From: Seiridium cupressi
Taxonomy: Eukaryota > Ascomycota > Sordariomycetes > Amphisphaeriales > Sporocadaceae
Length of the DNA: 64,000 bases
Assembly: GCA_036674765.1 (NCBI GenBank)
Contig: JARVKI010000102.1
Span: forward strand, 83,808-147,807
Direction of reading: 5' to 3'
Positions 1-64,000 of the stretch are shown piece by piece. Position 1 is the first letter of the stretch; each line of letters opens with the position of its first letter. The notes below the pieces were generated by a model that was not told where the DNA came from, ran no database searches, and worked only from the letters and a program-made list of their open reading frames with translations. The position numbers and the translations under genes are program-made.

Positions 1-2
1 GC

Positions 3-538
3 ATATTCGTATGCGGTCACGCCGGCCTTCTACAAGGCAAGACTGTGTGTGGGCCGCGGCTCATGCAGAATGAGATTCGATCCAAGTTCGGAAAGGATAT
101 CGTGCAAAAGGGCGCCGAACTGCGATGGGTTCAAGATGGTAACTTCTGGAGCAGCGGTCAGTACATTAACTCTGAACCATTATTTACCTGCTTTCTTCCC
201 CTCCTCGTTTGGGACAATCTCCTTGACACTCCTTCTCTTGCCATTGCTTTGCCTTCCTCGCTATAGTATTTCCCAGGATATGATCGTGCTGTCTTTCTGG
301 TCCGGCTTTCGCTAACTATGATATAAAAATAGGTGGTGTGACGAACGGTAATGATCTCGTAGCTGCGTATGCTCGTCACAAGTCGGAATTCTTTCCCAGG
401 CCCCTAGTCGAAACTGCGCTTGACATGACAGACACGGGTGACCGCGCTCAGGTATATGGCAAGAGCCAATCGACTGCCATCTTGGGACTTGCCATGAATG
501 CATTCCGGGCCTGGCTATCGGGCTTTTGGCGCAGGTGA
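3..538 (+). CDS. DJ-1/PfpI (ThiJ) family protein, 3' part only
   Basis: The reading frame enters from the left edge, so the start is missing. Exon 1 runs to 156, an intron lies at 157-332 (donor GTCAGT, branch GCTAAC at 311-316, acceptor AG at 331-332), and exon 2 runs 333-538 to TGA. The joined product keeps the GHAGLLQGK turn, where the family has G-x-G-L-L-x-G-K, and a W-S-S-G-G-V-T-N-G-N-D-L block that matches the TSSGVTAGIDLA-like helix of class I amidotransferase-like DJ-1/PfpI proteins. The nucleophile elbow Cys would lie upstream of the window edge, so enzymatic competence cannot be judged. Many fungal members are annotated as putative isonitrile hydratase-like or stress proteins. The family call is reasonable; the function is unknown. 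Confidence 0.7.
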
Positions 539-1894
539 GTCTCCATCATAGGCCACGCGGCACATGGAATGGCGGTTGGGTTATTCCCAGGCTGGCGTTT
601 CTTGGAGCTGCAGCTATTCATGGTCGTGTAGATAGTACCGGTACCGCGTCCAGTTGAGAATCGATCCCCCTTCAACACATAGAACTACGTCGATTTTGTC
701 ACTGTATTGCACAATCCGACTTGGGAAAGTGAAAAGCCTTTGCCAAAGTGTGGCATCTGCAAAGATCACTCGGCGGTGCTGCGACCAGGTCGGGCGACTG
801 CGGGTGCGCATGCGAGCAGCAAGATCTCACTTTAATACTTTGAGCTCGCAACTACCAGCCGGATAGACCGCTTACCACCACGTCATATGCACCTAAATCA
901 TCCAATTGAATCGAGTCAAAAGACCCATTGAAGCAATTTTACCAGAGCACCATGCCCAAAAGAGATGAAAAACATTCGAAAATGCCGGATGCTACGGAAC
1001 GCCCAGATCCCAAAATGTAATCTGATAGGGCTATTGCTGCCAAGAAACTCGGTCGGCAATGGCCCCATTTAAATCCCGAGGTGGTGCTTCTGAGAGGCGG
1101 TGGAACACGATACCATTGGACAAAGATCCACAAGGGGGGGGAGATAAAGAAAGGTAAGTTATGCTTACTTGTATGATGACTTGTAAAGTGCCCAGAGAGC
1201 TGCACATTGCATTCAGCAGTATCGTGCCGTAGGTCGACTGCTGGGTATATAAAAAGCGGTTCACAATTAAAGACGGAGCTGCCTAACCTAGAGTTGGTCA
1301 TCCACGGCCAATGGTTATCATGCCATCACAGATGAATGTGCCGGGCAGATTCTGTGACGGTATATATTCCAGCGCGAGACAAGGTATATTCTGCTTTCTC
1401 TCCGCTCCAGGGCGATCGGTCATCTCGTGTAGACACTAACAATGCTACCTATCAACTAACCTACATGAATGCACAATTGTACTGTATGGTTCTACAGTAT
1501 GATAATGGTGATTGTGCTTTTCGAGCCTTGCGGTCTAGTGCTGTTGCTATGGCGCAGATAAGAGCATCTGCAGCACTAGCGTCCCTTATCGAAAGGCGGT
1601 GGGGTGGTTTTTGCGGCGAGTGTGCAGCAGGCAGGCTGCAAGCTTCGAACTTTTTTTTTCCTGCCTCGACCGCCCGAGTCGTACGTACTAGACCCTTCGA
1701 AAAAATCCGACTTTTTTCCAAGTTGCTCAATACCCTTCACCATTACTCTTTCTCATCTCGGAAAGGTTCAGTCGTTTGGTCAATTGCCCATCAATTATAG
1801 TTCCGTCTTGTGTATATCTTCGCACCATTGGTTTCCTGGATCACTGCAGTCTCATTCACAAGACTATCTCCAGTTCGTCCATCTTATCTTCACA
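539..1894. other. Intergenic, leader of FPR4
   Basis: No gene is supported. Several open frames up to about 150 codons exist, but they overlap on both strands and show no recognisable domain. The last 200 bases before 1895 are pyrimidine-rich (TTCTTTTT-type tracts near 1650-1760), as is usual for a fungal 5' leader and core promoter. Confidence 0.55.
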
Positions 1895-3576
1895 ATGGCG
1901 ACCGTTGCCCTGTACGGCCTTGAGGTCCCCCCCGTGGGCGTCTTGGTTCCTGCTCAGGCTGAGGACAGCATTCCCAATGCCTCCGTAAGTCTATTCCACA
2001 GGTTTTCTCTCGGCGCATGCCGCACATGAGCATATTTCGCAAATGCAGCAGGTTTCATTCGAAGGCTGCGCGTGAGCAATAGCTGGCACCCATCCACTAA
2101 CACAATGGGCAGTACCGCATCACCATGGCTGCTCTTGATCCCACCGAGGCCCCTGAAGCTGACGAGGAGGGCAACATTCCTGACAAGCCCCGTGCCACTC
2201 TGAAGCTTGTGCGTCAGCGGTATCCCGACCTTGATGACGAGCTCGATGATGAGTATCTCGAGGCCCTGATGGGTGGCTCCGACGACGAGGAGGATGACAG
2301 CGATGAGGATGAGGCCAATGGCGGTCCCAGCGACCCCTCCAAGTCCAAGAGGGCCAAGGCTGAGGCTGCTTTGCAGAAGCTCATCGAGGCCGCTCAAGAA
2401 GAGGGAGAGGAGGACTCAGATGACGAGATGGCCGACGCTGACGGCAAGTCCAATGGTGTCAAGAAGGCCAAGAAGGGCAAGGAGCCTGCCACTTCGAGCG
2501 ATGACGACGACGACGAGAGCGTCGACTCTGATGCCATTGACTTGGAGGAATTCGTCATTTGCACTCTCGACACCGAGCGCGTGAGTCCATTATGCCCATA
2601 CCAATCTTCGACGTGCTAATTTGTACTCTAGAACTACCAACAACCTATTGATATCACAATCGGCCCCGATGAGAAGGTCTTCTTCCGCGTCACAGGCACC
2701 CATGCCATCCACCTGACGGGCAACTACGTGATTGACGGTGACGAGGACTCCGAGGATGACTCTGAGGATGAAGACTATGATGACTTCCCCAACCAGCTCG
2801 AGGAGATGTACGGTGAGGGCTCTGATGAGTCGGAAGAGGATGACCTCGACGGCCTCGAGGATCCCCGCATCACCGAGGTCGAGTCGGAAGAAGAAGCTCC
2901 CAAGTTGATCAAGGCCAAGAAGGGAAAGAACAAACGCCCAGCTGAGGAGGAGGGCGAGAGCCTTGACGCCCTGATTGCCAAGGCCGACGCCGCCGAGGAC
3001 AAGATCAGCAAGAAGCAGGAGAAGAAGCTCAAGAACAACAAGGGCGAGGCCGTGGAGGTTGAGAAGGAGAAGGCCAAGGCCGATGCGAAGGAGAGCCCCA
3101 AGGACGCCAAAAAGGTTCAGTTCGCCAAGAACCTCGAGCAAGGACCGACAGGACCAGCAGCTAACGCTGAGAAGGGAGCAACCCCAGGTGTCAAGGTCGT
3201 CAAGGGTGTCACCATCGATGACCGTAAAATCGGCAAGGGTCGTCCGGCCAAGAACGGCAACAAGGTCGGCGTCCGTTACATTGGCAAGCTTCAAGATGGC
3301 AAGGTTTTCGATTGTAAGTGTTGATCCCTCTTCCCCGACTACACTGTCTACTGATGCTGACCTGGCGCAGCCAACAAGAAAGGCAAGCCTTTCACATTTG
3401 CCATCGGAAAAGGTGAGGTCATCCAGGGATGGGAAATCGGGCTGGAGGGCATGCAGGTTGGCGGCGAGCGCCGCATCACCATCCCGCCCAAGCTGGCCTA
3501 CGGCAGCAGGTCTCAGCCTGGCATCCCCGGAAACTCCACCTTGGTGTTCGACATCAAGCTGCTGGAGATCAAGTAA
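1895..3576 (+). CDS. FPR4: Nucleolar FKBP-type peptidyl-prolyl isomerase (Fpr3/Fpr4 type)
   Basis: Four exons: 1895-1984, 2113-2580, 2632-3313 and 3371-3576, giving 481 aa. Residues 1-75 form the nucleoplasmin-like N-terminal domain (start [13 protein letters not shown], then a [10 protein letters not shown] strand). Long Asp/Glu blocks follow and alternate with Lys-rich segments (about 76-370), which is typical of nucleolar histone-binding FKBPs. The C-terminal 105 residues are a complete FKBP domain: [31 protein letters not shown] and a final [11 protein letters not shown] strand. Known family members catalyse cis-trans prolyl isomerisation, including on histone H3 tails, and act as histone chaperones at rDNA. 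The first exon ends exactly on a codon after residue 30. The call is firm; Fpr3 versus Fpr4 is not separable, as filamentous fungi usually carry one such gene. Confidence 0.95.
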
Positions 3577-5069
3577 ACTGGTTTCCTGACGGCTTGCATG
3601 AGAAGCTGTGTATTTCCATCTAATACCCTCATTTCCTTTTGCAGATAACTCTCTGGACTGTACTATGGAAGAGCTATCTATGATTCTTTGCGCTGTGAGG
3701 TCTCCGACCTGCGCGAGTCTGCGATGATCCGGTCTTCTCCCAGACATGGGAAGCAGATGCTGCTGTTACAAGGGATGACGAGGTCTAGCATTGCATCACA
3801 GGCGTAATAAAATTTGATTTCTCGGGGTGCTGGATTTCTTCTTAATGCGATCATTCAGATCGCTTCGCTCCTGCTTAGGTAGCAGATAGATATACTCGGA
3901 TTAATACAGACATGTGTCAATCATATCTCATACCTGCACCGCCATTTTGACCAAGTTGACGGCGATATGACGACGATAGAGAGATCTCACTCTTCCTGCT
4001 CTTTGCAATCAGGCACACAGTTGCCCTAAATCAAAGGCGCCGTTCTGATCACATCTGATACGACTTTTCCTGAAGGGACGGCCCATCGCTCTTGGCGCCC
4101 TCTAAATCTTGTGGTCAATGTTACCCGTGTAGCTCCGGGTCTGAAGTAATGCAAAGCCAAGCAAGTACAATACGGCAGACGTTGCATTATCATGCGTTAT
4201 GTCATGCACACAAATTCCAGGGTAACAGTTGCCCACATGAGTAGATCGCAATGATTGGAGAAGGAGAATGCCGGAGACAGGATGTGCTGCAGCGATCAAG
4301 TGTCGGGACTTGCCCGTGTATTCGAGTTTTGTTTGTGCGTTGACGCAGGAATGGACACTCAATACACAGCACCAAATTGCCAAGCCATGACAGACCCGGG
4401 GAAGACTGCCCCTTTTCACATGTTTCCCTGTCCTGCCCTGTCAGGAACACGATGCCTGCGACTGCCATTTCGTTGCGCTTCCACATCGCCAGTCTATGGT
4501 CTCGCAGTGCTCCTGCACTGGGTATATTTTCTCTGAAGAACAGGACGGACACCTACGGTGCCAATAAAGGCAGTAGCGTCTGCCCCAGGCGTCTTGAACT
4601 GGACCGCTTTCTTCGGGTTAAGGTCTGGACGTGGCTTCCTGGAGAGTAAACAGTAGGTCACAATGCCAGACACAATACGTCACGTCAAGTAACTACCACC
4701 ATCAAACTCGCAAAGCTCCCATCTTTCTCCATCTTCTTGTCATCTTCATCAATCACGGTTCCGCTCGATACCCAGTATTGCCATTCCGTCTTCTTCTATA
4801 CTTTGGACGTCATCAACTACAGTCCCGCTGGATTTCCCAGTCTTATCTTCACATCTCCTTCTGTTTCTCCTTTCTTGTTTTTCTTGGGAGGGGCGGTCTC
4901 GCTGCAGTGTCTTCACAATAATGACCGATCCGCTCATGAGATTTGCACTCCAGCTCATGATCTTATGGCTCGTTCTCCAGATTTTCTTGTTTTTCCTGAT
5001 GCTGGAAGACCGCAGCAAGTGGAGAGAAATGCACTTGCGACAGGCCAAGAAATCACCCTCGCCGTAACT
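3577..5069. other. Intergenic, kinase promoter and leader
   Basis: No supported gene. The segment 4680-4910 is C/T-rich and reads like a long 5' leader. The kinase frame is already open from 4737, and a separate short upstream frame sits at 4921-5067. Confidence 0.5.
4921..5067 (+). other. Candidate upstream ORF ending 2 nt before the kinase start
   Basis: ATG at 4921, TAA at 5065-5067, 48 codons. The chosen kinase ATG is at 5070, so only two bases separate the stop from the start. The predicted peptide has a strongly hydrophobic middle (LQLMILWLVLQIFLFFLM). It overlaps, in a different frame, an upstream extension of the kinase frame, so it is either a uORF in the leader or a chance frame in an N-terminal extension. 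No homology is recognised. Confidence 0.3.
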
Positions 5070-6783
5070 ATGGCACCAACAGTCAAGACCGCCGAGAGAG
5101 CGGCTGCTGCTAAGATATACTTCGAGACACATTATCACGACATCCTCACAAAGCCCGACCCGAGATCCCTGCGTCTGCAATACCTCGAGGCTCAGCTGCA
5201 CCACAGCGAGCTCTCGAGCGAGCAAAAACACGCCAGACGTGACATGTTCTACCAGACTGAATCCGATAATCTTCGTGAAACGCGAGTCCTCAAGTCAAGA
5301 AGTTTCTGCCCAACTTTGATGGGTTTACCAGGCAAGTTGACGGACAAGTATGAAGTTCTCAAGATCCTAGGCAAGGGTAGCTTCGGAGTTGTTCGACTGG
5401 TGCGGCAGAGAGCACCGAATGATCCAGATGCCCGCTCGACACCACCTGCTGTCTATGCTATGAAGGTAATTCGCAAGTCTGCAATGCTACGTACAAGCCA
5501 AGAGGGCCATCTTAGAGCAGAGCGAGACTTTCTGGTCTCATCTAATGGATCCAACTGGTGAGGCCCTATACACCAGCCGGCGGAGGTCGCAGAGCTAACG
5601 TCGACGTGGCAGGATTGTCCCATTGATTGCAAGCTTCCAAGATCCTGCCAACTTGTATTTGGTTATGGAGTACATGCCGGGCGGCGATTTCCTCGGCCTT
5701 CTCATACGCGAGAACATCCTCAGCGAGCCCGTGGCCAGATTTTACATCGCGGAGATGATATTGTGCATAGAGGAGGCTCATTCTCTCGGATGCATTCACA
5801 GAGACATCAAACCTGACAACTTCCTCGTGTCCCCTTCCGGACATCTCAAGATTTCAGACTTCGGACTGGCATACGATGGTCATTGGTCGCACGATACCAG
5901 TTACTACCACACTCATCGGTACAGTCTGGTTCATAAACTCGGTCTTTCCATCGAGGGTAATGCCCAAGATCAATCAGAGGGCTTTGGTGGCACTATGAGA
6001 TGGGCTCGCAATGTGGCAGAGGGCATGAGGAAGCACGAGCGCGAAGAAGGTCAAAGCAGCTCAGTCAACCACCGCCACGAACCTCTCCTCAACTGGCGCA
6101 ACCGGTGCGGAAATCGTACTGCCGCTCGATCGGTTGTTGGCACGAGCCAGTACATGGCCCCTGAAGTGATCCGCGAAGGTGACTACGATGCGAGATGCGA
6201 TTAGTGGAGCCTCGGCATCATCTTGTACGAGTGTCTCTATGGCCACACGCCCTTCCTCTCCGAGGCAGGTGGTCGCCAGGAGACCAAGCGCAATATTGTT
6301 AACCATCAACAGACCTTTGCCTTCCCGTACCGCCCCCTGATATCCCACCGCTGCATGGAGCTACTGTCTCAGCTAATCTGCGAAAAGGAGCTGCGACTGT
6401 GTTCTAAGCGCTATCAGGATTTCAGGGGCTATGCTGTATATCCACAAGACGCCGAAGACATCAAGGCACACAAATGGTTCCGGGACATACCCTGGGACCG
6501 GCTTCATCTCATCTCACCCCCATTTGTACCACACATCTCCAGCTTGGCCGATACACACTACTTTGACGAAGAGGAACCTATCTCGGATTGGTCCGAGTCG
6601 CAAGCTAGTAATGAAACAACAGAGACTGTGCGGAAGAATGGAAACAAGGAGCGAAAGAGGCCTCGAGATCGGCTTCTGAGAGATCGCCAGACAAAAGAAA
6701 CCGTGATGGAAATTCGGAAGCGGAGCGCATTCTTGGGATACACGTGGACTAGGGTGGCCGGCCGAGAGTTTGCGGCGAACTGA
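5070..6783 (+). CDS. PUK1: NDR-like AGC protein kinase with in-frame UAG in the kinase domain (PUK1/stk-21 type)
   Basis: Exons 5070-5557 and 5613-6783 (intron 5558-5612, branch GCTAAC); 552 codons if codon 360 is read through. Residues 5-75 form an NDR-type N-terminal regulatory helix. The kinase core has the glycine loop GKGSFG 101-106, Lys132, Glu151, HRDIKPDN 225-232, DFG 245-247, an NDR-type insert, GTSQYMAPE at 339-347, then YDARCD. Codon 360 (6202-6204) is TAG where NDR kinases have Trp in D-W-W-S-L-G. The frame continues undamaged with WSLGIILYECLYG, the C-lobe, the AGC tail and an AFLGYTWTR hydrophobic motif. In Fusarium PUK1 and its Neurospora counterpart, UAG at this site is edited to UGG in sexual tissue (recalled knowledge). 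That role is inferred here. The start at 5070 is the likeliest because MAPTVK leads into the conserved helix; in-frame ATGs at 4737 and 4965 are alternatives. Without editing the product is a truncated 359-aa kinase. Confidence 0.8.
6187..6219 (+). promoter_or_regulatory. Possible hairpin presenting the UAG adenosine (candidate A-to-I editing site)
   Basis: GATGCGAG at 6187-6194 can pair with CTCGGCATC at 6211-6219, giving 8 bp with one bulged G. The 16-nt loop 6195-6210 holds the TAG codon at 6202-6204, with its A at 6203 near the middle. Fungal A-to-I sites are known to prefer U at -1 and a hairpin loop; both are present here. The pairing was found by eye, with no folding energy computed. 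Confidence 0.45.
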
Positions 6784-6955
6784 AAAGAGAGTGATGCACC
6801 AATGTTTTTCTTCTTGTTTTCATTACATGTGCGCGGGCAAAAAAACAGTCGTTAGATTTCATAAGGGCCATCACCGTCCTTGTAGTCTCTAGTAAGACCT
6901 TTTTCCCCCTTGAACAATTTCTCACCACTTCTCTCGTTTTACATTGAAGCCTTAC

Positions 6956-8753
6956 TTAACCTCCTCTCTCCTCTCGCCACTTCTTCTCTCTGCTACCCTC
7001 CCTACTACTCCCGTGTGTCTCATCCTCGAAGCCTGGCCCACCTGCTCCAGTTGCTGTAGCTTTTGCATTCATGACTTCCCACTCAAATTCCTTGAGCGCT
7101 CTGATCTCGCTACCGACAAACAGCAATGCGATCAGCCCGTCTACGGTCCCAGCGACAAGGCCCAGGCTCGATAAGAGCATGAGTATAAATGACACATAGT
7201 GCGGCGTCCACCAGACCCCGATGTAGCATATAAGGGTCACGATGACCCACGTGCCGAAGTGAATACCGCGCCACCGTCGCTGAAAGCGCTCACGGGCCAT
7301 GTAGGCGTGGATTTGGGTCAGGATCTCATCGTATGTGCTCGAGGGGAGATAAGAGACAGGCTGTGCGGCGGTCTGAAGCTGCGACGCAAACGACGAGCTC
7401 GATGGCGCGTTGGGGTCACGCGGCTGAGTTGGGGGCAGGGGCAGATGCGTTTCTGATGTCGTGGGCGACTGTAGGTAGACACCATTCTCGAGATCAGCGT
7501 CTGGGATCTCGGTCCTGCGGGTTTCCGCGAGGGAGGCAGCAGCCGTAGGATGGCGGATGGAACTGCGGCTACGGTTATGTGATCTGCTGCGATGGTACTC
7601 GTTTGCTGAGGCAGAAGGCGGTGTTGCGTTGACGCGGTGCAGAACCAGGGTGGCCTCGACGGAGAAGTGGTCCGAGAGGCTGCAGCCGAGCGCCGGGTGC
7701 CTACCCATCATGCCGACTCGAACATCATGGACCACCCAGCCCCAGCCGGCACTCTCGCTGCCAGAGGAGGCGAAAATGTAGTCAAGCCGCTTCCCCTTAG
7801 GATCAAGCGTATCGGGGGCGATCTCAGGCCAACTATCCTCGCGGCCGGGCCCAAGTAACTTCTGCTGCGATTTGGGCCACCTCCAGGTGTTATATACGGA
7901 ATTGCTCGTGGTCCCATTTTCGTCAATGTTGAACTGTGCGTTTGGAATAGGCCGCCGCCTGGCTCGTTCGAGGTCGTCCTCCGCCGAGCCTAGCGAAGAG
8001 TCCGGGTGTAGCACACGCCATACGTCACGAACAGGAGCGTGAGAGGAGATGATGCGATGCATGAGAGACAGGGGGACATCGTTGAAGTCGCCGAGAGCGA
8101 GCACAAGATGACCGCGGGCTGCAGCGCCACGGAGGAGCTTTGCCAGTTCCCAGGCCTGAGAAAGCCGATGTGCCGTGTACGAACAGTTGGTTCCATGCTC
8201 ATACCTGGCGTGGGTCTGGGGGAAACAGTATGTCAGCACAATGCAGAGGCACAAGGTTCACCTTCTTTGGCTGTTGGTGTCAGCTACTTACGTGTGTATT
8301 GAACACTTCGGCCACATCTCTAAGGCCCCTTCCGTACCGTATCTTGGCATATGCGACGCCCTTCCCGACAAACCAATCCCCACGAAAGAAAGCAGTTGGA
8401 CGGCCGTTGAGAGGGTACTGGTACATGGAGCTTTCTTCTATTGGCCATTTGGACAGAATTGCCAGGCCACCACCAAACGCCCCGCTGTGGTAGAACTTGC
8501 CGTACGGCAGTATGAAGCGGGTGGCCCGCCGTATGGAGCGGTAGTCCTCCTGTGTCCAGCATTCCTGCAAAGCGACGATATGAGGAGTGGGTGTCGTAGA
8601 AGCAATCGTCCGGCCTATCTCCTGGAGTCTGGTAGCGCGTTGCGCGGACAGGTGAAGGAGGCCCCAGCAGTTCAAGGTCAATATGTTCAGCTCGGTGAGC
8701 TCTAGAGGAAGAGCCTCCGTGGAGCTTGCAGGGGAGGCACGTGAGACGCGCAT
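6956..8753 (-). CDS. ISC1: Inositol phosphosphingolipid phospholipase C (neutral sphingomyelinase family)
   Basis: Minus strand, exons 8753-8292 and 8215-6956 (76-nt intron, donor GTAAGT), 573 aa. The ATG at 8753 leads within 25 residues into the catalytic core. The Mg-dependent endonuclease/exonuclease/phosphatase fold is visible: LTLNCWGL with Asn28, LQEC with Glu64, NTH then GDFND with Asp197 and Asn199, LDYIFA with Asp299, and SDH at 335-337 with the catalytic His337. Residues 345-445 are a low-complexity Ser/Arg/Pro linker. Two hydrophobic segments at about 472-490 and 493-522 are the paired C-terminal membrane helices typical of Isc1. The family hydrolyses inositol phosphosphingolipids to ceramide at ER and mitochondrial membranes. 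It is convergent with the kinase gene, with only 172 bp between the stops. Confidence 0.93.
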
Positions 8754-10020
8754 GGCCAACCTCTGGTAGCAGTTCGTGCTTGACAGTATAGAATATGAGT
8801 TAGGGCGTCGTGCAGCTGTGCCTACTTAATGTAGTGATGTCAATCCAACGGGCGCAGCGCTGCCGAGAGTCCCGCAGGTGGCATCTACACAGACAAACGA
8901 TACAGAGAAGTCTCACAGGAGCAGTCGACGCACGAGGGCATGAAGGGAAAGTGGACGGAACAACTGGAAAGATATATTCCCAGTCACTTGACTGCCGGCC
9001 GCCAGGAACAAAAGAGCTCGGGAGCCAGGGAAATGAGCCAACGACAGGGGTCGGCAATCGTTTCGCTGCTAACCACCTTCCCTCAACGGGCGTGGGCAGC
9101 GCAGCCTTGCAGCTTGACGCGTTGAGGGGAAGCTTGAAGCTCTGCCGTAGATAGATGAAGCTGTGCGACTTGATCCTCTGCGCCAGGGTACGCGGAGGGT
9201 TCGCATCGCGATGCGCCAGCCATGACAGTCCTTGCTGATGGGAAGCAGCGCTGAACTCGCAAGTGGTGCACTAGCACTGCAGGCTCAGACGAGGTCCCGG
9301 AGGAGTGCAGCATGTTGCAGTACAGAGTTCAAGGTTCCACTTCCGAACTACATTTTACACCTCAGATGATGCCCACCGGCTATTCTTCCAATATGACATG
9401 GGTGCATGACATGCATGTTCCTTCGGTTCATCGCTTCTCCCCGAGTCCGGATGAGCTGCTGGCCAGGAAGAGAGGCATCGGGGTATTTCGGGCAAAGCAA
9501 TCAAAAGCCTGCAGCCGATATTCTGCTGAAGATCAACGCTGCAGTTCACTGAAATCCTTTGCCTTCCTTCCTGCTGCACCCTGATCCACACGATCCTCGA
9601 TCCACGGATTCTGACGGGCGGGTGGGGCTGCAGGAGCCCACATGTCAAGAGTGAAACTAGGCCATATTCAGCCTAGAGCCGGTCGACCTTGTTCAGCCTC
9701 GTCGCAACATTTCCAATTCCCGTTCCCCCCACTGCCCGAGGCTGCGATCCAGGCAAGACGTTCCCATACGTGACCAAGACCAATCTTGCCGGAGACATCT
9801 CCATTCCCATTGGCGCTCCCAGAAACATCAAAGACATATACTCCAACCCTTGGCAAACGCCGCATATTCGCCCTTCGACTCGGGATCTCTGCATCATCGA
9901 CCGTCCCACCCCGACCGCTCCAATCCTTACTACGCCAGTAGTTGCTCTTCCGACTCGCATTGCTGACCAAGGGCCCCGGCATAGCCAATGAATCGAAGCT
10001 AGTATCGCGCTCCTTTGGCA
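8754..10020. other. Divergent intergenic region ISC1 / SWD3
   Basis: About 1.27 kb between two divergent starts. Short overlapping open frames (for example on both strands at 9670-10150) have no recognisable domain and are most likely leader sequence. I see no repeat or RNA gene. Confidence 0.5.
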
Positions 10021-11682
10021 ATGCCGGACCCTGTCTCGACAAATGAGGCGCCCGCCTCGCAACCCCCTTCTAAGCGACGGAGGGTTCACGGCCATGGCGA
10101 CGAATCGACCCCGTGCGACGAGGTACTCGACGAAGGCGACGAGAAACGTGCGCTCCAAATTTCCATACGGGAGAGACCACAGGAAAGTCGGTCAGCGAGT
10201 CGCAGCCGTAGCCGTAGCCGTACGCCCAAAGAGGATCGTGAAAAGGAGTACTACAGTGACCGCACGACATCTCGAAGCCGGTCGCGCTCCAGGTCCACCT
10301 CGGGATCGAGATCAAGATCAAGGTCCAGGACCAGGACCAGGTCTAGATCACGATTGAGGTCCAGGTCCAGGTCCAGGTCCGACTCTGAATCAAGATCAAG
10401 GTTACACTCCGAATCCCGATCCATCACGCGCTCTCCATCTCCTGCGTCCGTCGACCCTTCGCCGTTAGAGACGCCGCACCAAGACATCGATCCTACACCT
10501 CCGTCAGAGCAAAGGATAACACCCGATTTCAAGCCGCGCCTTATACTTGGTGGCCACCAGAAACCCATTTCCCAGGTGCGCATCTCGCCCGATGGTAGGT
10601 GGATAGCCTCGGCATCAGCTGACGGCACCATCAAAATATGGGAAGCTTCCACGGGCAAACACATGGACACGCTGGTGGGACACATGGCGGGTGTATCAAC
10701 CGTGGCTTGGTCGCCAGACTCAAAGGTGCTGGCGTCTGGGTCGGATGACAAGGCGATCCGCTTGTGGGATAGAGTGACGGGACGGCCAAAGAGGGCTCGG
10801 CCACTACTAGGACACCACAGCTACGTCTACTGTCTGGCATTCTCGCCCAAGGGCAATATCCTGGCAAGTGGGAGCTACGATGAGGCGGTATTTCTATGGG
10901 ACGTAAGGGCAGGCAGGCTAATGCGGAGCTTGCCAGCCCACAGCGATCCTGTCAGCGGCATAGATTTCAGCCTGGACGGAACATTGGTTGTCAGTTGCAG
11001 TACTGATGGCCTGACGTGAGTCCCTCCCCAGATGCTGACACGCAAATTAACGTTGAAACTGACACAACCTTGCCGCAGCCGAATATGGGACACCCTCTCC
11101 GGCCAATGCCTCCGCACAATGGTACACGAAGACAACCCACCCGTGACCTCGGTCTGTTTTGCTCCCAATGGGCGATACATTCTCGCGTTTAGCACGGACT
11201 CATGCCTGCGTCTTTGGGACTATGTATCAGGCTCCGTAAAAAAAACATACCAGGGCCACACGAACAAGGGCTTCAGCATCGGTGGTTGTTTCGGATCCGT
11301 CGACCATAATCTAAACGCCTTCATCGCTGCCCCAAGCGAAGACGGCGACATCGTGCTCTGGGACGTGAAGAGCAAGGAGATTGTGCAGAGAATAGAGAAG
11401 GCGCACGACGGTGTGTGCTTCTGGGTCGACGTGAACGATGAGACCATGGTCAGCTGTGGCCAGGATGGCAGGATAAAGGTGATGAGACATCAGGGTCCTG
11501 CGGTGGTGGTAAATGGGACCAACGGGACCACGATTGAGCCTGAGCAGACGAATGGTGTGGATGAGTCGCCCGAGGTGGATGGTGAAAAGAAAGAGGCTGG
11601 CGAGACGCCGCTGCAAGGAGATGTCGTCATGCAAGAAGATGTTGCGATGCACGAAGACATCATGATTAAAGAAGAGAAGTAA
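10021..11682 (+). CDS. SWD3: WD40 protein of the WDR5/Swd3 type (COMPASS H3K4 methyltransferase subunit)
   Basis: Exons 10021-11015 and 11079-11682, 532 aa. Residues 56-139 are an RS-rich tract with long runs of Arg-Ser dipeptides. From about 177 a complete seven-bladed WD40 propeller follows. Its repeats closely track WDR5: GGHQKPISQVRISPDG, SADGTIKIWEASTGK, DDKAIRLWD, PAHSDPVSG, RIWDTLSGQCLRTM, DNPPVTSVCF and PNGRYILAFSTDSCLRLWD. The tail (about 480-532) is acidic and low complexity. WDR5/Swd3 scaffolds the Set1 complex and binds the SET-domain Win motif. The single intron splits a Thr codon inside the fourth blade. The RS extension is absent from animal WDR5. Other multi-repeat WD proteins (such as spliceosomal ones) are possible, but the blade sequences fit WDR5 best. 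Confidence 0.88.
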
Positions 11683-12257
11683 AGCCTCTTGACGCGCGAA
11701 CCACGAGCGGCAGCTGAAAACCATAGCCGTACATTACGGCGTAAACCTCAGTAGGCACGTGAACGCCTGATTGGCTTCTCTCGAATGTGTCAGACGCGGT
11801 GGGACGGTGGTTTGTGGTGGCCATCTCACTCAACATTAATGGTTGTGGCGAGAAGCATGATCTGGTTGCTCTCGGACAAGCGACGGACTGGGGCCATAGT
11901 TTGGTAGCACAAAATGTTCATCATCATCAAAGCCCATCACATCAGACTTGAGTATAAACAGCAAGTATTGGCAACGGGAGGAATTGAACATCTAGATGGA
12001 GTTGGTCATAAATACTACACCGGAACTCCGGGATATGGATGAAAAGGAACCCACTCGGATCCTACTTATGCATCGTGGAATGGTCGTAGAATAGACGATG
12101 AAGCCCTGCACGCCGCCCAATGTCTTTCTCCTTGATCCTCGCCCGTTCTATGGGACCACGGAGCCTTTCTGTGGCTTTCCTTGCATTGATTGTATTGCAT
12201 TGTAATTCTATCCTCGCGATCCGCCTGCCACCTCCCCTTCCCTGGATCTTCTCGCCT
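11683..12257. other. Convergent intergenic region SWD3 / UBR1
   Basis: About 575 bp between two stops. Nothing recognisable beyond likely 3' UTRs. Confidence 0.5.
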
Positions 12258-15200
12258 CTAGATGGTCTCCCAGCCACCGTTATTGATATCAGCTTCTAGT
12301 TTTCGACTGATAAAACTGGGAATGCCATGCGAGAGCCAAATGTTCCGAAGGGCATCATAGCGCTTCTGGTTCAGGTAAAGCAAACGCCCGTGGCGCAGAC
12401 CGACGTCCACCTCCCCGTAGCGGTCGATGTATGGCGCGTGGCTGAAAGAGCCGCTGACACGGTGCAAGTAGAAGACGGAGCACTTGCGGATGTTGATGAA
12501 CAGGCCAATGTTCCGTTGGCACCTATTCCCGCAGATTAGCAACGCTTTGCATCGGATGGCGAGGACGGCTCGGAAAACTTACTTGAAGAGCATGTGCTGG
12601 CTCGCCCCACCAATCTTCATGGTCGGTTTGTCGTCCCGGCCGTCTTCCTTGTAGTCCATGAGGCAACATATAGTCTGGCCGCAGAAGATGTCGCCGCAAA
12701 AGAGGCAGACTATCGGGTCAGCAAGATCCTTGCCCGTGCTTGGGCACCGGCGCTGGGCACACTGCTCGATGAGGGTGTCGTAGTTCTTGGGCAGCCCGAC
12801 CAGCTCGAATATGCCAGGATGGCTCAGCTGCGCCGACTTGGGAAGAACGTGCGGGCCTTCCCTCCTGGTTGGAGAAGCGGGTGGTGGATGATACAGCTGG
12901 TGGCGAATCCAGCCGTGGACGACAGCTTCGATGCGCGAAGGCCAGCCGTAGTTGGGTCCGTACGAGGTCAGCGCTGCGCACATCTCGTCGAAAGTCGGAA
13001 CCCGCAGAGCCGCTGTCAGCCGGGACAGCTCGTCCTCTTCGGGCGCTGCAGGCACGTAGCTGTTGAAGTCGACGCCGTAATGAACGTGCAAGAGGATGGC
13101 GCTCTTGCGCAAGAAGACGAGAGCGTACTTTTTTACGAATGCGTAGAAGTCTTGAAGGCCATTCATGCAAGGTTGCTCAAAACCCAGGTTCAGCAAATCC
13201 TCCGGAAGCTCATTGATTTCCTCCCTGTACTTGTGGCCAGCCAAAGTGACGGCATTACAAAACGTGGCGAAGTTGGCCAGGGCGGCGTCTTCGGGATCTC
13301 GCTTCACCATGTGCTCCAACCACTTCCCTATCGGCATGTTGCGAGAAACGTGATAAACCGTCTTGACAATCTCGGCAAGATAATATATTCTAATCAAGTT
13401 GTTGATGTCCATGTAGTGCGTCATACCGATGCTGAAAACACTCTCACACATGAGAATGAATGGATCCTGGCTCAATATGGGCGAAAAGTCGTCCACCGCT
13501 GAGCAGCCCTTGCTTATGTCGCCGGTAGAGAAATCCGCGATGAAGAGTTGGAAGAACTGGCGTTTAACATCTCGTTGGTATTCATTGCTGATGCGGCTTT
13601 CGCCGCCGTATCGCAGGCCACCAATCGCTATATACGACGCGACCGTTTCCGATAGAATCCGGAGCTGGATCAGCGTCTGCTCCGGGACCTTTTCGATGAG
13701 CGTCATCCCGTACTGCGCCTCAACACCTCTCTGTGTGATCTCAGTTGCCGAGATGGAGAAGCCCACGGCCTGCGCCAAGGCTCTGTTGCCTCCGAGATCC
13801 TCGGTCTTTATCTCAGGGTCTAGCCTATTTAGCAATTTGTTGCTTAGCAGCGTCTCTCGCAGCCGGTTATAAGCTCGCTTCAAGACCTTGTCTTGCGGCG
13901 TCTCCGGGCTTCTCGATCGGACGCTGGAATCTGGGGTGGCTACTGCTGAGAAAGAGTCGCTGAAAGGGGTACCCATGCCCGTAGATTGCGAAGCAATCGC
14001 TTCCCACGAAGCCTCTGCGCCGCCCTGCTGAGAGGGAATATCGTTGAGAGTTTCGGGCATTTTCGCTCGTATATACTCCGTGAAAGCAAGTTGTGCGGCG
14101 TCGTGGAAGTCTCCAAGGTACACGTGTTTTGGCGCGTCCAGGAATGAGGTCAAATCCGCGGGGTTCTGGAGGATACCGGGATAAGACTCCTCCTTACCGT
14201 CCCAAGTGATGGGTAGAAATGCGTTGCCGAGGGCCTTGCAGAGTGGGCATACGAACTCCTTGCGCTCCAAAGATTCCGGATGGTGGCGAGCGATCTGGTG
14301 AACGTGTCGCCGCGAGGTTGCCTCAATGTATGTTTCGAAGCAACTGTAGTGCATTATGTGACCGCATGACACGGCCACAGGGCCTTGTCGGCACATTTTT
14401 GCAGGGAACCCTTTGCCAATACGCTGCTTCTCCGCGCTGAACACTTCTCCGGCGGCGTTGACCTTCTCGACTCTTGTACGGTTCTCGTGAGCTAGACCGA
14501 AAGGTCGGATAGGCTCGGCTGACCGGTCGAGATTGACAGGAGTGTTGGCTGCTTCGCGCACGAAATCTGGATCTTGAAAATCTGTCTGGCGGAGTACATG
14601 GCTTTCGAGGAACAACCCAAACGTTCCATACAAACGACCGTCGTCGGCTTCTTCTTGGCAGAGGATGCAAGTTCCCCTGGGATACTTCCAAAAATTCTTC
14701 TGTGCCTCCAGTGGTGGCGCCTCCTCAACGTCCTCGAGGTCTTCTTCGCCCCAGTCAATATCGCCTTGCATCTCCAAGAAGCTCTTCTGTTGTTGCTGGA
14801 ATTGCGCCATAACCTTGGCTTGACGGTCGAGGGCCGCCTTCTTCTTCCGTTCGCGCTCCTCGTCGGCATTTTGAGTACTGGCCGGAGAGGCAGTATCTAA
14901 TCTATCGATTGGTATACCCAAGCGCAGGTAGGCAGAATCAAAGTGCGTTGGCATCTTCTGTCTCATTCTCTTCAAAATCAAAGTGATCTTGGGATGGCAT
15001 GCCTTCAACTCTTCTTTTGTGGATATCAACTCGAGAAGGGATACAATAGTCTTCGCAGAAGGTGTGTCTTGTAGGAAATTGCTGCGGCCATGTGTGTTTA
15101 GGGCAATGTACACAAAGGAACTCTCTTCCGGACTCTTTTCACTGGTCTTATCCTCGGCAATCGCGATTAGTACCAAGTGCAGCACCACTTGTAGGAATGC

Positions 15201-18200
15201 TTCCACACGGGTAAAGGGGACCTCCGGGGTCAGCTTGGTTGCCACCAAGGGGTAGAGCAAGCAGTAGTAGATGATCTGTGCAAACATGCCGGTACTGGTG
15301 AAGTCACCTATTCCGACAAAGGCTCCTGATTGTATGGGCTTTAACTTTGGCTCATACACGACTTCTTCAAAGGGCTGCCCGGTTTTCTTAGCCATGAGCT
15401 TGCGATAGGACGCTTCTGACTCTTCCCTGTGGTTCTTGTTGTAATGCGCTATATAGGGGTCAATGTCTTCGATGAATTCAGGTTTGAGTTCAAAGGTGCC
15501 CACGTCCGAGACCCCGTCAGGGCCCTTGTAAGTAGACACCTCATCAAGTACTTGCTGGAAGTCCTCTTGCTCATGGAATCTGTCCGGGAGCTTGCTGCAG
15601 ATCTCGTTGAATGAGAGCGGCCGGAAACAGAGAACGTGAGTCACGTCGCGCCGCATAGCCATGAGATGGGTCTCGTGCTTGTCCCGAGTAGGAATAAGCG
15701 AAGTCCTGTCACTCAAAAGGACGATCAGGAGGTGTATCATGTCCTCAATGACATCGAGATGCTGACTCTCATCTTGACCTTCAGTCGTTTGCTCGAAGAA
15801 GCCCTTGACCCATTTCTCCATCCCGAATCGGTCCACAATCGAAACAAGGACACGGCTTGGGTCGCAGACAACCATTGCAGTCTGCAACAAGAAGATGTCT
15901 CGATGATGTGTATGGTTGCGATGGAGTTGGTTCCTGTACGTGATTGCTTGATGCCGAAGACTGATGCCGTTGCGAACCCACATGCTTGCCTTGATCTGTG
16001 CAAGCCAGGCGCAGACTCGTAAAGGGTAGTCGAAAGCAGCCATCAGGTAATCCTGGGGCGCATAATCGCGTTTGGGCATAGCCTTGCGTCCCATGGACTT
16101 GGGTTTCATCTTCAATTCTTGAGACGTGAAGCTTAGGATGGATGTTAGTTGCTGGGGAGACATGTGCTTCCCACACTCGATAAGCCACGACAGCGTGTAA
16201 TGGAGGGCGTGGTGAAAGCTAATCGGCTGTTCTTCGACAACGAACTTGACGACATCAAACTTGACGGATTCGCCAGCGAACTCAAAATCACTAAGTTGTT
16301 TGAAGCGAATTTCATCCTTGATCTCCGCCTGGATGAATCTGGCACGCTCCGCCCCGATAGAGTTAACAATGACATTCTTAGCGGTCAGTCTTATAGCTTT
16401 CGAGATGTATTGCAGGTCGTCCTCGGGAAGGTTGCGGAAGGAGTCGGCAAGTAGCCTGCAGAGCTGGTTGATCTCACGTGTCATCAACGAAGCACCAATC
16501 CAGCTATCAGTCTCGTATTCAACATGCTCACCGACCGCCCTAGTGTTGGGGCATATTCCTTGGTGAAGCTTAACCAGATCGAGGAACTGCAGGAGATATC
16601 TCTCTTCTGTCCTCATTCGCTCTTGGACATGTGGCGAGCCGAACAAATATTTGATGTCCACGTAGAAGTGGTACATTCGTCGATTGGTGACGGAACCTGT
16701 ATCAAAGCCGAGAACTGCACTGGACGAGACCTCCCATGGATGTCCCACTTGTCTAGTCGTGAGGAAAGTGTATAGGATAGCTAGGAGATTGGTCAAAAAG
16801 TTGCCACGCTCCACGACCTCGGCTGTAATAGAAGGTGTTGTAAGCATTTGAAGAGATATATTGATGATGGAGTGATCGGGCTCGCGGTCTCCAATCAGAT
16901 AGAGCTGCGCGAGCGTCGTGTAAAGTGCGGCAAACCGGAGACCGAGTATCCGTTTGAAGGCGGGAATGGTAACAACCGTGGAAATGTATAGGGAGCGTAG
17001 ATCTTGGCGAACTTTTTTCCACATTCTCAGGTCGAATAAGATCAGCCAGTCAAGACGCACCCGCTCGAAGACATCCTCGAAGGTGCGTTCCGTCGCAGGT
17101 TCTAGATATGCTGCGGGCGCTTCGACCCAGTACTTCCCTGGGCGCGGGGGGTCTGAAGTATCCCCTTTATTCTGACCAGGCGTCTTGGGCACCTCCAAGT
17201 TGACCTTCGCGTATACCGTTGGTGCTATTAGCGGCTCAGCTGTATCCGAATCAGATGGTGTCAGTTCCCGGTCTCGTGTCGTGCGTCTTGGCACGGGGGG
17301 CGGAGGCGGAGGGGGCGGCGGATATCCTGCCATCGTGGCCTCTTCTTCCTCAAGCGCGTCTCCGGTGACGTCGGGATTTCGCCAATCGGACATGTTCACA
17401 TCGCCAGGGGGTCCCGCATCAATCATCATTACATCGCCATCGAGATCGTCATCATCGTCGTCGTCGTCGTCGTCATTATCATTATCTTCGTCGTCACTCC
17501 CAGGCGTTTGATTTCCATCGTCATCATCGTCCGAGTTGTCTAACATGTCAGTCAGGGTCGCCGTGGTCATCTGAGCTCCCGCAGCGTTCATCCGTGCGAG
17601 AATACGCGCGCGTCTCATAAAGTAGCGTGCGGTTTCGTTCTGCTCGTGCATCTGCTCGATCATATCCTCGTCCTCTATCCCCGGAGGATTGCTAGCATGG
17701 GCAGCAGGACTGCCTTCCCTCCAAGACTTTAAAAGTTCTTCGCAAACGATCTGCCTGAGAACGCTGCCATCAGTTCCCACGAAGCAACCGGCGATGTCGT
17801 TCAACCAACTAATCATGGTCCCGCACATCTGCTCTCGAAATGTGTCGCGCGATGATCGTATAGTGACAGTGACCTTGATTTGCTCCAGTACCTTGGCTAC
17901 GCGGAGGAGGTGGTCGATATCGACGTCGTACATGAGGATACTGCGGCCGATGCTATCTGTCTCTAGAGCCCTCTTATAACCTTCTGGCATGGTGGTCCTA
18001 CAAGCCCTTGCAACCTGCGACTGGACTTCCTCGACAGTATGCTTCTCATCATTCCAGAGCAGAACTGCCCATTCGCCAGGTGGCTCCAGGTCGCCGCCGC
18101 AGTATACGGAGTTGAGGCGCGACGATTTCTCATCCTGCTCGATAGACTCTCTAGTCTTAGGTTGCCTCAACTGCTCTGGGGCGCAGGAGATGACGTCGCA

Positions 18201-18782
18201 TATGAAGTCCATGACTCGGGCTACAGTCATTCGGATGTTGTTCGCCAGATCAGGGGCCAGACCTGCTGCCTCTTTGCCTTTGCCCTTGGACCGATCCCCA
18301 TGAAGTTCGGAATGTATGGTGCAGTAGACGGGCCGTTTCCATGCTTCCGGGTCACCACAGTCACAGCAGCCGCTATTCCCAGGAGAAATAGTAATCTTGA
18401 CCATGTGGCCCTCGTGATCGGTCGCATCGAAGCATTTGCTGCAAAGAACGCAGGTTTCGTCGGCGCTGCATGTACGGCACCCGTAGGAGGCCTCGCCGGC
18501 TCGGAATATGTGGCCACAAGCCTTTCCTCTTGCCGCTTCTGTGTATTCTGCGCCCTCCACAGCACCCTGAGCTTCTCTGAGTTTGAGTGTCGTCTGGGGG
18601 GTGATCTTGCCCTCGGGGAAGAACATGCGCATGTATTCTGGCCGCCCCCCGGCCATCGACCAGAACAGATTGTACAGGAGATCGCGAGAAGCCGCATCGC
18701 TGTACCGGTATCCGTGTCGTCTCGGAAGCTCTATGAGGTGCTGGCAGAGCTGCAGCTCCTGTGTCGACAAAGTCGGCTCCAT
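12258..18782 (-). CDS. UBR1: E3 ubiquitin ligase N-recognin UBR1
   Basis: Minus strand, exons 18782-12583 and 12522-12258, 2154 aa; the intron splits a Lys codon 88 residues before the end. The UBR box at about 87-159 has the full Cys/His zinc set (ACGHIFRAGEASYGCRTC, CCDCGDPEAW) that binds basic type-1 N-degrons. A ClpS-like type-2 pocket region follows (about 230-330, WAVLLWNDEKHTVEEV). Residues near 430-460 are poly-Asp and those near 490 are poly-Pro. A split RING-H2 spans about 1372-1515 (CILCQEE, CGHIMHYSCFE, CPLCKA). The C-terminal UBLC domain includes the last exon, ending in YLNQKRYD and SRKLEADINNGGWETI. The family ubiquitylates N-end-rule and misfolded cytosolic proteins with Rad6/Ubc2. 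Length and domain order match fungal UBR1. Confidence 0.97.
17290..17535. repeat. In-frame simple repeats in UBR1 (poly-Pro and poly-Asp coding)
   Basis: On the plus strand, GGCGGA/GGGGGC units near 17300-17320 encode a proline run and (CGT/TCG)n plus (TCATTA)n units at about 17445-17535 encode an aspartate-rich run of UBR1. These are trinucleotide tracts prone to length change that keep the frame. Confidence 0.7.
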
Positions 18783-19735
18783 GTTCAAGGCCTAGGATGG
18801 TTCATCATACAACAAGGCGCACTGGAATCGAGCTGCGGCTGTATTGTCGTCAACAAGAGGCCGCGTCGGTCGAAATTTCCGGGTCGATAGGCGTTCTTCT
18901 AAATCTAGTTTGTATGGCAAAGTCAAGATGTAAAGGTGAAATGTCGTGACTAGACGGCTAAGGTAGATGGATAGATGGATAGATGGATGTCTTCGTTGAC
19001 AGCTGATGGTGGGGTTCTGACGACACGGAAGCTAACCACGACCTGTTGCGTGGCGAGACGTGAACAGACCACAGTCTGAGCAAAGAGGAAGGAATTACTT
19101 ATGGGAAGAGGATGGCAACATGGACGTTGGTAGATATTCACCAAGGGTTATTGGAAATGGCCCGTCACCAATCCTAGGAAAGGCCAGGGCTGCCTTGTGG
19201 AGGGGCAATGTGCCAGCGGCGACTTCTGCGTCGTGGAGCTCAACTTTTCAGCAAGAGCTGCGAGAACGCGAAGAAACATCAGATATGAAATGCGTTCCGG
19301 GGCTGAAGCTCTCTCGGGTTACAAGCCAAGTCTGACTCAAGTGCACTCTTGTCATTACTTGCACCTTGGAGAGAGACTAACTACAGGCAAGTTCGCTGAG
19401 GCCTGATCAGCCGAGGCAGCAACGCAGCCACGCATTACATCACAACCTAGAACAAGCGTACCGACTCTCTAGGCCGTACACGGTATTGTGATCTGAGGCG
19501 CTCATTGCTAGATGAGCTACTAATAGCAATATCGACCGTCTAGAGAGGTCGACTTTAAACCCCCAGGAAACCACACGTAGATACGGCGTGCCGCAGGTAT
19601 CGAAAGCCAGGTCGCACGGAGTCATTGCGTGTTTAATGAAATGTATCTGGACCATCTATAATGTACAGAAGTACAGGAGCAGCTCGAGTCTTCATCTTGT
19701 CGCGCGTAATTCGCTACTAATCCACGACCGACCGC
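18783..19735. other. Intergenic, UBR1 upstream and QCR9 3' side
   Basis: No gene supported. A short GATA/GATG tandem (about 18966-18990) lies in the UBR1 leader region. The remainder has only short random frames. Confidence 0.5.
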
Positions 19736-20158
19736 TTATTCCTCGTCCTCGGCCTCCTCGTTCTGGGCGTATCGGCTTCGAATGTCCTTCCATTGACGCT
19801 GCCCGGTTGTTAGTAGTCACATCCCGTGGCGAAGGGAATCAAACTAATACGTACTCCGCGGTTCATGTTATCCCATAGCCTGTTCATGCCCTGGTTGTAA
19901 AAACTACCTCATCGTCAGCTATTGCGCCCTTCGTGTTGCCAGTCCAGGTCTACCCACAGCTCAAAGGCGAAACCACCACCAAAGACAGCACCCAGCATTT
20001 GCCAGTTTCTTCGGAAGAAAGCGCTACACAGTCACGGTCAATATCGGGATTCGTGGGTCTCGGGGTTTGTCGACGAACTTGTAGACAGGAGAGCCGGCCT
20101 GTTGCGCGATTAGTAACTCGTCTCATTCGTGGCGCCTGGTGTGCTTAATACGTACCAT
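19736..20158 (-). CDS. QCR9: Cytochrome bc1 complex subunit 9 (ubiquinol-cytochrome c reductase, Qcr9)
   Basis: A 66-aa protein spread over five exons on the minus strand: 20158-20156, 20098-20079, 20023-19958, 19903-19855 and 19798-19736. The first coding exon is only the ATG; its intron has donor GTACGT and branch TTACTAATC. Joined, the product starts MAGSPVYNAFFRRNW, continues with a single hydrophobic segment (MLGAVFGGGFAFEL), then FYNQGMNRLWD, NRGRQWKDIR and an acidic tail EEAEDEE. This is the Qcr9/UCR_UQCRX-QCR9-like layout: a short matrix N terminus, one inner-membrane helix next to the Rieske and cytochrome c1 subunits, and a conserved NxGxQWKDI motif. Donors GTTCGT (20078) and GTGGGT (19957) are weaker than consensus, but they are the ones that keep the frame and the family motif. 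Splicing is inferred by eye. Confidence 0.85.
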
Positions 20159-20616
20159 TGTGACGGATTGGAGCAGTCGCTCGGTATGCGATGCAGTTTG
20201 TATTAGTTGGATGGCTGCGGAGGGTGGTTGTCGCTCGATTGATTGCGTTGTTCAAGCAAATCTAGAGGCAGAACAGGGCGCTCGAACTTCTTGCTCAGAT
20301 TTGGGAATTGGCCGTTTCCGATTGGCCAGAGCTTTGAGCCTTTGCGACCCCACTGTGCACATGGTTCGAGCTGAGAACGAGAACACCCTCAGGCTTGTGT
20401 CTCCGAAGCCAAAGGGTGTCGTCCGCTGCCGCCTATATTTGCAGCTCATCGCTCTGCTTCTTCTATTCTGGGAAGGGCCACCTGTGGTCTTGCCCTTGTA
20501 TCCTGCCCTTCCTCCCGTCGATTTCGCTCATACATTTTTTCTCTCCTTCTTTTTCGGTTGAGTACCGCGACTCGGGGAGCCGCAGCTCACTTTTGTGCCC
20601 CGCCACTACCGTCACG
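20159..20616. other. Divergent promoter QCR9 / PYM
   Basis: 458 bp shared between two divergent starts. The PYM side (20450-20580) is pyrimidine-rich. Nothing else is recognised. Confidence 0.5.
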
Positions 20617-21207
20617 ATGCCTTCGGAGCCCTCCACTTCAGGCATTGTCGTTGATGAGAACAGTGGCGAACGGCAAATCCCAGAGTCTGTTCGTGCAGAT
20701 GGAACTACGAGAAAGGCAATCAAAATTCGACCAGGGTACCGACCACCGGAAGATGTCGAGATCTATAAAAACCGTACTGCCGAAGTCTTCAGGAACCGAG
20801 GGAAAGGGGGCGTCATAGGCGCCGATGGCTTGAAGGATCAAAAGCTCGAGCTGGCTTCAGCTGCAAGTAACAAGAATGCCAAGCGCCGCGAGGCACGGAA
20901 AAAGGCCAAGGACACTGTGGGGGAGCCGTCTGCTGAGAAGCCGAAGGAGGAGCCCAAGGCCGAGGAGCTCGACCCCGAAGCTGAGAAGGAGAAGAAAGCT
21001 CGCAATCTCAAGAAAAAGCTGAAACAAGCGAAGGATTTGAAGATTAAGAAAGATGAAGGGCAGTCGCTGCTCCCTGAGCAGATTGCCAAGGTTATCAAGA
21101 TCAATGAACTGATCAGGGAATTAGAAGCGCTGGGTTTCGATGCTGATGGCGAGCCGAAAAGTACCAATGGGACTTCCAAAATTGCAAACAGCAAGGCCGA
21201 AGGCTGA
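20617..21207 (+). CDS. PYM / WIBG-type partner of Y14-Mago (exon junction complex disassembly factor)
   Basis: Single exon, 196 aa. The N terminus holds the Mago-binding signature: IPESVRADGTTRK, then KIRPGYRPPEDVEIYKNR, which matches the conserved IPxSxRPDGTxRK...RxGYxPxEDVxxYxN block of PYM. The middle is a Lys/Glu/Ala-rich segment likely to be helical (about 85-150). The C terminus has RNLKKKLKQAKDLK and KINELIRELEALGF, the conserved C-terminal helices that in animals contact ribosomes and eIF2A. In animals PYM strips exon junction complexes from spliced mRNA at translation. The start at 20617 is chosen because it directly precedes the conserved domain; the frame is open farther upstream without conserved sequence. 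Confidence 0.88.
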   Translation: MPSEPSTSGIVVDENSGERQIPESVRADGTTRKAIKIRPGYRPPEDVEIYKNRTAEVFRNRGKGGVIGADGLKDQKLELASAASNKNAKRREARKKAKDTVGEPSAEKPKEEPKAEELDPEAEKEKKARNLKKKLKQAKDLKIKKDEGQSLLPEQIAKVIKINELIRELEALGFDADGEPKSTNGTSKIANSKAEG

Positions 21208-22305
21208 GATCATACTCTTCTCTCATCTCAACACATACCATTCTGAATAAGGTCTGGAGCGAGGCGCCAAAACAGAGTTCGATTCGCGGGTATACATCAG
21301 TAATCAAGTGCATGATAACCACAGCCAAGGTTAACCAACCACGAAGTCCCTGGATCCGCGCTATTTTTGTCGAGTGCCGCGGTTACATGTCTGGTGAGCT
21401 ATCTTGGAGAATTTATGGAATGAGAAATGCAGCGATAGATAAGTTAATCTGGCGGACCATGCCGGTAAATATTGACTGCGTGTGGTCCCACTGGAAAGCT
21501 GAAGGTGTCGCTTTTGGTACAGATATTGGCGAATCATCGTTGAATACAACATCTAGATCTAAATGATCTGGCTATTGCTCTGGCGAAACATTATTGATAT
21601 GGTCTATTTTGGTGATAAATATTAATTTCGATGACAATTTGTCTTTTATAATTATGAATTTTTTAGACTACTTAAATATTCTCGAAACGGTGATTATTTA
21701 TAATAGAAAAAAGAAGAAGAAGAAGAAAAAAAAAGAAAAAAAAGGGAGCGTTCGAGAGTCTTCAACTTACTACTCAAATAAGCAAAACATAATTATAACT
21801 GCTTTCGGACCGTAAAATTAAACACTAGTAAACGTTAACAATCCATCTTTATTAGACTACTATAATATAGCACATTTCAATCCATTTCTCTTCGTCTAAT
21901 AATATAATCGTAACGTTGTGACTCACTTCATAATCGATTTTACCACCAATAATTATATGCTATATCCTATATTATAACAAACTCCAACAAGGCTGTGAGC
22001 CCGACGCTATTGACAGGGACTCGATATACCAGCATGAATACCGCTATTGAGAAGGAAGATGTTGCAATTGGCAAATCTACCTTCACATATCGACTATTTT
22101 TCATTTGTTCAAGACGATATATGACTAAGCATGCCGTGGCGGATCTCCATATTCTACAAATTAATCTCATACAAACAGACCATCCAAGAATCCGCACATG
22201 ATTGGTTCACCCAAGAGAAGAATGGCACAAAGCCAAGTAGTTGTTTACACAGTTGTATAGGACCGCGGTTGAAGTTGTGGATCTATTCGGAGACTCGAAC
22301 CAAGC
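21208..22305. other. AT-rich intergenic island
   Basis: Strongly AT-rich from about 21550 to 22000, with TAAT/ATTA tracts and a purine run (AAGAAGAAG then A-rich, about 21706-21747). No gene, transposase or terminal repeat is recognised. The composition contrasts sharply with the flanking genes and could be an old, RIP-mutated repeat. Confidence 0.5.
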
Positions 22306-23796
22306 TCATAATGGCCTTGTCGCAGTTCTGTACTCACATTCCAACCTGTAATCCCAAGCATGGTCACCCCACACCGCAACTGGCTTTCCTGCTCCCAGAT
22401 CTGTCCAGGCCAAAATCGCAGCACTATCTCCGCCTTGGAATTGCAGTCCACGCAACGTGTGAGTTGAGCCAGTGGCGCCCTGTCTGTCGAAGACACCGTT
22501 GCGCCTCCTGATGATTAATTCATAGGCATAAACGTGAAATTCTCCAAGGGGTGGGCTCCAGGTTACATCGTACTGGTCGCCATTCTGTGTGATGTTGATG
22601 TTCGTAGGCAGTAACACAGTTTCCGGGTGAGCGATAGTGCTGATCGCTGTGGACCACTGAGACTTTGGCTGTGACTGATCGCCATATGTGGTACGGACTT
22701 GGAATTCGTATAATGTGCGATTTGCGAGCCAGACTGCGTCAAGACGATTTGCATCAGCCTTCCCTGGGGTCCAATGTTTTTCACCAGCAGCGCGCATTCT
22801 GTACTCGTAGCCGAAAGCATCGTACACTGGATCCCAAGTTACCACAACGCCCTCCCGACGCGAAGCTGCCCTAACATTTCCAGGGCTTGAGACATGTGGG
22901 AATGTTGAATTCGACGGAATGACCAAGGGCTTTCCCTGGAACCCAAAGTCGTCGGTCGGCGTCTGGACGAAGGCGCTGGCAATCTCGTATTCGCCCATAA
23001 AGTTAAGGTGCAAGCCGTCGTATACATCACGGCAAGCGTGTTCATCGCAATCATAGAGTGATCGTAGATTGACCAGATGGATTTGTGACTCGTCCGTGCT
23101 CCATTCCTTGACTTTACCCTCCAGCAGGTTGTTGTACTGCTCGAGCTTGGCGAGGAGGCCATTTGGTGCCGAATCTGCAAGATAACTATGTTGCGGTACA
23201 TTGGCCAGCGCGAAGTGTAGCCTCCAGTTTCCTGCGCGAGCATGGTCGATAAGAACCTTGACGTTCTCCAGAGTCTGTTCTGCAGTGGTAATGCTGAAGC
23301 CTATGTCATTAAACCCGAGCTCGACCAAGAGATAGTCAGGCTCGTACTCGACCACATGCTGTTGAATAATTTCTTTGGCAAGGCGGACTTGCCAACCCCA
23401 AACAGCGCAATGTCGCGAACCATTGCTACGGACAAATTCTTCAGAGTCTTCCATTTGCTTCGAGTAACCGCCACCATCTCTGATTACGAGATCAGGAAAC
23501 GGTTCTCCGGGGATGATTGGAGGTAATGGAGGAGTCGCGGCCCTTGGGGGATTGGTGCCAGATCTAGGGCCAACGAATTCCAGGTTGAGTTTGTTTTCAT
23601 TCTTCCACTGCCACAGTCTGTAACGCCATGTGAAGTCGCCTTGTCGTCCCTGTGTAATGGAGTCACCGACTATCATGACTTTTGTTGGCACTGGCGGTGG
23701 TACAGGCGTCGATGTCGTGGCTGCTATGAAGAAAGTGAAAAGCAGACATGAGGCCAGGACATTCAGAAGAGAATGAAAACCACTAATTCGGACCAT
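22306..23796 (-). CDS. Secreted SGNH/GDSL hydrolase with two fibronectin type III domains
   Basis: Single exon, 496 aa, minus strand. The ATG at 23796 gives a classic signal peptide (hydrophobic LLNVLASCLLFTFFIAATTS, residues 10-29). An upstream in-frame ATG at 23868 would bury it, so it is not preferred. The SGNH fold shows block I VGDSITQG with Ser46, a Gly region (SNGSRHCAVWGWQV), LVELGFND with the block III Asn, and a C-terminal DGLHLN with the Asp-x-x-His dyad. Two Fn3-like repeats follow (PGNVRAASRREGVVVTWDPV and INITQNGDQYDVTWSPP starts). Such enzymes are extracellular esterases, for example acetylxylan- or lipid-esterase-like; the substrate cannot be told from sequence. It is flanked by AT-rich islands on both sides, unlike the housekeeping genes. 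Confidence 0.82.
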   Translation of the reverse strand: MVRISGFHSLLNVLASCLLFTFFIAATTSTPVPPPVPTKVMIVGDSITQGRQGDFTWRYRLWQWKNENKLNLEFVGPRSGTNPPRAATPPLPPIIPGEPFPDLVIRDGGGYSKQMEDSEEFVRSNGSRHCAVWGWQVRLAKEIIQQHVVEYEPDYLLVELGFNDIGFSITTAEQTLENVKVLIDHARAGNWRLHFALANVPQHSYLADSAPNGLLAKLEQYNNLLEGKVKEWSTDESQIHLVNLRSLYDCDEHACRDVYDGLHLNFMGEYEIASAFVQTPTDDFGFQGKPLVIPSNSTFPHVSSPGNVRAASRREGVVVTWDPVYDAFGYEYRMRAAGEKHWTPGKADANRLDAVWLANRTLYEFQVRTTYGDQSQPKSQWSTAISTIAHPETVLLPTNINITQNGDQYDVTWSPPLGEFHVYAYELIIRRRNGVFDRQGATGSTHTLRGLQFQGGDSAAILAWTDLGAGKPVAVWGDHAWDYRLECEYRTATRPL

Positions 23797-24831
23797 TTTG
23801 ATGGTTTTGTGGGTGCAAAGCTTTCTTGTGGTGTGTTGATGAAGGAGAAATCCCATCAAAACATCCACACAGCCGAGGAGACCTCGGTCTCATAACCACA
23901 TAATTGAGCATATTTCTTTCTACGAAGATACCTTGCGGCCATTAGTTTAGCTCGATGGTCATCAGGTGCCCTTAAAATCGCCTAACTTGCGCATCGGTAT
24001 ATTTTCTCATGGTGAAAAAGCACTCTTTCAAACTCACCAGCCTTTACTCCACGGTTGCGATGAATACCAAAATCGTTTAGACGGCGGTGGCAGTATCGAT
24101 AAAATGATTTGATGGATTGTTAAAAACATGACTTGCAGACTGAGAAGACTGCTTTTATGGGTGACGCGAAAATGCTGGTTTGGGTAACGTTAGGTTCAGA
24201 GTCTTGAATTTCTAGGCGGAAGATGAATCATCTTCACAGCGGCAAATCTATCACGTAACTCAGTTGATTTCTTAATTAGCTGGTAAATTTCCGTGTACTT
24301 TTTAAAATACGTTGGCAGGACTGTTTCGGAGCATAAGTGCGCAACTTTCTCCCTCCTGTATAATAGCTATTCTATAATGCAGAAGTGTTGTAAAGTAGGA
24401 AATGAAGTACGCGACTTAGAGCAATCGCTAGGTATCTGATAAATCGTATCAGACCCTGCCATAATATCCTACCCCGTCTTTTCCCTACTTTAGTGAAACT
24501 TGAATGCTTCTAATGCTGCAAGGACATAAAAATTTCGGCCGTGAGACTTCAGTCTCGAGGACATTACGGTTCGAATATTTTGACTAGATCCAATAATTCC
24601 GTAGTTGAGATAAAGTCAAAATCGTGAAATTTGGTGGTGCTAGAGCTATTTATGTTCCTACTTAAACCACCCCGCCAGGACAGAAGCAAGAGGAATTGCT
24701 CTTAGTCGCATTAGGGGAAGGCCTTATAAGAACAAGTTCCACGACACCAAATCTAGGAACATCCTTACCCAGTTTTCATAAAGACCAGTCTTATCCAATC
24801 CCTCAGTTCGCAGATAGCTGTTCTCTACATA
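23797..24831. other. AT-rich divergent intergenic region
   Basis: About 1 kb between the hydrolase and the amylase, AT-rich in 23900-24660 with many stops in all frames. No gene, repeat unit or RNA gene is recognised. Confidence 0.5.
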
Positions 24832-26728
24832 ATGAAATTCCGAAGCTGGCACCTGTGGCTCTGTGCCTTTCTTCAGGTAATTTCCAACTGCATCCCTACA
24901 GACGTATCGTCGACTGACTACCAATCCTTCAGGCCTGGCAGCCTGGAAACGCAATGCCTACTGCTGGTATATCGGCGCACCAAAAGCACGAAACCGTCGG
25001 TGTGCCCTACGAAGTGGGTGCGACTGTTTACCAAATCCTCGTGGATCGCTTTTATGATGGAGACACGAGTAATAACGGCCCCCTCGAAGATACCGAAAGA
25101 GGAAGAGCCACCAACACGCTCAGCCAGACTGCGAGGACCCCAGAGGAGGCGTCCATCGATTGGAGATATCGGCTGATGAATGGTGGCGACTGGAAAGGCG
25201 TAACCAAGAAGATAGATTATATTGCGGGCATGGGGTTCAAAGCAATCTGGATTAGCCCCATTTCTGAGCCCCAGTTGTGGGCGTCCAAATTCCCAAAACA
25301 TTGGATGCCAGCTTTCAGGAATGCATCTCCGGACGAATATATCACCCTACCTTCCGCCTACCATGGATACAATGCGTTTAACCCAGACGAGTATAATCAC
25401 TTCTTCGGGACTCGAGAAGACTTGCGAGATCTCGTCAATGCTGCGCACGATAGGTAGAATTTCCTTCTTGGTTCTTCCAGATTTGCAGGGAGAATTGATG
25501 GAGGCTAACCGAGCGCAACAGGGGGATGTCTGTCGTTGTCGACATTGTAGCGAACCATGTCGGGTCCTTCCTCGACCCCCAGAAGAAGGAACCTGGCTAC
25601 AGCCCCAAGTTCTTTGACGCTTCATACACAACGACCTATCGTCCTGCCCACCCCTGGGATAACACGTCTTGGTATAAGACGGACGAAGTTGCCGATGACC
25701 CCACATTGAAGCACAACATGGATTACCTCGTGTCTAAAGGGTTTACTGGTCTGGACAATTTCAATTATCGAAATACTGATACCAAGAGAGCAATTCTCAA
25801 CGCTACAGCCGAGCACATGGCATTTATCGGCGCTGACGCTATGAGGATTGATGCTGGCCTATATGTCTATCCGGCAGACCTCCACGACTACGAAAAGATC
25901 ACCGGGCTCAAATCATTTGTCGAGATATTCGATGGTGATGTCAGGTTTATCAGTCAGTGGATGACCCAAGAACACCAGCGACTCGGGTCATGGGGTCTGC
26001 TGGATTTCCCAGTATACCATGCTATTCAGCACAACTTCGCTCAAGGGCGTCCTTTTACGGACTGGAACAAGTCCACTGTCGCTTCTGTATTCGCTCAAGA
26101 CAACGTTTACGGCCGAAACGCCCTCAACCTGCAGACATTTGTAGATAATCACGACGTCGATCGTTTCCTGACCCAAGCGGGCGGCGATATTGATAAACTC
26201 CATCAGGCGCTCATTTTCCTGTTTACTGTACGTGGTCAGCCTATTGTGCTTTACGGAACAGAGCAAGAAAAAGGGAATGATGGCGGCAAACCTATCCAGG
26301 GCTTCTTCGCTGATACTAAAAATCGCTGGAGCATGTTTACGCGCGACGAATCCTCCGGAGAAGTCCTGCCAACGTATTTCCGAACAGATACGGGGATTTA
26401 TCAGCTGGTCAAGAAGTTGAATGGGTTACGTGATCGATTTGCGGCCTTGAGGACGGGGTTGCAGCGGGAGGTCTGGGTCGACGACTCGGTATATGCCTTT
26501 TCGCGGCAATGTGAGATTGCCGGTCCCGAGATTATTGCGATCTTCTCCATCGATCGTATACAGAGATGTCTCAGTATTCCTCTCCAGGGGAGCGCACTTC
26601 AAAAAGGGTCGAAACTCGTCAACGTATGGGACGACGACGACGTTATCCAGGTTGAGAACGTGAACGGCACCAATAAGGTTACCGTGTGCGTTGGAGCGTT
26701 CTCGAACAAGATATATCATGGATTATAA
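24832..26728 (+). CDS. Secreted GH13 alpha-amylase family glycoside hydrolase
   Basis: Three exons: 24832-24876, 24933-25453 and 25522-26728, 590 aa. Exon 1 codes for the first 15 residues of a signal peptide (MKFRSWHLWLCAFLQ) and is joined to AWQPGNAMPTA. All GH13 regions are present: region I DIVANH 196-201, region II ADAMRIDAG with Arg297 and nucleophile Asp299, region III VEIFDG with acid/base Glu323, and region IV FVDNHD with Asp400. The N-terminal part has TVYQILVDRFYDGDTSNN, typical of extracellular alpha-amylases and CGTase-like subfamilies. No starch-binding CBM20 is seen at the C terminus, which ends in a beta-rich domain C. It probably hydrolyses alpha-1,4-glucans outside the cell or in the wall. 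The exact subfamily is unresolved. Confidence 0.9.
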
Positions 26729-26734
26729 TACCTA

Positions 26735-26737
<3 letters not shown>

Positions 26738-26767
<30 letters not shown>

Positions 26768-26814
26768 CATACATACATACATACATACATACATACATAC
26801 ATACATACATACAT

Positions 26815-26852
<38 letters not shown>

Positions 26853-26947
26853 TGACTGACTGACTGACTGACTGACTGACTGACTGACTGACTGACTGAC
26901 TGGATCTGGATCTGGATCTGGATCTGGACCTGGATCTGGACCTGGAC
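26738..26947. repeat. Compound microsatellite (ACAT)n-(ACAG)n-(ACTG)n-(GGATCT)n
   Basis: Starts 10 bases after the amylase stop. About 20 units of ATAC/ACAT (26738-26816), about 9 units of ACAG (26817-26850), about 13 units of ACTG (26851-26902), then about 8 hexamers GGATCT/GGACCT to 26947. Adjacent tetramers differ by one substitution. It lies in the presumed 3' UTR. Confidence 0.95.
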
Positions 26948-27323
26948 ACCAGGCTTAATGTGTGAGAAGCTGGGTCGCTTCGGCTAACACACCAATACCC
27001 TGTACCGTATTGACTGGCTCGGTTATATATGAAGGTGCTTCTTTAAATAGCACTAGTTAACTAGTCCGTTACATAATGCGTGCATAGCCAGGATTTACAC
27101 CTGGGGTTAGCCTATTTGGTTTAGAAAGTGGACCTATTAAACCCCCACTATTCGCGTCTGGGAAGTCGCGTACCCAATCCAGGGTCAATAATAGTCTTTG
27201 GAGCTTTATAAACTCACAAAAACAACTTCCAGTCGGAACCAATAATTCATCGCCTGCAGCACCTATTAATTATCGAGCTGAAGTCATTGAGTCTCTAAGA
27301 CGCCACTTTGCTCTTCCCGCGCC
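26948..27323. other. Intergenic upstream of the 868-aa gene
   Basis: No gene. A perfect 14-nt palindrome ACTAGTTAACTAGT lies at 27052-27065. The segment around 27085-27105 has a CCAGG/CCTGG stem, but no full tRNA fold could be drawn. Confidence 0.4.
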
Positions 27324-30130
27324 ATGGCAGCTAAAGACCCGCTGAAGCGGGATCTCGCGGAAGTTCTGGATAATGTTGGGCATGGCATGTGTCGTGCGTG
27401 TGCCGAGACAGCTTCGGCTGGCTGTGCACACAATGACCCTGAGTCCCTAGCCCAGCGACTGCGCAACGTCCTCGTACAGTGGTTGTCAGTCACTAGCCAG
27501 AATAGCCCTGATGAGATTCAGCCCATGTTCTACTACCTGGAGGAAAGATGGAGCACTCATCCTTCAGGTGCAATTCAGGCTCGCGGTGCTGATTGGGCAA
27601 AATTCGAAGCTGTGCAGTCATTGGCCGCCGAGCTGCAGCTGAACGTCTACCTGGCTCAGTTACAAAGAACCGAGTCGGGCATCGATTACGCCTATGGGAC
27701 CCCTTCAGACCTGGAAGAGACTGACGAAGAAGAGGACGGCGACGAGGATCCGGAGACAGAAAAGGGTTATCCCAAGAGGCATCAACCCAGCACCTCCACA
27801 GAGAAGCCCCCGGAAAAGGTGGAAGCAGTTCCCAGCAACGAATATGTCGAGACGGAATGGTCAGTCAATGTTCTGCTTGATGGCAGGACTACTGTTGAAT
27901 TGTACCTGGATGCTGCCAACATCATCCAGGGATGTGACTTCTTTGACCTTGAGGATCCGGATGAGGAAGACGTCGATGGCGAGTACGGCCATAGTGTAAG
28001 CACTACTGTTTCGTGATGCAAGACGGACACCTGGCTAATATACTCTAGGGAGTCTCATATACTCGCGATTACCGAGCCCAGGTAGGTTCGAACCACCCCG
28101 GGCTTTGACCCGCAGTCTAATTCTTCATAGTCCCTAGCAATCATTCCCCAAAGATCCATCGGTCACTTCTTTTCCAGAGTCTTCGAGAGGGACCAAGGCA
28201 GTGAAGCAGTTGCTGTACTAGATTACTTTGCATCCAGGTGTTTGTTGTCCCCCGAGGACGAAGGACATTTCCACGTACTGCGGCATGTTTGCTCTAGGTG
28301 GAAACCGCCAAGTTCGACCGTTGAAGACCCTGGCGCTGGGAAACCGTGGATCGCTGTTCAAAAGATGGTGCTGCCCAGCCACCTCGCTCTCAAACTACTC
28401 CGAATTGCAGTACGGCATGAAAGCCAAGACTTGTTCGACTCTGTGTGCCTTGGTCTTGGGAGCGTCACGGATAATCATTTCTTATCTCAACTAAGCGACG
28501 CTCTCCAAGGGACAATGCTTTCCTTGGAACTGTTGCGCGAACCGTGAGTTTGTGGTCAAGTTTTCTGTCCAGGTCATTACTGACATTGTATTAGCTTGAT
28601 CGGCACTATCACATCCGGAAAAATGTTAGGAGATAGATACGTCTCAGTAATTAGCCTGTGTAATGCTGAGACTATATCAGAAAAGCTTCGCCAATATGCA
28701 CTTGAGGCGCTGGACGAATCTGTCCGACGCTGTGAAGGGGAGCAGGTCATGGAGCAGGATGGGGATACACTGATCCTCATAGCGCAACACTACCGGGGTT
28801 TCGAATGGCTTCATAACTTGTAGGTCCTGTCCAAAGATTTCATGTTCATACAGCCGCTAACAACAGTAGCGCAGTACCTCTCGTGCGGAAGAAGTGTCAT
28901 GATGCCGCCTTCGCAATAGGCTTCATGTGGAAACTCTATTTGAGTGCCTGTCAGGGAGTCTTTCCTCGAGAAACAGCTTTTGACTTGGTGAAATCAATGG
29001 TGAGGGCCAGCGTGGCTAACTTCCACGTTTCACAGCTTGTCAGTCTTCATTATTGGCAGACTGAGTCCGCAAGGAGAGAAAAATTGCGCAGCCATTTCGG
29101 CCCCAATGAAGTCAGAGGCTTGCCTTGCCTACCAGCGCCGGCTGTGATAGCAACTCTACTCAATCTAGTAGAAGTCATGGCCAATTTCGGCATGGAGGGC
29201 GAACTCAAAACCCTTTCCAAATTACTGGCTGCCCAGTGCCATCTCGTACCGGAGCAAGAATTATACCACCTTTATATACCATTCGTCTGCGCCCTCGTAC
29301 CGCGACTGGAAAGACTCCCCGGGATTTGCTTTTCTGACGAGTCATACCAGCACCTGTTCCTCAGAATCATCGACACCTACTGGCAAAAACACGCCCAGGC
29401 AAAGCCTCCGATGCACTGGGGCATGTTGAGCAAAGAGCTAGCCCACAAATGCGCAGTCTGCACTGCAATGAATGCATTTCTGGCCGATCGCAACAAGCAA
29501 AAACATACCATGAGCAACCATTCCAAGACAGGAATGCGAAGCCATTTGCTCGACACCCTTCGGAAGATGCGCGGTGTAAGCTGCGAGGAGGACAAGGCAG
29601 CAGGAAAGTGCCATCTCACCAAGCTGACCTCTGATCACCACATGGAAACGAAGGAGTGGGAAGTGCGTGGCTTCAACGTCCGAGCAATGCTGCGGAGAGT
29701 TGACCAGAATCATCTCATGCAGTTACTTGGTAGTCATTATCCAAGTATGATGGGCAAGTCTCCCCAAGCTCGACCCGCGGTACCAGCTACCTACATAGCG
29801 CAAGGCACTGCAACAGAATCTGTGCAGAACTGCACTGACGGAATTGCGTGTCATGTACTGGACCAGCACCCAAAACCGTCACCCACTCATGACGGCAGTC
29901 AGCCTGTCCTGCAGAGAGGGTCTGAGCAACTCCCTCTACAAGCAGCGATGCCAAATCATCCATGCCGCCGCTCGTCCCGGTCCCCACTAGCGCCAGTTTC
30001 TCCTAACCATCAGCCAATAACGGGTACAAAGAGAAAATTCGATGGTGTCCTTGATCCTTCCCGTAGCCCACCTGCTCAAATCGCCGGCTGGGGGCAACCT
30101 AAAGTTGTTGATCTTTCAAGTGCCGATTAA
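27324..30130 (+). CDS. Fungal protein of unknown function (resembles the C-terminal half of large 2OG-oxygenase-like fungal proteins)
   Basis: Five exons: 27324-27995, 28049-28081, 28131-28543, 28595-28819 and 28867-30130, giving 868 aa; every junction keeps frame and has GT/AG ends. I recognise no named domain. Visible features: an N-terminal Cys pair (MCRAC), a segment FYYLEERWSTHPSGAIQARG followed by a strongly acidic stretch (ETDEEEDGDED) and NVLLDGRTTVEL; helical repeats in the middle; a CAVCTAMNAFL motif near residue 640 followed by a Lys/Arg/His-rich segment and MLRRVDQNHLMQLLGSHY; and a disordered tail with a basic GTKRKFD element. From memory, this order matches the region downstream of the 2OG-Fe(II) oxygenase domain in a family of large fungal proteins. 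That oxygenase domain is absent here. The function is unknown. Confidence 0.72.
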
Positions 30131-31093
30131 GGAGGGCCTGGCTTGTTGGAGGCGTTAATTGGACCACCAGCTACGTCCAGCTACCACTCAGGGTCTCAAT
30201 TACGTTCTTCACCTGGGTTTTCGTCTTGAATTCATGTTCAAGTATGCTGCCGCCGCTCTGCCTCCATGGACCTTTGAGTTTGAAATTTAAAAGAGTTTAG
30301 TGCCGATTTCTTTATCAGAATTTGAGGCCCAGCCGCGCCATCCCCACAGATGTGGCGGGTAGTTGCCTGAGGATGACCATTCCAAGGTCCTTCATACAAA
30401 TGGACAGGCAGTTCTCCAGACGATTCGATAACATACTGCAAACTCAGGGGCATAGACACACTATTAGTCGCTTTGGCGGGACTTGGGAGATGTTGTCGTT
30501 CGACGAGCGTATGTGCCTCTCCGTATGGGTTTGACAAGTCTGTCGAGTGATCTTGAGGTTCGACCATGTTGGCTCATTTTGATCTCTCAAGGCCTGTTGC
30601 TCTAGATTTTGACTATGGTCTTAAGGCGATGTGGTATATTCCAGATAATTGCATATTCAATGATCAGCTCAATATTCAGAAATTGACTAGGATGACTGTG
30701 ACCACTGATGTATTTTCCCATCTCAAAGGTTTACACCAGAACACTAGGCGACAAATATGGCCATATAATGATTCTTATAACAAGATCCTGTTCAACATCG
30801 CCACCCGGGCATTATCACGAAAAGAACCATAAGCAGCGTCAATATAATGTCCCGATTACTCCGAATACCGGCCCTCTCCGAATCCGCCTCGAGGCCCTTG
30901 ACTGATAACCCAGCGGCTCCGGACTTCCGATCCGACTGTAGCCGGTGTCGGCCGCGAACTATAACTACCGTCTCCATCGGCAGCACATCTGACTTCTTTC
31001 TTCGCAGTTGAATTCGTAGTGACGCCTTGTCAGCCTATCAAATTCAAAAGCAGGTTTCGTTCTTACAGCACTTAACCCACAACGTCTCCATTT
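30131..31093. other. Intergenic, no supported gene
   Basis: About 960 bp. A 109-codon frame on the minus strand (30567-30238) and an 88-codon frame on the plus strand (30566-30832) have no recognisable domain or splice partners. Confidence 0.45.
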
Positions 31094-31976
31094 ATGGCAG
31101 AAACTATCAGTGGCCCTGGATGTCTCTATGTTGAGTCTAGAATCTCGAAGCCAGGTATTCTGGACGAGAAGACTTACTTAAAATGGTACGGTGAAGACCA
31201 CATCGTAGATCTTCTACAGATCTCGGGCATCGGGTCGGCTCGTGTATTGAAAGACGTCAATCCAGACGCGGACAAGCCTTATCTGGTGCTCTTCTCGTTG
31301 GATGACCTGGGTATCATGAAGAGCGACGACATGAAGAACATCAAGGCTAGAAGTGACCTGCTACCAGGCACCGGCAACATCTATGATCTGGCAGATTTCG
31401 ATTCCCGTTTTGATAGTCTAATTCAAGTGTACGATCCAACGGGAAAGGGCAAAGGTGAGTTAAGCTACATTATCGGCGCGGCCGCTTGAAATCGCGAAGG
31501 ATCTGGCGCTTACGATACAATATCCTAGGCCACGCAAGGTCAGTGATATCAGTGCAAATTCAGCTCAAACAAGGGGGAGATGTGGAGGATTTCGACAGGT
31601 GGTACCGCGAAGAGGTAATACCCTTGAGCCCTTGTTCTGTCCATGCATGTTGCTAACCCCTGCGACACAGCACCTGGGCCTCGTGTCCAAGGCGACAGGT
31701 TACCTACGCACCACGAGATTCAAGCTCGTGGCCGCCATGACCAACCCCCAGATGCGGGCGTCTCAGGGGTTGCCCGCGACGGACGAACCCGAGACTGAAC
31801 GTTGCACCTGGCTAGGTATCCACGAATTTGCAGTTGAGAATCCGGACTTGCAAGAAATCAGGAAGCTCACGGCTTCTCCCTGGACAGACAGGATCTACGA
31901 GGGCAGGAAGTTGGGCATCTTCAGGATTTACAAGGTTCTAGCCGAGTTTGGTGAGAAGGCTGGTTTCATGGTTTGA
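31094..31976 (+). CDS. EthD-like / dimeric alpha-beta barrel protein
   Basis: Exons 31094-31454, 31529-31614 and 31671-31976, 250 aa. The protein has two similar halves, each with a ferredoxin-like dimeric alpha/beta-barrel pattern: LYVESRISKPG...YLKWYGEDHIVDLLQISGIGSARVL, and VQIQLKQGGDVEDFDRWYREEHLGLVSKATGYLRTTRFKL. The W-Y-x-E-[DE]-H-[IL] motif after a short strand is typical of EthD-like and related barrel families. Such proteins in fungi are mostly uncharacterised; some act in polyketide or catabolic pathways. No pathway neighbours here give a substrate. No signal peptide, so it is probably cytosolic. The family level is plausible; the function is unknown. Confidence 0.72.
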
Positions 31977-32562
31977 AAGTGTGAAAATGCGCAAGAGAGC
32001 GGCTGTCTGAAAGCGACACTGTCTATTACTGAATCTATTAAATTGTAGTCTCAGGCCGTAGCTACCATCTTCCCGTTGCTAAATAGGGAAATATAATGGT
32101 CAGAGTATCTGTCGATACCGAAACAGATGAAAGTGAAATCAGGTTGGCTTGTGTCCGCATAGGCTACCAAGCACAAACCCTACAACATATTTTAGCATTT
32201 GATTTGTATGCACTCTTTACCAAAAATGCGCTTCTCAAGATGGTTTTGACATTAACTAGAAGAAGTCAATGGTAGAGTGACTCTGGTTACATAGAGTAGT
32301 ATATTGGTTGTGAGGTTGGTGAGATGATGCACAACTCAGCATACCTACATTCTTCGAAGGTTCTTTGGCGCTTTCGTTCAATATAGTAATCCCGGGAGAG
32401 AGCGAGAGAGAGAAAGAGAGAGAACAGAAGCTTCGCCACTGGAACGTTTGCTCAAATTCGGAATCTTAGTGGATCTCAATGCATTGAGGCTTGAACGCCT
32501 GTCTATGGTGATCTACCTCTAGCTGACCGCTATCGAAATCCCTACCAAGGAAGTTCAATTAC
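31977..32562. other. Convergent intergenic region
   Basis: About 585 bp, AT-rich, between two stops. A purine tract of GA repeats lies at about 32397-32425. Nothing else. Confidence 0.5.
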
Positions 32563-33978
32563 CTAACCTCCTGCCAAAACCTTGACGTTCGCACTGTCCG
32601 CTCGCTGGCAGCATTCCTCGATCACTTTCCAGAAAAGTGGCATATCCAGGCCCCGGGGTATCCGTACTCCCGGTTGACCAGGCTCGAGTAGGTGGGCGAC
32701 CGTTCGTCCGGTTTGTGCCCCCTTCAAGGCCTCGTCTAGCGTGCCCTCGGTGATGACTTTGACGTCGAAGCGCTCTGGACGCTTCTCGCCCTCAGTGCTC
32801 TTGGGGTCAAAATCGTAGAAGGGAATTTCATACTCCGTGCCGGCTAGAGCCGCAGCCACGGCTAACGGGTCGTGAAGTGGCGGCCCTTCCACAATGCCGA
32901 AGACGTCCCTGTGTACAGTCAGTGATGGAGCCCGTACCGGCCATGTGAGTAGCTCGGGGATGGACAAACCTATATGTAGCCGCAAAGAAGTTCAATAGCT
33001 CAACCAGCATAGTCCTCAACTCTGTCTTGCCTTTCCCACTCTTCTCCCCGCCATAACCGGGCCCGTACAGGATGGTCTCCTGCACGTCATTCGTTGCCAA
33101 CACGAGATGCGTCAGATCCAACGGAATGAGTGTGATCTTGCTCTTCAATACTTTGTTGTCAAACAGGCTGGCTGCAGCCTCTGGATCGATGAGAATGTTG
33201 AACTCGGCCCACGGCGTATAATTTCCAATGCGCTCCACGCCATCCACCTTGCCCAGCACCGCGGGCGTGAAGCCGCCGCCGACGCTGCCACCCATGATGC
33301 TGAGTCCCTTGATATGCCCCGCAAGGTCTGGGTGCTCTATGAATAGCGCGCCGACGTTTGTCAAGCCGCCTGTCGCTACGACCCACGCGGTCCCCGGCTC
33401 CGTTTCCCACAGCGCTTTAGCCATGGCATCAACGGCGCTCACGGAGCGGTCAGGCTGCGTCACAGGCTTGGGCAGGAGATCCGTGCCATCGAGGCCAGAC
33501 TCTCCATGGATGTCTGTGGGCGCGTGAATAGGAGCGCGCTGCAGAGCGTGGGGATGGCCGGGATAGACGGTCACATCATTGTGCTTGCCGATGGCCAACA
33601 GGACTGAAAGCGCATTGTTGGTGGTCTTGTCCAGCGATGCATTTCCGTGGACTGTGCTGATGTTGAGCAGCCGGATGCCAGGGTGGTAGGCCGCGAGTAG
33701 TATTGCGAAGACGTCCTGCGGATGTGGTTAGCTACACGGTCTTTGCAGAACGAGGCCCGTATCGGAGTCCGAGAGGGGTAGGTAGGGTGCCGGCCGCGTC
33801 CATTGCCGGCGGCCACGTCTGGCTCCGTGTGTCACCGGCCCCTCAAACGTCATGGAACGGCAGGGTTGGAGTCCTTCTCCTGGTCGGAACTAATACTTCA
33901 GATTCGAAACTCAAATTCCGGCCTACTCACATCATGACCTGGATCGCAGTCCAGCCAGACTGGGACTGGTGCTGACAT
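32563..33978 (-). CDS. URH1: Inosine-uridine preferring nucleoside hydrolase
   Basis: Minus strand, exons 33978-33931, 33715-32970 and 32908-32563, 379 aa. The split first exon carries most of the calcium-binding signature: VWLDCDPGHD joined to D-V-F-A-I gives DxDxxxDD at residues 10-17. Further hallmarks are ISTVHGNASLDKTTNNAL, VATGGLTNVGALF, GLSIMGGSVGGG, a GNYTPWAEFNILIDPEAA block with the Asn-x-x-x-Asp of the active site, and PPLHDPLAVA near the C terminus with the conserved His-Asp. The enzyme cleaves ribonucleosides to base and ribose in pyrimidine/purine salvage. The 215-nt first intron is long for this window. Length is normal for the family, and no key residue is missing. Confidence 0.92.
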
Positions 33979-34404
33979 TGCCCCAACAGATAGTGGCAAA
34001 ACGCTCTTGGGGAGTTCTCTAGAGTATGGACCCGACCTTCAAAGCGCGGATAGCTCAGATGCCCCTTGAATTGCGCCAGTTCTGGTCTCTGTCTGTCTTT
34101 CTATAGATTTTGGAGGTTTGTTGTGAGAAGACGACTCAGCCACAGCCGGTCACCGTCGGTGTGTAATAGGTGGACCCAATCAACAAAGGCCGGAAGATCG
34201 GAGCTCTACGGTAGACGTTTGTTCGGATTGAAAGGGGCCACATCAATCGTATTTTTACCAAAAACGAGCTCGCAAGTCAATTCGAAGAACTTGGGAAGGT
34301 AGACCCAACGCTTTCTTTCTTTCATTCAATAAAACCACCCATCATTGGGCGCCAAGCTGTTGCAGCCTGTCTGTTTGTATGGTCGAGTGCTTGTGAGATT
34401 GCCC
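33979..34404. other. Intergenic, nucleoside hydrolase upstream / RED 3' side
   Basis: 426 bp between the nucleoside hydrolase start and the RED stop (both genes minus). Nothing recognisable. Confidence 0.45.
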
Positions 34405-36046
34405 CTATTTGGCAGCCTTTCGCTGTTCAACAAGCCGCATGACATCGTCCGCATTGTTGACATCGCCTTTTCGCTTCTTGCCGCCCCTCTTCCGTTTTGT
34501 CTTGCCGCCGCCTCCTCGGCCGCCATCGCCGTCGCCGTCTTCGTTCCACTGGGAAAGCTTGACATCAGATTCATCAAAATCTGCCTCATCCTCAAATCTG
34601 CTGGTGCCGAAGCCCATATCCATGTCCTCGGCATCGCGATCAACACTTTCCAACATTCTCTTCCTGCGTTCCGCTTTAGCCTTGGCCTCCTCGTCCTCCT
34701 CTTCCCAAGGCTTATGGTTGAGAGCAGCCGCCTTCTTGAATGCGGCTTGAATGGCAGGATCGGACATGGATGGCGCTTGCAGTGTTTGAGACGATATCAT
34801 ATCCGTCTTTGAATCCTTGAAGTAGTTGCGTGAGGCGGCGGAGGTTGCAGGCTTTGGTGGAGGTGCCATTGCTTTATGATCTGCCGACTTCTCATTCTCC
34901 GCTGGGGATGTGGCGGGCTTCTCGGTACCCTCATCCGAGTCTGAATCCGAGTCCTCGCCCAGACCAGCCAATGGATCGTAGTCATCTCCCACGCCGTCGA
35001 ATATGTCCACGTCATCGTCCTCTGGCTCGTCTGCTCTTTGCCTGTAAATCTCGGGTATTTCCATCCCCAAAGGTTTTGCGTCTTTGTCGGGCATCAATAA
35101 ATCTCGTGCGTTTGCTTCCTCTTCTGCATCTTCCTGTGTCTGGACCTTGCGCACCTTGCGCTTTTCATTTCCGTCCTCGTCGACAATTATAAGCACTTCC
35201 CTGCCCTTGCTGTCCTTTTCAATACGTGAACCTGGGGCCTTGTCCCCAATCTTTTTGAACCTCGAGCCGAGAGCGGACTCCTCTCTTGCTTTGGCGGCTT
35301 CCCGCGCAGCCTTCAATTCGGCTAATATCATAGCCCTCGAGCGTTTCTGCCCAGCCTTGAGTGGTATATCCGCAGCGACCTGGCCCTTTTTGGTGGCTGC
35401 CTCTCGTGTGATAGTCTCGACATTCGTTTCCTCCAATTGGTCCAAAACATCGTCCACATCGTCCAGCTCGGGCTCAGACGCGGGCGTGTCGGCAGCTTCT
35501 GATTGTTTGTTGCCGAACACATCCTCTCCTTTCCGTACTCTCTCAAGCAGCTTGAAGTCTAACCCCTTCACAAGGTGGGTGCTTTCGAGGTCGCCACCAG
35601 CTATCCGGCTTCGAAGGTTATCGTATGTGGCCTGGTCGATCTCCTCCTTTTTGAGGGCTTCTTCTAGCGCTTTTAACCTCACAGCCCTCTCATCTGCTTC
35701 CTCGTCCTCTCGTGATTTTGTTCGATCCGTATAACCTTGTGCGAGCTTGCTCCCTTTTGGGGCGGAAGTCTTAAGCCTTTTCTGCGGTCTTTGGGTCTGG
35801 TTTCGTTCGGCTAGCTGGCGCTGAAAGTCGGAATGACTGAAGCCTACGGACCGTCTGCGCTGAATGGTCAACAAGAATGCCAATATAACAGATCATCATC
35901 GTGCCTTACGGTGTCATTGGTATACTGGATCTCTGCCTAGACCCCAGCGCAACAGCGCGGGGCGTAGCCTGTGATGCGCCATTGCTATTCGGCGACGTTT
36001 TCGGGGCACTCGATGCTATGAGCTTGCGAAATTGATCATTGTTCAT
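34405..36046 (-). CDS. RED-like protein (IK homologue), spliceosome-associated
   Basis: Minus strand, exons 36046-35910 and 35854-34405, 528 aa. Exon 1 starts MNNDQFRKLI and joins at a Pro codon to RSVGFSHSDFQRQLAERN. The N-terminal region matches the RED_N family: YTDRTKSREDEE, an EIDQATYDNLRSRIAGGDLESTHLVKGLDFKLLERVR block, and EIYRQR/DIFDGVGDDYDPLAG farther on. The C terminus is charged, with a GDGDGGRGGGGK stretch and a KRKRGGKKRKGD basic cluster (probable nuclear signal). The human homologue RED/IK is a B-complex spliceosomal protein that pairs with SMU1. The acceptor was taken at GCGCAG (35855) because the nearer TTCAG breaks the frame. Confidence 0.88.
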
Positions 36047-36558
36047 CTTGCTGAAGCAGTCGCAGATAGTGGTGTTTTGAATATGGGCTGACGAAACATG
36101 GATGTTGGGGATGGAAGTTTGCGGCAGGCAGGTCTTCAGCCTTGCCCTTTAAGCTCTAGAGCTATTTGCCAGGCGAACGCCTCTAAGCTGTACGGCAGGC
36201 GGTACCTAGTTACAGGCCGCAGCGTCCCGTGGGGCAGTTTTGAGTGCTGACAAGCAAGTCACGGGATGACGTGAAGAAGACAACCGCGTCTGGCCCCACG
36301 TCAGCGCGTATCCAATGGATCACTTCTAAATGCTCATTACCGCGACCAAGATCAGCGAGTGGCAGGTTGCAATGATTGTCTGATCCTTTTGCTCTGCTCA
36401 AGAAGTACAGTTTGTACTTTGAAAAGCCTGCATTGCTTGATCGATGCCGTCCTAGTGTTTGCCGACAGCGCCGTGATAGCTGTTGTCGACAGGAATAGTG
36501 ACCATCTTTCTTCTTGCTCCTGAGATTTAAGTTGAACATCCGAGGTGGTCCTTCCAAG
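36047..36558. other. Divergent promoter RED / REV1
   Basis: 512 bp between divergent starts; no motif recognised with confidence. Confidence 0.45.
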
Positions 36559-39500
36559 ATGGGTAGCCGCTTGGATAAAAATTCAAACGAGGTGCGGAAA
36601 CGCATTGAAAGTCATTCACTTACCGACGAAGGGGGTGATGAGTACGAACCAAGCGCTTTTGGTGGATTCTCGGACTACTTTCGCCGAAAGAAGATCAAAC
36701 TACAGAATCTGGACTCAGAGATTCGGGCCTCTACCAACAGACCGCCGATTTTCAAAGGTGTTGTGGCCCATGTCACAGGATATACTCAGCCGCCGCTCCA
36801 TGTCCTGCACAAAGAATTGGTAGAACATGGGGCTGGCTTCATTCAATACCTGGACTCAAAAACCATGGCCACTCACATCATCGCCTCGAGCCTTCCACCG
36901 AAGAAGATGGTTGAGTTTAAAAAGTACAGAATTGTCAAACCCACATGGGTCACAGACTCCATCGAAGCCGGAAAACTTCTGCCATGGTCGGATTACAGAG
37001 TCATTGAAGAAACTCCGAGGCAGAAGACCTTCCAGTTCGACCGAGGCTTGATAACTACGCAGTCAAATACCCAGCCATCGCCTCTGTCCAGATACCGGGA
37101 GCAGACCGAAAACAGTTTCTACACTCGCAAACTGCGAGGGCTTGCTGCGACCATCGATGGCAGGCAAGTCGAAGATCATTCACCAAGTACGATGAAAACA
37201 TCAAGTGTTCAAGGCAGTATAGATAGAAGTAGCCCGCTGGTCGATGAAGGACCAAGACAAGCTCTAGAGATTTCGGCTGATTCTGACATACCTATGGGTG
37301 TGGGGGAAATAGGCGCGATGGAAGACGCAGGTAAAGACCACGACCCAGATCGCAAGACCGAAATACCACGGCCGCCTTCTATTCTAAGACCGCCCGATAA
37401 GCCGCTTGAGGAAATGACCTCTGAGGAGCACAACGCCCTTTTGCTTCAGGATCCTCGTATGCGAAAATCCTCCACGGCCAATCCAGACTTCATTCAGCAG
37501 TATTACTTGGAAAGCCGCCTTCACCACCTGTCAGCTTGGAAAGCTGAGCTCAAGTCGAGAATGCAGAAGCTTGCAGCAGAGAAAGGGCCGCAAGCGAAAC
37601 CAGCGAGGAGGAAACCTGGCACAAGACGGTATGTCATGCATGTCGACTTTGACAGTTTCTTCTGCGCAGTGTCACTCAAAAGTGCACCGGAATATCTCAA
37701 CAAGCCCACAGTTGTAGCGCATGGTACCGGGACTGGATCCGAGATTGCAAGTTGCAACTACCCGGCTCGGGAATTCGGGGTAAAAAATGGCATGTGGATG
37801 AAAAGAGCTAAAGAGTTGTGTCCCGATCTCAAAATCCTGCCCTACAATTTCCTGGCTTACGAAGAAGCGAGTAAGCTGTTCTATGAGTCAATCCTAGAAG
37901 CCGGCGGCGTCGTACAGAGCGTCAGCATCGATGAGGCTCTAATCGACGTCAGTTCAGTCATATTTCAGTCTGTGGGATCGAAAGGAGATGGAGTCGATGA
38001 AGGCAGCATCTGGAGAGAGCAAGAAAGAGCCGATCATATTGCTCAGGACCTTCGAGATAAGATCAAAAGCAAGACTGGGTGCGCTGTGTCAGTCGGCATC
38101 GGAGGTAATATACTGCTAGCCAAAGTTGCTCTACGAAAAGCAAAGCCGGCCGGCCAGTTTCAGTTGAAGCCCGAAGCTGTGTTGCCATTCCTAGGAGAGT
38201 TGAAAGTGGATGATCTACCTGGAGTGGCGTACAGCATTGCTGGTAAACTCGAGGAGATTGGAATAAAATACGTAAAAGACATTCGAGAAGTGTCAAAAGA
38301 GCGTCTCACCACCACACTGGGGCCAAAGACAGGGGAAAAGCTTTGGGAATATGCTCGCGGTATCGATCGTGTTGAAGTTGGCGATCAGACTATACGCAAG
38401 TCAGTATCGGCCGAAGTGAACTGGGGCATACGGTTTATTAGCCAAGAAGAAGCGGAAGAGTTTGTTCTCAACCTAAGCAAGGAGTTAGAACGACGTCTAC
38501 TCAATGAACAGGTCAGGGGCAAGCAGCTGACCATGAAAATTATGAGGCGATCAATGGATGCGCCCTTGGATCCCCCCAAACATCTCGGTCATGGGAAATG
38601 CGACACCTTCAATAAAAGCATGATGTTTGGAGTGGCTACGAACGATCACCAGGTCATTGGCAAAGAGGCAATATCCATATTGCGATCCTATAAATTCAGT
38701 CCAGGCGATCTTCGAGGACTTGGTGTCCAACTCACAAAGCTGGAGCCCCTGAAACCTTCAACGGCTGGTAGACCCGAGAGCAGCCAGAGAAAGATCAACT
38801 TTAGTGCCTTCAAGACCCCAGGTTCGGCGGCGAAACCTACGAAAGACTCTATTCAGGAGATCGGCAGCCCGGATAAGCCGAGTCCAACGTCAAGCCGTGG
38901 TGAACCCAACGATCCCATCATTGACGGTCCACTGACTCCAAGGAAACCAAAGCTTGGTACCATCCACCCGGCACTCAGTATCTCGAAATCGCACCGACGC
39001 GATTTCAAAGCCAACACCCCCCTCAATATCGGTGGTACACAATTCATCCTACCAGCGAATCCCGATCCTGCCGTTCTCGCTGAGCTGCCCCCAGATATCC
39101 GGGACAAGCTGCTTGCCCAGATGAAGCCCCAGTCCGAGTCCAGGGGGCCCGAATCGGCTACGAGATCAAGAACTCAAAGCCCTGTAGTGGTAGATGAGAT
39201 CGCACCGGATATTGATACAGACGTCTTCAATGCCCTACCCGATGATGTGAAAGCCGAAGTGCTAGCCTCATATAAGCCAAGGGTTCCTCGGCGTCTCTTG
39301 CCTCAGTCTCCGAGCAAGAACCGCATCATCCAGCAAACTAAGAAAACCACGCCAACGAAGAAGCGCGTCCCAGGATCCCTGGCGAGGGCTCGTGAACGGC
39401 ATGCCGACGCACAAAATAAAGTAGTACAGACTAGCATAGCTTTCACCCGGGGCGAGGAAGGGATTGCTAGTGGTACGGACGAGCTTGACTACGAGTTCCT

Positions 39501-40095
39501 TGCCGAGTTACCAGAATCGGTCCGGAAAGAAGTGTTGGACGACTATCGACAGAGGCGCGCGCAACGCTTCGGTCAGCACTTGAAGTTGCCCCAGAACCGC
39601 CAGCGAGAGATCGAGAATGACATCGATAAGGATAGTGACCGCTCCAGTGATGAAAATGGAGTGGAGGAAGATGAGGGGAAAGGAAAGGAGGAAGTGGCAA
39701 GAGGACAAGGCGGAAGAGAGGAGGGAGAAGGCCCACCAGAGGTTGAATCGACTCTGCAGTTCAAGCCGCAGCCAGGCAAGGTCGCCTTCACGAATGCGGG
39801 ACTGACATCACTGTCGGACATTAGAGATATGCTGAATGTCTGGCACAAAGAAACATCCACTGACGGCCCGCATCGAAGGGATGTTGAGATGCTGGAGATT
39901 TACTTTGTTCGAGTCATCATGGAGGAGAGGGATTTGGACAAGGTCACGAAGCTCGTCCGATGGCTCGAGTATCTCATCGAGGAAGGTGAGACAGAGACGC
40001 AGGGCAAGACATGTTGGCTTAGCGCGGTCAAGGGTATCAAGCGTGAGATACAGCTCGCTATGAAGCAAAGGGGGTTGGGTCCCTTGGATATATAG
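36559..40095 (+). CDS. REV1: Translesion DNA polymerase REV1 (Y-family dCMP transferase)
   Basis: Single exon, 1178 aa. The start at 36559 (MGSRLDKNSNEVRKRIESH) matches the usual fungal N terminus; an in-frame ATG 45 bases upstream is less likely. Domain order: the conserved GFSDYFRRKKIKLQ leader, BRCT at about 63-150 (ending KPTWVTDSI...LLPWSDY), a REV1 N-digit region with LEEMTSEEHNALLLQDPR and the YYLESRLHHLSAWK helix, then the Y-polymerase core from about 357 (HVDFDSFF with the metal Asp, SIDEALIDV with the catalytic Asp-Glu near 457, and a thumb with SVGIGGNILLAK). The little-finger domain follows. The C-terminal third carries three UBM-like motifs (near 835, 888 and 977, each with L-P-x-x-[IV]) and the REV1 C-terminal hub domain from about 1060. 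It acts in mutagenic lesion bypass with Pol zeta. Confidence 0.96.
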   Translation: MGSRLDKNSNEVRKRIESHSLTDEGGDEYEPSAFGGFSDYFRRKKIKLQNLDSEIRASTNRPPIFKGVVAHVTGYTQPPLHVLHKELVEHGAGFIQYLDSKTMATHIIASSLPPKKMVEFKKYRIVKPTWVTDSIEAGKLLPWSDYRVIEETPRQKTFQFDRGLITTQSNTQPSPLSRYREQTENSFYTRKLRGLAATIDGRQVEDHSPSTMKTSSVQGSIDRSSPLVDEGPRQALEISADSDIPMGVGEIGAMEDAGKDHDPDRKTEIPRPPSILRPPDKPLEEMTSEEHNALLLQDPRMRKSSTANPDFIQQYYLESRLHHLSAWKAELKSRMQKLAAEKGPQAKPARRKPGTRRYVMHVDFDSFFCAVSLKSAPEYLNKPTVVAHGTGTGSEIASCNYPAREFGVKNGMWMKRAKELCPDLKILPYNFLAYEEASKLFYESILEAGGVVQSVSIDEALIDVSSVIFQSVGSKGDGVDEGSIWREQERADHIAQDLRDKIKSKTGCAVSVGIGGNILLAKVALRKAKPAGQFQLKPEAVLPFLGELKVDDLPGVAYSIAGKLEEIGIKYVKDIREVSKERLTTTLGPKTGEKLWEYARGIDRVEVGDQTIRKSVSAEVNWGIRFISQEEAEEFVLNLSKELERRLLNEQVRGKQLTMKIMRRSMDAPLDPPKHLGHGKCDTFNKSMMFGVATNDHQVIGKEAISILRSYKFSPGDLRGLGVQLTKLEPLKPSTAGRPESSQRKINFSAFKTPGSAAKPTKDSIQEIGSPDKPSPTSSRGEPNDPIIDGPLTPRKPKLGTIHPALSISKSHRRDFKANTPLNIGGTQFILPANPDPAVLAELPPDIRDKLLAQMKPQSESRGPESATRSRTQSPVVVDEIAPDIDTDVFNALPDDVKAEVLASYKPRVPRRLLPQSPSKNRIIQQTKKTTPTKKRVPGSLARARERHADAQNKVVQTSIAFTRGEEGIASGTDELDYEFLAELPESVRKEVLDDYRQRRAQRFGQHLKLPQNRQREIENDIDKDSDRSSDENGVEEDEGKGKEEVARGQGGREEGEGPPEVESTLQFKPQPGKVAFTNAGLTSLSDIRDMLNVWHKETSTDGPHRRDVEMLEIYFVRVIMEERDLDKVTKLVRWLEYLIEEGETETQGKTCWLSAVKGIKREIQLAMKQRGLGPLDI

Positions 40096-40526
40096 AAGTG
40101 AGCGCTAGGAATGAGATATGGATCCAACCGAGATACCACACTGTTATAGTGACCTCAATACGACTAGTTAGAGTCTGTTGATGAATGTGAGTTAGCATGT
40201 ACGAAGGTTACTTTATGGGCAAATGGAGTAGTAAACAATTGATTGGCCACAGTTTGCTGTGTAATACTCGTCAAAACCTATGCGATTTCATCCGTCATGA
40301 TTTATCGTGTAGGAGTGATTGCCTATTTACCTGTCGTATGCTGGCAAAGCGTATTCATGATCTACACCACAACAAGCTCGTCCCAGATCTCTTGACATTT
40401 TCCCAAGATCTATGTCTCGTAAGTCAACTAACTCCTAGCAAATGCATTTTGTTTCTCGCATCATGACACCGTAACTCATGACACTATGGCTCCTGGGAGC
40501 AGGAAAAGGACGGGTATATGTTTTGT
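40096..40526. other. Convergent intergenic region REV1 / TyrRS
   Basis: 431 bp between stops; presumed 3' UTRs, nothing further. Confidence 0.45.
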
Positions 40527-41812
40527 TTATGGTGCCTTCGTTTCGGCATCAATCTTCAACGTCTCGATACCGTGAGAGGCGCTAGCCGGCGCACTCTTCT
40601 CCGATTGCTGTGCTGCCTTTGCCGCCCTCGCGGCCGCTGCTGCTTCTCGCAGGGCAGGGTCGCCACCTTTCGTCTTCTTCTCCTTCTTTGGGTTCGCAGG
40701 CTTCTTTTCCGGCGGGTATGCCAGCTCGGCAGTCTTCTTCCACTCTTCTGAGGCTTGGAACTCGGCTTGTATAGGGGCTAGGAGCTCATTGAGTACCTTG
40801 GTAAGTGCGGCCTTGAGCAATTGGGGAGTCAACTAGACACTCGTTAGCCTATGCCCCCCTTTAATACCTGCGCTTGCCAACTCACGATGTCTTTCTCGAA
40901 GTCAGATTTGAGCACCGCAACATCCTCGTAAATCAGTGGCTCTTTGCCGTCTCTCTCTCTATCGACGATGAACTTGGCCTTGCCTCCCGATTTCAAAGCT
41001 TGTACTCGGAAAATGACGTGCTCTACAAAGGCGACGACGCCGTTGCCCTCGGTGACGCTGGTAGCGCAGTGGGCCTTCTTGAGCTTCTTTGCGACAACCT
41101 CGGGTGCGTCGAGCAAGTCAATCTTCGAGTCCGGTTCACTAGAGCTCATCTTTTGCGCCTGGCCTAAACCTGGCACCATGGTGTTCATCAGATGTGCGCG
41201 GACCTTGTAGCCGATCTTGGGCAAGTTCTCGAGGGCGAAGGTGAAGATCTTCCTCTGATCTACACCACCGATCTGCACATCCACGTCCAGGTACTGCTCA
41301 TCCAGCGCCTGCATGAGAGGGTAGATCAAGCCGCCCAGAGCCGGGTCGTCTGTCTGCTTGACGACCTCGGCACCGGCCTTCTGGGCAACTGTTATCCTCG
41401 TGATGCCCTCCAGCTTGAAACGGTCCATTGTATACTCCTTGTCCAACTGGTAGGAGCTGCCCTTGACAAAAACAAGCTTCGAGATGTCGACTCCCACTGC
41501 CTTCAGCAGACTCTTGATAACAAACTCGTAGTACTTGCATCGCTGCTCGACCAGCTCCAGCGGGGCCTTCATGTTGTCGAGGTAGGCGTGGATATCGGCC
41601 AGAAGGACCTTGACGTGGCATCCTGCGGCGAGCAGCTCGGCAAGTTTGACCATTGGGACGAAGTACCCGCAGTGAGGCTTTCCCGTGGTCGCAGTGCCCC
41701 AGTAGACTTTTAGGGGGCGCTTCTCGTTTAGGATGACATTGTCGATGATTTCGGGGTTCAGGATCTCGGCCAGATTGGCCTTGACCAGGGCGAGCGACTC
41801 TTCGGGGGTCAT
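40527..41812 (-). CDS. TYS1: Tyrosyl-tRNA synthetase, cytoplasmic
   Basis: Minus strand, exons 41812-40886 and 40832-40527, 410 aa. The class Ic synthetase core is complete: VYWGTATTGKPHCGY with the HIGH-equivalent PHCG at 46-49, LLADIHAYLDN, GLIYPLMQALDEQYLDVDVQIGG for tyrosine recognition, and KMSSS at 221-225. After the intron the C-terminal part carries the anticodon-binding helices LTPQLLKAALTKVLNELLAPI and ends in a Lys/Ala-rich tail (EKKPANPKKEKKTKGGDP). No EMAPII-like domain follows, as expected in fungi, in contrast to the animal enzyme. It charges tRNA-Tyr in the cytosol. The ATG at 41812 is the first in frame. Confidence 0.96.
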
Positions 41813-42575
41813 GGCGGGCAATTGCGTAGAGGGAAAGCAGAGGAATAGAAATGAATGAAGACTGTCGACGGAAAACAGACCAATTGCAGATTTTCAGGGT
41901 CTATAGGGGCAGAAAGTAAAAGTCGACCGGGCTGGAGTCTGTTCAATAATGCCTTTGCTTTTTTGAGTCATAGAGGGGTAAATTTCGAGGAGCCCAAGTC
42001 CAGGTCCCTGGTCGCGGGGCAATCGAGAAGCAGGGGGGGGGGGTGCGGGGGGTGCCCAGACATCCCAAGTCGAGAGAGCCACCAATTCAACCAGCTATGC
42101 GCAAGTCAACACAACGTATCGATTTGACGAGTGCAACCCCAGTCAACAAACATCATCACAATATCGCGTTAAACAGCATTGTTTCCGGCACCCTGAGTTG
42201 GTTGGCATGGCCAGCCCAACTCGCTGGCTTTCGGTATGTGGGCTATCCGGCGGCATGAACTTATTTGGTGATTCTGCGCAGTTCTCATTCACTTGTCACC
42301 CCCTTCCCAACCATGGACGTTGTCTCTCACACTTATCATTTTTGAACCTATTTACACCACAGGCAAACATGTCTGACGCTGTGCGGTGACCCAAAACAAA
42401 TCCCAAGATATCAGTACGCCTTTCGATGCAATGATGCCAATTCCCACTATCCGGACTCCGGAGTTTCCCCACCGGCTTTCGCAAAAGCCACCCAACTTAT
42501 ACGCCCTTACGCACCCAAGGTTGCCTGACTGAACGCATTCCCTTACAGCTCACAGCACTTCTCCTGGCAATTTGC
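41813..42575. other. TyrRS upstream region with G-runs
   Basis: Holds G11 at 42033-42043 and G6 at 42047-42052, about 220-240 bp upstream of the TyrRS start. No gene is supported. Confidence 0.5.
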
Positions 42576-43721
42576 TTAATCCTCCATCAACCGGAGCATT
42601 TCCAGTTCCCTCTTCACAATGCCGTCAAAGTCCTCGCGATCCATACCCGACGCACGAGCAAGCATGAACAAACTCTTGATGCTTCGGGAGATGTGCTGCT
42701 GAACACCAAAGTTCTCTGCCGCGGCCTCCAATTTCGCGACCGACGAGTTCGAACCCGCACTCGATGCCGGCCGGGGATGGGCCAGATTGGGATCGTCGCC
42801 ACTTCTCGAGCCGGCTGAGGGCGACCTAGGCGGCTCAGCAATCGTCCATGCGCCGTGAGTCTCGTTGAGCTCAGCCTCTTCCTCGCTACTGCTGTGCGCC
42901 GCTGGCTGCAAGGGCCTCGGTGCTGCTAAGCCTAAGGGTGGAGGAGACATGTCTTGCATGTTGACTTCTTCGTCAGGGTCGTGAGGATCCATTGCAGGCT
43001 GCACCGTGTCGTACTGCGCATAGTAATCATCCTCGTCGCCAATCCCACCCCGTCCGGACGTCGAAGGCGGAGCAGGAGAGCGTTTGGTCGCTGGCGTTCG
43101 TGCGGGTGTGGCATCATATCTCGCCCAATAATCGTCGTCGTCATCTTCCTCTTCTACCAAGTCACCACCGTTCGGAAAGCTATTCTTGGATGTGGTGGCA
43201 GACTCCTTCTTCTTGGACTGCTCCTCCTGAAATTGGCGATCGGCTTCCGCAATACTCGAGGCTCCACCGAATGACGAAAAGGGTGATGGCGAGTCAAGAG
43301 TGCTAACCTCGCCGACTTTCCAGCCATCAGCTTCACCGGTGCAATAGACCAAGCGAAACGAAAGCCCCTTTTCCTGCAGTACAACGAGAGCCTGTAATGT
43401 CTCCTCGTCCAGCCTCCGGTAACGAGTCTCCGCATCGTAGTCCCAGTCGACTTCTATCTCCCCGCTCACAGGATGAGGCTCTAGGCGATCGCTCTGCGCA
43501 ACCTCAGCAAGCTTGGCAGCCTTCTCGGAATCATAACATAATAGCCGGATCCAGGGTTCCGTGCTGGATGAAGACAGGACTTGAACTCGTTGTTTGAGAA
43601 TTGGCGCGAGGTAAGCTAAGACACTCTCTGACGGTTGTGTGGCAATCGCCGCCGGAGGAAGTGATGGTAAGACGGAACCCAGAGTCTCTGAGAGATTTGG
43701 ATTCTTAACATGTGTAGCCAT
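42576..43721 (-). CDS. Conserved acidic protein of unknown function
   Basis: Single exon, 381 aa, minus strand. The first 150 residues look folded: ESVLAYLAPILKQRVQVLSS, WIRLLCYDSEKAAKL, a VDWDYDAETRYRRLDEETLQALV block and LSFRLVYCTGE. The middle is disordered and acidic, with two similar short motifs DDDYWARYD and EDDYYAQYD, about 40 residues apart. The C terminus is a predicted helical segment (VQQHISRSIKSLFMLARASGMDREDFDGIVKRE). I do not recognise a named domain. The coding bias, the clean frame and the folded ends support a real gene. The repeated D-D-[DY]-[WY]-A-x-Y-D could be a short linear binding motif. Confidence 0.78.
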   Translation of the reverse strand: MATHVKNPNLSETLGSVLPSLPPAAIATQPSESVLAYLAPILKQRVQVLSSSSTEPWIRLLCYDSEKAAKLAEVAQSDRLEPHPVSGEIEVDWDYDAETRYRRLDEETLQALVVLQEKGLSFRLVYCTGEADGWKVGEVSTLDSPSPFSSFGGASSIAEADRQFQEEQSKKKESATTSKNSFPNGGDLVEEEDDDDDYWARYDATPARTPATKRSPAPPSTSGRGGIGDEDDYYAQYDTVQPAMDPHDPDEEVNMQDMSPPPLGLAAPRPLQPAAHSSSEEEAELNETHGAWTIAEPPRSPSAGSRSGDDPNLAHPRPASSAGSNSSVAKLEAAAENFGVQQHISRSIKSLFMLARASGMDREDFDGIVKRELEMLRLMED

Positions 43722-45123
43722 GATGCCACAAGCCGAGTTTGCAATCCTTGAGAATTTTTGATTTTCTCAGCAAGGAGAAGAGTGCAAGTTCTATGCAAGT
43801 AGACTGGCTGGTTGTTGTGACGGCAGAAAGAATCACATGCAACTCTAAATTGCTGCTTTGTAAACCAGCTGACTCGACCACGGCGGCTGTGGAGCTGTCT
43901 GCACAAAGCAAAAGTTCCAAGGAGTCGAGATTTCTGGAAAGAATGAGAATATCCGTGAGAAATATTAAGGAGTATGATTGAGGGAGAGTAACATGGCAAG
44001 GTTGAGAAATACTGCAACGAGCAGATATCGCCCAGGACAGTGTGCACAAGTCCCCTCACCTTTGACGACTAGACATTCATGAGACGAGACAGTCAACCCC
44101 CAGTTTAGCGCAAATCTCGCGGTAGGCCAGCCGGCCCGCGGGCGATGCGATGCGAGGCAGTCCGCTGTAACCAATCCCATGCCGTGTAATGTGGCTTTCG
44201 GCCAGAAGGAACTTGCACCTGCAGTGGAGCGTGGGGCGTCTCGGTCTCGGCAGCACCGCCCAGGAGCGGAATGTACGAAGGCAAGTGGATAAGTAATGTA
44301 TGTATGCAGACACATGGGCGCGTTAATGTCATGAGTTCCACAGCCACTCTCGTGACCACCACGGCTGGATATGTAAGTTTGGACCTGATTGATAAAGGAG
44401 CCAAGGCTGATAGCATGCCATGTCGGTCGGCTACGCTGGCTCAAAGCATGGCTGTCAGCCTGTAACATGTTGGGTTGTTCACTGTGAACTCCGTGACCTT
44501 GAGTCGAATCAATCGAGGCAAGCCTCCCAGCGACAGCTTGCGTAGGAACATACAATGTAGGTACGTAACCTAGGTAGATATTTCCCCAGGACCCTAGACT
44601 GGGGCTTAGGCTTGAACTAGCGTAGACTTTTGAACTGGGGGTCTGCACTACATACGTGCGTCATTTGTTCCATCGGCGGGAAGCGCGACGCAACAGTTCG
44701 AGGCCATTTGGTGGCTTGGTGACGATGTAAAAGCTCAAACAACAACCTGACCAAACAAAACAGTCATGGCTTTACCATTCTAACATTGCGCCTAAATCGA
44801 GGTATAAAAACATAACTCCACAATCCCGCCATCACTCGTAGCCATCAGTTGCAGATTTCACTTGCGTTTCTGCTGGAGGCGGCAAACTGCTTCCAAATAC
44901 TACCTGGGCAGTGCTGTTCGACTTCACTAATGCAACTGTCCGCTGTACACCCCTGTCTGCCAGATAGCTCCAGGCGCTATCAGAAGCTATCTTAGATCCG
45001 GAACTCCCCAGCTCGGACACAAGGCAAAATTTCACATGCTGCCCATTGTTGCCAGTGCACCAATCCAGCCAGATTTGCAGTTTGAGTGAAACCCCCAGTC
45101 CGGGCAAGGACATATGCGGATGT
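43722..45123. other. Divergent intergenic region, 1.4 kb
   Basis: A 227-codon minus-strand frame (44648-43965) is open, but it is compositionally odd, has no recognised domain and overlaps open frames in other phases. It is treated as non-coding. Otherwise nothing is recognised. Confidence 0.45.
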
Positions 45124-46210
45124 ATGTCGAAGAGCGGCCACCGCCTTCAGGATGAGGTAAGCGTGTATTGGTGGACGCAACCACATACGACTCACTACTG
45201 TCAATACTATCCACCTCCTGTGCTACGTCTATATGCATTTTGCGTTCCGATGTCTGCTAACACCCCGGGATTAGGGCTCCCGACTACAAGTCGTCACTGC
45301 AGGTGCAACTGCCGGCCTCATCTCACGCTTCGTGATCGCACCCTTGGACGTCGTAAAGATCCGTCTGCAACTCCAATCGCACTCCCTTTCTGATCCCCTC
45401 TCACACTCGGAGCTTGCGAAGGGCGCTCCGGTCTACAAAGGCACGCTGTCTACGGTCCAACACATTTTACGGAATGAGGGCATCACTGGCCTTTGGAAGG
45501 GCAATGTCCCGGCCGAGCTCATGTACGTGAGCTACGCCGCATTGCAGTTCACCACGTACCGGAGCATCAGCATGGCATTGGAGCAGATCGCGGGCGAGAA
45601 GGGCATGAACAAGAGCGTGGAGAGCTTCATCGCCGGCGCCGGCGCAGGAGCAACGGCCACCGCGGCTACGTACCCGCTGGATCTGTTGCGCACGAGGTTC
45701 GCTGCCCAAGGCACTGAGAAAGTGTACACCTCTCTGCTCAAGGCCGTGCGGGATATCCAACGTGACGAAGGCCCCAAGGGGTTCTTCCGTGGACTGGGTC
45801 CAGGTCTCGCACAGATCGTGCCGTTCATGGGGCTTTTCTTCGCCATCTACGAGTCGCTGCGGACTCCACTATCCCAGTACAACTTGCCCTTTGGAGGCGG
45901 AGATGCGACCGCCGGCGTGATCGCTAGTGTCATCGCGAAGACGGGAGTATTCCCGCTAGATCTAGTCAGAAAGAGAATTCAAGTGCAAGGGCCGACAAGG
46001 GCGAAATATGTGCATAAGAACATACCAGTGTATGATATGGGCGCTGCGAAAGCGATCAGGATGATTGTAGCCAAGGAAGGTGTCAGGGGATTGTATAGAG
46101 GGTTGACTGTCAGTCTCTTGAAAGCCGCCCCAGCGAGTGCGGTCACGATGTGGACCTATGAGCGTGTGTTGAAGATACTGACAGGGAAGACGCTAGAAGG
46201 AGGGAAGTAA
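45124..46210 (+). CDS. TPC1: Mitochondrial thiamine pyrophosphate carrier
   Basis: Exons 45124-45156 (11 codons, [11 protein letters not shown]) and 45275-46210, 322 aa. Three mitochondrial-carrier repeats are present, each with the P-x-[DE]-x-x-[KR] signature: [16 protein letters not shown] and PLDLVRKR, each followed by the G-x-x-x-x-[YWF]-[RK]-G motif (GLWKGN, GFFRGL, GLYRGL). The N-terminal [23 protein letters not shown] and overall length match fungal Tpc1, which imports thiamine pyrophosphate across the inner membrane. Other carriers with a similar layout (such as SLC25A16/42-like) are possible, but this N terminus is characteristic. The intron ends in a CTAAC branch and TTAG acceptor. 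Confidence 0.9.
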
Positions 46211-46856
46211 TTTGTATGATAAGGAAACGGAGCTGGAAGCTACGAGGATGACGAAATATCATTATAGACGGATGAGCTATGGCTACATCGGTATACCCCC
46301 GAATAGACCTACACATGGCGGCTGAAATAGTTGAAGTCCGCAATCGAAGACTAATACCAACCTCTCATGACCGGGCGATTCAATGAAGGTTTGTTATGTT
46401 TGGTCATAAATTTCAGGATATGCAGCGACAATGCTCAGATAGAGCAATTTTAGCATTCAACGAATAAATCCTTTTCTGAGATATGCTCTTCTTGCTGGTG
46501 GTGCCTTGACTTGAGACTGTCACAGCCCTCGCTGCATGTTCCGCCGTTCCATTTGCAGGACTGCACAGTCCAAATTCAAGAGCAATATAATCTCAACACA
46601 AGAAACAAGCAAGTTCGTGTTGATAATGTCGAGATGCCCAAGAGTTATGGGGTATGTTGATATCACTTTGCTTGCCCAGAGTTTCTGGTCTGTTAAACGG
46701 CTCGAAGACATTTTAGATCGAGGCAGACATAAGATGGTCACATACAGTGACGAACATAGAAGATAAGCTCTATTCGCTATGATACAAGGCATTAACAGCC
46801 TTTTACTTTCTATCATCACAGCCCTGTCACACCAACATACTACGCTCTCGGCTCGT
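46211..46856. other. Convergent intergenic region TPC1 / MIC27
   Basis: 646 bp between stops; no supported gene. Confidence 0.45.
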
Positions 46857-47753
46857 TTATTTTCCCTTCTTGACCCAGCCCTCAACGGCATCACGCGCAC
46901 TCGTGACCTTGTCACCGACGTACTGCCTTCCGATGTCGCTGTGCACCTTGGCCATATCTAAGCTCTTGAAAATGTTCTCCCTTGTCTTGATATGAGCCTC
47001 CGCAACCGCCGGGAACTTTTGCTCGTACTTCCAGAGCAGCCCGCTAACGTTGTTCATCGTGACGGGGATGACCAGCCATCCAGCACCGATACCGAGAGCC
47101 AGCGGCACCGAGGCGCGCAGCAGAATGTTCCGGTTGCGGCTGATGATGGTGCCGGCCATGCCTGCAACGAGGACGTATACAAGGCCTGGCATCAGCTTCT
47201 CGCCGCTCTCACGTGGTGGGGCCAGCGAGGCGACGGTCTGCGTGAACGACTTCTCGAGGTGGAAGGCCTGGTCCATGCCCGAGTTCACAGCATCCTCGGC
47301 GCGCGTGGCATGCTGGTACAGGAACAGGCGGGCTCGACCTATTTGCACGGCCAGGCGGTCTGTTGGCGAAGGTCCCCGGTTCGCTGGCTTGGTCTCTGCC
47401 GCTGGCGACTCGGGTGAGGAGACCTGTGGAATGGTGTCTGAGAAAGGCGAGGGCGCAGGGCCCCGGGTTTTGGGAAGCGGGATCTCGAAGTCGTCGTAGA
47501 TTGGCTTCTTCGACTGCATTGACGCTGTTAGTGGCTGAGTAGCACATTGATACATTGTAGGCCGCCGGGTCTCGTACCAGATCTTCCGGGGCTTCTGCGA
47601 ACGCGACCGAGGGAATTAGAGCTCCTCCGGCGAGAGTTGCGGCCATGAAAGGCGCAGCGGCACGCTGTGTAAGCCTTGTCAGTATCTTCGTAACTCAATT
47701 GGCTTTCAATTGGTGATGAGACATACCCGTCGTAGCAGCACTCGCGCAGCCAT
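46857..47753 (-). CDS. MIC27: MICOS complex subunit of the Mic26/Mic27 (apolipoprotein O) family
   Basis: Minus strand, exons 47753-47727 (9 codons), 47664-47578 (29 codons) and 47513-46857, 256 aa. The N terminus MAARVLLRR-RAAAPFMAATLAGGALIPSVAFAEA looks like a mitochondrial presequence with a hydrophobic stretch. SKKPIYDDFEIPLP follows, the conserved entry to the ApoO domain, then a Pro/Ser-rich linker. The ApoO core has VQIGRARLFLYQHATRAEDAVNSGMDQAFHLEKSFT and two membrane segments, PGLVYVLVAGMAGTIISRNRN and ASVPLALGIGAGWLVIPVT. This family shapes inner-membrane cristae junctions with Mic10. It is divergent from OCT1 across only 291 bp. Mic26 versus Mic27 cannot be separated. Confidence 0.9.
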
Positions 47754-48044
47754 GTTGTGCTCAATTGCTGGTTGAGGATGGTGTGTTGGTCGGCGTTCCC
47801 AGAGTCGGACGTCAGAGCAGTCCCAAATCCTGGCTCAAGCTTGTGATGTACCTTTTTTGCGGCTAATCTCGGAGCCGGGATTTTTTTCTGGGGCAAGCTC
47901 TCCAGCAGCCTTGCCTTCGGCCTCGACAACCTTTTGGAATCGCAGAGCATCTCTCCTTTGAATTACTTGTCCGCAGCTTTGGTTTTCGTTGGCATTGATG
48001 TGATCCACCCTCTCGAATATGCGAGCTTAAAGTGCCCGCGCAGC
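47754..48044. promoter_or_regulatory. Bidirectional promoter between two mitochondrial genes (MIC27 / OCT1)
   Basis: 291 bp hold both 5' leaders. No specific factor site is claimed. Confidence 0.5.
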
Positions 48045-50450
48045 ATGATAAAAAGTGTCAAATCGGGTCTTTGGACCTGCTCACGGTGCCTTCGCCAGGC
48101 CTCGCAAAGGCCCCTAAGCCCGCCGCGTCGGCGCTGGCTTACAGTGGCTTCCGGCGCAGCTCCCCAGCACAAGTTTGACGCCGCGAGTCTGCCTGTTGAT
48201 CATGGCGACCCGAGCACGAAGCACGATGACTCGCTTCTACGGCAATTATTCGATTCCCCCCAGACCTTCAGGGACTTTGCGCCACCCTCGAGCCGAGCGA
48301 TCCACGGCGGCAACGTGGGGCTCTTCAGGAACAGGTACCTGACCTCGCCGGAGGGCTTCTTGACCTTTGCCCAGGACAATTTGATGAAGGCACATAGGCT
48401 CGTGCACAAGGTTCTCAAGGCCGCGACAGTAGAAGAATACAAGGCTACAGTCCGGGACCTGGACAGACTCAGCGACCTGCTTTGCAGGGTGTTGGATGTC
48501 TCCGACTTTGTGAGAGTCACACACCCGGACGACAGGATTCAAGCTGCGGCTTCGCAGGCATGGGCGCTCGTATACCAGTATATGAACGAACTGAACACAA
48601 CAACGGGGCTATGCGATCAACTAGGGAAGGCACTGGAGACTCCGGAGGTGCGCTCGAGCTGGACGGAGGAGGAGGAGACGGTGGCACTCCTTCTTAGACA
48701 GGACTTTCTCAAATCCGCCATACATCTCCCAAAGGAATCCAGGGACAGATTTGTGGTTCTGTCGCAGCAAATCAGTGAGCTGGGCTCGACTTTCGTTGAC
48801 CACATGGCCCCTGAAAAACAAACGATCACTCTGCCAAGCAGCAATTTCCAAGGCATGGATCCTCGTCTGGCTCGCACGTATGCGAGATTCGGGCGTGTAC
48901 ATCTACCGACAATGTCACCCGAGGCTACTGTCGCTCTCAGGAGCGTCCTCGACGAAGACACCCGGAAAGAGATCTACCAGGCCACGCGGACCGCTTCGAC
49001 CAGGTCTGTCGAGTGTCTAGAGACACTACTGTCATTGCGTGCCGAGCTGGCCGAACTGGCAGGCTTTCAGAGCTATGGCCAAATGGCCCTGAGGGACAGG
49101 ATGATGGCCAAATCACCTGAATCCGTTCATCAGTTCTTGCTCTCCCTTGCTAAGCAGAACGCCGGTTTTGTGGAGCAGGAAGTCAGAGATCTCCTGGCTG
49201 CAAAAAACCAGAACCCCCATACCTCAAGTACGGGAACCCTCCAACCATGGGACAAAGATTACTACATGGAGACAATACGGAGGGGTTTGAGGTCGCGCAG
49301 GCGAGACAGCGACACCTTATCCTCCTACTTCTCCCTAGGAACGGTGATGCAAGGTCTATCGAGGCTATTTACCAGACTTTATGGTATCAGGCTTGTACCA
49401 CGCGACACACTGCCGGGAGAAACTTGGCATCCGGACGTCAGGCGACTGGATGTGGTTTCTGACACAGATGGCCACGTCGCAGTCTTATATGTCGATTTAT
49501 TCTATAGGAGCGACAAGTCGCCGAATCCCGCGCATTTCACAGTGCGTTGCTCGAGAGAGATATCGCAGCAGGAGATTCAGGAGGCGGCAGCAGAAACAGA
49601 AGCAACATCCCTGGAAGAGGCCATCGACGCTGCCAATGACGGAATGCATGTCTCGCAGCAATCCGGCACAATCAAGCAGCTGCCAACGATTGCGTTGGTG
49701 TGCGATTTCCACCACGAGAGGAAAGCGAAGAATCAGCCAGCGCTTCTGGACTACTACCAAATGGAGACACTCTTCCATGAGATGGGACATGCGATCCACT
49801 CCGTTCTAGCCAGGACGTCGCTGCAAAATGTCGCCGGAACCAGATGCGCAACTGACTTTGCCGAGTTGCCATCAACACTGATGGAGCATTTTTGTGCCGA
49901 CCCTACTGTGCTAGCTCTCTTCGCCAGGCATTACGAGACAGATGAAGCCTTGCCGTACGAGCTAGTTGCGGAGAAGCTCGGTGTCTTCAAACGTTTTGAA
50001 GCTTCAGAACGCGAAAACCAAATTGTTCTAGCAATGTTAGATCAGGAGTATCACTCCTCGAAACCTACTCGTGCAGATTTCGATTCTACCGCCGTCTACC
50101 ACCAACTGCAGCGCGAACATGGAAGACTCCCACCAGACACCCCCGGCACAAGATGGCAGGGCTTTTTTGGACATCTGTTCGGCTACGGCAGCACTTACTA
50201 CAGCTACCTGTTCGATCAGACGCTATCAGAACGAGTCTGGAGAATTGTCTTCTCGGCCGGCCAGAACGGCGGTGCTCTGGACAGAGCCAATGGCGAACGG
50301 CTGAAGGAGAACCTCCTCAAATGGGGCGGCAGTCGTGATCCCTGGAGGTGCCTCTCGGATGCGCTGCAAGATGAGCGCCTGGCCAACGGCGATGAGAAAG
50401 CCATGGCTCTGGTCGGTAGCTGGGGTGCCAAAGTTGGCCGCCATGATTGA
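48045..50450 (+). CDS. OCT1: Mitochondrial intermediate peptidase (M3 metalloprotease)
   Basis: Single exon, 801 aa. The ATG at 48045 gives MIKSVKSGLWTCSRCLRQASQRP, a basic, Ser/Arg-rich presequence; the frame is open farther upstream (47934), but that stretch lacks a presequence character. The M3A family layout is clear: NVGLFRNRYLTSPEGFLTFAQ at the start of the mature part, RHYETDEALPYEL, and the zinc site HEMGHAIH with His578, Glu579, His582 and the third ligand Glu607 in DFAELPS. GHLFGYGSTYYSYLFDQ near the C terminus is the conserved substrate-binding loop. OCT1 removes eight residues from imported precursors after MPP in the matrix. No key residue is missing. Confidence 0.96.
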   Translation: MIKSVKSGLWTCSRCLRQASQRPLSPPRRRWLTVASGAAPQHKFDAASLPVDHGDPSTKHDDSLLRQLFDSPQTFRDFAPPSSRAIHGGNVGLFRNRYLTSPEGFLTFAQDNLMKAHRLVHKVLKAATVEEYKATVRDLDRLSDLLCRVLDVSDFVRVTHPDDRIQAAASQAWALVYQYMNELNTTTGLCDQLGKALETPEVRSSWTEEEETVALLLRQDFLKSAIHLPKESRDRFVVLSQQISELGSTFVDHMAPEKQTITLPSSNFQGMDPRLARTYARFGRVHLPTMSPEATVALRSVLDEDTRKEIYQATRTASTRSVECLETLLSLRAELAELAGFQSYGQMALRDRMMAKSPESVHQFLLSLAKQNAGFVEQEVRDLLAAKNQNPHTSSTGTLQPWDKDYYMETIRRGLRSRRRDSDTLSSYFSLGTVMQGLSRLFTRLYGIRLVPRDTLPGETWHPDVRRLDVVSDTDGHVAVLYVDLFYRSDKSPNPAHFTVRCSREISQQEIQEAAAETEATSLEEAIDAANDGMHVSQQSGTIKQLPTIALVCDFHHERKAKNQPALLDYYQMETLFHEMGHAIHSVLARTSLQNVAGTRCATDFAELPSTLMEHFCADPTVLALFARHYETDEALPYELVAEKLGVFKRFEASERENQIVLAMLDQEYHSSKPTRADFDSTAVYHQLQREHGRLPPDTPGTRWQGFFGHLFGYGSTYYSYLFDQTLSERVWRIVFSAGQNGGALDRANGERLKENLLKWGGSRDPWRCLSDALQDERLANGDEKAMALVGSWGAKVGRHD

Positions 50451-51458
50451 TAGTGAGGCTGTAAGTACCTCAGCTTTGTTAAGATACGGTGTTCGAGTAG
50501 TAGATTTGCATGACATGTAAATTATCCATGTTGTATAGACTAGGTCGAATCAGAGATAGATGGTGATATAAAAGACAGTCGATAATCATGAATGATGTAC
50601 ATAGTACCCAATAGCCAATGCAATCCCATACGAGGCTCGACCGGACGTGCCCAGATGCAATCTAGCTACACAACCAATGTTTATTTCCTACCCGATCACA
50701 AAACACATCAGTGCTTCCAGTAGCACACCCAGATGCTCTTCCCTTGAATTGCTTCACGCTGCGATGAATCTAACTACCAGACTCTCAAGCTAGTAATGGC
50801 CCTTCGATCCGCCAGTCTCGAGTTGTGCCTCGCTAAGCCCCTTTCAGCCGTGCCAGGCACAGATACGGGCTGCGTCCAATGCATGAATACCGGTATTGCT
50901 GACGCCAAGGCAGGGCCAATGCAACGGAAGCACTAAATAAAGCCTACCTAAGAAATGGTGCGGCTGTGCGGCGCATTCTTGGTGATAAGATGCATTCTAG
51001 CCCTTCTCGAACCTAATCGCTCCCTTTTTTTCTAAGTCATTTCAAGCTTGTCTGCGACCGGGCGTAAAGTGCAGGATTTTGTGTTTGCTATCAAACACAT
51101 ACTACTACAGCTCACCAACTACCACGCAAGGGAGTACGAAAAGGTCTGGATTGATGGGTTGTCTTGGGCTGTGACTGGAGGTTTTCCCATCGACCGGGTT
51201 TCTCGGTTACAGGATTTGACGGTTAATTCAAGGTCAGCATTGAGCTTCGAAGGGCGAGGGCCAGGAAACTGGTAGGACGTTGAAGGAATATAAAAGGCGG
51301 CATTGGGCCCTTCACAGCAGGCTGATTTACCTTTGGGAAGGTGACAGCTGCGTCTTCTTACGGCAAACATTGAGGGTCATCTTGATACCTATATCCATCT
51401 CCATCTCGGAGGCTTGCATACCTACTCTACCCACAACTGTACCAGGCGCCGATCCAAG
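50451..51458. other. Intergenic, about 1 kb
   Basis: No supported gene. The last 200 bases before 51459 are C/T/A-rich leader-like sequence. Confidence 0.45.
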
Positions 51459-51995
51459 ATGCTAAACGCACTATTCCTCGGCAAATGGCTGACAAGCCTC
51501 CTCGTCGGTCTACTGGCCATTACCATATTCGCACCAACCGCCGCAGCCGGGCTCCAGATATATAACGCGTCCAGTACTTACCACTACGCGGGCTGCTGGA
51601 ACGAGACCACAGATATCGCACAATCCTCGGGGGAACGCGCCCTTCCTGACGTATCGCTGGAACAGCCCGGCACCATGACCGTAGAGGTCTGTCTGGATTT
51701 CTGTGCGCACAACCAGAGCTCGTCTTACAAGTACGCTGGGCTCGAGTACAGCCGGCAGTGCTGGTGTGCCAACAGACTGAGCAGTCTGAGCACGCTTCTA
51801 GACGATTCCGCTTGTGATACGCAATGTGATGGCAACAAGACGGAAGCATGCGGCGGCTCATTGAAGTTGAGTTTGTACAACATCACGACAAGTGGTGGGG
51901 CAAGTGCAGCTGGAAGGCTCAGAGAGCAGGTCTGGAGTCTGGGTTCATTCATAGGGCTGGTTCTGGTTACCGTTGCCGTAGTTGGGTTCTTGTGA
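51459..51995 (+). CDS. WSC-domain cell-surface protein, likely GPI- or membrane-anchored
   Basis: Single exon, 178 aa. The ATG at 51459 gives MLNALFLGKWLTSLLVGLLA, a signal peptide cut near APTAAAG. Residues 42-140 form one WSC domain: YHYAGCWNET, ALPDV, MTVEVCLDFC, YAGLEYSRQCWCAN, SACDTQCDGNKTEACGG and SLYNIT, with eight conserved cysteines. After a short Gly/Ser/Ala linker (GGASAAG, a possible GPI omega site) a hydrophobic tail SLGSFIGLVLVTVAVVGFL reaches the C terminus with no cytosolic domain. Multi-domain WSC proteins sense wall stress; this short form lacks the Ser/Thr stalk and cytoplasmic tail of Wsc1-3 sensors, so it is more likely a wall-bound or secreted glycan-binding protein. Confidence 0.88.
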   Translation: MLNALFLGKWLTSLLVGLLAITIFAPTAAAGLQIYNASSTYHYAGCWNETTDIAQSSGERALPDVSLEQPGTMTVEVCLDFCAHNQSSSYKYAGLEYSRQCWCANRLSSLSTLLDDSACDTQCDGNKTEACGGSLKLSLYNITTSGGASAAGRLREQVWSLGSFIGLVLVTVAVVGFL

Positions 51996-52423
51996 GGCAT
52001 TTGCTAGTCGTGGTTCATGTGATAGCCGGGAATATTATGTACATACGAGATAATGCTAGTCATGATAGATTTGTGTGCTCATGTCACTAGGCCAACGCGA
52101 TTCCAACAAATGAGATCTCATATTCTTTTGACTATGAGCATGGCAACCGCGAAAGGACATTAGCACTACAGTCTGGTCGAAATACCAAAATGAAGCACGA
52201 ATCAATGATGGGGCCTCCTGTTTAGAGCTTTGGCGCGCAAGCAGCGCCCCGAGCTTCTGCCGCTAGCTGATCCAATCACAGGCTGGACTGGCCAATCGGT
52301 GCAAGGGTCGCGGGTCGCTGCTCTCCCTTTGGAAAAAAAAGTTCAAGCTTCGCGCGACATCGTCCTCGAGCTCCTAGATACTGGAGAACCACTGTCGACT
52401 TCTTTCACCGCAACACACGCACA
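51996..52423. other. Intergenic, 428 bp
   Basis: Nothing recognised; contains the promoter of the next gene. Confidence 0.4.
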
Positions 52424-53402
52424 ATGTTCAAGCCCAGATTAAGGATACCCAGGGTGAGCCTGCCACGGCAGCGCCCGGCGCCTCTCTTCCGCCGAGACTT
52501 GCACCAAGTCCCCTATCTCCATATCCCCGGTTCACCAGCCACGGAGGGTATTGCAGGCTTGCTATCGGAGGATGGTTTCAACCTTGCCTATACGCAATAC
52601 ATGCAATTTGCAATCGAGAAGCTCAATGCTCTCACTGCAGGTAAGTCGGCGGAGGCGCGACCGAGATTAGCCCCTTCAAGGCCTCTAACAGTCAGCAGGG
52701 ACCGATCTCGAGCAGATGCCGACAAGAAATATCATCAGCAAAACGGCACGAGAGCCTTCGCAAGCCCCTATCTTCAACTACGCCTCCATGGTGCACAACA
52801 CACACTTCTTTTTCGAGAACCTCAAGCCGAGGGAGGAGCCGAAGGAGGAGCTGCAGGCCGATGCTACGGACCCACCAAATCCGATACCAGAAAAGCTCAA
52901 GGTTGCTCTTGAGGGCTCGTTCAGTTCCATGGAGACCCTGCGCCTTGAGATGAGCGCAATTGCCAACGCCATGTTTGGTCCGGGCTTCGTTTGGCTCGTC
53001 AAGATCCGCAAGCTCAACGAGTACCGCATTCTGACGACGTACCTGGCTGGCTCGCCGTACACTGATGCGCATTGGCGCCGCCAACCTTTCGACACCAACA
53101 CCATTGAAGGCCCAACCTCGGCAGAAAAGACAGGCTATGCAAGCGAGTTCTTTGGACGGTCAGCGCTTGGCGCCGGTGCTGATAATGGCTCCCAGTGGGC
53201 AAAGAATAACGCACCTGGTGGTATTGATGTCACCCCAGTGCTCTGTCTGAATACTTGGGAGCATGTGTGGCTGAGAGACTATGGCATCGGCGTTGGTGGT
53301 TATGGAGGCAAGAGGTTGTACATTGAGAACTGGTGGAACTGTATCAACTGGGAAGCAGTGATGGAGCATGCGCAGCTCAAAGACAGGGATCTCAAGGTAT
53401 GA
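52424..53402 (+). CDS. Superoxide-dismutase-like mitochondrial small ribosomal subunit protein (mS42/mS43 type)
   Basis: Exons 52424-52640 and 52699-53402, 306 aa. The N terminus MFKPRLRIPRVSLPRQRP is basic and presequence-like. The rest follows the Fe/Mn superoxide dismutase fold: HQVPYLHIPG, FNYASMVHNTHFFFENL, SFSSMETLRLEMSAIANAMFGPGFVWLV, and near the end VLCLNTWEHVWLRDYG with YIENWWNCINW. The metal ligands of true SOD are only partly kept; the first His site does not follow the usual pattern. This fits the degenerate SOD-like proteins of the mitoribosome (Rsm26 or Mrp1). Which of the two it is cannot be told here. An alternative acceptor three bases earlier would insert one residue. Confidence 0.85.
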
Positions 53403-55134
53403 TATAGCGAAAGAGGCCATGTTGAGTCATTAGTCGAAGCTGGGGTGTAAGATAGATATGTGCGAGGTAGATGCATCTCGGTAAATGGGCTCGTGATATA
53501 AGGGAATGTGTATTATCTCTGTACTATACACGACCACTGCCTGCCACACTTCTCCATGGGAGGGCTGATCACAGCCTGCAAATATGGCAACCTTCATATC
53601 TATAGAAATGAACATTTTGCTAAGCATCGAAATGACAGGACAAATATCAGCATGAATTGGTGGAATTCGAGTAGTGACCTTGATCATCTTGGCATTAGTC
53701 TCTTTGCCAAAACTCGACATTACATTATTGTTGCATATCGTTACATATTATAGAAAGAGTTCAAGTAGTCGATTACAATATTCTCTAGGTATTCCTCAAA
53801 TATACGATGTCACAATACATACTACCAAATTTCGTACTCGCAAACGCCTGTCTGATGTCGAAGAACTAAAGTCACCCAATGAACCTTTTTCCCATCCCCA
53901 TGATCTTTTTAAAACAACGTGATGAAAGTCTTGGGATTCTAACTCTCTGTGGGCCCTGCCGCCGCTTCCGTCTCTTCAAACGTTGTCCCCATTGGCGGCT
54001 CTTGAGGTATAAATGAATTTGGCCACGGGGAGTTGATGTTCCATATCAGCGGGAGTTTTCTGCTTTCTTTTGCACTGTTATCGAGCCATTGCGACCTAGT
54101 GACGGAGGGAGTCAAAGATGGCAAAGCGGGGATGGGCCACTGCGAAGCTTGACTTGCCCGGCTCGAAGTCAATCCCGGCCACTTCATGAGCCTAGAGACG
54201 GCTCTCCAGACTGCAATGGAAGCAATAGGGCAACGGTATGGCTGTACCGCCACAGGGTGAAGTCGACGACTGACTGGCAGAACTACTCTCCCTCTAGGTG
54301 TGCGGCGAGGATCAAGCCATGTTCTTGGGTAACCTCACGAGGAGTGGAGATGACGTCTGGTCAAGGATCCGGCCATATCCAACTATAGATAGATGAGGCA
54401 GCATTCAAAAAAAAAATTTAAATAAATGAATAAATAGGAATTCATTATTGTAGAAAATGTAGGCTATGTGATAGGGTCGGGTAGCCGGGACCTATCAGAT
54501 ATTTTATACCCGAGCATTTGCATGGTGATTAATGGCTGATGTGTATAAGAAATACTGCCAAAAGTACTCGGACACCTAAGGACTAGTTAGTTTCTAAAAG
54601 ACTCCAAAGGCAAATTACGGTTTGCCATAGTAACGAATAAACTGTTACATTACAGTGTTCTCGTTGACAATGGATCAAGCAAATGGAATCTCTGTTGCGC
54701 GCTGGTTCTGCTCATAGCTGGAAATAAGTTTCAGGCCATGTTCCACTTTTTGCTTAACTTACGTATTGCTACGCCGACACTGGGACATTCTGACAATAGT
54801 ATACATTGAAAGAGTTGTTATCACTAAGAACCAAACGGAGTGAACATTGAATTTGATATCAATTTTTTCTATTTTATAAGGAGTGTGGTGATGCTGACTT
54901 ATGGTTTAAAACCCCAATGCCAATGCTGGCTCGCTCCCCTATTCGTCTAAAACAACTCGCCCAAATAAATCAAACGGTATCTGCTCAAAGTGGTATCAAG
55001 TATCCTTCCCATGCAACACAAACGCAAATTTTGCGATGCTACCAGGGCGTAAGTATCAACATAGCCTGCCCAGGTAAACATCCAAGCTATATAAACCAGA
55101 AAAGCAAAATCATGGACCGTCGTAAAAGCGACTG
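53403..55134. other. AT-rich intergenic region with a possible transposon terminus fragment
   Basis: 1.7 kb, AT-rich mainly 53450-53930 and 54390-55120. No gene. A TGCCAAAAGTACTCGGACAC segment (54556-54575) resembles Tc1/mariner inverted-repeat tips, but no partner end or transposase frame is seen. Confidence 0.4.
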
Positions 55135-57711
55135 CTAGATCATATTGCCGTTCACGCTGACCTCAAACCCTTCACCCTTCTGCTTCAGGGCCTTCGCGAG
55201 CATCAGCTCTCTCATCCAATCGATTCTCTCATCACGGCTCTTGACCGCAAAGTGGTGTGTCTTGCCCGTGCCGTTCGCTCCCTCCAAGTTGGCCGAAAGA
55301 GGAGCCGACCCGAGACTGCTCTCTCTCTTCTTAAGTCTTGTGCCCAAGCCATCCTTTCCTTGGGGAATCAATTGGAAACTAAAGGCCGCAACCGGGTCGT
55401 CCTTCTCCTTGGAGCCCCGCGAGATGCTCATGGCCTTGAAGGCGGCATTGAGCTTGCTCGAGGCAAGCGACGAGCACGCAATGGCGTAGTCATCAATATC
55501 AACGTACTCCAATGTGCGTTCCCGCGTCTCGGCATCCTTGTGGATAGCCAGGCGCGTTCCCTTGAGCGTCGCGTAGTTGTCGTGCCACTCGTGTCGCAGC
55601 ATCTTGGTCTTGCGCTTGCGCACAGGGCCCTGGTAAGCGATGCCCTCGGCGTCCTCGACGGTTCCATCCAAGCTGCCGAAGCGGTCGGCATGCTGATTGG
55701 CAGACCAGGGGTACTGAGCCCGAGGAGGCGCCTGAAGTGGCTGGTGCGATCGGGAAGGAGCCTTGGGTTGCGTCTTTTGGGACGCTGAACGGGTAGGTGA
55801 TGGTGTTGACGAGGCTACACGAGCGACCGGAGTGGCGGCGTTCTCCTGGAGCGGTGCCATGACCTGGAATGAAGGCCGGCGAGAGGCGCGTGAGAGGGAC
55901 CGGACTGGAACTGCCACCGGGCCTGCCCGGTAACCCATGTCCGGGGGTACGGACTGAGAGGCATCGCGAGCTACAGGTCCAAGCGGGACGGCCGTCACGG
56001 GAACGTCCATGTCAGAGAATGGTGTGCCGAAACGGTAAGGAGCCACTGGAGTCTGGAGATCCGGAGATAGAGCCTCGGCCTTGTCCATGGTGTAGGGGAC
56101 GAACGACTGGCGCAAGTTTGAAGGCCGCTGCTGCTGTGACGTCCTTTGGGATGGTGATTGTTGTCGTCCAGGAATAGCGAGCTTTGGCAGATTGCGCAGG
56201 CGCTCACTCGGCGCTTGATTCTGCGGGTAAACCTCGAACGGTGGTGTGGGCGGCACCTCGCTCGTGTTGGAAGCGCCCTGCTGGAACTCAAGGAACTGTC
56301 GAACATTGTCTTGCGGATCCCTGTGTTGGACATTTCGAAGTGTGGCCTCTTGGAGATACTGGAAAGGACCAATGCCGGCGCCGGGCCCGAGAACATCTGA
56401 CGATGCGACTACCGATGGCACGGCATCAGACATGGGTCTCAAGGCCTCGGTCGAGGACGGCCGGTTGAGGGCCGGCGCAGTAGATGCATTTCCAGGGTCC
56501 CCTGCCACCAAGATGACGCCGCCGCTGGTATCTGCAAAAGGGTGTTCCTTCATGAATTGCTCAATCATGCGCTGTTGCCTCCTATAGGTCTTGCAGTTCT
56601 CTCCCTTGGAGCATTTGTGAGGCTTCGGCATCACCTGCTCAATGCCCACGATGGACACGGACTCGAGGGGTGAAATTATGTCCTCGTGGCACGGCTTGTT
56701 GAGACGTCTTTTACTCTGTCCGCGCCGTGGTCGCACATCCTCTTCACACCTGTCGAGCTTCTTCCTCTCCCGCCTGACCTCTTTGCATTCTTCGTCCTCG
56801 ATGGGGGTTTCCGGGCGCGGCGACACCGGCTTCATCTTGATGAGCTCACAAATGTGGTTCCATACTGCTGTCCTAATACCGAAAGACTGAATGTTGAGTT
56901 CCTTCATATCCTCGGACTTTAGCGTCATAAGGATCTGTCCATTAATATCGTTTTCGATAAACTTCTCGGCAACCGTAGGCTCAACGCCAGCATTGAGCAT
57001 CCATTGCGCAACCATTTCCGGCGACCACTCAGGCAGATCATATTGGTCGAGGTTCACGTCGGTGAACTGATACGGGCTGCTCCGTGATCGTGCAGGCAGC
57101 GGCTCTTCCGCCAGGTGGAAGCGAAATTCGGTCTCTCTGGGCTTCGGTGCTCTGGGTGTGATTGGCGAGAGAGATAGTGCCTCTTGCAGCTCGAAGGATT
57201 GTGTTGACGTTGAAGACATGCGAAAAAGATGAGGCCCCCTCGGTCCCTCGACCGGCTTACTTAACTCAAAGTCGAAAGGAAACGCCGTGCGAGCCCTGCT
57301 CGACCTTGGCGTCTGCGCTTCTTCATATGACGAGAGTGTGGTTACACTCTGCAGTCCCGACTATACCAGTGTAAGTCTACAGGGCAAGTGGGCTAATTAG
57401 GAGCAGGAGGGACAACCTACCGAGTTCAGGCTCACTCTAGGTGAGTTAGGATCGTCATCCTCAATCTCGCTGACGATATCCTCTTCATCCCAATCTGTAT
57501 CTACGATTTCCGTGGCTATTGAACTCGGCCTGGGCTCGGGCCCCTTCAACCCAAAGAATGAATCGTGTAGACGAGTCTTCTGTTGCATCTCGCGGTGCGG
57601 CCGCTCAACCATTCTGTGTGAATATTGTGCATACTGGAACAAAGTTGTTAGATGCAAGCCACATGGTGTCCCCTCCTGCAGAGGAGGAATGATTGTGTGT
57701 AGGCATACCAT
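55135..57711 (-). CDS. SAM and PH domain protein (Boi-like, without SH3)
   Basis: Minus strand, exons 57711-57709 (ATG only), 57633-57421 and 57360-55135, 813 aa. The ATG-only first exon is inferred from donor GTATGC right after ATG, branch CATCTAAC and acceptor TTCCAG; an in-frame ATG at 57612 would make a simpler start. Residues 20-70 are conserved-looking (TRLHDSFFGLKGPEP, acidic DWDEEDIVSEIEDDD). A SAM domain sits at about 180-245 (LPEWSPEMVAQWMLNAGVE ... IQSFGIRTAVWNHI). A long Pro/Ser/Gln-rich disordered middle follows. A PH domain at about 675-800 includes LRHEWHDNYATLKGTRLAIH and HHFAVKSRDERIDWMRELM. The SAM-PH combination recalls yeast Boi1/Boi2 polarity proteins, but the SH3 domain is absent. 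A role at the plasma membrane or septum is inferred. Confidence 0.85.
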
Positions 57712-60008
57712 ATTGAAAAGCAAGGAGATTGGTATCCGCGCTGAACTTCCGGACCTAGCCGTCGCCGGCTGACTGTTTTCTAAACCGATGATATAGGAGA
57801 TATACGGAAACGAAAAGGAAAGTCGGGTATAGCCGAGAAATAGAGTTTACGTCGCAAAAAGAGGAAAGAGGGGATTGAGAGACAAGCGCGGGCGCGGGCA
57901 GATAGTATATGTACGAGATATGGAGTATTGAAGGTTCACAGCAGCGATTCCATGCAGGAGTAGACGTTGTGATAGTGTGGATGGTAAGTACGAAGTCGGG
58001 TATTGTCACGATGTGATTTGTTTCCTCGGCCGGTCCTCGCATATCACAGTCACTGCGTCTGCAGCATGGAGAGCATAGACAACTAGTCCCAACCTCAAAC
58101 TACAGTGGTCCCATCCGCTAATAATAGCATTGTCCAGACGTGCAGAGCAGGTCGTAGGAGCACGTCCGGGCGGTAAAGGCAGTGAAACGGAGAGGCTGGT
58201 TGGACAGGAGCAAATGGAGTGCATAAAGCCAGGTCGGGGCATGATTGGCCCGTTGTTTTCTCAACACCTCAGGAGTAGTCGTTTCTAAGCGCCGACCTGC
58301 TCTGGGCCAGGGAGTCCATGTCACTGCACATCCATTCCACAACCACGCTTTTTCCATACCGTTCATCCGTGGACGCTAGAGCCGTTGACAACGTGCGCTC
58401 CATGAGTCAACATGTACGACAAAACCAATGTACCCCAAGCATCGGGTCAGGCGTGGATACGTCTTGACACTACTGTGTAGACTAACGCTGGTGGCCGTGG
58501 TGTTCGCATTCTCATTCATATACCGTATCTGGGACATCCTGGTGGGAGGTGCTGCAGAGGGTCACGGCAAATGTGCACCCAGCACCCAGCACCGATGCTC
58601 CCGGACCAACTACAACCATTGTGCTGATGGGGTTGGCCAGGCACTGTTCTTGCAGGTTGACCGTTATGCGCGCCTTGAGCTCCCGCCTATCGCGCGAGAG
58701 AGCACACAGCCGGCCGCAGACCCTGTACTGTATGGTACTCTCGCGAGCGACAGGGTTGGGGGCAGGGGGTGTTTTTTCCGGCAAGGAAAAGATTGGCCGG
58801 CCGGATCTCGTCGGGGTGCAACGACGACGCACATCACAAGGGGTGGAGAAGCAAGTGCCACCCTTTCGCCTGCCAGGGTCTTCTCTAGTGCCGTCCCCAC
58901 CTGCCTACCTAGGGGTATCTTGCTTCGAGATCTCTGCTGACGGCATCCAAGGCAATGCACCTTCACGGCCTTGGTCCGTCTGGGGGTGCTCGGAGCTAAG
59001 GCACGGAGCTGTCAGGGTTGACCCCTCTCCTGTGCTGTGGAATGCTGTGAAGACAGAGGATTGGCCATTCCGCCGTGGCACGAGATATCGAAATCTAGGG
59101 GTGTGCGGGATCTCATTAAGCCCCATTTCCGGCACCGCATCCATTCAACTTCCACACACTGCACCTCCGAGCAGCTATAGGCCCTTTCAGATGGATGGAC
59201 CGGTCCGCTTGCCAGCACCTTCTGGTTAGGCTCGAGCCTTCAACCTTCTCAGGAGAGCGCTGCGGGCCGACTGGCGGCCGTTGAGCAAATCTCTTATACC
59301 GCTCTTCAGGTCACGAGGTGTTGCACGAGCTGGCTCGACCATGTTCCAGGGCCAATCACCTAGCCTATACTCTTGCCAACGTGACCTGGGCTGCGGAGCT
59401 CGCAACCGCATATCAAAGCCACAACAAAGGCATTTTCCAGCACGTTGCCGAGACCGGGCCTACGTGGACGGCTTACAAAGCTTCTATGCATTCGAGAAGT
59501 CCTGCCCGCTACTCTCTAACGTGTGCGGCACGCATGCTGTGCTGGCAAGCCACTCAAAAGACTTTTCATGTTGTATGTCGGTGGCAGAAAGCCAATGGGC
59601 GGCTCAATTTCGGTGGCAGGGAGCTATGTAGCCTGCATATTATGCACATGTAGATGCAGTGTGATCCCGCCTCTGCATGTGGGTAGCAACTCGGCGACCG
59701 ACTATGTGACCAATATGGTATGCTGGTCAAGGCAAAAAGTTTATTTACACCGGTGACTGATGTAAAGAGTTTTTCACCGCACAACGGATTGCCGTTTTGT
59801 GTGCTTCTACTGGAGAGAGGAGTCAAGTCTCGTGACGGTTGCCATATCTTGCTTTTTCTGCTTCAGCGTGCAGCAATTACCGGTTCTATGCGCGTCGTGT
59901 GGAATGATGGCGACGATCTATCACGCATTGGAGAGGCTGAGTGGTCAATTGCGATCACCGTTGAGCCACTTGCTTTCATTTCAGCCGACTTGTATCACAC
60001 ACCACGAG

Positions 60009-60055
60009 GCCACAATGTCTGGGCCACAATGTCTGGGCCACAATGTCTGAGCCAC
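60009..60055. repeat. 14-bp direct tandem repeat, three copies
   Basis: Unit GCCACAATGTCTGG repeated at 60009, 60023 and 60037 (last base A in copy three), then a partial GCCAC. Confidence 0.9.
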
Positions 60056-62853
60056 TTCGGAACTTATTCTTGCGAGTCCACAGTGTCTCGGGAATACTAG
60101 CTTACCAACGGCCCCAGCACCCAGGTCCGTTTCTCCTTAACCGTGCAAAATGACAGTCCAATGAGGCACTAGAACCCCGATGCGACGGTTTCCAGCCTGA
60201 GATTGCCCTATGCTATTTGCTCGTGTGGTGGTGGATGGTTGACTTTTACAAGTGTGCGACGCGAAATGAGACACCATTCGAAGTGACCTCTAGGATCGCA
60301 GAGTCGAGGTCTAGGGGAAGTCGAGCCTTTCTGGACCGCGAGATCATTGTCCATGCAACATCTCACAGAGCGTTGATGGCTTTCGCGAGTCTTGCCGATT
60401 TTGAATCTGGGCCGGACTGGCTGACTCGCACGTAGCATGCTGCATCGATCGCTGCTCTCAATCGTCATGGTCCCAGCATGTTTACAGATTAGATTTGATT
60501 TGATCAATATCACAATGGGCCAATCTCCACATCACTTGTGACGGACGAGGGTCTGTCGGAATGCACCACCGGGATGACGGACCACCAGAGACGACGCTGG
60601 ACCATTTGAGCCGAGTTAAACGATGATTTGCATCTGTCTCTTTGATCAATGCATCCCCGGCCCGCCTAGACATGGGTGCTGGGGAAGGTTAATGGCATGA
60701 CCTTGCCGATGTCGAAAGATGCCCTCGTCGAAGCGATCACTGCCCCTGTTCAGTAATCGAGGGTTCGATATTGGCTTAGGCCATATACCAGCTCACCCCA
60801 CTAGATTACATATCTGGACGGGGAGCACAGCCGTGCTCGGGTGTGTCAGGGGAAAGGAGGAGTCGGATGGTCACCGATTGATGTTCCGAAGAGCACGTAG
60901 CCTTTCACACCCACGCGTGAAAGGTTGAGTTCTGGCTGCGGTGCTGCTGTGCAAATGAAGTCGGTAGGGCTCTGCCATGTTGATCACTTTGTGGTCCGTG
61001 TCTCCCGTCGGCATCCAAGGTTGTGGCCCCCCCCCAAGCATCCACGGTTTCCCGGCTTGACAGGGAGCTGGGGGATGCCATTGACATGCCTATCCATGAG
61101 GGCGGCCCCAAAACTTAGACGAACATGGCCCCGAAAACGCAAAGAAAACATAATTAACCCAGATGGAAAGCGGGCAAATTCAAAAATAGCACAATATTGA
61201 TGCTGCCTGCATCCGAGGTGGGATTCGTTGGCGCCTGCCGGGGACCGTGCTTCAATAGATAGTGCATCCAACAAATGAGCCTGCCAAATGTATGAGCGGG
61301 CTAATTTGGAAATTAGCCCTTGACAGAGTATTCGTCATCCGACGATCATCGTCAACGAGCCGGCACGCCATGGTGCCTGTGGGGAGCTTGGGCCGCAGAC
61401 TTCGCAGAGAACATACCCTGGCTTGTGAGGCGGCCCCCTAGCAGATTGCGGGAATTCGATCTGTGAGTTGAGCAAAGAGGAACAAGGACTGCAAAGCCGG
61501 CCCAATCGACCTGATCCTTGGCAGGTAGGGTATAGAAGAAATAGCCAGGATAGTCGCTGTCGGCGCTAGCAAAGAGCTCCCGTTCTTGTGTCGGGATTGG
61601 CCAGAGCTTAACCCTGGCTTCCCCCCATTGGGCTTGACCCCAGTCTTAGCCTCCCGTGCAGCAGCCAATCCACGGCTCGATCCCGCTCTTCATCACACTC
61701 TCCACAGCCAGGCTAAAGACTCGGTTGGTCCCGCCCCAGGCGCTAATGCATTGATTGATATGAAGAGACCTCGAATCACGGGTTGTAGAGGCCTTTCCTG
61801 CTCTTATGATGCGACCAATCCCGAACTGCCCTGGTACCACTTTCTGGTTCTCGTGGCTTGCTCGTAGCACGAGATGCCCGCGGAGGCATTGATACCTCGC
61901 ACATGCCGTCGTACCACATGGGAGCAGATGGGGAATACTTCCTCCTATCAGCGTCGCACACTCTTCCGCCGAGTATCGCGAGCCAGACCGTGCCCGCCAT
62001 CAAAGAGTTCCCTGCTGCTCTCTGCATAAGTATTCAACTAAGCTTGAGTTCGCCGTGGGCACTATGGACCCCGACCAGGGTCCGACTTTCATGAGGGCAA
62101 AGCTACTGGCTTCCCGGCGACCAATCCGAGTGTAGAGTCCCTTTATCTCAGAACCATTGGGTGCAGACGCTATATTGGAAGAGTCATACTCCAATCTAGA
62201 AATCCCTTCCTGCCTCGTCCAAAAGTCGCGAACCCGATGTTCATGCTCGGACCCCAAAATGAGCCCATTCCTGCACACCTTCGGTTGCTGCCCGCGTACA
62301 ACGACATGTTATCCAAATGGAGTAAGACGCCGGCCGTGATTGGCCGGGTATTCTGCACAACGCCGTGAGCCTGACATGCAGGTTGGCAATCAATATCAAC
62401 AATTCTGCATGAGGTGTGATGATCGATGCAAGGATGGTCAAGGATGCCCTGGGGACCCTGGCGATAGGGTACACACCATCAGAAAAGACTAGCTTGTGGG
62501 GTGAGCGAATGTTGCTTTCGTATCATGCATCGCAACGGCTGGGGAGTATTGTACCCAAAAGCCGACTCGGCATGGCCAGAAGAAAAACTCGCATGGGACG
62601 GGATCGTGGCAGTCCTTCGCTGGAATATTCGCCTGCATGGCCCACGAGGGAAGGCCACGAGGTAGCTGAGACAACGGGTACTAGCGTTTTGGTGCACAAG
62701 TCTATAGCGAGCAGTCGTATTCTCAGCGTAGTAAACAACAGTGTTATCGTCAACTCGAGCCGTTTCTTCAAAGCTCAGCTCACTTACGTCCGTATGCCTT
62801 CGCCCTAGCCTGTAGCTGACAGTTCTTCCCCGTCGTCCACAGCTCCCAGTCGT

Positions 62854-62886
62854 ATGTAGCTATCCATGTAGCTATCCATGTAGCTG
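62854..62886. repeat. 12-bp direct tandem repeat
   Basis: Unit ATGTAGCTATCC at 62854 and 62866, then a partial copy ATGTAGCTG at 62878. Confidence 0.85.
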
Positions 62887-63922
62887 CAGCAGAGCACCGG
62901 ACGGGCTGCTGGGATTAGTGTACGCTAATGCAAGGACCTGCAGGGATTATATAGTGCTCTTAGGAACGTGCGCTCTTGTTCTGCATGAACATGGTGGTGA
63001 AGACGGCTGTTGGTCGCCATGGTTGGTGAGCCACAAGTGCGAGAGTTGCCCGTTTAGTGCATCCAGGCGGCCACCCTGCCCGCTCACCCCTGTCTCTCCT
63101 TGCATCCGCGAGTGTCACCGAGTGGGTATGTACAAGGCCTTTGTATTGCTATTCACGGGGTGGAGTGGTTGGTCTCAATATGGCCGGCCCCCCTCCAAGG
63201 TGACTCGACCTGTGGCCCACTCAACGGCCACACCTCATTGGAACCTGTAAGCGCATGTCCGGCTCGAATCAGCCCGTTTTGGAAGTCCACATCCTACGTG
63301 TGCTCTGCAGGCCTGCAAGGTCTGCAGGTTGTGTTGCTAATTAGTCCCGCACTGGCCTGGGTTAAAAAAGGAATTACCCCAAATTGTGCTGGGTGTAAAA
63401 ATAGATTCAATCATCACCGCGCAGTAGTTCGTGCGGCCTGGTGGTCGTGGTCGACAAGAAAGCGGCCACGATATAAGTGTATGACACCTCCAAGACCAAG
63501 CTGGATTTCGAGAGTGAGCAGCAGAGTAAAAGAATCAAGTGTCGTCCTGTCCTTCAAACGACTCCCTCTCTCCTCCGTCCTTCCTCCCCCCCTATACCTT
63601 CTCCTATACCAACAACTCAAATCAACGTGAAAGGCAAGCCGGACTTGCTTGGATCCTGTCATTCATTCGACGAGAAACTTAATCAACATAATAACTTATC
63701 CTCCGACATTTGACTGGGCTTGCCCGTCATTTCCACCAAAAGGACGAACATTAACCCCCGGACTATTCGAGTTGCGGGTATTTTCACTTAGCCGGTTTTC
63801 CCAAGGCTCTCTTCTCTTTCTCTGCACTAGACCCTGGCACTCAACTCGTCGACCTCGACACCTTGACCCTGGTTCAGCTAGTCTCCTCCCGCTTTCGCTC
63901 GGCTTGTGGACCAGCATCTTAG

Positions 63923-63926
<4 letters not shown>

Positions 63927-64000
<74 letters not shown>
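63927..64000. repeat. Poly-G run at the window end (at least 74 G)
   Basis: Uninterrupted G from 63927 to the last base. It is not a fungal telomere repeat (those have TTAGGG-type units). A no-signal artefact of two-colour sequencing or a bad contig end is the likeliest cause. Confidence 0.95.

What the first reader, a model, noticed from the sequence alone, without database searches (positions are those of the whole stretch)
6202..6204. In-frame UAG at a conserved Trp of an otherwise intact NDR-like kinase: probable A-to-I recoding site
Seen: codon 360 is TAG followed by TGG; NDR/AGC kinases have Trp-Trp there (D-W-W-S-L-G). The frame downstream is intact for 192 codons and keeps the C-lobe, AGC tail and the AFLGYTWTR hydrophobic motif, which would be unlikely in a decaying pseudogene. 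Known: Fusarium graminearum PUK1 and a Neurospora counterpart carry UAG at this place, edited to UGG in perithecia by the ADAR-independent A-to-I system of Sordariomycetes. Inferred: this is the same gene with one of the two Trp codons as UAG. Editing would switch a 359-residue truncated product to a 552-residue kinase only in sexual tissue.
Basis: partly seen in the sequence, partly recalled or inferred. Interest (0 to 1): 0.9.

Follow-up and report, generated by a model that had tools for sequence, protein, structure and literature searches.

The report
Conserved stop codon in fungal PUK1 kinase
A fungus related to the cypress-canker fungus Seiridium carries, inside the gene for a kinase known to be needed for spore formation in a related fungus, a stop codon at exactly the spot where related fungi are known to rewrite the stop in the messenger RNA during sex, so this is very probably one more case of a known kind of RNA recoding.

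Summary
A two-exon gene (5070-6783, +) has one in-frame TAG (codon 360, 6202-6204), then TGG, within 192 open codons that keep the kinase C-lobe and the AFLGYTWTR motif. It is the single-copy PUK1/stk-21-type kinase of a fungus close to Seiridium cardinale. In Neurospora crassa the same codon pair, UAGUGG, is edited to UGGUGG in perithecia (PMC4817773). Site and mechanism are known; this is a new member. In S. cardinale the annotated model resumes at the codon just after the TAG, and the downstream part is 191/192 identical. Of 125 named Sordariomycete homologues, 94 are broken at this Trp-Trp pair, 6 keep it, 25 are unresolved; the sampling favours truncated models. Editing itself was not seen: no RNA data were available. 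The most novel lead lies outside the window. Seven of 46 named Dothideomycete homologues have models that imply TAG at the same first Trp, one more ends there, and other lineages stop at other Trp codons. That suggests UAG/UGG recoding beyond Sordariomycetes, of which three paper searches showed no report.

The parts
5070..5557 (+). exon 1 of the PUK1-like kinase: Mob-binding-type N-terminal region (label recalled) and start of the N-lobe (start codon uncertain, alternative ATG at 4965)
5558..5612 (+). 55-nt intron, GTGAGG...CTAAC...CAG, splitting a Trp codon
   Evidence: sequence contiguous in homologous proteins
5613..6783 (+). exon 2: kinase domain, in-frame TAG, C-lobe, AGC tail, TGA
6202..6204 (+). 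TAG at the first Trp (W1) of the alpha-F Asp-Trp-Trp; predicted A-to-I recoding codon (A6203)
   Evidence: same codon as the edited N. crassa site
6205..6207 (+). TGG, second Trp (W2), the codon that is TAG in F. verticillioides
6205..6780 (+). downstream 192 codons, conserved
   Evidence: 191/192 identical to P0001; weak Pkinase match, profile positions 181-262, under the cut-off
6727..6753 (+). hydrophobic motif AFLGYTWTR of NDR/AGC kinases (family label recalled)
6136..6204 (+). 69-nt in-frame GT...TAG stretch matching what the annotated model of P0001 skips (probably a spurious intron)
6166..6204 (+). 39-nt in-frame GTG...TAG stretch matching the skip in other relatives (APE then WSxG)

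Best explanation
The codon is the conserved premature-stop-correction site of PUK1 (stk-21 in N. crassa). In sexual tissue the fungal Tad2-Tad3-Ame1 deaminase would convert A6203 to inosine, so that UAG reads as UGG (Trp) and a full-length NDR-type kinase is made. Without editing the protein ends inside alpha-F, with catalytic loop, DFG and APE but no C-lobe helices, AGC tail or hydrophobic motif, and is presumably inactive. Shown here: gene structure, kinship, a stop or model break at the same codon in other assemblies, conservation downstream. Inferred from papers: editing, its enzyme, its timing, and the role in ascospore formation.
For: Same codon pair UAGUGG is edited in N. crassa perithecia (PMC4817773 passages). 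Single copy; closest of the listed relatives are Seiridium cardinale P0001 and P0002. Identity to P0001: 328/337 upstream, 191/192 downstream; to P0166, P0185, P0222 and P0201 75-79% upstream and 74-80% downstream. Of 125 named Sordariomycete homologues 94 are broken at W1W2: 21 resume exactly at W2 (implies TAG at W1), 22 resume right after W2 by pattern (for P0202 and P0224 the join is ambiguous), 44 skip further, 5 end before W1, 2 end after W1. FKBP neighbour shared with P0132. -1 and -2 are U; A6203 is unpaired with p 0.99-1.0 at flanks of 15-30.
Against: No RNA reads from this fungus. Its species and sexual stage are not established; the MAT-alpha search found nothing and its control did not ring either. 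A6203 is in a hairpin loop only in short contexts (p 0.98-0.99 at flanks 15-20, 0.07 at 30). Among the 54 UA sites of the coding sequence 8 score at least as high at flank 20 and 35 at flank 30, so it does not stand out. Folds are not more stable than shuffles. The +2 base is U where G is enriched, -3 is A where G is enriched. Ame1 was not identified: three DUF726 genes exist, none showing the MV pair by simple spacing. P0002 is less conserved downstream (136/176) than upstream (302/352). The gene lacks the N-terminal 170-230 residues of its relatives. Six of 125 named Sordariomycetes, among them Pestalotiopsis fici, have plain Trp-Trp.
Confidence: 0.88

Rival explanations
1. A decaying pseudogene: the stop is a loss-of-function mutation and the downstream frame has not yet drifted.
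For: Relatives' N-terminal 170-230 residues and about 106 residues of the C-terminal region (P0166 739-844) find no match here; P0002 is less conserved downstream than upstream.
Against: 191/192 identity to P0001 downstream; stops or model breaks at the same pair in many genomes of the class; no other stop in the frame; HRD, DFG and APE motifs intact.
Confidence: 0.05
2. A real short intron ending with the TAG (39 or 69 nt, GT...TAG) removes the stop by splicing.
For: GT and AG are present and the stretch is in frame; annotation pipelines chose such joins in many relatives.
Against: It would remove part of the activation segment and the first alpha-F Trp; the equivalent annotated intron in F. 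graminearum was shown by cDNA not to be spliced (PMC4817773 and PMC7306014 passages); other relatives are modelled to end at the stop instead.
Confidence: 0.03
3. Translational readthrough or a UAG-suppressing tRNA inserts an amino acid at the codon.
For: Would also explain an intact downstream frame.
Against: The clean ends inside the kinase core that passed the filter fall before Trp codons, which fits UAG/UGG recoding and not general readthrough; the N. crassa and Fusarium orthologues are edited.
Confidence: 0.03
4. Base-call or assembly error.
For: Only one assembly of the locus was read as DNA.
Against: P0001, from another S. cardinale assembly, has a model that resumes at the codon after the stop, which needs xAG there.
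Confidence: 0.01

Closest known systems
Neurospora crassa stk-21 / NCU03242
   Same: Kinase gene with UAGUGG at the same codon pair, edited to UGGUGG in perithecia (PMC4817773, passages)
   Different: Editing seen there in RNA-seq, not here; the N. crassa sequence itself was not fetched or aligned
Fusarium graminearum PUK1 / FGRRES_01058
   Same: Kinase gene with premature UAG at the same Trp pair; deletion, edited and un-editable alleles were tested there (passages)
   Different: Two tandem UAGs there, one here
Fusarium verticillioides FVEG_01191
   Same: Edited UAG in the same Trp pair
   Different: The second Trp there, the first here
Seiridium cardinale P0001
   Same: 328/337 identical upstream, 191/192 downstream; its model implies the same TAG
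   Different: Val where the window has the 5070 Met; annotated with a probably spurious intron

Membership tests
PUK1/stk-21 orthologue | closest relatives are Sordariomycete PUK1-type NDR kinases, one copy | tested here: met
   that these homologues are the PUK1 group rests on the match of the Trp-pair stop to the papers, since NCU03242 and FGRRES_01058 were not aligned
PUK1/stk-21 orthologue | NDR/AGC architecture with HRD, DFG, APE and hydrophobic motif | tested here: met
   (CBK1 4lqp and STK38 6bxi best)
PUK1/stk-21 orthologue | conserved gene neighbourhood | tested here: met
   FKBP gene directly upstream here and fused by annotation in Paramyrothecium P0132; one comparison only
Premature-stop-correction (PSC) editing gene | in-frame UAG at a codon that is Trp in homologues, with conserved frame downstream | tested here: met
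Premature-stop-correction (PSC) editing gene | A-to-I change in sexual-stage mRNA | not testable with these tools
   no RNA data
Fungal A-to-I editing site | U at -1 | tested here: met
   sequence
Fungal A-to-I editing site | A in a predicted hairpin loop (30-nt flanks) | tested here: not met
   hairpin p 0.07 at flank 30, though 0.98-0.99 at flanks 15-20 and unpaired p 0.99 at 30; a preference, not a requirement: about 62% of F. graminearum sites meet it (PMC9600606 passages)
Fungal Tad2-Tad3-Ame1 editing | Ame1 (DUF726) with MV at positions 500-501 | tested here: inconclusive
   three DUF726 genes; no Ame1 sequence was at hand to align, and simple spacing showed no MV
Fungal Tad2-Tad3-Ame1 editing | Tad2 and Tad3 genes present | tested here: inconclusive
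   nine deaminase-family matches; which are Tad2 and Tad3 was not worked out

The most novel reading that the evidence does not exclude
UAG/UGG recoding of PUK1 is neither limited to the Trp-Trp pair nor to Sordariomycetes. Several other Trp codons of the gene have turned into stops in separate lineages, and Pleosporales (Dothideomycetes) also carry stops at W1 and at an alpha-E Trp, with conserved sequence downstream of W1. This would mean A-to-I mRNA editing acts in Dothideomycetes, although the Ame1-Tad3 interaction is described as arising in Sordariomycetes (PMC11087585), and PUK1 would be a marker gene for which fungi edit.
Probability: 0.5. Interest if true: 0.65.

Novelty: new member of a known kind. 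Interest (0 to 1): 0.42.

Why it matters
It adds a Seiridium-like species with the N. crassa-type UAGUGG to a published editing site. More usefully, the comparison shows that annotated fungal proteins carry the site as hidden evidence (false introns and truncations at Trp codons), which could be used to predict which fungi edit mRNA, including Dothideomycetes, for which three searches of an open-access library showed no report of A-to-I editing.

Tried and rejected
RNA hairpin: folds around 6203 are not more stable than shuffles (z +0.09 at 61 nt, -0.28 at 41 nt, +0.71 at 101 nt, +0.60 at 34 nt), and the hairpin-loop state depends on flank length; not used as support.

Ame1 test: the three DUF726 genes were read. 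The one on C14 has D and H at the published spacing (+58, +98) but Gly in place of the catalytic Ser; the C1 and C18 genes have +58 and +99 with Ser. MV was not found by spacing in any. Left open. Tad2/Tad3: nine deaminase-family matches, not sorted further.

MAT-alpha family search found nothing and no control rang; not evidence of absence. The 5.8S search found nothing, so the species was inferred from the kinase alone.

DNA methylase (RID-type) search for a second PSC gene: 6 matches, none with a stop inside; uninformative, because the RID orthologue was not identified.

Other kinases with TAG inside their Pfam match: five loci were read by eye and none had a TAG at a conserved Trp; at least six further matches with TAG were not read.

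I first took the ends ILDENVAK (18 proteins) as a counter-example, because Didymella P0225 has Phe next; close relatives P0093 and P0076 have Trp there, so they fit, but less cleanly.

An intron starting GTAAG in phase 2 would also give a clean ORF end after Lys, Leu, Gly or Trp codons that end in G. It cannot explain ends after Asp or Asn (RCD, LLN). The GTLK, LLG, KKNL, ENVAK and RCDW ends are therefore weaker one by one. Apiospora phragmitis P0056 keeps Trp after GTLK, unlike four other named Apiospora entries.

Full report
WHAT IS THERE. The window lies in an unnamed assembly of 45.4 Mb in 228 contigs (G000, contig C102). At 5070-6783 (+) is a gene with one 55-nt intron (5558-5612). Its 359 codons are followed by TAG at 6202-6204 and then by 192 codons, TGG first, up to TGA at 6781-6783. 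In that frame TAG is the only stop before the end. Pfam finds the protein kinase domain, profile positions 1-163, in the upstream piece, and positions 181-262 weakly (25.5 bits, under the cut-off of 31.7) in the downstream piece. The best solved relatives of the exon 2 piece upstream of the stop are CBK1 (4lqp) and STK38 (6bxi), of 667 matched sequences, 60 shown. The downstream part ends with the hydrophobic motif AFLGYTWTR and a short tail. The start codon is not certain: ATG 4965 is in frame, 35 codons earlier, and P0001 starts at the equivalent of 4965 and has Val where the window has the 5070 Met.

WHOSE GENE. The first protein search listed the best 120 of 2369 matches; the nearest are two entries named Seiridium cardinale, P0001 with 97% identity and P0002 with 86%. 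On a tree of the window and 335 homologues (P0119 was dropped as too short) the window sits with P0001 (distance 0.03) and P0002 (0.20), then P0166 Pestalotiopsis, P0185 Truncatella and P0222 Pestalotiopsis. Seiridium is in Sporocadaceae, Amphisphaeriales, Sordariomycetes; that Pestalotiopsis and Truncatella are in the same family is recalled. The species of the window is inferred from this gene only. The gene is single copy: the next match in the genome is a different kinase with 47% identity. That paralogue (L045; COT1/CBK1-like, label recalled) reads GAT TGG TGG at the same place. Directly upstream lies a nucleoplasmin-like/FKBP gene (1895-3576; Pfam NPL and FKBP_C on two pieces). In Paramyrothecium foliicola one annotated protein (P0132) fuses the same kind of FKBP to this kinase and ends at the same RCD, so the neighbourhood looks shared.

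WHAT IS KNOWN. Passages of Liu et al. 2016 (PMC4817773) report PUK1 of F. graminearum with UAG UAG in the kinase domain, both changed to UGG in 90% of perithecial transcripts. They report the N. crassa orthologue NCU03242 (stk-21) with UAGUGG edited to UGGUGG, F. verticillioides with UGGUAG edited at the second codon, and Magnaporthe oryzae and Claviceps paspali with genomic G. They also state that automated annotation had placed a false intron over the stops. Non-editable stk-21 and puk1 alleles fail to complement (PMC7306014 passages). The enzyme is Tad2-Tad3 with the activator Ame1, a DUF726 protein (PMC11087585 passages). The window has the N. crassa configuration. So the site, the gene and the proposed mechanism are published. 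One search for A-to-I RNA editing with Xylariales gave one paper, on Fusarium transcription factors (listing only).

CONSERVATION. Against P0001 the upstream part is identical at 328 of 337 aligned residues and the downstream part at 191 of 192. Against P0002 the figures are 302/352 and 136/176. Against P0166, P0185, P0222 and P0201 they are 281/358, 269/345, 273/351 and 249/334 upstream, and 151/189, 144/190, 122/164 and 145/184 downstream. Against Cryphonectria P0031 they are 196/287 and 117/182, and against Gaeumannomyces P0209 228/354 and 121/182. P0003 (277/359 upstream) ends at the stop, so its downstream alignment (8/26) is not meaningful (all). Downstream sequence is therefore held about as tightly as upstream, P0002 apart. 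dN/dS could not be computed because no DNA of relatives was at hand.

THE STOP IN RELATIVES. Three protein searches (best 120 each of 2369, 3443 and 2375 matches) gave 336 different proteins. I sorted them by regular expression at the pair W1W2: 165 intact; 19 end before W1; 6 end after W1; 28 skip and resume at W2; 22 skip and resume right after W2; 44 skip further; 4 have another residue at W1 (Tyr in 3, Arg in 1); 48 unresolved. One search lists the joins of the 28 and the 22: they hold as described, except that for P0202 and P0224 the join is ambiguous, and in P0149, P0152, P0179, P0181 and P0210 the skip starts far upstream. A model that resumes exactly at W2 needs a splice acceptor AG as the last two bases of W1, hence TAG there. 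By class (named organisms, class from my own knowledge of the genera): of 125 Sordariomycetes 6 are intact, 94 are broken at W1W2 in one of these ways and 25 are unresolved. In the Seiridium neighbourhood P. fici (P0166) is intact, while Truncatella (P0185) resumes at W2 and Pestalotiopsis sp. IQ-011 (P0222) skips, so both states seem to occur. These are not population frequencies: the first search admitted only proteins of 0.55-1.75 times 359 residues and the second used a profile of nine truncated models, both of which favour stop-bearing models.

BEYOND THE PAIR. One search looked for proteins whose C-terminal residues still match the family while relatives continue: 87 of 336. In 55 the residue that follows in the closest relatives is mainly Trp, in 1 (P0316) Phe with Trp also present, and in 31 not Trp. 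All 31 carry sequence from beyond the Trp pair (pattern test), and as far as I read them they end in intron read-through or ragged C-termini. The ends inside the core that passed the filter fall at six places, 55 proteins in all: before W1 19, before W2 6, GTLK|W 5, LL(N/G)|W 6, KKNL|W 1, ENVA(K/R)|W 18. Trp makes up 1.3% of all residues. An earlier, cruder count gave 32 Trp of 57, with 18 Phe, 3 Lys, 2 Ile, 1 Leu and 1 Thr; the 18 Phe are the ENVAK cases judged against Didymella. Proteins that end in the core but did not pass the filter exist, such as P0062, P0301 and P0319; they were not counted. The ends are fewer independent events than proteins (the 5 GTLK cases are four named Apiospora and one unnamed, the 18 ENVAK cases look like one Dothideomycete group). 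An in-phase GTAAG intron could mimic the ends after codons ending in G, but not the RCD and LLN ends.

OUTSIDE SORDARIOMYCETES. Of 46 named Dothideomycetes (class recalled) 32 are intact, 7 resume exactly at W2 (P0245 Neocucurbitaria, P0249 Lentithecium, P0253 Boeremia, P0269 Paraphaeosphaeria, P0280 Karstenula, P0290 Dendryphion, P0330 Bimuria), 1 ends before W1 (P0093 Neodidymelliopsis) and 6 are unresolved; of 74 unnamed sequences nearest to them 53 are intact, 3 end before W1, 3 have Tyr at W1 and 15 are unresolved. All 7 keep the C-terminal tail with the hydrophobic motif. P0253 lacks the GGDF stretch, so its model may skip a second region. Downstream identity of 5 of these 7 to 8 intact ones averages 0.728, against 0.737 among the 8 intact ones; upstream 0.775 against 0.764. 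says that the Ame1-Tad3 interaction originates in Sordariomycetes, with an independent origin suggested for Pezizomycetes. Searches for Dothideomycetes or Pleosporales with A-to-I editing showed no report; the one paper holding all three terms (PMC5496914, passages) names the class only for the spread of AMD1. The library holds open-licence papers only. Editing there is an inference from protein models, not a measurement.

LOCAL SIGNALS. A6203 has U at -1 and -2, A at -3, G at +1, U at +2, G at +3 and +4. U at -1 is the strong preference; U at -2 and A/G at +3/+4 agree with the weaker ones reported, A at -3 and U at +2 do not (preferences). The A is unpaired at flanks of 15-30 (p 0.99-1.0) and 40 (0.9), less at 50 (0.57). 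It is in a hairpin loop at 15-20 only. Of the 54 UA sites in the coding sequence, 8 reach its hairpin score at flank 20 and 35 at flank 30. This is compatible with editing but not evidence for it.

HOW IT MOST LIKELY WORKS. Shown: gene, kinship, stop, conservation. Inferred: in sexual tissue the A becomes I, a 552-residue (or 587) kinase is made, and ascospore formation depends on it, as in F. graminearum and N. crassa. The truncated form lacks everything after the alpha-F Asp and is probably inert.

VERDICT. Observation confirmed, interpretation supported but not demonstrated, novelty low for the window itself; the wider pattern of stops at Trp codons is the part worth following.

Noticed in passing
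window 4965-5070: The N-terminal extension (about 170-230 residues) of five Xylariomycetidae relatives has no tblastn match at E 0.01 in window 1-8000 upstream of 5055, and about 106 residues of the C-terminal region (P0166 739-844) are also missing; the S. cardinale entries P0001 and P0002 start at a similar place. A compact, lineage-specific form of the kinase.
   Followed up: partly
P0331, P0335, P0336 (Dothideomycete-like, unnamed): Tyr in place of W1 (RCDYWSVG), as might follow from Trp to TAG to TAY.
   Followed up: no
P0284, P0287, P0314 and 15 others ending in ENVA(K/R): Eighteen Ascochyta/Boeremia-type proteins end at an alpha-E position that is Trp in P0093 and P0076 but Phe in Didymella P0225; a possible Phe to Trp to TAG change.
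   Followed up: partly
G000 C1:127007-128047, C18:66981-68041, C14:402359-403445: Three DUF726 (Ame1-type) genes; the C14 copy has Gly in place of the catalytic Ser (GFGAG).
   Followed up: partly
window 6959-8257 (-): Downstream convergent gene with an Exo_endo_phos domain (31.5 bits).
   Followed up: no
window 36502-40092 (+); 12582-18791 (-); 47847-50447 (+): Rev1-type polymerase, UBR1-type N-recognin ligase and M3 peptidase genes; ordinary housekeeping neighbours.
   Followed up: no
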